From Gloeocapsopsis crepidinum LEGE 06123 (GTDB lineage Bacteria > Cyanobacteriota > Cyanobacteriia > Cyanobacteriales > Chroococcidiopsidaceae), in assembly GCF_015207655.1 (NCBI RefSeq), contig NZ_JADEWN010000062.1:1-36949 (forward strand): DNA of 36,949 bases. Direction: 5' to 3'. The notes under the pieces were generated by a model that ran no database searches, was not told the origin of the DNA, and worked only from the letters and a program-made list of their open reading frames with translations. Each line of letters starts with the position of its first letter. The first letter of the stretch is position 1. Below are positions 1-36,949 of the stretch, piece after piece. The position numbers and the translations under genes are program-made.

Positions 1-225
1 GCTTTCAAACTATTATTCTTTTCTTGGTTCAGTTGCCCTTCCGGAGGCGCTTTGCGCTTGCCTTTCCTTCTGGCGCTTTACTAATATATCTAACCTCAAT
101 TGAAATTGTCAAGCTTTTTGAGAGAAAGTTTTTCGAAATTGCTGAAAATACAGTAACAGAAGGCATTTGAAGGCAACAATAAGGCAAACTTTGAGAAGGA
201 GTTACGAAAAAAGGTTTGAAATAGG
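1..225. other. Left-edge intergenic region and glyQ leader
   Basis: No gene is visible here. Bases about 38-85 are much more GC-rich than their surroundings and are built of nested short inverted repeats around GCGCTTTGCGC. They resemble the dispersed short repeats found between cyanobacterial genes, although no second copy in this window confirms it. The remainder is AT-rich leader of glyQ. A purine-rich AGAAGGAG lies at 194-201, and AAAAAAGG at 207-214 sits about 11 bases before the GTG start. No convincing -35/-10 pair was found. Confidence 0.4.
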
Positions 226-1119
226 GTGAATTTTCAGTCAGTTATTGCGGTATTGCATCAGTTTTGGGGCGATCTCGGTTGCTTAATCGCCCAGCCTTAT
301 GACATTGAAAAGGGTGCAGGAACGAAAAATCCCCATACATTCCTCAGGGCTTTAGGTCCAGAACCTTGGGCAGTTGCGTATGTAGAACCGTGTCGTCGCC
401 CTACTGATGGGCGCTATGGAGAAAATCCTAATCGCTTTCAGTACTACTATCAGTACCAAGTTTTAATTAAGCCGTCACCAGATAACATTCAAGAAATTTA
501 TCTTGACTCGTTAAGGGCTTTGGAGATTCGTCCGGAAGATCATGACGTCCGGTTTGTGGAGGATAACTGGGAAGATGCGACGGTTGGCGCTTGGGGCACT
601 GGTTGGGAAGTTTGGCTCGACGGAATGGAGATTACGCAATTTACTTACTTCCAACAGTGTGGGGGGATTGATTGTCGTCCAGTTTCAATTGAAATTACCT
701 ATGGACTGGAGAGGTTAGCAATGTATCTTCAAGAGGTTGAGGCGATTACAAAGATTCAGTGGACAGACAACATTGCTTATGGCGATGTCCACCTGCAAGG
801 AGAAATAGAACAGTGTACTTATAACTTTGAAGCATCAAACCCAGAGTTGTTATTTACCTTGTTTAATCTATACGAACAAGAAGCACAGCAACTAGCAGAT
901 AGAGGATTGGTTTTACCAACTTTAGATTATGTTTTGAAGTGCTCGCATACATTTAACTTGTTAGATGCGCGAGGAGTGATCGCTGTCACGGAACGCACTC
1001 GATATATTGCTAGAATTCGTAGCTTAGCCAGGAAAATCGCTCAGCTTTATGTACAGCAAAGAGAAACCCTCGGTTTCCCGCTATTAAATGTCAAGGGAGG
1101 CGTTGAGGCAAATGTTTAA
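226..1119 (+). CDS. glyQ: Glycyl-tRNA synthetase alpha subunit
   Basis: GlyQ is the catalytic alpha chain of the bacterial alpha2beta2 class II glycyl-tRNA synthetase. It activates glycine and needs the separately encoded beta chain GlyS, which is not in this window. The 297 residues match the usual length. The near-invariant family N terminus is present (MNFQSVIA, then HQFWGD and GCLIAQPYD), followed by the class II block [18 protein letters not shown] at about 66-83 and the motif 3 region [10 protein letters not shown]. Translation starts at GTG, chosen because it yields exactly the conserved family start and because an in-frame TGA lies three codons upstream. The 3' end overlaps the start of the DUF4079 gene by eight bases, so the two are probably translationally coupled. 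Identification is secure. Confidence 0.97.
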
Positions 1120-1591
1120 CTTAACTGAAGTGTTAGAAGCGATCGCGCTTTGGTTTCGTAGTTTAGGAATACCAGAATCGATTGTGCGCTGGGGACACCC
1201 AGCAATGATGGCAATTGTCATATTTGCGATGGGTAGCTTTGTGGGATTTGCTGGATGGCGGGGACGAGTTGCGACAGATAAAGCTATCACCAGTAAGAGT
1301 TTGGCAGATCATCGAACATTAGCACCGTGGATGTTTCTATTCATGGCGCTTGGTTATACAGGTGGTGTGTTGTCTTTGGTAATGCAACGTCAGCCAATTA
1401 TGGAAAGCCCGCATTTTTGGACAGGTTCGAGTTTGTTAGTGCTGCTACTAGTAAATGCGGCGATCGCATTATTTGGTTTTGGACGCGATCAAGGTACATT
1501 ACGCACGATTCACGCCTATTTAGGAAGTACTGCCCTCGGTTTGATGGTTCTTCATGCTGTATTCGGGTTGAAATTAGGTTTGGCGATTTAA
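1112..1591 (+). CDS. DUF4079 family membrane protein
   Basis: This is an integral membrane protein of about 159 residues from the cyanobacterial/plastid DUF4079 family, whose function is unknown. Four hydrophobic segments are visible, at roughly 28-46, 71-90, 101-122 and 135-155. Histidines recur at or near their ends (GHPAMM, HFWTG, HAYLG, HAVFG), which recalls cytochrome b561-like haem-binding bundles; that comparison is inference. The ATG at 1112 is preferred over one at 1088 because AGGGAGG at 1094-1100 is properly placed for it and because it gives the short ATG/TAA overlap with glyQ typical of coupled genes. comEC follows nine bases after the stop, so glyQ, this gene and comEC may form one transcript. 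Confidence 0.85.
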
Positions 1592-1599
1592 CAACGCAG

Positions 1600-3786
1600 A
1601 TGAACGCAGCTATTCTATGTTTAGCTTTTATTGCAGGTTTGTTATCTACAGCTTTTGTGTGGGGAGGATATGCAGTATTATCTATCGGGATAGTTGCGTC
1701 TGTTTTCGTTAAACGCGTTTGGCGGGGTAGTCCTAAACCACAAGTTTGGTTAATCGCTGGAATCATTGGCTTGTTAGCAAGTTTGTACTTTCAAATGCGG
1801 ATACCGCAACCAGCAACGAATGATATTAGTCGGTTAATTGAAAACCAACAGCAAGTTGTTACTGTTCAGGGAAAAATTACAAGTACGCCGCGCTTAACTC
1901 GGAGTCAACGAGGACAATTTTGGTTATTGACAAGTTGGTTAGAGGGAAGTAAAGTCACAGGAAAAGTATACGTTACTGTACCTTTACTCCAAGCAACAGG
2001 GTTATATCCTGGACAAAGAATTGCAGTTACTGGTGTCTTATATCAACCTTCAATAGCAACAAATCCAGGAGGCTTTGATTTTCGGGCATATCTAGCAAGA
2101 GAAAGTACGTTTGCAGGTTTGAGTGGGCGACGAGTTGAAATTACAGAAGGACAAAAATCTTCTAAATGGGGTTGGTGGAAGATTCGCCAAAAAATTGTGC
2201 GATCGCAAGTACGGTGGCTAGGTAGCCCAGAAGGATCGCTTGTGAGTTCAATGGTAATTGGTGGAAAAGCGGTCGATCTACCTTACGATATCCGTGACTT
2301 ATTTGTACAAGTTGGGTTAGCCCATGCTTTAGCGGCATCAGGATTTCAAACTTCATTAATTCTAGGGGTGATGCTGGCATTGTTACGGCAGTTTTCGCTG
2401 GTACTGCAAGTGAGTTTTACAGGAGGTGCATTATTACTCTTTCTAGGATTAACTGGCATGCAGCCCTCAGTGTTACGTGCTGTTGTAATGGGGTTTGCGG
2501 TACTTGTTGCAATTGGAACAAAGCGTAAAGTTAAACCCTTGGGTTCACTATTATTTGCTGCAACGTTATTATTGCTATTCAATCCGCTATGGATTTGGGA
2601 TTTAGGATTTCAACTGAGCTTTTTGGCTACTTTAGGATTATTAGTTACTGTACCGCCGTTAATCAAACGTTTGGATTGGCTACCAGTGGCGATCGCAACT
2701 TTGATTGCAGTTCCGCTAGCAGCAACTTTGTGGACTTTACCGTTACAACTTCAAGTATTTGGTATTGTTCCACTTTATAGCTTGGTAGTTAATGTTTTAA
2801 GTACGCCGTTGATATCGGTAATTAGTATCGGTGGCATTGTAAGCGCGATCGCATCCATCGTTTACCCTTTTGCAGGAAGTGCTTTAGCTTGGCTGTTGTA
2901 TTACCCAACTCATTTTTTAATTGGATTGATAGGATTTTTTGCGCAGTTACCAGGAAACTCAATTGCTGTAGGTAGAATTTCTGTTTTACAGTTACTGATG
3001 GTCTATGGATTAATCATCTTAGCTTGGTTACAACTTTGGTGGCAAAAGCGTTCGTGGTTAGTTGGTGTCATAGCAATGGGTATCATTTTAGTTCCGATAT
3101 GGCACAGCCAAGCTACCGTATTTCGGGCAACAGTGTTAGCAACTGCCTCTGAACCAGTGTTAGTGATACAAGACCAAGGTAAGGTTGTACTCGTGAATAG
3201 TGGCGACCTGAATACAGTAAGGTTTACTGTGTTACCATTTTTGCAACAGCAGGGTATAAATCAGATTGAGTGGGCGATCGCTACCGATAGTGAGACAAGT
3301 CATCGTAGTTGGGAAGAGATTAATAGGCGTTTACCAGTCAAGAATTTTTATACTTCGACCAGTTCAACTGAAAGAACACCTGCATTAGCAAATGTTTGGC
3401 GTTCTGAACGAACATTAATTGCTGGTGATACAAAGATACAGATTAATGATGACGGATTGCAATTGCAAATAAAAGAGCAAACGTGGTTGTTACTCACTAA
3501 TGTTGGATCTGATGAGCAAAAGCAACTAGTTTCTGTAAAGAAATTACCTGATGCGCAAGTGTTGTGGTGGTCTGGAGAGACTTTAGCAGAAGAAATCTTA
3601 GCAGCAGTGAAACCAGAAGTGGCGATCGCTTCTACTACCGATCTAAGTGCTGACGTCCTATCGTTACTAGACCGAAACAAAATTCAGCTTTTGTGGACAG
3701 GAAGGGATGGAGCGATTCAATGGACACCCAAGGAAAAGTTTGAAGCAACAGTGGATGAAGCAGAAAATAGTGCTGCGTGGCTGTAA
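1600..3786 (+). CDS. comEC: ComEC/Rec2 family competence DNA-uptake channel
   Basis: This is the inner-membrane channel that passes single-stranded DNA into the cytoplasm during natural transformation, about 728 residues. An N-terminal pair of membrane helices is followed by the DUF4131/OB-like domain (about 65-190: VTVQGKITSTPRLT and YPGQRIAVTGVLYQP). Next comes the polytopic competence domain with the conserved HALAASG motif, and then a C-terminal metallo-beta-lactamase-like domain from about residue 500. In that last domain the zinc-binding HxHxDH motif is not recognisable: the equivalent stretch reads WAIATDSETSHRSW. The domain is therefore probably catalytically dead or divergent. A longer open frame reaches back to 1327, but it overlaps the DUF4079 gene out of frame. 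The ATG at 1600, just after that gene's stop, is the sensible start. Confidence 0.93.
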   Translation: MNAAILCLAFIAGLLSTAFVWGGYAVLSIGIVASVFVKRVWRGSPKPQVWLIAGIIGLLASLYFQMRIPQPATNDISRLIENQQQVVTVQGKITSTPRLTRSQRGQFWLLTSWLEGSKVTGKVYVTVPLLQATGLYPGQRIAVTGVLYQPSIATNPGGFDFRAYLARESTFAGLSGRRVEITEGQKSSKWGWWKIRQKIVRSQVRWLGSPEGSLVSSMVIGGKAVDLPYDIRDLFVQVGLAHALAASGFQTSLILGVMLALLRQFSLVLQVSFTGGALLLFLGLTGMQPSVLRAVVMGFAVLVAIGTKRKVKPLGSLLFAATLLLLFNPLWIWDLGFQLSFLATLGLLVTVPPLIKRLDWLPVAIATLIAVPLAATLWTLPLQLQVFGIVPLYSLVVNVLSTPLISVISIGGIVSAIASIVYPFAGSALAWLLYYPTHFLIGLIGFFAQLPGNSIAVGRISVLQLLMVYGLIILAWLQLWWQKRSWLVGVIAMGIILVPIWHSQATVFRATVLATASEPVLVIQDQGKVVLVNSGDLNTVRFTVLPFLQQQGINQIEWAIATDSETSHRSWEEINRRLPVKNFYTSTSSTERTPALANVWRSERTLIAGDTKIQINDDGLQLQIKEQTWLLLTNVGSDEQKQLVSVKKLPDAQVLWWSGETLAEEILAAVKPEVAIASTTDLSADVLSLLDRNKIQLLWTGRDGAIQWTPKEKFEATVDEAENSAAWL

Positions 3787-3838
3787 AAAGATCCTAGTTC
3801 GTGATATTGTTATTTACAGTAGGAAAGTGTGCCTACTT

Positions 3839-3925
3839 GGAGAGGTGGCAGAGTGGTTGAATGCGACGCACTCGAAATGCGTTATGGCGGCAACGTCATC
3901 GTGGGTTCAAATCCCACCCTCTCCG
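3839..3925 (+). tRNA. tRNA-Ser (anticodon CGA)
   Basis: This is a class II tRNA of 87 nt read directly from the sequence. The acceptor stem GGAGAGG (3839-3845) pairs with CCTCTCC (3918-3924), with G as discriminator. The anticodon stem ACGCA/TGCGT encloses loop CTCGAAA with anticodon CGA at 3873-3875. A long variable arm typical of serine tRNA occupies about 3883-3900, and the T arm is GTGGG-TTCAAAT-CCCAC. CCA is not encoded. It decodes UCG. An AGTAGG/CCTACT inverted repeat (3818-3837) lies immediately upstream, between the comEC stop and the tRNA. Confidence 0.97.
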
Positions 3926-3986
3926 TTTGAGTAGTTACCAAATATGAGATTACTTGTGGCACCACAATAAGTGCTGGCATAGAGTC

Positions 3987-4424
3987 ATGCTGATTAAAAA
4001 TGAGCTAATTGAAATTAAAACATCGGAAGGAATTAGCATTCACAATATTACGCTCCGGATTGAGAAGATCCTGACTGCTACCGCGATTCAAAATGGTCAA
4101 GTTTTGGTTTTTTCACGACACACGACTACAGCTTTAGCAATTAATGAAGACGAGGAGAGGTTGCTGGACGATGTCAAGGCCCATTTAGAGAAGTTAGCGC
4201 CTTCTTCTGGGAAGTACTTACACAACGACTTGCATTTAAGGGTTGTGCCCCCAGATGAACCGATGAACGCACACTCGCATTTGATGGCAATGATGCTCAG
4301 TAGTAGCGAAGTCATTCCAGTGGTAGATGGAAAGTTAGCGTTGGGGACGTGGCAATCGGTGTTGTTTTTTGATTTGGATGGTTCGCGTACAAGAAGTGTA
4401 CTTGTGCAAATTAGCGGTGAATAA
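3987..4424 (+). CDS. YjbQ/UPF0047 family protein
   Basis: This is a small single-domain protein of about 145 residues in the YjbQ (UPF0047) family. E. coli YjbQ has been linked to weak thiamine phosphate synthase activity, but the physiological role is unsettled. Conserved family features are visible: the HTTTALAINEDE block, the LHNDLHLR motif, and NAHSHLMAMMLSSSEVIPV followed by LALGTWQSVLFFDLDG near the C terminus. The frame can be extended upstream to a TTG at 3954, but the ATG at 3987 gives the family length and start (MLIKNELIEIKTSEG). The upstream Shine-Dalgarno is poor. The gene converges on the DUF4174 gene with only 15 bases between stops. Confidence 0.88.
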   Translation: MLIKNELIEIKTSEGISIHNITLRIEKILTATAIQNGQVLVFSRHTTTALAINEDEERLLDDVKAHLEKLAPSSGKYLHNDLHLRVVPPDEPMNAHSHLMAMMLSSSEVIPVVDGKLALGTWQSVLFFDLDGSRTRSVLVQISGE

Positions 4425-4439
4425 TCGCATCTCCTGACT

Positions 4440-4892
4440 TTAGTTTTTTGAGCGCATTTCTTGCTGTCGCATCGGCATAGCATCGATCTGCTGAAAGATG
4501 GCTGTGGGTTCTACGGGAGTCGTTTCGCGGCGTTTAGCTGTACCGTCTTTGCCAACGAGAATCACGCTAAATTTATCACCTATATTGAATTGTTGTTTGA
4601 TCTGATAAACGTCTTCTGAATCAATATTCTTACCATTAATGCGGCTTCTACCGTTAGTGAAGAGTTCGATTAAGAGTAAGTCTCGATCTGCAAATTCTGC
4701 GGCTTGATCCGAGAATAGTTGCATCTGCTGTTGGTATTCTAGGGTATTTTCCGATGGGGCAGATACTAATAGCAGGCGGTTTTGCCATTGGTAGGATTGA
4801 AGGTTAAGCACGATCGGTGTTTGTTGAAGGGTTTGGTTTGGTGCAGAGGTGATAGGTGAATTGGGAGAAACTGTGAGAAAGGTTAAGTGCAA
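4440..4892 (-). CDS. DUF4174 domain protein, N terminus uncertain
   Basis: This is a small protein with a DUF4174 domain (about residues 30-140; NLQSYQWQNRLLLVSAPSE, then a RDLLLIELFTNG block). The fold is thioredoxin-like, the function is unknown, and most relatives are exported. In this frame the only start near the expected position is a TTG at 4890-4892, directly after an in-frame TAA. A hydrophobic, signal-peptide-like stretch beginning with ATG at 4914 (MLTQLISLALNL) lies in the neighbouring frame. A one-base frameshift near 4880-4890 would fuse it to this ORF and restore a plausible signal peptide. Whether that shift is a real mutation, a sequencing error, or the TTG is genuinely used cannot be decided here. 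Confidence 0.7.
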   Translation of the reverse strand: MHLTFLTVSPNSPITSAPNQTLQQTPIVLNLQSYQWQNRLLLVSAPSENTLEYQQQMQLFSDQAAEFADRDLLLIELFTNGRSRINGKNIDSEDVYQIKQQFNIGDKFSVILVGKDGTAKRRETTPVEPTAIFQQIDAMPMRQQEMRSKN

Positions 4893-4934
4893 GAGAGATT
4901 AGTTGGGTAAGCATGAATTTGAGGTAACGAACTA

Positions 4935-4996
4935 CATGGACGTATCCTTTTCGCAGGGTAGACACCTTCCCCGCAGGAGTTGCCAAAGGCTAGGAC
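4935..4996. repeat. Degenerate cyanobacterial short dispersed repeat
   Basis: Read on the minus strand, this stretch contains CTTTGGCAACTCCTGCGGGG followed by AAGGTGTCTACCCTGCG. It resembles a GC-rich, hairpin-forming repeat that I recall as common between cyanobacterial genes. It separates the livF stop from the DUF4174 gene. No second copy in this window confirms it, so the assignment rests on recognition. Confidence 0.45.
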
Positions 4997-5029
4997 ACGA
5001 AGGGAAGAAGTGTTTTGATCGTTGTGATT

Positions 5030-5779
5030 TTAACCTAAGTAAGCTTTTTTGACTTGTTCGTTATTGAGTAGGTTAGCGGCTTTGTCTGTGAGGGTGATGC
5101 AGCCTGCTTCTAGAACGTAACCGCGATCGGCAATTTGAAGGGCGAGATTGGCGTTTTGTTCGACTAGGAGGATAGTGACGCCAGTAGTGCGGAGATTTTG
5201 GATAATAGAGAAGATTTCGCGGACGATCGCAGGGGCAAGTCCAAGACTGGGTTCGTCTAAGAGTAGTAGTTTGGGTTTACTCATTAAAGCACGGGCGATC
5301 GCTAACATTTGCTGTTCGCCACCACTGAGGGTTGCTGCAAGTTGATTGCGGCGTTCAAATAGACGCGGGAAAATTTTGAATTGATGGTTGATATCGGCTT
5401 TAACGGTTGCTGAGTTAGGGCGGATGTATGCGCCGAGTTTTAGGTTGTCGAGAACGGTTTGTCGGGCTAGTACTCGTCTTCCTTCAGGACAATGCGCGAT
5501 ACCACTTTGGACAACCTTGTAGGTAGGATAACGAGTAATATTATGTCCTTCGTAATAGATTTGTCCACTGCGACAATTTACAAGTCGGGAGATTGCGCGT
5601 AATGTAGTGGTTTTCCCTGCACCATTTGCACCAATTAAAGTAACTACTTCACCTGGATGAATAATGATATCAATACTTTTTAATGCTTGAATGCCGCCAT
5701 AATTTACTGATAAGTTTTTGATATTTAATAGCTCAGAATTATTCTGATAAATTATTTCCTTATGATTACCTAAGCTCAT
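5030..5779 (-). CDS. livF: Branched-chain/neutral amino acid ABC importer ATPase, LivF type
   Basis: This is one of the two cytoplasmic ATPases of a HAAT-family importer for hydrophobic or neutral amino acids (LivF; the cyanobacterial equivalent is NatE). The 249 residues show Walker A GANGAGKTT near residue 50, the LivF-type HCPEGRRVLARQTVLDNL block, the signature LSGGEQQ, Walker B LLLLDEP and the switch region LLVEQNA. The N-terminal 17 residues are extra compared with many LivF proteins. Its ATG overlaps the livG stop by one base (TAATG), so the two are translationally coupled. It is the last gene of livM-livG-livF. The periplasmic binding protein and the second permease (LivH/NatD) are absent from the window, as expected where nat genes are scattered. 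The substrate range is inferred from the family. Confidence 0.92.
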   Translation of the reverse strand: MSLGNHKEIIYQNNSELLNIKNLSVNYGGIQALKSIDIIIHPGEVVTLIGANGAGKTTTLRAISRLVNCRSGQIYYEGHNITRYPTYKVVQSGIAHCPEGRRVLARQTVLDNLKLGAYIRPNSATVKADINHQFKIFPRLFERRNQLAATLSGGEQQMLAIARALMSKPKLLLLDEPSLGLAPAIVREIFSIIQNLRTTGVTILLVEQNANLALQIADRGYVLEAGCITLTDKAANLLNNEQVKKAYLG

Positions 5780-6570
5780 TATCCTACTCCTAGGTAAGCT
5801 GCTATGACCGCTGGATCACTTCTTACTTTTTCTGGTTGTCCTAGTGCAATTAACTGACCAAAATCTAAAACTGCAATGCGATCGCATAATCCCATAACGA
5901 GTGGTACGTGATGCTCAATTAAAATAGTAGTTAAATCAAAATCTGTGGTAATTTGTCGAATAAACTTACTTAAGTTCTGTTTTTCATTGGGGTTCATCCC
6001 TGCTGCAGGTTCATCGAGAAGTAGAAGTTGTGGTTCCAAAGCTAATGCACGAGCAATTTCCAATCTGCGTTGATCTCCATAAGGTAAATTATGGGCTTTT
6101 TCGGTAGCGCGATTGCTTAAACCTACTAAGTTAAGTAATTCTAATGCTTTTTGTTTGTTGTTTTGCTCTTCTTTTGGTGCAGGTGGTAAACCCAAAACTC
6201 CGGTGAATACATTACTATTAATATGAATATGTCTGGCAACAATAATATTTTCTATTGCAGTGAGTTCGCCAAATAAGCGAATATTTTGAAATGTTCTAGC
6301 AATTCCCTGAGAAGCAATTTGATGTGGGCGAAGTTTAATAATTTCTTTACTACAATATAGAAGTTTTCCACCTGAAGGCTGGACTAAACCTGTAATTAAA
6401 TTAAATAGGGTTGTTTTACCAGCACCGTTAGGACCAATTAAACCGAAAATCTCATTTTTATTAACAGTAAACGAAACATTATTTACTGCAACTAATCCAC
6501 CAAAACGCCGCGTTAGCTGCTGTGCTTCCAAAATAGGATCGTTGTTCTTTAAGTCTACCTCTTCATCCAC
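5779..6570 (-). CDS. livG: Branched-chain/neutral amino acid ABC importer ATPase, LivG type
   Basis: This is the second ATPase of the same importer (LivG; NatA in cyanobacteria), 263 residues. Walker A GPNGAGKTT is near residue 48. The LivG-specific QGIARTFQNIRLF follows, then a divergent insert, the signature-equivalent LPYGDQRRLEIARAL, and Walker B LLLLDEPAAGMNPNE. The C-terminal LivG tail LGQPEKVRSDPAVIAAYLG is complete. Replacement of LSGGQ by LPYGDQ is normal for LivG. The start overlaps the end of livM by 16 bases, and its stop overlaps the livF start, giving a tightly packed operon with fixed stoichiometry. Confidence 0.93.
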   Translation of the reverse strand: MDEEVDLKNNDPILEAQQLTRRFGGLVAVNNVSFTVNKNEIFGLIGPNGAGKTTLFNLITGLVQPSGGKLLYCSKEIIKLRPHQIASQGIARTFQNIRLFGELTAIENIIVARHIHINSNVFTGVLGLPPAPKEEQNNKQKALELLNLVGLSNRATEKAHNLPYGDQRRLEIARALALEPQLLLLDEPAAGMNPNEKQNLSKFIRQITTDFDLTTILIEHHVPLVMGLCDRIAVLDFGQLIALGQPEKVRSDPAVIAAYLGVG

Positions 6571-7490
6571 GATCTTATCCCTCGCTCCTTCAATAATTCT
6601 GGCGTGACCAAACCTTGAGGGAAAAATATTGTACCAATTACAATAAGTAGTCCAAATATGATTAAACGACCATCACGGAAAAATTGTGCTAGTACGGTGG
6701 GTAATCCTGCTGTATCGGCGATTGCTCTTAAGACTTCGGGTAATGCTGTAAATATCATACCGCCTAACACAGGTCCTATAAAGCTTCTCGAACCACCAAT
6801 CAAAACAAAAGTTAGATAAATGATACTTGCATCAAACGTTCCTTGACGTGCATTCCAGGTGTTGAGGAAGTGTGCACTGATTGCACCCACCATTCCTGCT
6901 AAAATTGCACCTAGGGTAAATGCTAGAACCTTGTAGTAAGTTGGATTAATCGCCATTGCATCAGCGGCGAGTTCGTCTTCGCGAATTGCAGCAAAAGCCC
7001 TCCCTACGCGAATTTTTTCTAGACGGTATAGAAAGAACATACTCACTAAAAGTAAAGGAATTGCAATCCATAAATACTCGATTGCTGTTTGAAACGGTTG
7101 AGGAATACCAAAAATACCTACCGCACCGCCAGTAATTTCAAGATTTAAAGAAACAACACGTAATATTTCGACGAATGCAATAGTTGCGATCGCCAAATAA
7201 ATTCCGCGTAACCGTAATGCAGGAATTCCAACAATGACACCTAGTATCCCACATACGACACCAGCAACTAGCATTTCTAACAGTAAAAATGGAACCGGAA
7301 ATAACTCTTGCGTAGCAGAAAAGACTTGCGTTGACAGAATTGCAGCAATATAGCCTCCCAAAGCATAAAAGCCAGGACTTGCTAAAGACAGTTGTCCAGC
7401 CATGAGAGGTAAGTATAATGATAGTCCTAGCATTGCCCCAATAACCATTGAGACAATTAAAAACCCATAGGTATCAAAAAAGCCAACCAT
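6555..7490 (-). CDS. livM: Branched-chain/neutral amino acid ABC importer permease, LivM type
   Basis: This is an inner-membrane permease of the importer (LivM; NatC-like in cyanobacteria), 311 residues with about eight to nine hydrophobic segments. The family block GIPALRLRGIYLAIATIAF is near residue 110, followed by the coupling-loop region RVGRAFAAIREDELAADAMAINPTYYKVLAF and FVLIGGSRSFIGPVLG. The start is the ATG at 7488-7490, with a weak Shine-Dalgarno. glcF ends 72 bases upstream on the same strand, so the transporter could be read from the glcF transcript or from its own promoter in that gap. The complete HAAT complex would need a LivH-type permease and a binding protein encoded elsewhere. 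Confidence 0.92.
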   Translation of the reverse strand: MVGFFDTYGFLIVSMVIGAMLGLSLYLPLMAGQLSLASPGFYALGGYIAAILSTQVFSATQELFPVPFLLLEMLVAGVVCGILGVIVGIPALRLRGIYLAIATIAFVEILRVVSLNLEITGGAVGIFGIPQPFQTAIEYLWIAIPLLLVSMFFLYRLEKIRVGRAFAAIREDELAADAMAINPTYYKVLAFTLGAILAGMVGAISAHFLNTWNARQGTFDASIIYLTFVLIGGSRSFIGPVLGGMIFTALPEVLRAIADTAGLPTVLAQFFRDGRLIIFGLLIVIGTIFFPQGLVTPELLKERGIRSWMKR

Positions 7491-7562
7491 GAGTCGTCAT
7501 GCAGTTGTTATATGAAGAGGTATTCTCCCATAAAAACTGATCCAGCTACGCTACTCTTAAAG

Positions 7563-8933
7563 TTATTTGCACTGGACATCTAGCTGAATTGCGCGAATTG
7601 AGTAATCTAGTAACTCCATCGGATGCATCACAGTAATCTTGCTACTTTGCTGCTGCATATGTTTGGTAATCTGCAAAGTACAACCAGGATTGGCAGACGC
7701 AACTAATTCTGCACCTGTATTCAAGAGATTTTGTACTTTCTGCTTGCCTAACTCATCCGCAACTTCAGGTTGTAGCATATTGTAAACACCTGCACTTCCA
7801 CAGCATAAGGCTGCATCAAGGGGTTCTCTTAGTTGTACTCCAGGAATTTGTCGGAGTAATTGGCGGGGTTGGATACTAATTTTTTGTCCATGTAATAAAT
7901 GACAAGCATCCTGATAAACTAAGGTTAGAGGTTTTTCTGTTAGAGGTGAAAGTTTGGCGGTTAAACCAACGCTAGCAAGAAATTCTTGTGCATCTTTAAC
8001 GTTGGCAGCAAAGTCTTTAGCTTTATCGCAGTATTCTGGATCGTCTTGCAGTAAATGCCCGTATTCTTTTAATGTATGACCGCAACCAGCTGCATTGATA
8101 ATAACAGCATCTACGCCAGTATCTGCAAAGCTATCAATCATCTGACGTGCTAAAGCTTTAGCTTGTTCTTCTTGTCCTTGATGATGCGGTAATGCTGCGC
8201 AACAGCCCTGTGTTTTGGGAATAACAACTTCGCAGCCATTTGCTGTTAAAACTCTTACAGTAGCTTCGTTGATTGGTGAGAAAAAGAGTCGCTGTACGCA
8301 ACCTAAAATCATACCTACGCGATAGCGTTTCTCACCTTGGGCAGGAATAATTGTTGGTAGTTTGTCTTGAAAAGAATTCAGCGTAATTTGCGGTAAGATT
8401 GATTCCATCGCGGCGAGGCGAGGAGAAAAGCGTTGAAGTAACTTTGTCGAACGGACAAGCTTTTGCACACCTGACTTTTGATATAGCAGTAGAGGTGCGA
8501 GTAAAAATCGCAGGCGATTAGGATAGGGAAATAAGGAAAAAATGAGTTGACGATACAAGCGATCGCCCAAATTACGCGGATAGTTACGTTCGACTTGGGG
8601 ACGTGTTGCAGAAATTAATTTGTCGTATTGTACGCCGGAAGGACACGTTGTAACGCACGCTAGACATCCTAAACACGAGTCAAAATGCTGTACTGTCGCT
8701 TTGCTAAGCGGGATTTCTCCTTCGTTCACAGCATCCATAAGATAAATGCGTCCGCGGGGAGAATCCATTTCTTTGCCAATTACGCGATAACTCGGACATG
8801 TTGAAAGACAAAATCCACAATGAACGCAAGTGTCGATTAACTTTGAATCAGGTGGATGTTGCTTATCAAAGCCACTCAAGTGACTCAAATTAGCAGGTAT
8901 TGCATCTTTTGAAGAGTTTTCTGAAGTTTGCAT
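7563..8933 (-). CDS. glcF: Glycolate dehydrogenase iron-sulfur subunit
   Basis: GlcF is the electron-transfer subunit of glycolate dehydrogenase (GlcDEF), which oxidises photorespiratory glycolate to glyoxylate and passes electrons to the membrane quinone pool. Two ferredoxin-type [4Fe-4S] motifs are visible, CVHCGFCLSTCP (C36, C39, C42, C46) and CLGCLACVTTCP (C87, C90, C93, C97). Two cysteine-rich CCG-type domains follow (GCCAALPHHQG and ALCCGSAGVYNM). At about 456 residues it is full length. The ATG at 8933 is preferred to an upstream in-frame start because GAGGG lies about 12 bases before it. The broken Uma2 gene lies immediately upstream, separating it from glcE. Confidence 0.93.
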   Translation of the reverse strand: MQTSENSSKDAIPANLSHLSGFDKQHPPDSKLIDTCVHCGFCLSTCPSYRVIGKEMDSPRGRIYLMDAVNEGEIPLSKATVQHFDSCLGCLACVTTCPSGVQYDKLISATRPQVERNYPRNLGDRLYRQLIFSLFPYPNRLRFLLAPLLLYQKSGVQKLVRSTKLLQRFSPRLAAMESILPQITLNSFQDKLPTIIPAQGEKRYRVGMILGCVQRLFFSPINEATVRVLTANGCEVVIPKTQGCCAALPHHQGQEEQAKALARQMIDSFADTGVDAVIINAAGCGHTLKEYGHLLQDDPEYCDKAKDFAANVKDAQEFLASVGLTAKLSPLTEKPLTLVYQDACHLLHGQKISIQPRQLLRQIPGVQLREPLDAALCCGSAGVYNMLQPEVADELGKQKVQNLLNTGAELVASANPGCTLQITKHMQQQSSKITVMHPMELLDYSIRAIQLDVQCK

Positions 8934-8989
8934 TGTATTCTTTATTCCCTCAAAAATTAATTCCAAATTTCTATAAAATCTAAAATAAA

Positions 8990-9534
8990 TTATGGTAATA
9001 TTTTTTCGCCTAAAAGTGTTTGAGGAGACTTTATAATTTCTATTTCCTGATTTTGTTGATATATTTCTACTTGTTGATTTTGCGGATCAATTAACCAGCC
9101 TAGATTCATACCGTTTTCAAGGTATTTTTGCATTTTAGTGCGTAATTCTTTGAGGCTATCTGATTCTGATCTTAGCTCAAGAATAACATCTGGGCAAAGG
9201 GGAGAAAATTTTTCTTTGCTTCATTACTAAGCGATCGCCAGCGTTCTAACTCAATCCATGTATCATCAGGAGAGCGATCGCCGCCTAATGGTAACTTAAA
9301 TTCAGTTGAATAATCAAGGGTAAATCCTAGTTTTTTCTTTTTGTTACAAACGACTAATTGACTAATAATATCTGCATTTTTTCTTCCTGATTCTCCCCTT
9401 GTAGATGGCATAATCATCAGTTGACTTGATCGAACTCTTTCTAATTTTAACTCAGGATTTTTTCGACATAATTCATAATATTGATCGTCGGTTAGATAGA
9501 CACAAGGTTTTGAATCTAAGATAATGACACTCAT
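8990..9534 (-). pseudogene. Uma2 family protein (DUF820), frameshifted
   Basis: This is a Uma2-family (restriction endonuclease-like fold) protein of the kind that is multiplied in cyanobacteria. The first frame runs from ATG 9534 (MSVIILDSK) through PSTRGESGRKN and DRSPDDTWIELERW to EAKKN. It then leaves the family and stops at 9172. The family continues without interruption in the next frame: FSPLCPDVILELRSESDS, then KMQKYLENGMNLGWLIDPQ, to a TAA at 8990-8992. One missing A in the A5 run at about 9211-9215 (coding strand AAGAAAAATTTTC) explains the shift. All expected Uma2 blocks are present across the two frames, so the lesion is recent, a sequencing error, or slippage-dependent expression. 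It sits between glcE and glcF. Confidence 0.85.
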
Positions 9535-9622
9535 TTTAACAAAACACGGTGGCAAGAGAAGAGTAAATCTATTCAGTTGTCAATAATTTAAGGTTTCTGT
9601 GTTTACCTCATCAAAATTAAAG

Positions 9623-10909
9623 TCATCCAACAAAACGAAATGGACTCAAAAGATTATTTGGATCAAACTGTTGTTTCATCCGCTGCATCATCGATAAAGC
9701 ATTACCTTGATATCCCCAAACATCGGTTGTTTCTTTGAATGCTTTTGGGGCTGATAAAACTGTGAGAAAACCTCCTTGAGAGTGACAAAAATCTCGCATT
9801 TGTAGAATACTTTGCTTATCCACATCAGCATCAAAACGCAATAAACCTAAACCACTACTAGTGTGAATTAAACCCATGTGCGAATTGAATTGCGTCAGCG
9901 TTGCAACAGCATTTGTAGGCAATACCCCTATTTTGCAAGTAATTTCAGTAGGTTTGGTAGGCGATCGCATTTGTTGTTGTAATGCTTGCCATAACTCAGT
10001 CTCATCATCTACGTAAATTAAGCCCTGTAGATTTAACTGTTGCCCTAATTCTAAAAGTGATGTAGCTTGTTGTTGAACACTTGCAGCAAGGCTTTGAAAT
10101 CGAACAACCAACCCTAAACCTTGACCAATATCTAAATTTGTGACTAGTTGCTTTGAGAGGAGATCAGATGCAACTGGAGTTAAAGCTGAGGCGCGTAAAC
10201 TTGTGACTGCTTGGGCGATCGCATCTGAATTTCCAGTCAACACTACTGTACTAGAAGCTTCTGGAATGGGATAAACGCGGAATGTCACAGCAGTAATTAT
10301 CCCTAAAGTACCATACGACCCAGTAAACAACTTCATCAAGTCGTAACCAGCAACATTTTTAACGACTCTTCCTCCGGCTTTAGCAATTTTGCCATCTGCA
10401 CGGACAAAACTAATTCCCAGAAGTTGATCGCGTACTCCTCCGTAACGTTGACGTAACGAACTAGTATCAGCGGTGGCGACAATTCCTCCTAAGGTCGCTG
10501 ATTCTGGTCTAGTGGGGTCGAGTGCGAGAAACTGCCCCGCAGTTGCTAAAGTTGTTTGTAAGTCTGCAAAGAGAATTCCAGCTTCTGCTGTTACGGTTAA
10601 ATCGCCAACGGCATGTTCAATTAATTGATGAATGCGTTCGGTACTAATAACAATTTGTACGCCTTGTGCTAATCCACCCCAATCAAGTTTGGTCATGCTT
10701 CCACAAGGTAAAATTTTCCATTGATTTTTGTAAGCACAGGTGACAACATCTGCAAGTTCTGCTTGAGTTTGGGGATAAGTAAGACAAGGATAATTTTCTA
10801 TTGCGATCGCCTGTTGTATCCGTTCGCGATGCTTAGCTTCAATATCATCCCATGCTACAACTCCAGAACTACCAACAATGGTTTCTAGTTTTTGGGCGAT
10901 CGCATTCAT
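9623..10909 (-). CDS. glcE: Glycolate dehydrogenase FAD-binding subunit GlcE
   Basis: GlcE is the second flavin-domain subunit of glycolate dehydrogenase, 428 residues. The N-terminal half is an FAD-binding type 4 (PCMH) domain: LTYPQTQAELADVV, the pyrophosphate-binding LPCGSMTKLDWGG, and LDPTRPESATLGGIVATADTSSLRQRYGGVRDQLLGI, then GGRVVKNVAGYDLMKLFTGSYGTLGII. The C-terminal half is shorter than that of GlcD, as is normal for GlcE. It starts at ATG 10909 in a HIP1-containing context (GCGATCGC within residues 2-6). On the minus strand the frameshifted Uma2 gene and glcF follow. glcD lies upstream but is cut off from it by an opposing histidine kinase gene. Confidence 0.92.
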   Translation of the reverse strand: MNAIAQKLETIVGSSGVVAWDDIEAKHRERIQQAIAIENYPCLTYPQTQAELADVVTCAYKNQWKILPCGSMTKLDWGGLAQGVQIVISTERIHQLIEHAVGDLTVTAEAGILFADLQTTLATAGQFLALDPTRPESATLGGIVATADTSSLRQRYGGVRDQLLGISFVRADGKIAKAGGRVVKNVAGYDLMKLFTGSYGTLGIITAVTFRVYPIPEASSTVVLTGNSDAIAQAVTSLRASALTPVASDLLSKQLVTNLDIGQGLGLVVRFQSLAASVQQQATSLLELGQQLNLQGLIYVDDETELWQALQQQMRSPTKPTEITCKIGVLPTNAVATLTQFNSHMGLIHTSSGLGLLRFDADVDKQSILQMRDFCHSQGGFLTVLSAPKAFKETTDVWGYQGNALSMMQRMKQQFDPNNLLSPFRFVG

Positions 10910-11473
10910 ACTACTTAGGTGATTACATTAACGTTGTCAAAGTAGATTTTACTTAGATTGTGTTTACTTAAGCCTCACTATTTAGATTTAACTTAATACT
11001 TTACATATAATTCTTAAACTATTAAGATACTTGTGCCAGTTTTACTTTTTTTAATTTAATTGCTTTTGCTATAGTCAAAAAGTTTTTAGGCGCACAGTAT
11101 ATATTAGTAAACTTTTTATGAAATAAATTTTCCGCGATCGTACGATTACTTTTAAATAATATTTGTATTATATTTAACTTGCTCTTTTAGAAAAATCGTT
11201 AAAATACGCAGTTAATAATGAATTAAAAGTTACAATAATACAAAAAGAAAATAATTATCATATTTCGTTTAAAAAGCAAAAAATAGAAATAAACTATAAT
11301 ATTTTTTGGTAAAATATTAAATTTATGCCTTTGTTTATCTATATACAAGAGTTTCAATTACCTGTTATTAATAATCCTATCTTAAGACGTTTGATAGCAA
11401 TATTCTTTTATTGTCTATTTTTTTGCATAACAACTTCATTAAGTTATTACGAAAATTGATAAAAGCTATCACT
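10910..11473. other. AT-rich divergent intergenic region between glcE and histidine kinase gene
   Basis: These 564 bases, strikingly AT-rich, separate the divergent starts of glcE (-) and the histidine kinase (+), so they should hold both promoters. A perfect 10-bp palindrome, ATCGTACGAT, lies at 11137-11146 next to a GCGATCG. Many TATAAT-like strings occur, so no single promoter can be called. No open reading frame with family features is seen. Confidence 0.5.
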
Positions 11474-12766
11474 ATGTGGAAAAAGATAATTATTAAGATC
11501 AAGTCATTATTAAATCATAAACAAAATGCGATCGCTTGCAATAAACAGTCAAATAGAAATCAACAAATCAATCAAACTTTAGAGCAAAAGTTTCAAAAAC
11601 AAACTCTACAGTTACAACAAGTTAATCAACAACTAGCAGATAAAATTGTTGAACAACAGCAGATAGAAATAGCTCTACGCGAGAGCGAAGAAAGATACCG
11701 CGATCTATTTGAAAATGCGAATGATTTAATTCAATGCGTTACACCAGAAGGCAAATTTATTTGTGTAAATCAAGCTTGGAAAGCCACTCTAGAGTACAGT
11801 GATACGGAGATAGAAACTCTTTCTATATTTGAAGTTATTCATCCTGATTGCTTAGACCATTGTATGGAAATTTTTAAAAAAATAATGGTTAGTGGGGTTT
11901 GTAATGAAGTTGAAGCTGCGTTTATTTCAAAAAGTGGTAGGAAAGTTATACTTTCTGGAAGCATTAATTGTAAATTTGTTCAAGGTAAACCAGTTTCAAC
12001 TAGAGGTATATTTCGGGATATAACTGAGCGCAAGCAAGCTGAAGTCGAAATTCACTACGCTTTGGCAAAAGAACGAGAATTAGTTGAACTTAAATCGCGT
12101 TTTATCACGACAGCATCGCATGAGTTCCGTACACCACTTGCAGTTATTCTTATGGCAGCTAAATTACTTGAAAAGTTCAGTAACCAAATATCAGAAGAAA
12201 AGAAACAACTTTATCTCGAACGTATTCAAACTGCAGGTAATCACATGACACAGTTGTTAGATGATATTTTAATAGTTGGTAAACTTGAAGCGGAAAAGTT
12301 ACAATTTGCTCCAGCTTATTTAGATTTAATACAATTTTGTGGTGAAATAGTAGAACATATGCAAATTAGTAGTACTACTAATTTGCATGCAATTAAATTC
12401 AACTGTACAAGTTCAGTTACTCGTGTTTACCTAGATGCAAAACTATTGAGGCATATTCTCATAAACTTATTATCTAATGCTATTAAGTATTCGCCTCAGG
12501 GTGGAAATATTAACTTTGAATTAGCATACAAATCACAAGAGATTACTTTCAGAATTCAAGACCAAGGAATTGGTATTCCAGAAAAAGACCAAAAATATTT
12601 ATTTGACTCTTTTTATCGTGGTAGCAACACTAGTACAATTCCTGGAACAGGTTTAGGTATGTCCATAGTAAAACAGTGCGTGGATTTACACAATGGAAAT
12701 ATTGTAGTAGAGAGTCAAGTTGGAGTTGGTACTACAGTCACTGTCACAATACCTGAACAATGCTAA
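11474..12766 (+). CDS. PAS-domain sensor histidine kinase
   Basis: This is a soluble or peripherally attached two-component sensor kinase of about 430 residues. The order is a basic N terminus (MWKKIIIKIKS), a glutamine-rich coiled coil (about 28-68), one PAS domain with its C-terminal PAC motif (about 70-185, ending RGIFRDITERK), the HisKA dimerisation helix with SHEFRTPL (phospho-acceptor about H216), and the HATPase domain. The latter carries N box LLSNAIKYSP, G1 box DQGIGIP and G2 box GTGLGMSIV. No transmembrane segment or receiver domain is present, and no response regulator gene is adjacent. The ATG at 11474 is preferred to a TTG at 11411, whose extra 21 residues are unlike the family. 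The gene is inserted head-on within the glc gene set. The input signal is unknown. Confidence 0.9.
   Translation: MWKKIIIKIKSLLNHKQNAIACNKQSNRNQQINQTLEQKFQKQTLQLQQVNQQLADKIVEQQQIEIALRESEERYRDLFENANDLIQCVTPEGKFICVNQAWKATLEYSDTEIETLSIFEVIHPDCLDHCMEIFKKIMVSGVCNEVEAAFISKSGRKVILSGSINCKFVQGKPVSTRGIFRDITERKQAEVEIHYALAKERELVELKSRFITTASHEFRTPLAVILMAAKLLEKFSNQISEEKKQLYLERIQTAGNHMTQLLDDILIVGKLEAEKLQFAPAYLDLIQFCGEIVEHMQISSTTNLHAIKFNCTSSVTRVYLDAKLLRHILINLLSNAIKYSPQGGNINFELAYKSQEITFRIQDQGIGIPEKDQKYLFDSFYRGSNTSTIPGTGLGMSIVKQCVDLHNGNIVVESQVGVGTTVTVTIPEQC
12359..12388. repeat. Perfect 30-bp palindrome inside the histidine kinase gene
   Basis: ATGCAAATTAGTAGT is followed directly by its exact reverse complement ACTACTAATTTGCAT, with no spacer. 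It encodes residues MQISSTTNLH, between the HisKA and HATPase domains, so it is compatible with the open frame. It could be a protein-binding site or a cruciform-forming sequence. Confidence 0.9.
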
Positions 12767-12800
12767 AGTGTATTATTTATTTTTGGTTTTATTTACACTT
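12766..12800. terminator. Possible shared terminator between convergent histidine kinase and glcD genes
   Basis: AAGTGTA (12766-12772) and TACACTT (12794-12800) are perfect inverted arms that span the whole gap between the two convergent stop codons, with a T-rich loop. The stem is AT-rich and the loop is about 21 nt, so this is a weak candidate. Confidence 0.3.
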
Positions 12801-14271
12801 AAAATCGCTCTACTGAATCAAATTTATTTGCTAATTCAGCCCTTGCAGCTTCTCCACACGTACGAGGTGTCGGAAATATTTTTCCAGGATTTGCCAGTCC
12901 TTTCGGATTAAATGCTTGACGAATATATTGCATGGTTTCTAGATCGGTTTGGGTAAACATATCTGGCATATAGCATCGCTTATCAGCACCAATTCCATGT
13001 TCACCTGAAATACTTCCACCGACTTTAACACAAAGCTTGAGAATTTCTCCACCTAATTCTTCCACTTGTTCTAATGCACCAGGAATGGAGTTATTGTATA
13101 AAATTAAAGGATGAAGATTACCATCACCTGCATGGAATACATTAGCAATTCGATAACCGTATTGTTTACTTAAGTTCTCAATTTCTTGCAAAACAAACGG
13201 CAATTGTGTACGGGGAATAACTCCATCTTGGACATAATAATCGGGGCTAAGATGTCCTGCAGCGGCAAAAGCTGCTTTACGTCCTTTCCATAGCTTCAAG
13301 CGTGTTTCTGGATCATTTGCTGTAGTAATGTTTCGTGCGCCATTCTGTTTACAAATATCAGCAATTCGTTGTTTATTTGTAGCCACTTCTACAGCTAAGC
13401 CATCGATTTCGACTAATAGAATTGCTTGCGCGTCTCTAGGATAACAGCCTGTTGCAACAACATCTTCCACTGCATTAATACTGAGATTATCCATCATTTC
13501 CATCCCAGCAGGAATGATTCCAGCACTGATAATATCAGACACAGCAGCACCTGCGGCTTCTACGCTGGTAAAATCTGCTAAGAGAACGCAAATTGATTCA
13601 GCTGTTTTGAGAATCTTTAGTGTAATTTCTGTGGCAATACCTAGTGTTCCTTCTGAACCAACAAACACTCCTGTAAGATCATATCCAGGCATTTCTGGAA
13701 CTTGTCCGCCCACTTCGGTAATTGTGCCATCAGGAAGTACAAGCTTTAATCCTAAAACATGATTTGTCGTTACGCCATATTTGAGACAGTGGACGCCACC
13801 CGAATTTTCTGCAACATTACCACCAATTGAGCAGATAATTTGACTAGAAGGATCGGGAGCATAATAGAATCCAGCACCGCTAACAGTTTGCGTTACCCAA
13901 TTATTGATGACTCCAGGTTGGACAATAACTTGCTGATTTTCCAAGTCTACCTTGAGAATTTGCCGCATCATGGCAGTTACAATCAAAACACAATCTTCAA
14001 TTGGTAGCGCACCACCAGATAAACCAGTACCAGAACCACGTGCGATGAAAGGGATTGAATTGCGATCGCATATTTTCACTATCTCTGCGACTTGTTCAGT
14101 TGTGCGCGGTAAGACAACTACCGCAGGGCGTTGACGATAACTAGTTAAACCATCACACTCATAGGTAATTAATTCTTCCTTGCGCTGCACTACGCCATTT
14201 TTGCCAAGAACAGCCTCAAATTGCTTAATAAGTGGTTTCCATTTGCTGTGCTGCTGATTTCTAAGAAGCAT
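12799..14271 (-). CDS. glcD: Glycolate dehydrogenase FAD-linked catalytic subunit
   Basis: GlcD is the catalytic flavoprotein of glycolate dehydrogenase, 490 residues, and initiates photorespiratory glycolate recovery. An N-terminal FAD-binding type 4 domain (about 45-230) includes ARGSGTGLSGGALP and APDPSSQIICSIGGNVAENSGG, followed by GYDLTGVFVGSEGTLGI. The FAD-oxidase C-terminal domain contains NVFHAGDGNLHPLI and the active-site region ISGEHGIGADK. The three glc subunits in this window (D, E, F) are all on the minus strand, but an opposing histidine kinase gene lies between D and E, so they cannot be a simple single operon. The ATG at 14271 has no evident Shine-Dalgarno and overlaps a short upstream frame that does have one. 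Confidence 0.93.
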   Translation of the reverse strand: MLLRNQQHSKWKPLIKQFEAVLGKNGVVQRKEELITYECDGLTSYRQRPAVVVLPRTTEQVAEIVKICDRNSIPFIARGSGTGLSGGALPIEDCVLIVTAMMRQILKVDLENQQVIVQPGVINNWVTQTVSGAGFYYAPDPSSQIICSIGGNVAENSGGVHCLKYGVTTNHVLGLKLVLPDGTITEVGGQVPEMPGYDLTGVFVGSEGTLGIATEITLKILKTAESICVLLADFTSVEAAGAAVSDIISAGIIPAGMEMMDNLSINAVEDVVATGCYPRDAQAILLVEIDGLAVEVATNKQRIADICKQNGARNITTANDPETRLKLWKGRKAAFAAAGHLSPDYYVQDGVIPRTQLPFVLQEIENLSKQYGYRIANVFHAGDGNLHPLILYNNSIPGALEQVEELGGEILKLCVKVGGSISGEHGIGADKRCYMPDMFTQTDLETMQYIRQAFNPKGLANPGKIFPTPRTCGEAARAELANKFDSVERF

Positions 14272-14341
14272 AGTGGCTTGTGTTAAATGAAGGGCTTAAA
14301 TAATATTCTGACAAGATTTGCGATAATTCGTCATTTGTCAT
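14261..14341 (-). CDS. Possible 26-aa upstream ORF overlapping the glcD start
   Basis: An ATG at 14341 preceded by AGGGAAG opens a 26-codon frame (MTNDELSQILSEYYLSP..., ending HYAS) that terminates at 14261-14263, ten bases past the A of the glcD ATG in the other frame. glcD itself lacks a Shine-Dalgarno. The arrangement would let ribosomes finishing the short frame restart on glcD. It may equally be a remnant N terminus of an unrelated small protein. No homology is claimed. Confidence 0.35.
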   Translation of the reverse strand: MTNDELSQILSEYYLSPSFNTSHYAS

Positions 14342-14450
14342 GATTTATTCTTCCCTGTATCCCTTATACGAGAAGCTTAAGAAGCTGACATATATCACTG
14401 AGATCGTATCTATCAACTAATCTAGAAATAGCGTTTCTCAAGTGGTAATC

Positions 14451-15155
14451 ATGGTTGAGCAAACTTTCATCTGTGACGATGACTACTACGTACCAGATGC
14501 TAATCAGCTAATTACTGAAGACGATACACCTGTGGATAATTTCGCCTCTGCTAAACAGCAACGCCTGCTTGTTAGTTCCCTTTACAGTTCATTACAAACA
14601 CGAATTTTCTTAGCTGAAGCAAACGTTGGCGTTTACTACACCGATTTGCAACCCGCGATTGTACCCGATGTGTTTCTCAGTTTTGACGTGCAAGTTCCAC
14701 AAAATTGGTGGGAAAAGCAAAATCGTTGTTATATGGTGTGGCGTTTTGGAAAACCACCAGAAGTTGCGATTGAGATTGTTTCTAACAAAGAAGGGGATGA
14801 ACTGGGCAAGAAACTAAGAATCTACGAGCATATGCGCGTCAGCTACTATATTGTGTACGATCCTACTGGGCAATTTGGACAAGTGCTACGGGTGTATGAA
14901 CTCAGAGGAATGCGATATTCGGAAATTAGTGAAACTTGGCTCGAACAAGTCGGACTAGGTGTGACAATATGGCAAGGAGAATTTGAAGGCAGGCAAGATA
15001 CATGGTTACGCTGGTGCTACCAAGATGGAAATATTTTGCTTACTGGAGATGAACGCGCTTCACAAGCCGAACAACGCGCTTCACAAGCCGAACAACGTGC
15101 TCAACTCCTTGCTGAACAACTGCGAAGTATAGGAATCGATCCTGATACTTTATGA
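14451..15155 (+). CDS. Uma2 family protein with C-terminal heptad tail
   Basis: This is a Uma2/DUF820 protein of about 234 residues with the PD-(D/E)XK-like nuclease fold. Its cellular role in cyanobacteria is not established. Family blocks are present: IVPDVFLSFDVQVP, the GKPPEVAIEIVSNKEGDELGKKLRIYEHMRVSYYIVYDP core containing the D, E and K of the presumed active site, and a C-terminal tail. The tail repeats RASQAEQ twice and ends LLAEQLRSIGIDPDTL, an amphipathic helix common in this subfamily. The ATG at 14451 is chosen over a GTG three codons upstream. It is unrelated in subfamily to the frameshifted Uma2 gene at 9 kb. It converges on miaA. Confidence 0.88.
   Translation: MVEQTFICDDDYYVPDANQLITEDDTPVDNFASAKQQRLLVSSLYSSLQTRIFLAEANVGVYYTDLQPAIVPDVFLSFDVQVPQNWWEKQNRCYMVWRFGKPPEVAIEIVSNKEGDELGKKLRIYEHMRVSYYIVYDPTGQFGQVLRVYELRGMRYSEISETWLEQVGLGVTIWQGEFEGRQDTWLRWCYQDGNILLTGDERASQAEQRASQAEQRAQLLAEQLRSIGIDPDTL
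15054..15095 (+). repeat. Two tandem 21-bp units in the Uma2 tail
   Basis: The unit CGCGCTTCACAAGCCGAACA plus one A is present twice without a mismatch and encodes RASQAEQ. A third, diverged start (CGTGCTCAA) follows. This is a simple in-frame heptad repeat able to expand or contract by slippage. Confidence 0.9.
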
Positions 15156-15210
15156 ATTTTGAGTTAAAAGAATCTTCTTAACTACCTCACTCCTGACTTG
15201 TCATTGAATG

Positions 15211-16134
15211 TTAATTATTTAAAAACTCTTGAACTCTTTGGTAAACTTGGTCAAATAAATCAGGCGCATCAGCATTAAACCACTCAATCTGAGGATAAGC
15301 GCGAAACCAGGTACGCTGTCGCTTAGCAAATTGCCGTGTGTGTAAAACTATTAATTCTTTCGCTTCATCGAGGGTTATTTCACCAATAAGAAACTGCTTG
15401 ATCTCGTGATATCCCAGTGTATTTAATAGTGGTAGATCAGCACCGTATTTATGATAAAGATATTCCACTTCAGCTACTAAGCCGTCTGCAATCATTTGTT
15501 CGGTGCGTTGAAAAATGCGATCGCGTAAATCAATACTACAATCTAAACCGATCTGTAAAATTGGATAATTCGGCGGGTTCTCTCCTTGCTGTTGCGAAAT
15601 TGGATGTCCTGTCACGTAAAATACTTCTAGTGCCCGCAGTGTTCTGACTAAATCATTGGGGTGAATTTTTTGAGCAGCAACCGAATCAACCTGCTGCAAA
15701 ATCCTATAAAGTTGCGTTTGACCGAGGGATTCTAGCTGCGATCGCAAATTGCTATTTGGTGCGACGCGAGGAATTTTCAATCCTTGCACTACTGCACGAA
15801 TATACAACCCAGTTCCGCCCACTAGCAGCGGTATTTTCTCTTGCTGCTGAAACTGACTAATTAAAGCTTGTGCTTGGGTTTGGTAATCTGCAACCGTGAG
15901 TGTTTCGGTAGGTGTACAGATATCAATTAAATAGTGCGGTACTAAATTTTGTTCAGCAATTGATGGCTTGGCTGTGCCAATATTAAACTCGCGGTATACT
16001 TGGCGCGAATCTGCACTGAGAATCACAGCAAAGCCGAGTTTCGTTGCGAGTGCGATCGCAAGTTGTGATTTACCTGTTGCTGTCGCACCACAAATTGTGA
16101 TTAAACAAGATCGATAAAAATTACTTGGGTACAT
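15211..16134 (-). CDS. miaA: tRNA dimethylallyltransferase
   Basis: MiaA transfers a dimethylallyl group to N6 of A37 in tRNAs reading codons that start with U. At 307 residues it is of normal length. The N-terminal P-loop is ICGATATGKSQLA, followed by the substrate-contact motif SADSRQVYREFNIGTAKPS (residues about 41-59), the DYQTQAQ region, LLVGGTGLYIRAVVQGL, and the C-terminal LLNTLGYHEIKQFLIGE and HTRQFAKRQRTWFRAY. It is divergent from gyrB with a 132-bp shared upstream region, and convergent with the Uma2 gene. An ordinary housekeeping gene with nothing odd in the motifs. Confidence 0.96.
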   Translation of the reverse strand: MYPSNFYRSCLITICGATATGKSQLAIALATKLGFAVILSADSRQVYREFNIGTAKPSIAEQNLVPHYLIDICTPTETLTVADYQTQAQALISQFQQQEKIPLLVGGTGLYIRAVVQGLKIPRVAPNSNLRSQLESLGQTQLYRILQQVDSVAAQKIHPNDLVRTLRALEVFYVTGHPISQQQGENPPNYPILQIGLDCSIDLRDRIFQRTEQMIADGLVAEVEYLYHKYGADLPLLNTLGYHEIKQFLIGEITLDEAKELIVLHTRQFAKRQRTWFRAYPQIEWFNADAPDLFDQVYQRVQEFLNN

Positions 16135-16187
16135 CCCCCTGAAAAATTTCCTCTAAAATACCTCTACAGCCGTCTTCAAGGCTTTTA

Positions 16188-16196
16188 TGCTACAAT
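16188..16196 (+). promoter_or_regulatory. Candidate extended -10 promoter for gyrB
   Basis: TGCTACAAT matches the TGnTAnAAT extended -10 pattern and lies about 70 bases before the gyrB ATG in the miaA/gyrB divergent gap. No good -35 is seen at the right distance. Supported by pattern and position only. Confidence 0.35.
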
Positions 16197-16266
16197 TTAT
16201 GAGTGTTTTTCTATTTTTTGAGTCAGATAGCTGCTCAAACTTTAAATTTCGTGGAGAATACCTTGC

Positions 16267-18207
16267 ATGACTAGCAGTTACAGCGCCGATCAGATTCAAG
16301 TTCTGGAAGGTCTGGAACCGGTGCGCAAAAGACCGGGTATGTACATTGGCTCCACTGGTCCGCGAGGACTCCATCATCTAGTTTACGAGGTTGTAGACAA
16401 TTCGATCGATGAAGCTTTAGCGGGACACTGCACTCATGTGGAGGTGGATTTAAATGCAGATGGTTCAGTTACAGTAACAGATGATGGTCGAGGCATTCCC
16501 ACAGATACGCACCCCCAAACTGGCAAATCAGCATTAGAAACAGTAATGACAGTATTGCACGCCGGAGGGAAATTCGGTGGAGGTGGTTACAAAGTTTCTG
16601 GAGGATTGCACGGAGTTGGAATTTCCGTTGTCAATGCTTTATCTGAGTTGATTGAAGTTACTGTATGGCGTGACAAGCACGTTCACGTTCAACGTTTTGA
16701 GCGTGGTGTACCTGTTACTGAGTTACAAGTTAAACCTTCCAATGAAGGTAGAACAGGAACATCTGTCACTTTTAAACCAGATGCAACGATTTTCACAACA
16801 GGAACCGAATTTGATTATATTACTTTAGCTGGTCGTTTGCGCGAACTTGCGTACCTTAATGCTGGTGTCAAGATTACTTTTAGCGATCGCCGCTTAGAAC
16901 TATTGAAAAGCAGCGAACCGAAAGTCGAGACATATGAGTACAAAGGTGGAATTAAAGAGTATATCGCGTACATGAACCGCGATAAGCAGCCTTTACACGA
17001 AGAAATTATCTTTGTGCAGGGAGAACGCAACAACGTCCAAGTTGAAGTTGCCTTGCAATGGTCTGTTGACGCATACACTGATAACATATTAGGCTTTGCT
17101 AACAATATTCGTACTGTTGATGGTGGAACGCATTTAGAAGGATTAAAAGCTGTCCTGACACGTACACTCAATGCGATCGCTCGTAAGCGTAACAAAATCA
17201 AGGACAATGAACCTAATCTTAGTGGCGAACACGTCCGCGAAGGATTAACAGGAGTTATCTCTGTCAAAGTTCCCGACCCCGAATTTGAGGGACAAACGAA
17301 AACAAAGCTGGGTAACACCGAAGTTCGCGGAATTGTTGACTCGCTTGTTGGTGAAGTTCTTACTGAGTACCTCGATTTTCATCCTAATGTTGCTGATTCG
17401 GTTCTAGATAAAGCAATTCAAGCTTTTAAAGCTGCAGAAGCTGCACGTCATGCGCGAGAATTAGTCCGGCGTAAATCAGTACTAGAATCGTCTCCCTTAC
17501 CTGGTAAATTAGCAGATTGTAGTTCTAGAGATGCTAGCGAGTCAGAAATCTTCATCGTGGAAGGGGATAGTGCAGGCGGAAGTGCAAAGCAAGGACGCGA
17601 TCGCCGCTTTCAAGCAATTCTGCCATTGCGTGGTAAGATTCTTAATATTGAGAAAACAGACGACGCCAAAATCTACAAGAACACCGAAATCCAAGCCTTA
17701 ATTACTGCATTAGGATTAGGTGTTAAGGGTGAAGAATTTGATGCTTCGCAATTGCGTTATCACCACATTGTCATTATGACTGATGCTGATGTTGACGGAG
17801 CGCACATCAGAACACTCTTATTAACTTTCTTCTATCGCTATCAGCGCGAACTGATCGATCAAGGTTATATTTACATTGCTTGTCCCCCACTATATAAAGT
17901 AGAACGCGGACGCAATCACTACTACTGCTATAGCGAACGCGAACTGCAAAACTTGATTCGGCACGAGTTCCCTGACAATGCTAACTATACAATCCAACGC
18001 TTTAAAGGGTTGGGTGAAATGATGCCTGAGCAACTATGGGCAACAACAATGAACCCTGAAACGCGCACGATGAAACGAGTCGAGATTGAAGACGCTGCCG
18101 AAGCTGATCGCATCTTCACGATTTTGATGGGCGATCGCGTCGCCCCACGTCGTGAGTTTATTGAAACTTACGGTTCTCGCCTAAATCTTGCTGAACTTGA
18201 TATCTAA
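16267..18207 (+). CDS. gyrB: DNA gyrase subunit B
   Basis: GyrB is the ATPase subunit of DNA gyrase, which supercoils DNA together with GyrA, 646 residues. The N-terminal GHKL ATPase domain shows [38 protein letters not shown] and the [15 protein letters not shown] loop. The transducer region follows. The Toprim domain contains [20 protein letters not shown] and [10 protein letters not shown], then the metal-binding [17 protein letters not shown]. The C terminus ([15 protein letters not shown], then [13 protein letters not shown]) is complete. There is no intein and no insertion. It starts at ATG 16267 with GTGGAG about 13 bases upstream. A rho-independent terminator follows the stop. Confidence 0.98.
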
Positions 18208-18236
18208 GCTGCTAAATAAGTAGTATTTTATACAGG

Positions 18237-18268
18237 AGGAGAAAAGTCCCAAGGCTTTCTCCTTTTTT
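18237..18268 (+). terminator. Rho-independent terminator of gyrB
   Basis: AGGAGAAAAG (18237-18246) pairs with CTTTCTCCT (18255-18263) with one bulged A, and six consecutive T residues follow at 18263-18268. It lies 30 bases after the gyrB stop. Confidence 0.8.
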
Positions 18269-18334
18269 GTTGATTCCTTGGTTTTCTTACGTAACTACAT
18301 AAACTTAGAGTAGTTTAATTGTGTGACAAAAGAT

Positions 18335-18985
18335 TTAATAAGCACCTTTACCTGTAATCACAACCACAACGGTTTGCCAGATAATATATAGATCGAACCA
18401 TAAAGACCAGCGATCGCGATAAATCATATCTAGCTGCAGCATATAGTCAAAGCTCACCTCACTACGTCCACTAATCTGCCACAAACCAGTGACCCCAGGC
18501 ATTAGTTCTAAACGTTTTATAAAAGTATTGCGATGGTTTTTGACGGCTAGAGTACAATCGCGTAATTGCAGAGGACGCGGACCTACTAAGCTCATATGAC
18601 CTTGAACAACGTTAAATAGTTGTGGCAACTCATCTAAACTAGTCCGTCGCAAGAATTTACCAACGCGGGTGACACGAGGATCTTCTTTCATTTTAAAGAG
18701 TACTCCACCGTCTGATTCGTTTAAATGCTCTAGCTCTTGCAAAAGTTGCTCAGCATTCACTATCATAGTGCGAAATTTCCAGATCAAGAAAGGTTTTCCA
18801 CCGCGCCCCAAACGTTCTTGCCGAAAGAAAATTGATCCTTTTGAGTCTAGAGAAATCACAAGTGCGATCGCAAGCATCAAAGGACTCAGCAGAAGTATTC
18901 CTACACCAGCGCCCAAAATGTCAATAATTCGCTTACTAACAAGTTGCAACGTATATCGTGGGTGACTGACAAAACTAAGTTGCAT
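18335..18985 (-). CDS. Monotopic phosphoglycosyl transferase (bacterial sugar transferase)
   Basis: This is a PF02397-type enzyme of about 216 residues. It transfers a sugar 1-phosphate from a nucleotide sugar to a polyprenyl phosphate and so starts assembly of a polysaccharide or glycan. It is the short form: one N-terminal re-entrant hydrophobic helix (about 22-45, after KRIIDILG), then FFRQERLGRGGKPFLIWKFRTM, the catalytic DE dyad in LRRTSLDELPQLFNV, GHMSLVGPRPL, and PGVTGLWQISGRSEVSF. The large multi-span N-terminal domain of WbaP/WcaJ is absent. The ATG at 18985 is preferred over an in-frame GTG at 19018, since AAGGG is near it. It lies 97 bases downstream of the P450 on the same strand, so it may be the last gene of that cluster or start a separate unit. 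Confidence 0.9.
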   Translation of the reverse strand: MQLSFVSHPRYTLQLVSKRIIDILGAGVGILLLSPLMLAIALVISLDSKGSIFFRQERLGRGGKPFLIWKFRTMIVNAEQLLQELEHLNESDGGVLFKMKEDPRVTRVGKFLRRTSLDELPQLFNVVQGHMSLVGPRPLQLRDCTLAVKNHRNTFIKRLELMPGVTGLWQISGRSEVSFDYMLQLDMIYRDRWSLWFDLYIIWQTVVVVITGKGAY

Positions 18986-19081
18986 GGTACAGTAAACCCT
19001 TAACAGTCTAGTTGACACTGATAGCCAAAAGGAAAGGTTGGTAATTGGTGACTAGAAAAATATTTATTAACAACTCAAAAC

Positions 19082-20443
19082 TCATGGATTCAAAACTTTC
19101 TTAACTTGTGCTTGGAGACTATCTTGATACTTGGAAGGCTGACGCACTGGCACGATTGCACTTGGTTCAGGAGTCACACTCCAGTCGTAACGCAACAACT
19201 TTGAGAGGATAATCTTCATTTCCATCTGGGCAAATTGCCAGCCCAAGCAACTGTGCGGACCACTACCAAAGCCTACTAATGCAAAGGAGTGCTTTTTATC
19301 TTCTTCGCGAGGTGGGGCAAAACGATCGGGATCAAAGCGATCGGGATCAGTATAGATTTCAGGTAAACGATGCGTTAGCAGTGGAGAAATATCGACGTGC
19401 CAGCCAGCGGGAATGCAGTAGCCTGCGTAATAAATATCTTTAACAACCCCACGCGACATATTTTGTACAGGAGGATACAGACGTTCTACCTCTTTGAGGG
19501 CGTAGCCCATTTGAGGAAGTTGTTTAAGATGAGATAAGTTAAGTGGTTCATGACCCACGACTTGGGCGTATTCAGTACGTAGGCGATCGTACCACTCAGG
19601 ATGCGCGACTAACTCAAACATCAACCACGAAAGTAGCACTGCTGGATTTTCATGTCCTGCAAATAGGACCATCAGCAATTGGTCAATAATATCCGATTCA
19701 CTCAAAGAGTTACCATTTTCATCAACAGATGCGAGTAACAATCCAAGAAAGTCGCGTGACTCTTGTAGTAATCCCTGTTGTCTGCGTTGAGCAATTTTAC
19801 GCCGTAAAAAAGCTTGTAAATTTCGCCGTGCTTGCTGCGATCGCCCATACAATGTTTGGGGAATATCCAGTTTTAACTTTGCCCGTCGTCCCACAAGCAT
19901 TCCCAAAAAATACTGTGTTGCTTCTGCGAATTCGCTATCGGTTTCAGTGCCTAAGATAAGACGAATTGCAATTGTTGTTGAGAGATTGGTAAATTCTTCA
20001 ATTAGGGAAATTGTACTACCTTCTTGCCAATCTTCAAAAAACTTATCGACAATTTCTTGAATCGTGTCAAAGTAATTATTAAGCGATCGCCCGTGCATTG
20101 CTGGATACATTAAGCGGCGTGTTGCTTGATGTTCTGCACCATCTTGTAAAAGCAACCCTTTACCAAAAATAGGTTCTAAAAAAATCCAACCTAGTCGTGC
20201 AGAAAGATGATCTGCTTTTTCTGCTAGAACTAAGCGGTTAGCATCAGGACCAATTAAAAAAGCGAAATTTTTACCAAAAATCCGTGATTTAAAAACTGAA
20301 CCATAACGCTGAAAGTGATCCCAGTAAAAAAGTTCTTCGTCTCTAAATAGCTCTTTTGTCTCACCTCCAAATAGCTTACCAAAACTACCAGGCATTTCCT
20401 CTGCTGGTTTAAATTGTGACGTTGGTTTTGTTTGGACAACCAT
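19082..20443 (-). CDS. Cytochrome P450 with atypical I-helix
   Basis: This is a haem-thiolate monooxygenase of about 453 residues, soluble with no N-terminal anchor, resembling CYP120/CYP51-like bacterial P450s. The ExxR motif is E318-R321 (KEVERLYPP), and the haem-ligand loop FGSGPHSCLG places the cysteine at about C399. The I-helix reads LFAGHENPAVLLSW: the glycine and acid (E265) are retained, but the usual threonine that guides oxygen activation is Asn266, followed by Pro. That suggests an unusual reaction or altered proton delivery; this is inference. The ATG at 20443 is chosen because AAGGAAC lies about 12 bases before it. The gap to the upstream methyltransferase stop is only 17 bases, so the two are co-transcribed. 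The substrate is unknown. Confidence 0.92.
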   Translation of the reverse strand: MVVQTKPTSQFKPAEEMPGSFGKLFGGETKELFRDEELFYWDHFQRYGSVFKSRIFGKNFAFLIGPDANRLVLAEKADHLSARLGWIFLEPIFGKGLLLQDGAEHQATRRLMYPAMHGRSLNNYFDTIQEIVDKFFEDWQEGSTISLIEEFTNLSTTIAIRLILGTETDSEFAEATQYFLGMLVGRRAKLKLDIPQTLYGRSQQARRNLQAFLRRKIAQRRQQGLLQESRDFLGLLLASVDENGNSLSESDIIDQLLMVLFAGHENPAVLLSWLMFELVAHPEWYDRLRTEYAQVVGHEPLNLSHLKQLPQMGYALKEVERLYPPVQNMSRGVVKDIYYAGYCIPAGWHVDISPLLTHRLPEIYTDPDRFDPDRFAPPREEDKKHSFALVGFGSGPHSCLGWQFAQMEMKIILSKLLRYDWSVTPEPSAIVPVRQPSKYQDSLQAQVKKVLNP

Positions 20444-20460
20444 TAAAATAGTTCCTTTGC

Positions 20461-21501
20461 TCAAGCGCGTACAGCTTCAATGATGCTATTAGCAGTTTGT
20501 GTAGGGATAATTCTTGTTACCTGAAAACCAGCAGATGCTAAGAGCGATCGGTATTGTGCTTCAGTACGTTCATAGCCACCAGGAGTTGTGAGTAACGATT
20601 CTAAATCAATTAACTTTCCGACAAAAGGCTGATTACCAAGAGGCATAATCATTTCTACGATTAAAAGTCTGCCATCTGCTGACATCACCTCACGACAGTT
20701 TTTCAGAAGTTGCACTGCGCGATTGTCATCCCAATTGTGAACGACAAACATGAGAATGTATGCATCGCCGCCACTGGGTACTGAATCTAAACAATTACCT
20801 GCAATCAGTTCACAGCGATCTGCAACTTTGGCTGATTCAATTACTGAAGTTGCCGCAGCGATCGCCGAAGGATAATCAAAAAGTACCCCTTGCATTGTGG
20901 GGTTTGCTTGTAAAAGTGAAATAACTGTGCTGCCACTGGCAAAAATACCAATATCAACAACTTTATTAATCAATGAAAAGTCATAATTTGCAAGTAGCGA
21001 TTGCGCTGCACGTTGCGAAATACTCGCCTTGGACTCGCTAGAAACTCGCGCAACTTCGGGATCTTGATAAAATTCAAATAATCCTTGTTTGTAGAGGTAT
21101 TCAAACGCAGGTTCTCCTGTTTTGACACTGTAATGCAGATTTTCCCAAACATTCCAGTGCCAATCTTGACCAAAAAATTTAACAGCAGCGCGGACTGAAT
21201 CAGGAGAGTCACTTTGAAGGAACTCAGCAAGGGGCGTTAAGCTAAAGTGACATTCATACTCGGCAAAAATACCAACACTTGCAAGCGATCGCATCAACCG
21301 ATAAAGTGATGGTGCATGAGTTCCGGTTGCTTGTGCCAACTCCTCAACAGTTTGAGAACCATCTGCTAACAAGTCAGCAATGCCCAATTCAGCAGCAGCA
21401 TAGATTAATCGTGCTACTCGTAAACCCCCTAACATTTGCATCATTGCCACTTGTGGAGGTAAGTCTGGTGGCATATTGGGATTTGGTTTAGTAGTAATCA
21501 T
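20461..21501 (-). CDS. O-methyltransferase, COMT type, with degenerate SAM loop
   Basis: This is a small-molecule methyltransferase of the plant COMT / bacterial polyketide O-methyltransferase family, 346 residues. An N-terminal winged-helix dimerisation domain (about 15-105) is followed by the Rossmann domain. The catalytic base region HNWDD and the downstream VGKLIDLESLL and GGYERTEAQYRSLL blocks are conserved. The glycine-rich SAM motif I is eroded: it reads VVDIGIFASGSTVISLL, where the paralogue at 21.6 kb has VDIGGGYGSHL. It may bind SAM weakly or have another role, such as a heterodimer partner; this is inference. It has the same ancestry as the other two methyltransferases here, which suggests local duplication. 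It sits directly upstream of the P450. Confidence 0.9.
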   Translation of the reverse strand: MITTKPNPNMPPDLPPQVAMMQMLGGLRVARLIYAAAELGIADLLADGSQTVEELAQATGTHAPSLYRLMRSLASVGIFAEYECHFSLTPLAEFLQSDSPDSVRAAVKFFGQDWHWNVWENLHYSVKTGEPAFEYLYKQGLFEFYQDPEVARVSSESKASISQRAAQSLLANYDFSLINKVVDIGIFASGSTVISLLQANPTMQGVLFDYPSAIAAATSVIESAKVADRCELIAGNCLDSVPSGGDAYILMFVVHNWDDNRAVQLLKNCREVMSADGRLLIVEMIMPLGNQPFVGKLIDLESLLTTPGGYERTEAQYRSLLASAGFQVTRIIPTQTANSIIEAVRA

Positions 21502-21584
21502 TTCTCTAGATAGTTAGATAGTAAGGGGGCAGACTAATTTGTAATGAACGATTCTTCTATGTAACTTGCTATTGTTTTCCCCGA

Positions 21585-22697
21585 TCAACTAACACCAACA
21601 GCTTCAATGATTTTCCAAGGAGATGCTGTGGCAAAGACTTTTGTCAGCTTGAAACCTGCGGCATCAAAAAGTGCGCGATATTCTGCTTCTGTACGTTCGC
21701 GTCCACCAGAAGTTGTTAACATTTCTAAATCCAGAAGTTTACCGAAATAAGGTGTATTTCCAGGAGGAATTACTGCCTCAACAAGCAATAGCTTGCTGTG
21801 TTCTGTCATGGCGCGACGACAGTTTTTGAGAATCTTAACTGCGTTGGGTTCATCCCAGTCATGAATAACGGTTTTAAGAAGGTAAATATCACCGCCAGGC
21901 GGTACAGACTGGAAAAAGTCGCCAGCAACTAACTCACAACGCTCCGCTAGTCCATTTTCTGTAATAAACTCTTTAGCACCGGCAATTACAGATGGCTGAT
22001 CGAATAGAACACCTTTGATTGATGGATATGTTTTAAGAATTGTTGTCAGATGACTGCCATAACCACCACCAATATCAACTAATTTAGAGATTCCTGAAAA
22101 ATCATAGCCAGTGGCAATCGCGCTATTATTTAACGAAGCTAAATTAGTCATCGCTTCATCAAAATGATTGCCAGCTTGAGAATCTTGGACAAAGTACTCA
22201 AAAATATTTGGCTTACTAAAGGTATACTCAACAGCGGTTTTACCTGTTTTGACACTTTCAATCAAGTTACCCCACAAGTTCCAGTGCCACTTTTCACCTG
22301 ACATAATTGCCCAAGCACGTACTGATTCAGGAGAATCTATTTGTAACGTCACAGCTAAAGGTGTTAAGTCAAAGCGTTTTTCCTCGTCTTCGGCAAATAT
22401 TCCAAAACTCGCAAGCGATCGCAATAATCGATAAAGTGACTGTTCATCCACTCCAGTCAGGTGTGCTAGTTCCTCACTACTTTTGGCGCCATCTTTAAGC
22501 AAGTCAGCAATTCCTAATTGTGCTGCAACATATATTGCCTGCGAAACCTGGTAAGCATTAATCATCTCCACCATTGCCACTTGGGGTGGCATCATTTTGG
22601 CTCTAAATTTCTGCAATGAATTGGTAACATTCATCATTGCTTGAATCAGCGCCATAGGAGGCTTTTTAGGTTTTGTTTGAAGATTGGCTTGAGACAT
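21585..22697 (-). CDS. O-methyltransferase, COMT type
   Basis: This is a SAM-dependent O-methyltransferase of 370 residues, the longest and most canonical of the three paralogues. It has an extra ~25-residue N-terminal extension before the dimerisation domain (PPQVAMVEMINAYQVSQAIYVAAQLGIADLL at about 37-67). SAM motif I is LVDIGGGYGSHLTTIL, followed by the acidic GVLFDQPSVI. The catalytic-His block is TVIHDWDEPNAVKIL, and the C-terminal block is GGRERTEAEYRALFDAAGF. A good Shine-Dalgarno, AGAGGG, precedes the ATG by a few bases. The likely substrate is a hydroxylated aromatic or polyketide-like compound, inferred from the family and from the neighbouring P450 and ABM protein. An 83-base gap separates it from the next methyltransferase. 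Confidence 0.93.
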   Translation of the reverse strand: MSQANLQTKPKKPPMALIQAMMNVTNSLQKFRAKMMPPQVAMVEMINAYQVSQAIYVAAQLGIADLLKDGAKSSEELAHLTGVDEQSLYRLLRSLASFGIFAEDEEKRFDLTPLAVTLQIDSPESVRAWAIMSGEKWHWNLWGNLIESVKTGKTAVEYTFSKPNIFEYFVQDSQAGNHFDEAMTNLASLNNSAIATGYDFSGISKLVDIGGGYGSHLTTILKTYPSIKGVLFDQPSVIAGAKEFITENGLAERCELVAGDFFQSVPPGGDIYLLKTVIHDWDEPNAVKILKNCRRAMTEHSKLLLVEAVIPPGNTPYFGKLLDLEMLTTSGGRERTEAEYRALFDAAGFKLTKVFATASPWKIIEAVGVS

Positions 22698-22876
22698 ACA
22701 TCCCTCTTTACTTATTTGGCAACCAGAAAATCTTAAGGTAAGTGAGCATAGTTATGCATCACACTTTTTATGTCAGTTAATAATTAATTGTTGATTTTCC
22801 GTTGACCATTAACTCTTTACAGGTGTAGTTGTTTACTCTCACTCACTCTTTGGTATCTTGATTATTTTGAAAAATG

Positions 22877-23224
22877 CTAAGAATGTTTGGTGTAGCAAAC
22901 TTCGTAAAGTGTCGGATCGGATTGTGCAATTTTACCAATTGCAGGCATATGTGACACAGCTTCAGGATTATTAAAAATACCGCGAAAGTCCTCAATACTC
23001 TGCCATTGTGCGTAGTTTGTTACTCTTTTACCGTCTAAACTTTTGTGGATATTTGCCGCAATAAAACCAGGAAGCTTACACATGACTTCTTCAGTCGCTT
23101 TTACTAATAAATCAACGAGTAATTGCTGGTTTTCTGGCTCAACAATAAATACGTTAATTAAAGTGATGCAATCAGTATCTTTAGATATTGTGGTGAGTTC
23201 TTCGTTGTTGATGATTGTAGTCAT
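22877..23224 (-). CDS. Antibiotic biosynthesis monooxygenase (ABM) domain protein
   Basis: This is a 115-residue ferredoxin-like-fold protein of the ABM family. Members include cofactor-free oxygenases that make quinones from polyketide phenols (ActVA-Orf6, TcmH types), and also haem-degrading or unrelated small proteins. The core TLINVFIVEPENQQLLVDLLVKATEEVM, then PGFIAANIHKSLDGKRVTNYAQWQS, is typical, followed by the MPAIGKI helix and a closing strand LYEVCY. The N-terminal 18 residues are outside the domain. AAGGAG precedes the ATG by six bases. Its place between two O-methyltransferase genes argues for a tailoring oxygenation of an aromatic intermediate. The precise reaction is not deducible. 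Confidence 0.87.
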   Translation of the reverse strand: MTTIINNEELTTISKDTDCITLINVFIVEPENQQLLVDLLVKATEEVMCKLPGFIAANIHKSLDGKRVTNYAQWQSIEDFRGIFNNPEAVSHMPAIGKIAQSDPTLYEVCYTKHS

Positions 23225-23349
23225 GTTGACTCCTTGAGTAATTCCTAAGTAGTTACTTTAGAGAATGAATACTCCTAAAAAATTCATGATTCATTTTCGA
23301 GAAAGTTACTTTGCAAAGAACAAATAATTACAAATTATGAATTATTTAA

Positions 23350-24423
23350 TCAAGCTGGTACAGATTCGATAATGCTCATTGGAGACTTTGAGGAGATAAT
23401 GTTTGTAAGTTGGAAACCAGATGCGCTGAGGACTTCTCGATATTGTTCTTCGGTGCGTTCGATTGCACCTGTACTCATTAGCAGTGCTTCTACATCTAAA
23501 ATTTTGCCTAAAGATGGTTCATTACCTGGAGGAATAACCATCTCAATGAGTAACAGTTTGCCATGTTCTGCGATCGCCTGACGGCAGTTTTTTAAAATAG
23601 CGATCGCGCGATCGTCATCATAATCGTGAATTAAATTTTTAACAATGTAAACATTGCCACCAGGGGGAAAAGATGCAAAAACATCACCTGTAACAACTTC
23701 GCAGCGATCGCTCAACCCTGTTACTTCAACAAGCCGTTTTACCTGTTCGATTCGAGTTGGACTGTCGAAGTAAACTCCACGTTGCAATGAGTTGTTCTTT
23801 AATATGGAAGCAATAAGTTTGCCATCTCCTTGACCTCCTGTTCCAATATCAACGATACACTCAAACGAGGCAAAGTCATAGTTAGCTAAAATTGCCACGT
23901 CAGTCATTGCTAAAGCACTGACCATTGCTCCATCAAAATTTTTGGCAACTTCAGGATTTTGCTGATAGTATTCTTCAAACTCCATTCCAAAAAGATGGTC
24001 AAAGGCAGGTTCACCTGTTTTAAGACTGTGAAGAATTCCTCCCCACATCCGCCAGTGCCACATTTCACCAACAACGATCGCATAATCTCGTAGCGAATTG
24101 GAAACGTTACTCTGCAGTAGCGCACCTCTAGGGGTCAAGTGAAATAAACCGCTCTCGTCTTCAGTGAAGATATCAAAACTAGCAAGTACTCTCAACAATC
24201 GATAAAGTGACTGTTCGTGAGTTGCTGTTGTTTGTGCTAACTCTGTAATACTTTGTGGTTGTGTTAACAAGTCTGCAATACCAAGCTTTGCCACCACAGA
24301 AATCGACTGTGCAAGTCGATAAGCATTCATCATCTGAAGAATTTTTACTTGCGGTGGCACGCCTTGAGCAACTGGTGGACGAGGTGCTGTAGCGTCTGAG
24401 GGTTTGTGTTGCGATGAAACCAT
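23350..24423 (-). CDS. O-methyltransferase, COMT type
   Basis: This is the third paralogue, 357 residues. A proline-rich start (residues 10-25) leads to the dimerisation domain (VKILQMMNAYRLAQSISVVAKLGIADLL). The SAM region is IVDIGTGGQGDGKLIASIL, which is glycine-rich but two or three residues longer than the canonical loop. The acidic GVYFDSPTRI follows. The catalytic block is NLIHDYDDDRAIAIL, and the C-terminal block is AIERTEEQYREVLSASGF. AAGG lies about nine bases before the ATG. Only 14 bases separate it from the stop of the 173-aa gene upstream, so they are co-transcribed. Sequence divergence among the three enzymes implies different positions or substrates rather than redundancy. Confidence 0.92.
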   Translation of the reverse strand: MVSSQHKPSDATAPRPPVAQGVPPQVKILQMMNAYRLAQSISVVAKLGIADLLTQPQSITELAQTTATHEQSLYRLLRVLASFDIFTEDESGLFHLTPRGALLQSNVSNSLRDYAIVVGEMWHWRMWGGILHSLKTGEPAFDHLFGMEFEEYYQQNPEVAKNFDGAMVSALAMTDVAILANYDFASFECIVDIGTGGQGDGKLIASILKNNSLQRGVYFDSPTRIEQVKRLVEVTGLSDRCEVVTGDVFASFPPGGNVYIVKNLIHDYDDDRAIAILKNCRQAIAEHGKLLLIEMVIPPGNEPSLGKILDVEALLMSTGAIERTEEQYREVLSASGFQLTNIISSKSPMSIIESVPA

Positions 24424-24437
24424 GCTTTAGCCTTGCC

Positions 24438-24959
24438 TTACTGATGAGCGGCGATAAATAATTGTTCTTTATTTGAGCCAAGCTGAAATACTGCCTCAAT
24501 TCCTGCCATTAGCTCAATCATTTCATTCAATGCGGTTACTATCCGTTGATATTGTCGAATATCTTTATTACTGAGATAAGAACCTTCACGCTCTTTGATC
24601 CATTTTTGACAAATTTGATAGTTCCAAACTTGTGATGGTATGTTCTTAAAGTACTGCTTTTTATTGATCCAAATTAGTCCGTTTTCGTCACTCTGCTTTG
24701 GTTCTGCGTAACGCACTGCCTCGACAATGTTATTACCTATAACAGGGTAGTCAGCGAGTATCGACATAGGCTGTTCGTCATTACGCTTTTGTGAATATAT
24801 ACGCATAATTCCGCGAATACGAACATCTGCTATCAATCTTCCTTGCCGTTGAGAATGAACTTCATGCCAAGCTGCTTTGCGCAATGCAGGATAAAGTTTA
24901 TTGTCTTGTTTGTTAGATAATTGCCGATTTCTAACGTGTTGTTCCACTACTGTGTTCAT
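24438..24959 (-). CDS. Stand-alone protein resembling type ISP restriction enzyme C-terminal domain
   Basis: This 173-residue protein is not part of a restriction gene here. Residues about 70-165 look like the C-terminal specificity domain of type ISP restriction-modification enzymes: an EAVRYAEP strand, GLIWINKKQYF, IPSQVWNYQICQKWIKEREG, and then LSNKDIRQYQRIVTALNEMIELM followed by GIEAVF. The N-terminal 65 residues are basic and polar with no recognised motif. No helicase, nuclease or DNA methyltransferase lies nearby. It is instead the first gene of a methyltransferase/P450 group, 14 bases before an O-methyltransferase. The similarity is by pattern memory, so the domain name is moderately secure and the function unknown. 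In this setting it might be a binding or scaffold protein. Confidence 0.7.
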   Translation of the reverse strand: MNTVVEQHVRNRQLSNKQDNKLYPALRKAAWHEVHSQRQGRLIADVRIRGIMRIYSQKRNDEQPMSILADYPVIGNNIVEAVRYAEPKQSDENGLIWINKKQYFKNIPSQVWNYQICQKWIKEREGSYLSNKDIRQYQRIVTALNEMIELMAGIEAVFQLGSNKEQLFIAAHQ

Positions 24960-25324
24960 ATTTTTTGCCGTACATTATTTATGCAGCTTGTAGTTAGGTA
25001 GGACAGAATATATTTTCTGGAGAGTAGATTCTTTGTCTAAACTTGACAAATTGGTATTAAGCAGAGCAATCTAATTCTTTGTGAAGCTATTTTTTAGGAG
25101 AATTTGAAGCTTTGGCTGAAAATACAGACTTTTTAAAGGAATTAAAACTACAAAAAAATAGATTTATTACGTTATTTAGTTTTTCAAGATAGCAGTTTAG
25201 AGAGATAAAAACTTTAGAAAATACTTACTTTTAGTAATTTAGTAAATAGTTTCTCACATAAATGCGATAAGCAAGATTTAGAAAAGAGTAGATCCTGTAC
25301 AACTTATGTGTAACTTTTTGTTTG
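24960..25324. promoter_or_regulatory. Intergenic region upstream of the methyltransferase/P450 genes
   Basis: These 365 AT-rich bases separate devA from the 173-aa gene. Two inverted repeats lie close to that gene: CAGAATATATTTTCTG (25004-25019) and TTTGTC-N7-GACAAA (25032-25050). They could be operators or lie over a promoter, which makes a separate transcript for the tailoring genes plausible. No terminator for devA is evident. No ORF is seen. Confidence 0.35.
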
Positions 25325-26053
25325 TTAGGTGTTACTCTCAAATTGCCTCGATAGACGCGCTGGTGTGAGGCTATTATTGTAGCTTAAGCGACCATCTTCC
25401 ATGTGAATGATGCGATCTGCAACGTCTAAGATACGATTATCGTGTGTCACCATCACAATCGTACACATCTGTTCTTGAGCAAGATGCTGCATTAACTCAA
25501 CGACAGCACGACCAGATGTGCTATCTAATGATGCTGTAGGTTCGTCAGCTAATACAAGTTTGGGTTGATTTACTAAAGCCCTAGCAATTGCAATGCGTTG
25601 TTTTTGCCCGCCTGAGAGGTTTTCCGGATAGTAATTTAGGCGATCGCCTAACCCGACTGCTTGAAGAATTGTTTGCGATCGCGATCGCGCAGCTTGCATC
25701 GAAATGTTATTGTTGACTTGCGCTGCCATTTGCACATTTTGCTGTGCTGTGAGAAATCCTAGTAAGTTGTGTGATTGAAAAATATAACCGATTTGGCGTC
25801 GCAGTTTTGTTAGCTTTTGCTGACTTGCGCCGGATAATTCTTGACCGAGAAACTGAATACTTCCTGATTGTACAGAACGCAAACCACCAATCAAACTGAG
25901 TAATGTTGTTTTTCCCGATCCTGATTGTCCTGTAATAATCACAAACTCTCCCGCACCAATTTCTAAATTAATATCGAGTAAAGTTTGCTTTTGCAAAACG
26001 CCTTTACCATAGTAGTGGTTAAGAGATTGAATTTTTAGTGCTGGTTGTTGCAT
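25325..26053 (-). CDS. devA: ABC exporter ATPase, DevA type
   Basis: This is the ATP-binding subunit of a DevBCA-type exporter, 242 residues, cytoplasmic. Walker A GQSGSGKTT is near residue 42, followed by the Q-loop IFQSHNLLGFLTAQQNV, signature LSGGQKQR, Walker B LVLADEPTASLDS and the H-loop VTHD. The fold is of the LolD/MacB group. In Anabaena, DevBCA with a TolC-like outer membrane protein exports heterocyst glycolipids. Relatives with other cargoes are numerous in cyanobacteria, so the cargo here cannot be assumed. The gene follows devC after ten bases in the order devB-devC-devA. Confidence 0.92.
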   Translation of the reverse strand: MQQPALKIQSLNHYYGKGVLQKQTLLDINLEIGAGEFVIITGQSGSGKTTLLSLIGGLRSVQSGSIQFLGQELSGASQQKLTKLRRQIGYIFQSHNLLGFLTAQQNVQMAAQVNNNISMQAARSRSQTILQAVGLGDRLNYYPENLSGGQKQRIAIARALVNQPKLVLADEPTASLDSTSGRAVVELMQHLAQEQMCTIVMVTHDNRILDVADRIIHMEDGRLSYNNSLTPARLSRQFESNT

Positions 26054-26063
26054 AGATTACTGA

Positions 26064-27230
26064 TTAACTAAAAATATCTGCTGGATCAGCCGCCCGCAGT
26101 TTACGTATAGCGATCGCGCCCGATATGCAGCACATCAAAACTGTCAAAAGCAAGACTAATAGTGCTCGGCTTATCGTCATTGTAATTGGCAAAAGCGTTT
26201 CTTTTTGTACTATATTATATTGAAATATCGCGAAAGCAAATCCAGGCATATAGCCTAAAGTAGCTAATATTAAAGCTTGTTGAAAAATAACAATTAATAA
26301 GTAAAATTGAGTGTAACCTATTGCTTTGAGTGTTGCATATTCTGGTAAATGATCGGCAATTTCACTGTACAAAATTTGATAAACAATCACAGTTCCCACA
26401 ACAAATGCCATGATTGTTCCCAGAGTAAAGATAAAGCCAATTGCTGTACTACTTGCCCAATAAGATTTTTCAAAATCAATAAACTCTTGTTTCGATAGTA
26501 ATCTAATATCTTTTTGGGTTATCGAACTGCGTAGTTTTTCAAGAACAACCTTAGTGTTTGCTCCTGGTTTAAGTTTAACTAAACCAACGTCAATAAGTCC
26601 GAGGTTTCGTCCATCTTGATTAAATAGCCGGAAAAAATTCAAATCGCTTGTAATTAAATTACCATCAGCACCAAATGATGTTCCTAACTGAAACAATCCA
26701 CCAATTTTAATTGTGCGACCTCCTACTTCAGTTTCGATCGCCTTTCCTTGTAAAAAATCAGCGGCGATTGTACCGAACTCTTGACGCGAACCTTGGTCGA
26801 ACAAAAAAACATCTGGTTGCTTAATTTTATCGAGGTTTTGTTGGACTCCTGGTAAGTTAACGATAGAATCATCTGGGTCAAATCCAATGACTTGAATACT
26901 ACGCAGCTTGCGTGTTTGAGGGTTTCTCCATGAAGTAAAACCTATATAAATAGGATGAACGGATTCCACTTCCTCAAGTGCTAAAACTTGGTACAAACGC
27001 CGCTGCGAAAAAGTTTTCAGAGAAAGTAACGCATCCGATTGAGGATTGATGACAACAATTTCGCCATTCAAGCTTTGGTGAAACTGAACATTACCATCAA
27101 ACAGTGCTTCTCGAAAACCTAATTGCATAAACATTAAAATATTGGCAAAAGCAATTCCAGCTAATGCCACGATTAACCGTGTTTTTTCACGCGTGAGTTG
27201 TAACCATGCCAAAGGAATTTTACGAATCAT
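26064..27230 (-). CDS. devC: ABC exporter permease, DevC type
   Basis: This is the permease subunit of the exporter, 388 residues, with FtsX/MacB topology. One transmembrane helix near the N terminus (about 18-38) is followed by a large periplasmic domain (about 40-260), then three helices at about 265-290, 310-335 and 352-378. Family-typical segments are visible: PLAWLQLTREKTRLIVALAGIAFANILMFMQLGFREALFDG, spread over the start and first helix, and the ATLKAIGYTQFYLL coupling region. The C terminus RKLRAADPADIF is the usual DevC ending. It lies 30 bases after devB and 10 bases before devA. Confidence 0.92.
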   Translation of the reverse strand: MIRKIPLAWLQLTREKTRLIVALAGIAFANILMFMQLGFREALFDGNVQFHQSLNGEIVVINPQSDALLSLKTFSQRRLYQVLALEEVESVHPIYIGFTSWRNPQTRKLRSIQVIGFDPDDSIVNLPGVQQNLDKIKQPDVFLFDQGSRQEFGTIAADFLQGKAIETEVGGRTIKIGGLFQLGTSFGADGNLITSDLNFFRLFNQDGRNLGLIDVGLVKLKPGANTKVVLEKLRSSITQKDIRLLSKQEFIDFEKSYWASSTAIGFIFTLGTIMAFVVGTVIVYQILYSEIADHLPEYATLKAIGYTQFYLLIVIFQQALILATLGYMPGFAFAIFQYNIVQKETLLPITMTISRALLVLLLTVLMCCISGAIAIRKLRAADPADIFS

Positions 27231-27260
27231 TTTCTTGGCATTAAATAAGTATTGTTCGAT

Positions 27261-28460
27261 TTAAACATTAATTTCTACAACCACTTTGGCGTAAGTAAAA
27301 CCAGAAACTAACTCGCTAGCCGTTGTGGGTAAATTAATTCTGACTTCTACAACTCTGGCATCAACATCCGCAGCAGGATCGCTATCTAAAATGTTTTGTT
27401 TACCGATTTGTCTACCTACTTGTGACACAGTTCCTTGAATTTTTTCAGAAAAAGCTCGGTTTTCGCTAGTAATACTCGCTGTTTGACCTGTACGTACTTT
27501 GCTAATATCTTCTTCAAGAACTTCTGCAACGACAACCATTTGATTGGTACGCGCGAGTTCCGCTATTCCGTTCGAGCTAATTGTTTCTCCAGATCGCGTG
27601 TGAATTTTAATGATTTCCCCATCAATGGGAGCTTTAATGTAGCTTAATGCTAAATCGGCTTGAGTTAATTTAACAGCAGCTAGCATTCGCTCTACTTGAG
27701 CTTGGGCTTCGCGTACATCCGTTGGGCGCACTTCGGTAATGCGGTTGAGATTGGCTCGCGCTTCCTCGATTTGGCGTTGTAAAGTTGCGATTGTTTCGTT
27801 ACGAGTTGCTTGGCTTTCATTAACTTGCTGTTGTGCGGTTTCTGCATTCAAGCGTCTTGTTTCCAGTTCTTGCACAGAAATTGCACCCTCTTGATACAAC
27901 CGTTGATAACGTTCGTAGTCACTTTGAGCATTGCGCTGCGCTGCTACTTGACGCGCGACTGTTGCTTGAAGCGTCTCTTGTTGTCCTGCAAGTTCGGCTT
28001 CCAGACGGGCGATCGCGGCTTTTTGGGCTTCGATTTCTCCGGTTTGCGCTCCTGCTTGGATTTTTGCGAGTGCAGCACGCGCAACTTGTACATCGGCTTG
28101 AGCGCTTTCTAGCGCGGCTTGTAGGCGGGTATGCGTGTCTAGAATTGCTACTGTTTCACCTGCTTTCACCCAATCGCCTTCTTTTACCAAGATTTGCTCA
28201 ACTCTTGCGCCTTGTGCTGAACTTGGTGAAGATAGGGCGACAACTTCTCCTTGTGGTTCTAAGCGCCCTAACGCAACAACATTGCGGGTGACTGGCGTCG
28301 GATTAGTTACTACTGTAGGCGTTGGTTGATTTGTTTGGTGAAATCGAATGAAAGCAACACTACCAACAACAACAGTTGTCGCAAGGATTAAAGGAATGCG
28401 CCACTTATTTGGCTTGAAGCGTGACTGTTTTGACCCTGGCTTCTCTGTAACGATTGACAT
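27261..28460 (-). CDS. devB: ABC exporter membrane-fusion protein, DevB type
   Basis: This is the periplasmic adaptor of the exporter (HlyD/MacA-like), 399 residues, which links the DevC/DevA pump to a TolC-type outer membrane channel. A basic N terminus and single membrane helix (about 22-42) precede a first lipoyl half-motif (VVALGRLEPQGEVVALSSPS, EQILVKEGDWVKAGETVAIL). A long alanine/glutamine-rich coiled-coil hairpin follows (about 110-250), then the second lipoyl half (LALSYIKAPIDGEIIKIHTRSGE) and the beta-barrel domain. It is the first gene of the devBCA unit, with about 440 bp of noncoding DNA upstream. Confidence 0.93.
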   Translation of the reverse strand: MSIVTEKPGSKQSRFKPNKWRIPLILATTVVVGSVAFIRFHQTNQPTPTVVTNPTPVTRNVVALGRLEPQGEVVALSSPSSAQGARVEQILVKEGDWVKAGETVAILDTHTRLQAALESAQADVQVARAALAKIQAGAQTGEIEAQKAAIARLEAELAGQQETLQATVARQVAAQRNAQSDYERYQRLYQEGAISVQELETRRLNAETAQQQVNESQATRNETIATLQRQIEEARANLNRITEVRPTDVREAQAQVERMLAAVKLTQADLALSYIKAPIDGEIIKIHTRSGETISSNGIAELARTNQMVVVAEVLEEDISKVRTGQTASITSENRAFSEKIQGTVSQVGRQIGKQNILDSDPAADVDARVVEVRINLPTTASELVSGFTYAKVVVEINV

Positions 28461-28900
28461 AGTAGCTGGTTTGTAGATCTGAATGTTACTGCTGTGGTGT
28501 AAAGTCGTAGCTTATGTTTGACACCGCAGTTTGGTATGACGCTAACTGAGGATAAGTAGCCCCTAAATCCCCACGTGTGGGGACTTCAAATTTAGGACGC
28601 TCTCAAATGGGAAGTTTATTCTTTTTTAGATGTCCTTTGAGAGTTGATTTTATGTTTGACACCTGTACTAAAAGTTGCAAAATCTTAAGTTGCTCGTTGC
28701 AATGATTCTGAAACTGAGATCTAAAAATTTATCAACCTGCCAAAAATGTTCCGATTTAGTTCACTATGACACGTTGTACCTTTAATCTAGTTGCGATAAA
28801 GGTGTAAAAGTGTGTAACTTGTGTTTCTTTTATGTTCACAAGATAAGATACGCGCAAGTTTGGGGTTTTCTATTTCTGCGATTAGCGGCGAAGATGTTAA
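28461..28900. other. Intergenic region upstream of devB with repeats
   Basis: These 440 bases lie between the 45-aa peptide gene and devB, both on the minus strand, so they should contain the devB promoter and the end of the preceding transcript. They hold a repeat-flanked element (28512-28663, listed separately) and an ACCTTTA-N12-TAAAGGT inverted repeat at 28778-28803. No further ORF was found. Confidence 0.5.
28512..28663. repeat. Repeat-flanked element with degenerate cyanobacterial interspersed repeat
   Basis: The 14-mer TTATGTTTGACACC occurs at 28512-28525 and again at 28650-28663. Between the copies lies a stem-rich block. CCTAAAT and ATTTAGG flank TCCCCAC-GT-GTGGGGA (about 28562-28595), followed by CTCTCAAA and TTTGAGAG arms (about 28600-28643). 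The core resembles the CCCTAAATCCCCC...GGGGGACTT repeat that I recall as widespread between cyanobacterial genes. It may be a MITE-like unit. Confidence 0.5.
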
Positions 28901-29038
28901 TTACTGAGTAGGTGCAACTAAATCAGAATCAATGCTTGGCTTGACTGGATGTCTTTGGATGTAAGCGAATAAAGCTGATGTCAGCACGAGGACAACGGAG
29001 ACAAATACTACGACTTCAATCATGATGTTGAAACGCAT
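28901..29038 (-). CDS. 45-aa single-span membrane peptide
   Basis: This short gene starts at ATG 29036-29038 (MRFNIMIEVVVFVSVVLVL) and encodes 45 residues. It has one strongly hydrophobic segment at about 6-26, a basic stretch QRHP after it, and a polar tail ending VAPTQ. It begins 21 bases after the stop of the flavocytochrome gene on the same strand. GGAGG lies 15 bases before the first ATG and 30 before a second in-frame ATG (residue 6), in the intergenic gap. The hydrophobic, frame-consistent composition supports a real coding gene. It could be a small partner of the flavocytochrome. No family is recognised. Confidence 0.6.
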   Translation of the reverse strand: MRFNIMIEVVVFVSVVLVLTSALFAYIQRHPVKPSIDSDLVAPTQ

Positions 29039-29059
29039 AATTCTTAGTTGTTACCTCCA

Positions 29060-30391
29060 TCAAACAAGATTGAAGTGTTCTATGTGGATATATTTGGCGG
29101 GAACTTCTAGCTCATGTAAGGCTTTTTCGACTTCAGCTAAAAAGCGGGGCGAACCACAAAGAAAATAGCGCCAGCTTTCGCGATCGCTTGGAATATGTCG
29201 TGCTAGCAGTTCTTTGTTGATATAGCCCGACTCTCCCGCCCAATTTTCAGGAGGCTTTTTGATTACATGAGTTACACTCAAGCTCTCTAATTGCTTGTTG
29301 AGATATTCTAATTCTTCGCGGAAAGCCACATTCTCCCAGGAAGCATTGGCGTAAATTAAGTGAATTGGTCGGCGATCGCCGCGTTGAGCAAAGGTAACGA
29401 GAATGCTAAACATTGGTGTGACACCTACACCGTTGGCGATGAGAACTAAGCCAGTGAAGCTGAAATGATCCGGAGTAAAAGCGCCGTGGGGACCATCAAG
29501 AAAAGCTTTTGTCCCTGGTTGAATGTGTTTGATTTTGTTTGTAAAATCGCCAACGGCTTTGATTGTGAGTGCGACTTGATCGGTGCGATCGCCGTTAGAA
29601 GAAAACGAGAACGGATGCTCTTGAATGTGATAAGGAGAGCGATCGAGCGTTAACCAAGCAAATTGTCCTGGAGAAAAACGAATACCTTCATGTCCCTGCG
29701 GACGCAGTACGAGTGTCCAAGCGTTACCTCGTTGTGGAACCACAGTTTCTACCCGATAGGGTTTTTGCATCATCAACCACGGCTTGAGCAAACGGACATA
29801 AATCAATGAACCAAACGCCACAAACGCTAGCAGCGTCCACAGCAAAGCTTTCCAAGGAAGTACAAGATAGTAGTTCACGCCAAAAGCATGAGCTAGCCCT
29901 AACCCTACCGCAGTTACAGCAAAAATTCCGTGACTGGTGCGCCACACTTCATAGTTGAGCTTGAGTTTCTGTCGCCATACCGAAGTGACAACAAGTAGTA
30001 TTAAAGCGATCGTCGAAATAATGGCGAATTTTGCTCGCCAAGGAGCCGCAAAAAAGTTGAGCGCTTGTAGGTATTGACGATCGTGAAAAAATAAAATGAT
30101 GGGATGAGCAAGGATTAAAGCAAATGCGACTTGGGTGATGTAGCGATGGTATTGCAGAACAATATCAATACCGTAAGGAGCCGCGATCGCATCAAAGCGC
30201 GCTGTCAGTGCAAATTGCAGCATCATCATTGCCAAGCCTACATATCCAAAAGCCGCAGAAAACTCAATCCAAAAACCCCTCCCACTTGGCGCTGGCTGAA
30301 TCAACAGAATCAACAACGGAGAAAGGGTTAATAGAAGATGTAAAGCTATCCAAAATATTCCTACAACCCAGAATTTTTTTCTTTGAAACAT
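29060..30391 (-). CDS. Ferric reductase/NADPH oxidase-like flavocytochrome
   Basis: This is a membrane electron-transfer protein of 443 residues of the ferric reductase/NOX type. An N-terminal six-helix domain (about 8-205) carries paired histidines for two b haems: HRYITQVAFALILAH on one helix and HGIFAVTAVGLGLAH on a later one, about 13 residues apart in each. The FAD-binding barrel follows (RFSPGQFAWLTLD, then the HPFSFSS motif, and DGPHGAF), then the NAD(P)H domain with IANGVGVTPMFSIL and YFLCGSPRF. It would pass electrons from cytosolic NAD(P)H across the membrane to oxygen or a metal. There is no EF-hand domain. The 45-aa membrane peptide gene follows 21 bases downstream. Acceptor and role are not deducible. 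Confidence 0.9.
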   Translation of the reverse strand: MFQRKKFWVVGIFWIALHLLLTLSPLLILLIQPAPSGRGFWIEFSAAFGYVGLAMMMLQFALTARFDAIAAPYGIDIVLQYHRYITQVAFALILAHPIILFFHDRQYLQALNFFAAPWRAKFAIISTIALILLVVTSVWRQKLKLNYEVWRTSHGIFAVTAVGLGLAHAFGVNYYLVLPWKALLWTLLAFVAFGSLIYVRLLKPWLMMQKPYRVETVVPQRGNAWTLVLRPQGHEGIRFSPGQFAWLTLDRSPYHIQEHPFSFSSNGDRTDQVALTIKAVGDFTNKIKHIQPGTKAFLDGPHGAFTPDHFSFTGLVLIANGVGVTPMFSILVTFAQRGDRRPIHLIYANASWENVAFREELEYLNKQLESLSVTHVIKKPPENWAGESGYINKELLARHIPSDRESWRYFLCGSPRFLAEVEKALHELEVPAKYIHIEHFNLV

Positions 30392-30793
30392 CTTTCTCTT
30401 TCCACTTACTTTGAGGGTGGTGCGATCAAGTTGTTGTTAGATATTTCAACCAAAATCGTAGTGATTAAAATCGTCTAACAATTGGGTCAGGCATTTTTTG
30501 AGATTTAGAAAAACATATTGTCTTTCTAGCCGAAAGCTTGATTCTCGAATTTAGATATTCCGTTCAATCCTCTGAGTTTTTCTCTTGTCTAGCTCATCTG
30601 ATTCAGGTAGTTACTCCTGTTTGTAGAGTATTTCTTAATGCCAAATAGCTGTAATAACTTTTTGAGCGTGAAAAAAATCGTCGTCCAAATGCATAGGCTA
30701 AGATTTTTTTCAAGTGTTTATTGCTAACTTAACTCGCTCGTCGGGGTTAATTGTTGACGCTGCTTTTTGTTCCAGCACCTTTGTTTAATAACA
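30392..30793. other. Intergenic region upstream of the flavocytochrome gene
   Basis: These 402 bases lie between two minus-strand genes: the 3' end of the repeat protein and the 5' end of the flavocytochrome gene. I see no ORF with family features, no clear terminator and no unambiguous promoter. Confidence 0.4.
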
Positions 30794-31936
30794 CTACTTA
30801 TTTCGCCTACACCAGCACAAACCTAGTACAGCAAACATACTTAAAGTCAATACTGAAACACCCCCAACATTAGCATTAGAAACAGGATCGGCGCGGAAAA
30901 CTGCGGTTTGACCATTTTCTAGAAGGGCTTCAAATGTAACTTGACCAGTATTATTTAATCCGCGTCCATCAATCACCAAATCCACTACTTTAGAATTAGC
31001 AAGAGGATCGCCAACAGCAATAACTTTGTTGGTTACAGGGTTTTTTCCTGTATAAATACCACTACCACCTCCTGCATGAAGATAAGCTAAAAAGGCGATT
31101 TGACCTTGATCGTTAAGTGCAGGAATCGATTGAAAAAAACTAAAAGAACCACTATCGTCAATATACGTTTCTATTTCTTGATCTCGTCTCTTTTTAAAGA
31201 TACCATGCTTGCCATTATTTAACTGAGCTAAAAAGGCAACCGTGCCATTATTATTGATAGCTGGTGAACTGAAGGATCTAAATCTACCAGTACTGTCAGC
31301 AACTTTAACAGTTCCTTTACCTCTACCAAGAAAGATTCCAGTTGCTCCTGTATCTAAAGTAGCGTGAAACGCAACCGTGCCAGCGTCATTAATAGATGGT
31401 ACGCTAAAAGCACTAGCAGGACCATCAGTTCCTACGGTTCTAAAGCCAGCATTAAAGTTACTAAAGGGGTCGCGGCTAGAAGCAATCGTTGTTGTTTTAC
31501 CATTTTGATTAACAAAAATTCCCGCTTCTGTTGTATCTAAAAGGGCATTAAAAACTATTGCCCCTTGATTGTTCAACTTGGCATGACTAAAGTATCCAAA
31601 TTCACGATTACTATCAACAACAGTAGTAAGCTTTCCATTATTCTCGGTAAAAACACCTGTATAAGATTGGGCGTAGTCTGGACTATAAAAAACACCAATA
31701 AATGACTTTGTGTTGTTGTTATTGATAGTAGGACTAAAGAAAATGTGATTAATAGGGCTACCATCAACAATTGTTGTATTTCCACCTCCCGAACCGGTAA
31801 AAATTCCGCTTGGTGGAAGAGTCCGATCGACAAAACCTTCAAAAGCTACGGTTCCTTTGTCATTGATAGCAGAGGCTCTAAATACACTATGGGAAGTACT
31901 AATTTGACTGATTTGGGTGAACTTGTACCGAGACAT
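30794..31936 (-). CDS. Repeat protein with C-terminal membrane/sorting tail
   Basis: This 380-residue protein is made of about seven units of 45-55 residues with the pattern INxxGxVAFxAxL...GIF (for example INDKGTVAFEGFVD, LNNQGAIVFNALLD, INDAGTVAFHATLD, INNNGTVAFLAQLN, LNDQGQIAFLAYLH, LNNTGQVTFEALLE). This is a beta-propeller-like repeat common in cyanobacterial PEP-CTERM-class surface proteins. The C terminus is a short hydrophobic helix ending in CWCRRNK, the layout of an exosortase sorting tail, but no PEP tripeptide precedes it. The N terminus shows no signal peptide, and the ATG at 31936 lacks a Shine-Dalgarno, so the true 5' end may be lost or lie upstream in another frame. Export to the cell surface is inference. 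Confidence 0.75.
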   Translation of the reverse strand: MSRYKFTQISQISTSHSVFRASAINDKGTVAFEGFVDRTLPPSGIFTGSGGGNTTIVDGSPINHIFFSPTINNNNTKSFIGVFYSPDYAQSYTGVFTENNGKLTTVVDSNREFGYFSHAKLNNQGAIVFNALLDTTEAGIFVNQNGKTTTIASSRDPFSNFNAGFRTVGTDGPASAFSVPSINDAGTVAFHATLDTGATGIFLGRGKGTVKVADSTGRFRSFSSPAINNNGTVAFLAQLNNGKHGIFKKRRDQEIETYIDDSGSFSFFQSIPALNDQGQIAFLAYLHAGGGSGIYTGKNPVTNKVIAVGDPLANSKVVDLVIDGRGLNNTGQVTFEALLENGQTAVFRADPVSNANVGGVSVLTLSMFAVLGLCWCRRNK

Positions 31937-31975
31937 TGTATTACTTATGTAGTTAAAAGTTTAAAAGCATTCACG

Positions 31976-31993
31976 CTCCGAATGAAATCGGAG
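31976..31993. promoter_or_regulatory. Small hairpin upstream of the repeat protein gene
   Basis: CTCCGA and TCGGAG form a perfect six-base stem with a six-base loop, about 40 bases before the start codon. It could be a regulatory or transcript-stability element. The rest of the 263-bp gap to the GH5 gene shows nothing else. Confidence 0.35.
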
Positions 31994-32199
31994 TTACTTG
32001 AAACGAATGTGACAGAAGTACAATTAAAGCAGTTGCGATCGCAATTTTTACGAATTAGCTGCGTAGAGATGAATTGTGACTGAGTAGCTGCACCAAAAAG
32101 CTATTTGCTTAGCTTCTAAAAGTCTTTCATAAAATAACTGCAACTGTATCCAGATAACTAAGCAGATGTGTAGATTTTACGTGTGATATGCGTGTAACT

Positions 32200-33336
32200 T
32201 TAATGACGAATTGGTTTTAACCCAAGTGCTTGCATAACTTCCGCATCATGCACATCTAACTCAAACCATTGTCCCCAACCAATCTCCAATGATTCTAATA
32301 CTTGTCGAACATCTTTGAGATAGCGTAGTAGCGAACCGCGCGGAACTGTCCAAGGAATCGCACCAAATTCATTACAGATAACTGCAACGTTGTTAGTTCT
32401 TGCCCAATTGGCGATCAAAGATAAGAGTGTTATGATTTTATCTCGATCCCATTGTTGTTGAGCGTAATGCTCCACTGCGTTTTTCGCCTCAGTGTCTTGA
32501 ATTTTGCTCAGTGGAAGAGTTATTGTCGCAAGAGTTGCAGGATAGGGGATATTTTTCATAAATTGTGTCGCACGCCATCCCCAGGAAGCGCCTTGGTGAG
32601 TGAAAACAAATGGTTCGTAAAAGTGGAAGTTATACACGACATTTTTATCTGCAACAATGCGAGTCATCGGTAGCGATCGCGCGTTGTTCCAATCATTTGT
32701 AGTAGCACTGACATTGGAACTTGCAATAATTGTATGATGTGGTGCGCCCAAGCGAATAGCTTTAACTAACTCAGTTTGCACTCGATCCCAGGCTTGAGGT
32801 GTTTCTGCATTCGGTTCGTTCATCACTTCCAAAAACACCTTTTCGGGATCGGTGCGGTTCATGTGAGTCGCAAAAGCTTTGAAGAATGCGACAAATTTAG
32901 CCAGTACAGCAGGATCGGAATACAGCGATTTAGGATGATCGAATGGCGACAATATAATTCCTAGCCCTGTTTTGACGTGAAGACGCACGATCGCATCAAG
33001 TGCCGCTAGTGAATCAGTTTTTAAAACACCAGGGTTGTTGTCATTAAAAAATGTTGATAAAACAACTGGTAGGCGGGTGTAAGTTAGACCTAAATGCTTG
33101 TACTGCTGCAATTTTGCCTCAGTATAATATCCATCTAAGAGGCTGTGTCGTTGCCAGTGTGCGAGGTTGAAACCTTTGGCTAAAGTCTGTAATCGGCTGG
33201 TTTTAACTATTGTAGGTTGTGCCGCTTGGAGGCGATCGCATATCATTGTTGTCAATCCAGAAGACAGTACCAGTAGCCCAAACCGGATAAAACGAGATCG
33301 AGAACAAGGGCGGTTAGTATACTTCATGGGATTCAT
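32200..33336 (-). CDS. Glycoside hydrolase family 5 protein, secreted
   Basis: This is a cellulase-type GH5 glycosidase of 378 residues. A basic N terminus and hydrophobic segment (about 17-33), ending near LQAAQ, form a signal peptide with a plausible cleavage site after residue 39. The TIM-barrel shows GFNLAHWQ, TYTRLPV, the acid/base glutamate in LEVMNEPN (about E174), YNFHFYEPFVFTHQG, and the nucleophile in VICNEFG (about E323). It hydrolyses a beta-linked glucan or mannan in the periplasm or outside. Its ATG overlaps the preceding glycosyltransferase stop (ATGA), so it belongs to the GT2-GT2-GH5 operon. A glycosidase coupled to glycosyltransferases suggests polysaccharide trimming or release, which is inference. 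Confidence 0.9.
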   Translation of the reverse strand: MNPMKYTNRPCSRSRFIRFGLLVLSSGLTTMICDRLQAAQPTIVKTSRLQTLAKGFNLAHWQRHSLLDGYYTEAKLQQYKHLGLTYTRLPVVLSTFFNDNNPGVLKTDSLAALDAIVRLHVKTGLGIILSPFDHPKSLYSDPAVLAKFVAFFKAFATHMNRTDPEKVFLEVMNEPNAETPQAWDRVQTELVKAIRLGAPHHTIIASSNVSATTNDWNNARSLPMTRIVADKNVVYNFHFYEPFVFTHQGASWGWRATQFMKNIPYPATLATITLPLSKIQDTEAKNAVEHYAQQQWDRDKIITLLSLIANWARTNNVAVICNEFGAIPWTVPRGSLLRYLKDVRQVLESLEIGWGQWFELDVHDAEVMQALGLKPIRH

Positions 33337-34331
33337 CCTGATTGTCTGGCTTGCAAAATGCGGTACTTTTGTACAGCCCCTATAACTTTTAAAGCAATAG
33401 TCTCAATCTGGCGATAAAAAGATTCTGGTAAAAACCAAAGTAAATACGCAGCAACTACAGTCATTAGCGTACGACGCGGTTCTTTCAAAATGCTCCAATG
33501 AGTAGCCAAAGCTTGATGCATTAACTTGACAGCTACAAAGCCTGCTTGCAGCCGAATCGCACTACGTGCCAGCGACTTGAGTTGATAAGCCTTAGCAGGA
33601 CGTTCGCACTGTGCAATTAGTTCAGGTGCATAGGTTCGCGTCTTTGCTAATACCTTCTCAAAAGACTCTAGCTGCTTGAGTAAATTTTTTGAAGCTCCTT
33701 GAGGATTAACTCGATACAATGTGAGAGCTTCAGAAATTCCCTCAATTTGCCAAGAAGTTTGAATTGCAATACGCAGCCAATATTCCAGATCCTCAGCATG
33801 ATGCAATTGCTCGTCGAAATAACAATTTTGCATTGCACTATCTTTTATAACTTCTCGCCGGATCACAGCCGCAGAACCGTTCCCAACGACACTATCAATC
33901 AGGAGATATGACGGAGTAATATCTTTGAGTTTAGGCATCATAAATGTACCAAGCAAATCGCCTGATTCATCAATAAAAGCGGAACGGCTAAAGCTAACAC
34001 CCACACTAGGAGAAGATTCCAGATGCGCCAGATGTTTTTCCAGCTTTTGTGGTAGCCATAAGTCATCGCCATCTAAAAATGCTATATATTCACCTTGGGC
34101 ATGACGAATTCCCGTATTGCGTGCTGCGGATACACCGCCGTTTGGTTGTCGAATAATTTTTATTCTGGCATCGTCAAACTGCTGACAAATTGTCACACTT
34201 GCATCTGGTGAGCCATCATCCACGATCAACAGTTCCCAGTTTTGATATGTCTGTGCTAGTACTGATGCCACTGCTGCACCTATATACTTCTCTACTTTGT
34301 ACACCGGAATAATCACCGTTACTTTTTTCAT
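33333..34331 (-). CDS. Family 2 glycosyltransferase, second copy
   Basis: This is a GT-A fold, inverting glycosyltransferase of 332 residues. The N-terminal catalytic domain carries TVIIPVYKVEKYIGAAVASVL, LLIVDDGSPDAS, the acceptor-side NGGVSAARNTGI, and the metal-binding DGDDLW (DXD-type), then RREVIKDSAM and the LHHAEDLEYWLRIA catalytic-base region. The last ~90 residues form a helical tail, with a hydrophobic stretch near 285-305. The first ~123 codons are identical in DNA to the adjacent copy, while the rest has drifted to a moderately similar paralogue. It is translationally coupled to the GH5 gene. Donor and acceptor are unknown. The role is probably in surface polysaccharide synthesis. 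Confidence 0.92.
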   Translation of the reverse strand: MKKVTVIIPVYKVEKYIGAAVASVLAQTYQNWELLIVDDGSPDASVTICQQFDDARIKIIRQPNGGVSAARNTGIRHAQGEYIAFLDGDDLWLPQKLEKHLAHLESSPSVGVSFSRSAFIDESGDLLGTFMMPKLKDITPSYLLIDSVVGNGSAAVIRREVIKDSAMQNCYFDEQLHHAEDLEYWLRIAIQTSWQIEGISEALTLYRVNPQGASKNLLKQLESFEKVLAKTRTYAPELIAQCERPAKAYQLKSLARSAIRLQAGFVAVKLMHQALATHWSILKEPRRTLMTVVAAYLLWFLPESFYRQIETIALKVIGAVQKYRILQARQSG

Positions 34332-34338
34332 TTTGAGG
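33961..34338. repeat. 378-bp direct repeat, copy 2
   Basis: Every base of 33961-34338 agrees with 35010-35387 in a line-by-line reading, a constant offset of 1049. The match ends at the sixth base before the ATG on one side and at about codon 124 on the other. It covers the whole catalytic N-terminal half of both GT2 genes. Confidence 0.93.
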
Positions 34339-34360
34339 TGTGACTTTGTCGTAATGTGGT

Positions 34361-35380
34361 TTATGCCAATTGCCTAGATTGTTCTTGAAGAATGCGGCGT
34401 TTTTGACTATTTCCTGTTATTTTGAAAGCAACTGCTTCCATCTTTTTGTGGATTGAGTTAGGTAAAAGCCAAAGTGAGTAAGCAGCAGCTAAGGTTAGAA
34501 ATGTTCGGCGTGGTTCTTCCACTAAGATCTGCCAATGAGTCGCCAAAGCTCGATGGACAAGTTGTATAGCTTTTGAGGGAGCTTGTATGCGTATTGCTCT
34601 ACGAGCTAAAAACCTTAACTGATAAGCTTTCGCGGGACGTTCCCATTGTGCAATCAATTCGGGGGCGTAGCTTCGCGTCTTTGCTAGTACCTTTTCTAAT
34701 GACTCTAACTGTTGCAATCCGTTTGTGGAAGCTCCCTTTGAATTGACACGATATAGTGTAAGGGCGTCAGGAATTCCCTCGATTTGCCAAGAAGTTTGCA
34801 GTGCAATACGCAGCCAACACTCGACGTCCTCAATATGATGCAACTGCTCATCAAAATAACAGTCGTTCCGATTATTTGTGTATTTAATTGCCTCTAAAAC
34901 TTCGCGTCGAATGACTGGAGCCGAGCCATTACCAATTGGATTGCGGTAAAGTATGTACGATGGTGCGATCGCCTTTAGTTGGGATAGCTGGTAGATCCCT
35001 AAAGAGCCTCCTGATTCATCAATAAAAGCGGAACGGCTAAAGCTAACACCCACACTAGGAGAAGATTCCAGATGCGCCAGATGTTTTTCCAGCTTTTGTG
35101 GTAGCCATAAGTCATCGCCATCTAAAAATGCTATATATTCACCTTGGGCATGACGAATTCCCGTATTGCGTGCTGCGGATACACCGCCGTTTGGTTGTCG
35201 AATAATTTTTATTCTGGCATCGTCAAACTGCTGACAAATTGTCACACTTGCATCTGGTGAGCCATCATCCACGATCAACAGTTCCCAGTTTTGATATGTC
35301 TGTGCTAGTACTGATGCCACTGCTGCACCTATATACTTCTCTACTTTGTACACCGGAATAATCACCGTTACTTTTTTCAT
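34361..35380 (-). CDS. Family 2 glycosyltransferase, first copy
   Basis: This is the upstream member of the tandem pair, 339 residues, with the same GT-A domain and motifs as its neighbour (DDGSPDAS, GGVSAARNTG, DGDDLW). Beyond about residue 124 it differs: GGSLGIYQLSQLKAIAPSY here against DLLGTFMMPKLKDITPSY there. It has its own insertion (EAIKYTNNRND), before rejoining as LHHIEDVECWLRIALQTSW. The divergent half probably determines the acceptor, while the identical half determines donor binding; this is inference. It is first in the GT2-GT2-GH5 unit and faces the yjdF-type gene across 450 bp. The gap to the next GT2 gene is 29 bases. Confidence 0.92.
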   Translation of the reverse strand: MKKVTVIIPVYKVEKYIGAAVASVLAQTYQNWELLIVDDGSPDASVTICQQFDDARIKIIRQPNGGVSAARNTGIRHAQGEYIAFLDGDDLWLPQKLEKHLAHLESSPSVGVSFSRSAFIDESGGSLGIYQLSQLKAIAPSYILYRNPIGNGSAPVIRREVLEAIKYTNNRNDCYFDEQLHHIEDVECWLRIALQTSWQIEGIPDALTLYRVNSKGASTNGLQQLESLEKVLAKTRSYAPELIAQWERPAKAYQLRFLARRAIRIQAPSKAIQLVHRALATHWQILVEEPRRTFLTLAAAYSLWLLPNSIHKKMEAVAFKITGNSQKRRILQEQSRQLA

Positions 35381-35387
35381 TTTGAGG
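35010..35387. repeat. 378-bp direct repeat, copy 1
   Basis: This partner of 33961-34338 lies at the 5' end of the first glycosyltransferase gene. No mismatch was seen between the copies, whereas the remaining parts of the two genes are clearly diverged, which points to gene conversion or recent unequal recombination. Confidence 0.93.
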
Positions 35388-35639
35388 CTTAATTTTTATA
35401 ATTTATAGATTCTTCATTTGACAGGAATCGTATACATAAAAAAACAAATAAATTCGTAAACTATTTTTGAGCAGAAGCTGATCCAGCTAAAAGAATTATT
35501 TGAGTAATATGTATACGGTCTTCTACTTAAGTTCACTAAATAATAGAGCCAAAAGCTAAAACAAACGTGTTTTTTATGTTAAACTTTTGGCGTAAATATG
35601 TGTAATATTTGATTTTATTCAATCACTACTTTAAAAGAG

Positions 35640-35667
35640 TTGACATTAATATATCTAGTGATATAAC
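35640..35667 (+). promoter_or_regulatory. Sigma-70-type promoter of the YjdF gene
   Basis: TTGACA (35640-35645) and TATAAC (35662-35667) are separated by 16 bases. This is the best -35/-10 pair seen in the window, and it points at the YjdF gene. Transcription would start near 35674, leaving a leader of about 158 nt. Confidence 0.6.
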
Positions 35668-35714
35668 TTTGCTAAAAGTCCTATAATTCATGCCGTTGCA
35701 AAGTCAAATAAGTA

Positions 35715-35765
35715 TTGATTCAACAAGGTATCAAGCATAGAAGTATTCTCATACATACCCTTGAT
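35715..35765 (+). promoter_or_regulatory. Leader segment with mutually exclusive pairings
   Basis: In the presumed leader, ATCAAG (35730-35735) can pair with upstream TTGAT (35715-35719) or with downstream CTTGAT (35760-35765), but not with both. The arms are short and the region AT-rich, so this is suggestive only. No known riboswitch consensus was recognised. Confidence 0.3.
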
Positions 35766-35832
35766 GATGTGCGATGCAATATTATTTTCTCTCGAATAGT
35801 TTAAGTTTTCATAATAATGATTGGAGTGGGAA

Positions 35833-36243
35833 TTGAAACTGACAATTCTATTTAACGGTCAATTCTGGGAAGGAGTAGTTGAAGTAAACTACGAAGGTTG
35901 TTTTAAAGCAGGAAAACATATATTTGGTTCAGAGCCTAAAGATCCTGAAGTTTTGAATTTTGTAATTCATTCAGCATTAAAAATATTAGAAAACACGACC
36001 TCTTCAATAGAGGTAAATATAGCTGAAGAAAAAAGAGTTAATCCTAAAAGGCTTGCGAGAGAAGTTGCCAAAGAATCTGTTAGAGGAGTGTCTACAATGG
36101 CACAAGAAGTAATTCAACGCGAGTTAGAAACTCGAAAAAAAGAAAAGAAAGTGACCTCTAAAGCCCAGAAAGAAGCAGAAAAAGAGCAAAAACGCCTGAT
36201 TGCACAGCAAAAAGCGAAGGCAAGGCATCGTGGTAAAGGTTAA
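35833..36243 (+). CDS. YjdF family protein (DUF2992)
   Basis: This is a 136-residue protein of the YjdF/DUF2992 family. The N-terminal domain LTILFNGQFWEGVVEV, then AGKHIFGSEPKDPEVLNFV, matches the family closely. The rest is a lysine/glutamate-rich helical tail (RKKEKKVTSKAQKEAEKEQKR, split over about 110-130), probably nucleic-acid or ribosome binding by composition. In Firmicutes, yjdF genes are controlled by an azaaromatic-responsive riboswitch. The protein's biochemical role is unknown. The start is taken as TTG at 35833, because GGAG lies seven bases upstream and because it gives the family start MKLTILF. The frame also opens at a TTG four codons earlier. A strong promoter and long leader precede it. 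Confidence 0.82.
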   Translation: MKLTILFNGQFWEGVVEVNYEGCFKAGKHIFGSEPKDPEVLNFVIHSALKILENTTSSIEVNIAEEKRVNPKRLAREVAKESVRGVSTMAQEVIQRELETRKKEKKVTSKAQKEAEKEQKRLIAQQKAKARHRGKG

Positions 36244-36272
36244 GGTGTGCGATCGCAATTAAAATAAAATTT

Positions 36273-36809
36273 CTACTTTAACAAAATCATTCCTGCTAGT
36301 TGAGGATTAAAATTACTAGGAAAGATGGTAGGACAAGGATACCTCAAAAAATATTGGTGGCAAAGTTCTGATGTAGTACTCTTATCTGTATATTTTGCTC
36401 TGCGCAAATCAACTACTTGAATGTTGGCTTGATATAAGTTAGCTCCTGCTAAAACCGTTTCTTGCAAATTGGCTCCTGCCAAATCAGCATTTTGTAGATT
36501 AGCTCCTGCCAGGTTAGTTTTCTGTAAATTAGCTTCTTCTAGAATAGATTCTTGGAGATTGGCTTTTAATAAGGTAGCCTGTTGCAAGTTTGCTTTTGCA
36601 AGAATAGCTTGCTGTAAATTGGCGTTAATCAAAATCGCATCTGAGAGTTGAATACTTACCAAATAAGCTTTTTGGGCTGCTAAACCTGCTAAACTTTGTT
36701 GCTCCCACTCTAACCAAAACCAAGGAATTCTTCTAGGTGTACTATTTAAAAACTCAAGTGCTTCGATGCGCCCACCACTTCCAGATTGATCGTATGCCGC
36801 GGTAATCAC
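36273..36809 (-). CDS. Pentapeptide repeat protein, probably 5'-truncated
   Basis: About 178 residues remain. An N-terminal block, GSGGRIEALEFLNSTPRRIPWFWLEWEQQSLAGL in two short stretches, is typical of cyanobacterial pentapeptide proteins. It is followed by about 16 A(N/D)LxX repeats (ANLQQA, ANLQES, ANLQKT, AGANLQNADLAGANLQE; about 55-135) forming a right-handed quadrilateral helix, and a short non-repeat tail. The only possible start in this frame is a GTG at 36807-36809. The coding similarity (RLYQAWQVITAAYDQ) clearly continues ten codons upstream of it, to 36839, and then meets the stop codon of another gene at 36840-36842. The natural N terminus, usually including membrane helices, is missing. 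The function is unknown. Confidence 0.75.
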   Translation of the reverse strand: MITAAYDQSGSGGRIEALEFLNSTPRRIPWFWLEWEQQSLAGLAAQKAYLVSIQLSDAILINANLQQAILAKANLQQATLLKANLQESILEEANLQKTNLAGANLQNADLAGANLQETVLAGANLYQANIQVVDLRRAKYTDKSTTSELCHQYFLRYPCPTIFPSNFNPQLAGMILLK

Positions 36810-36839
36810 TTGCCATGCTTGATACAGCCTATTGCAGTT

Positions 36840-36949
36840 TTATGAGGCACAGTAGCAACAGTGAGTAAACCAGTTTTTCAAATGCACGGGATTAATTAAA
36901 TCGAGTGCAGTGGCAATGAGAAGATCAACCCTGAATGCAGTAGTTGGGG
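36840..36949 (-). CDS. C-terminal fragment running off the window, possibly a transposase
   Basis: An open frame enters from the right edge and ends with TAA at 36840-36842. It gives 35 residues (PTTAFRVDLLIATALDL, then INPVHLKNWFTHCCYCAS). The cysteine/histidine-rich ending looks like the C terminus of a family of cyanobacterial insertion-sequence transposases, but I cannot name it with certainty. Its stop directly abuts the truncated pentapeptide gene, as expected if an element inserted there. The other end of the element is outside the window, so terminal repeats cannot be tested. Confidence 0.4.
   Translation of the reverse strand, partial: PTTAFRVDLLIATALDLINPVHLKNWFTHCCYCAS

Follow-up and report, generated by a model that had tools for sequence, protein, structure and literature searches.

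Among the closest described systems is gloPKS, the type II polyketide synthase (PKS) that Gloeocapsa sp. PCC 7428 encodes; it is described as a minimal synthase reconstituted in vitro, with no product reported in vivo (PMC11744666, available in part). The in vitro products span C24–C29 and include salicyl-primed C29 compounds, the reaction mix turns orange/brown, and the authors likened the gene cluster to that of thermorubin (PMC11744666). The main text of that paper, as far as available, mentions no methyltransferase, tailoring or pigment; its Figure S1 and Table S1 may list some of the genes.

We analyzed a contig of 36,949 nucleotides from Gloeocapsopsis crepidinum LEGE 06123 (NZ_JADEWN010000062.1; hereafter the window). 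Ten genes at 18335–28460 had been proposed, from the letters alone, to serve tailoring and export, and our analysis supports that function. We are confident that they form the tailoring-and-export arm of one large locus for a type II (aromatic) polyketide, similar in kind to gloPKS, with the scaffold genes on another contig of the same genome, C89.

The ten-gene block in the window

An open reading frame check and Pfam and NCBIfam profiles confirmed all ten genes on the minus strand, together with their assigned domains and tight spacing. In reading order, the block starts with an exporter operon of three subunits separated by 30 and 10 bp: the DevB-family membrane-fusion protein (27261–28460; TIGR02971, 326 against a cut-off of 129), the DevC permease (26064–27230; TIGR01185, 592 against 290) and the DevA-family ATPase (25325–26053; TIGR02982, 362 against 296). 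After 365 bp come ISPC (24438–24959), OMT3 (23350–24423, 14 bp further), ABM (22877–23224, after 125 bp), OMT2 (21585–22697, after 179 bp), OMT1 (20461–21501, after 83 bp), a P450 gene (19082–20464, with a gap of −4 bp) and, after 63 bp, sugT (18335–19018). The listed P450 start is TTG; the likely start is an ATG seven codons later (20443), which reproduces the 17 bp gap to OMT1 in the initial annotation. SugT is a polyprenyl-phosphate sugar-1-phosphate transferase of the WcaJ/WbaP/EPS type with the catalytic half only (PF02397, 226.8 bits; TIGR03025, 292 bits, slightly below the cut-off of 295.55).

Upstream on the same strand are FRE, a ferric-reductase-like flavo-haem oxidoreductase (29060–30391; PF01794/PF00175), a DUF7453 protein (30794–31936; PF24251), a GH5 cellulase-like protein that probably belongs to the polysaccharide side (32200–33336; PF00150), and two family 2 glycosyltransferases (33333–34331 and 34361–35380; both PF00535).

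All four further genomes of the window's family that carry the cluster have the ten genes in the same order, and comparison with G067 gives a dN/dS of 0.05–0.15 for every one of them; the arrangement is therefore more than chance. Against the much closer G102, dN/dS is 0.05–0.29 for nine genes, and sugT gives 0.52, but at a dS of only 0.026. The segment at about 25.8–32.8 kb is 92–99% identical to G085, which has the same locus, and 80–88% identical to or absent from the sister genome G102, except for 26.3–27.3 kb (95–99% to G102). Judged by these identities, this segment has a history unlike the rest.

The polyketide synthase genes and their co-inheritance

No scaffold enzyme is visible in the window because the contig ends and a type II PKS lies on the adjacent C89. 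Of the sources proposed earlier for the scaffold, synthesis elsewhere was right, and an unrecognized enzyme need not be invoked since the synthase on C89 is of a recognized type. The window is the entire contig, and the PKS beyond its right end was missed in the initial annotation. C89 was placed next to this end by comparison with the congeneric G102, not from a single contig of the window's own genome: on the G102 stretch L158, similarity to the window stops at base 2154 and similarity to C89, from its base 126, begins at 2153. C89:1–125 is a multi-copy repeat with 40 scored matches among 96 candidates within the genome; 20 of the scored matches open a contig at its base 1, and at least one closes a contig, covering the final 125 bases of C85. 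The window's last 125 bases are absent from the G102 junction and have no match elsewhere among the sequences compared.

C89:459–16116 encodes TPR, NACHT and MTHFR-like proteins, KSalpha, CLF, ACP, a PPTase (PF01648) and a CoA ligase, followed by a cupin, a cyclase, a START-cyclase, a salicylate synthase, a hydrolase and a reductase. In an alignment of three KSalpha/CLF pairs (G000, G046 and ULC007), KSalpha retains Cys-His-His, and CLF has Arg for Cys and Glu for the first His. The ACP (C89:8481–8738) is discrete, has the DS motif LQLDSTE and carries Q31 and T35, which are shared with gloACP (PMC11744666, available part). Scored on the G046 orthologues, which are 69–70% identical to the C89 proteins, the salicylate synthase reached 351 for TIGR03494 (cut-off 325) and the ligase 496 for the benzoate-CoA ligase family TIGR02262 (cut-off 375). 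Both genes are in nine of ten loci; in the tenth (G019), the salicylate synthase is absent from the stretches read, and an adjoining stretch lies outside them. From its KSalpha/CLF, discrete ACP with PPTase, cyclases and tailoring genes, the locus is classed as a type II PKS cluster. A point against a single locus is that tailoring genes and PKS genes do not share transcription units, some of which run in opposite directions.

Carriers of the locus were one Pleurocapsales genome, Leptolyngbya-type genomes and members of a family that has the gloPKS type. All ten core-carrying genomes have KSalpha/CLF pairs, and in eight of the ten examined core and PKS share a contig, with the PKS 11–36 kb from OMT1 (in two of the eight, that contig is the chromosome). 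Phormidesmis ULC007 has the core and the PKS on a single 497-kb contig, and ISPC, OMT3, FabD and DUF7453 on a second. Among 148 genomes of the order, ABM (at least 71% identity) and CLF (at least 75%) picked out an identical set of 7, with splits between presence and absence within two genera, and OMT1 (at least 65%) and CLF (at least 76%) picked out the same 2 of 386 genomes. DUF7453 is in all ten loci (35–100% identity). The exporter, FRE, Rieske, OMT2, FabD and sugT differ between lineages. FRE is in five of ten loci and adjoins the P450 gene in the Myxosarcina MAG locus, and it is possibly an electron-transfer partner. The fragmented genome G484 counts against this co-occurrence: it has two OMT1 genes (63%) on contigs of about 3.7 kb that match those of Leptolyngbya FACHB-36; a START-cyclase search there had no match, and the absence of this PKS cyclase is likely due to genome incompleteness.

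The initial annotation had asked whether devBCA and the P450 travel with the methyltransferase and ABM genes. In all ten loci long enough to judge, the P450 and ABM genes accompany OMT1, but devBCA does not always do so. ULC007 and ULC18 instead have an exporter of HlyD, an ABC protein and two ABC-2 permeases, and G046 and LEGE 10410 have a different DevBCA (DevB 34%). A full exporter is present in the regions read for nine of ten loci, but devBCA itself is not obligatory. SugT, whose membership had been left undecided, is present in the five loci of the window's family; the stretches covered in the remaining five genomes showed none. The block could also be read as unrelated operons, namely an exporter, tailoring genes and a sugar transferase, that became adjacent by chance. 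The 365 bp between devBCA and ISPC, the exporter and sugT not being universal, and the segment with a different history would fit such a reading, but it leaves unexplained why P450, OMT1 and ABM stay together in ten of ten loci, why ABM or OMT1 tracks the PKS across 148 and 386 genomes, and why only G019 lacks a full exporter, its DevB-like gene being at the extreme end of a contig (L059). We regard a chance assembly as very improbable. A gloPKS-type locus thereby gains a tailoring and export arm that is co-inherited with the synthase in distant lineages.

Tailoring proteins of the locus

ABM is a cofactorless-monooxygenase-like protein (PF03992, 30.9 bits against a cut-off of 23.1). In a PDB profile search it matched 9lsd (4.6e-27), 9kdp (1.1e-13), 5f9p (7.6e-11) and 1lq9 (1.7e-10), and among its structurally solved relatives are ActVA-Orf6, SnoaB and an anthrone monooxygenase. 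It resembles the quinone-forming ABM enzymes (ActVA-Orf6/anthrone oxygenase-like), and such an activity is predicted. The nearest solved relative of the P450 (PF00067) is CYP120 (2ve3). The pairing of P450 and ABM had been taken as typical of aromatic polyketides, and a type II PKS travels with both. CYP120C2 is listed in a cyanobacterial type II PKS cluster, in a table passage that gives neither product nor partner genes (PMC7014017, available in part); like it, the window's P450 is of the CYP120 type in a type II PKS cluster, and thus the association may partly be tabulated already.

ISPC is a stand-alone protein of 173 aa that matches the C terminus of the specificity domain found in Type ISP enzymes (PF18135, profile positions 255–340 of 342 only). 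We rejected the idea that it is a Type ISP restriction–modification enzyme, as it is short and has no methylase/helicase part. In many other genomes the Type_ISP_C match lies within frames of about 1000–1100 aa; the ten cluster genomes searched all have stand-alone homologs. Its dN/dS is 0.13 against G067 and 0.29 against G102. This biosynthetic locus regularly includes a small protein akin to the specificity domain of a restriction enzyme.

Three O-methyltransferases had been annotated, implying several methylations. The fold holds for all three (Methyltransf_2, PF00891, with a Dimerisation domain), but three methylations are overstated, since the SAM loops of OMT1 and OMT3 are altered and OMT2 alone is canonical. 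OMT2 is of the COMT type (175.8 bits for PF00891) and has the DxGGGxG motif (DIGGGYG) and the catalytic His (HDW). This motif is absent from OMT1 (DIGIFAS) and OMT3 (DIGTGGQGDGK). The loop is altered, with 1–3 extra residues each, in all ten OMT1 proteins (nine genomes) and all eight OMT3 proteins aligned, and a separate motif comparison found it altered in G085 and G045 OMT1 too. In OMT1 of the window's family the GGxG run is gone (IFAS/IYAS); Leptolyngbya-type OMT1 retains GGYG in a shifted loop. OMT2 and eight outside homologs (L172–L179, 44–49% identity) keep GGxG without insertion. The dN/dS of OMT1 against G067 is 0.12. When its profile was compared with PDB sequences, AlpH was second best and RdmB 24th, and LaPhzM was also a relative. 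AlpH (PMC10477347) and RdmB are SAM-independent or non-methylating O-methyltransferase-like polyketide enzymes, and the SAM loop of the window's OMT1 is more altered than that of AlpH (DFCGGQG, PMC10477347).

OMT1 and OMT3 could still be ordinary methyltransferases whose changed loops bind SAM, so that three or more methyls are added, a reading to which we give somewhat less than even credence. In its favor, the HNW/HDY/HDW His is retained, as are the Glu positions, all of which we take to be catalytic, and Leptolyngbya-type OMT1 has its shifted GGYG; the lost GGxG run in the window's family and the insertions in every OMT1 and OMT3, against intact loops in OMT2 and the outside homologs, oppose it. 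Since AlpH has a near-normal motif and yet does not use SAM, the motif alone is indecisive. Within one pathway, these proteins form a natural series of O-methyltransferase folds with a changing SAM motif.

Proposed pathway and product

In the pathway that we propose, salicylate synthase would convert chorismate to salicylate, which the salicylate/benzoate-CoA ligase would activate for loading onto the ACP. KSalpha/CLF would extend the ACP-bound starter with malonyl units, and the cupin, PF04199 and START-type cyclase proteins may fold the chain. ABM is predicted to form a quinone by oxidizing an anthrone-like aromatic ring, with hydroxylation by the CYP120-like P450, O-methylation by OMT2, and OMT1 and OMT3 as putative non-canonical partners, acting as a heteromer or as a SAM-independent enzyme. 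DevBCA would then export the product, probably into a polysaccharide sheath made by the flanking capsule genes. WecG, Wzz, Wzy, glycosyltransferase and flippase genes lie downstream of the PKS in the window's family; none were noticed among the ORFs scanned in Leptolyngbya-type regions. An outer-membrane partner gene follows the G046 DevBCA, and none was seen next to devBCA in the window.

The locus is a candidate maker of gloeocapsin because ULC007, a reported producer, carries it. Gloeocapsin is dark and halochromic and screens UV in cyanobacterial sheaths. It has been described as a sheath pigment laid down in the extracellular matrix (PMC11156808, available in part). Gloeocapsa is a named source, with Chroococcidiopsidales, Chroococcales and Leptolyngbyales as lineages and Phormidesmis ULC007 as a producer; the pigment is described as probably a derivative of parietin, an anthraquinone, and Lara et al. 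2022, as cited there, allows coumarins or flavonoids (PMC10359912, available in part). No gene proposal was found in the available parts of PMC10359912 or PMC11156808.

As an extension of the pathway above, we tentatively suggest that its product is gloeocapsin, which would be an aromatic polyketide of the quinone type that carries methyl groups and reaches, through DevBCA or a substitute exporter, the capsule encoded by the flanking polysaccharide genes. The named source and lineages agree with the distribution of the locus, the anthrone-oxygenase kind of ABM with a parietin derivative, the capsule genes with a sheath pigment, and the color of the gloPKS mix with a dark one. Against this, the support comes from one named producer with a genome, not from a panel of producers and non-producers, the coumarin or flavonoid alternative stands, and capsule genes were noticed in one family only. 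Parietin is a C16 compound, and simple parietin does not fit the C24–C29 products of gloPKS in vitro.

Alternatively, the product may be no sheath pigment but a soluble aromatic antibiotic or signal, thermorubin-like or otherwise, for which DevBCA would be the exporter; we hold this to be about as probable as gloeocapsin. The salicyl-primed C29 products and the thermorubin likeness favor it, and antibiotics are common among type II polyketides tailored by ABM and P450 enzymes. Counting against it, the genes scanned included no recognizable resistance gene, one family has capsule genes next to the locus, and most of the lineages live on rock or other surfaces. The full combination, in which a gloPKS-type locus is the gloeocapsin pathway with salicyl priming, a quinone-forming ABM, a CYP120-type P450, a set of O-methyltransferase-fold proteins, two of them no longer using SAM, and export to the capsule, is slightly more doubtful than the gloeocapsin assignment itself. 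Gloeocapsin, a sunscreen of the sheath, serves as a biosignature, and with the locus tied to a reported producer, the origin of the pigment becomes testable.

The window's locus and gloPKS are alike in KSalpha/CLF/ACP with Q31/T35, PPTase and salicylate-CoA ligase; PMC11744666, in its available part, covers the minimal PKS and priming, to which the window's locus adds the tailoring and export arm. The likeness to the thermorubin cluster of Laceyella sacchari, which makes a salicyl-primed C29 type II polyketide (PMC11744666), is by description only. The window's three exporter subunits are all above the NCBIfam cut-offs of the DevBCA heterocyst glycolipid exporter family but, unlike that exporter, are encoded in a polyketide locus. 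If the product is gloeocapsin, the analogous case is the scytonemin cluster, another cyanobacterial sheath sunscreen cluster, the enzymes of which are entirely different from those of the window's locus.

The tailoring genes and their variable neighbours

The ten minus-strand genes at 18335-28460, which the initial annotation had described as a candidate tailoring-and-export gene cluster, are present; family profiles confirmed the named domains, and the spacing was as claimed. Upstream and in the same direction, the family search identified genes for a ferric-reductase-like protein (FRE), a DUF7453 protein (30794-31936, present in all ten cluster loci), a GH5 protein and two family 2 glycosyltransferases. 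The two genes past the sugar-phosphate transferase gene sugT were taken to be gyrB and miaA, named from their sequences alone, without family search. The window is a complete contig (C99) of a 5.67 Mb genome in 150 contigs.

Four further members of the family (G102, G067, G085, and G045) keep the order sugT-P450-OMT1-OMT2-ABM-OMT3-ISPC-devACB entire. The core of G046 and of the Myxosarcina MAG (G019) reads P450-OMT1-OMT3-ABM. With ABM as the query, seven of 148 genomes of the order had a match of at least 71% identity, and the next best was 44%. When named genomes were scanned for OMT1, 42 stretches matched a pattern and six were confirmed, giving six loci in five organisms: the Myxosarcina MAG, Pleurocapsales LEGE 10410, Stenomitos frigidus ULC18, Leptolyngbya FACHB-36, and Phormidesmis priestleyi ULC007. 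In FACHB-36, ABM and OMT1 are visible on two 3.8 kb contigs, which end there. ABM, OMT1 and P450 are found close together in all ten loci of sufficient length. Thus, of the two parts that the initial annotation proposed to follow through other genomes, the P450 does travel with the OMT and ABM genes, while devBCA is replaced in some relatives. None of 13 regions examined around paralogues of ABM, which are about 30-41% identical and often of a double-ABM form, contained the OMT or P450 genes. The window's genome also encodes a tandem-ABM protein (contig C85, 16493-17128) that is 39-44% identical to the window ABM and has relatives in cluster-less genomes.

Besides devBCA, the genes for FRE, the Rieske protein, OMT2, the FabD-like acyltransferase and SugT are not universal among the cluster loci. 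In the window's family the exporter is the DevBCA adjoining ISPC. G046 and LEGE 10410 have a different DevBCA (DevB 34%, DevC 57%), followed in G046 by an outer-membrane efflux protein, and ULC007 and ULC18 encode HlyD together with a double ABC protein and two ABC-2 permeases. For G019, a DevB-like gene (394 aa, 34%) was seen at the contig end (L059). As for redox partners, FRE occurs in 5/10 loci and a VanA/PaO-type Rieske protein in 3/10. OMT2 was assigned in 7/10 loci (in G046 at 48% only; in G019 there is a 112-aa OMT fragment), and the FabD-like gene stands beside ISPC in five. The initial annotation had left the membership of the sugar transferase undecided: sugT is present in five of the ten loci, all in the window's family, and is absent from the regions read for the other five. 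Its dN/dS against G102 was 0.52 on a dS of 0.026. In the window's family, genes for WecG, Wzz (a weak match), Wzy (at the cut-off), GT4 and a flippase follow the polyketide synthase (PKS) genes; those for Wzy, GT4 and the flippase were scanned in G102.

Two further observations concern variation. LEGE 10410 alone among the ten loci encodes a tryptophan-halogenase-like flavoprotein (L168, 5631-6881), a hint of a halogenated variant. The segment of the window at 25800-32800 (exporter-FRE-DUF7453) is 92-99% identical to G085, which is of another genus, and to the sister G102 it is 80-88% identical or absent, except for 95-99% over 26300-27300. On both flanks the identity is mostly 95-98% with G102 and about 75-87% with G085. 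This mosaic suggests that the exporter module was recently exchanged between genera.

A type II polyketide synthase set outside the window

The initial annotation had supposed that the scaffold is made elsewhere, and a type II PKS set was indeed found on contig C89, which comparison with G102 places past the window end. Since two relatives have a stand-alone FabD-like acyltransferase gene close to their ISPC homologue, we searched the ten core-carrying genomes for ketosynthases. All ten encode tandem ketosynthases of about 400-440 aa that are distinct from FabF. In 8/10 the pair is on the same contig as the core, 11.1-36.0 kb from OMT1, the contig being the chromosome in G046 and G085. Nearby are genes for an ACP, a PPTase, a benzoate/salicylate-CoA ligase, a cupin, a PF04199 cyclase, and a START-type polyketide cyclase. 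A salicylate synthase and a hydrolase are beside the pair in nine genomes and a ketopantoate-reductase-like enzyme in seven. Salicylate synthase, hydrolase, reductase and TPR genes were not found in the two stretches read for G019; the adjoining bases lie outside them.

In the window's genome the PKS set is on C89 (stretch L162), and in G102 both halves of the locus are on one contig, C8. In the alignment to G102 (L158), similarity of the window ends at base 2154 and that of C89, from its base 126, begins at 2153. C89:1-125 had at least 40 matches in the genome, scored among 96 candidates; 20 start at base 1 of contigs and one is the end of C85, so that 21 are provably at contig ends. Like C89:1-125, the last 125 bases of the window (36825-36949) are foreign to the G102 junction and had no match in the other sequences compared; the repeat was seen for the C89 end only. 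Because of the junction match to G102 and the multi-copy C89 end, it is very likely that the assembly broke at a repeated element between the two halves of the locus. The element is probably an insertion sequence, and other contigs of this genome are likely to be cut at the same kind of element.

At 1382-5763 of C89, just upstream of the ketosynthase gene KSalpha, are genes for a NACHT-type NTPase, found in all ten cluster loci, and a methylenetetrahydrofolate-reductase (MTHFR)-like protein, found in nine and not in the G046 regions read. The NTPase may be a regulator, and the MTHFR-like protein might feed methyl groups to SAM.

The tailoring core and the synthase occur together, in counts that ignore the relatedness of the genomes and come from overlapping samples: in the 148 genomes, the second ketosynthase (CLF) is found at 75% identity or more in G000 (the window's genome), G102, G067, G085, G045, G019, and G046 only (next 36%), exactly the seven in which ABM reaches at least 71%. 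Congeneric genomes without one of the two are also without the other (G119; G120, G135). Across 386 genomes of the phylum, OMT1 (at least 65%) and CLF (at least 76%) were both found in G000 and G019 only. Of 42 genomes in the order to which ULC007 belongs, three have OMT1 at 61% or more (G479, G480, and G484) and two have the START-cyclase (G479 and G480). The exception is G484, in which the cyclase was not found and whose contig coordinates match Leptolyngbya FACHB-36. Since OMT1-like proteins at 46-51% are also widespread where the cluster PKS is lacking, only the OMT1 group at 59% or more is taken as a marker of the cluster.

Two other scaffold sources were considered. A hierridin-type scaffold (type III PKS) was dropped after the type II ketosynthase pair turned up. 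The type I PKS genes of the window's genome (C32 and C139; L147-L149) were set aside because their counterparts in the relatives lie on contigs other than that of the cluster.

OMT, ABM, and ISPC proteins

The three OMTs and outside homologues were aligned at motif I:

METHYLTRANSFERASES

OMT2 has a canonical motif I. OMT1 differs by lineage: the GGxG run is gone from the window's family (IFAS/IYAS), the Pleurocapsales types have GAG, and the Leptolyngbya types show GGYG after two extra residues. At the same place, OMT3 carries two to three additional residues in 8/8 sequences. Eight outside homologues (L172-L179, 44-49% identity) keep GGxG and have no insertion. Against G067, dN/dS was 0.12 for OMT1 and 0.08 for OMT3, indicating purifying selection. 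Solved relatives of OMT1 include LaPhzM (6c5b), RdmB (1qzz), and AlpH (8h3t), which is reported to act SAM-free on a type II polyketide intermediate (PMC10477347). Because of these motif changes and the SAM-free relative, the earlier argument from three OMTs to a substrate with several hydroxyls is weak; one sure methyltransferase with two special OMT-fold proteins would be as likely. An AlphaFold model of OMT1 had a mean pLDDT of 64.6 from a 7-row alignment, and no conclusion rests on it.

ABM has solved relatives in 9lsd (an ABM protein), 9kdp (an anthrone monooxygenase), 5f9p (an anthrone-oxidase-like protein), 1lq9 (ActVA-Orf6), and, weakly, SnoaB. Given these relatives, a role in quinone formation on an aromatic polyketide would fit.

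ISPC (24438-24959) appears to be a restriction-enzyme specificity fragment turned cluster gene. It is unlikely to be a mere restriction-gene remnant, since its dN/dS is 0.13 against G067 (0.29 against G102) and stand-alone Type_ISP_C proteins of about 160-200 aa are encoded in all ten cluster genomes, adjoining OMT3 or the FabD-like gene. A part in a restriction system was also rejected, as no methylase or helicase part adjoins ISPC.

Comparison with known synthases and gloeocapsin

In three aligned pairs, KSalpha keeps Cys-His-His (GCTAG, NAHGSSTP, KSMIGH), and its partner has Arg for Cys and Glu for the first His, as can be the case in a chain-length factor. The ACP contains KDLQLDSTE, and in the window's genome, G085, ULC007, and ULC18 it has Gln31 and Thr35 (numbered from MVMD), the residues reported as mutated in gloACP of Gloeocapsa sp. 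PCC 7428 (PMC11744666). By its sequence, the synthase belongs with gloPKS among the type II PKSs.

Reported sources of the dark sheath pigment gloeocapsin are Gloeocapsa, Solentia, and Phormidesmis nigrescens ULC007, and the pigment is described as a probable derivative of parietin, built on an anthraquinone skeleton; the same source notes other proposed pigment classes, citing Lara et al. 2022 (PMC10359912). ULC007, a reported producer, carries the locus. The portions of PMC10359912 and PMC11156808 covered by a limited literature search propose no genes for gloeocapsin. It is possible, with the balance somewhat against it, that the locus makes gloeocapsin; the C24-C29 products that gloPKS forms in vitro argue against plain parietin.

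In the Gloeocapsa synthase, salicyl priming can give C29 products, and orange/brown products are reported; gloPKS was likened to the thermorubin system, its output in vivo being described as unclear (PMC11744666). A term search of the main text of that paper found no mention of methyltransferase, tailoring or pigment. The KS-CLF of PCC 7428 had already been used (PMC6638757), a published table lists a cyanobacterial CYP120C2 within a T2PKS cluster (PMC7014017), and cyanobacterial KS-CLFs have been catalogued (PMC10132072). The synthase itself is thus already known. As far as our literature searches show, what is added here is its coupling to a tailoring and export arm, together with the ISPC protein, the altered motif of the OMTs, and the link to ULC007.
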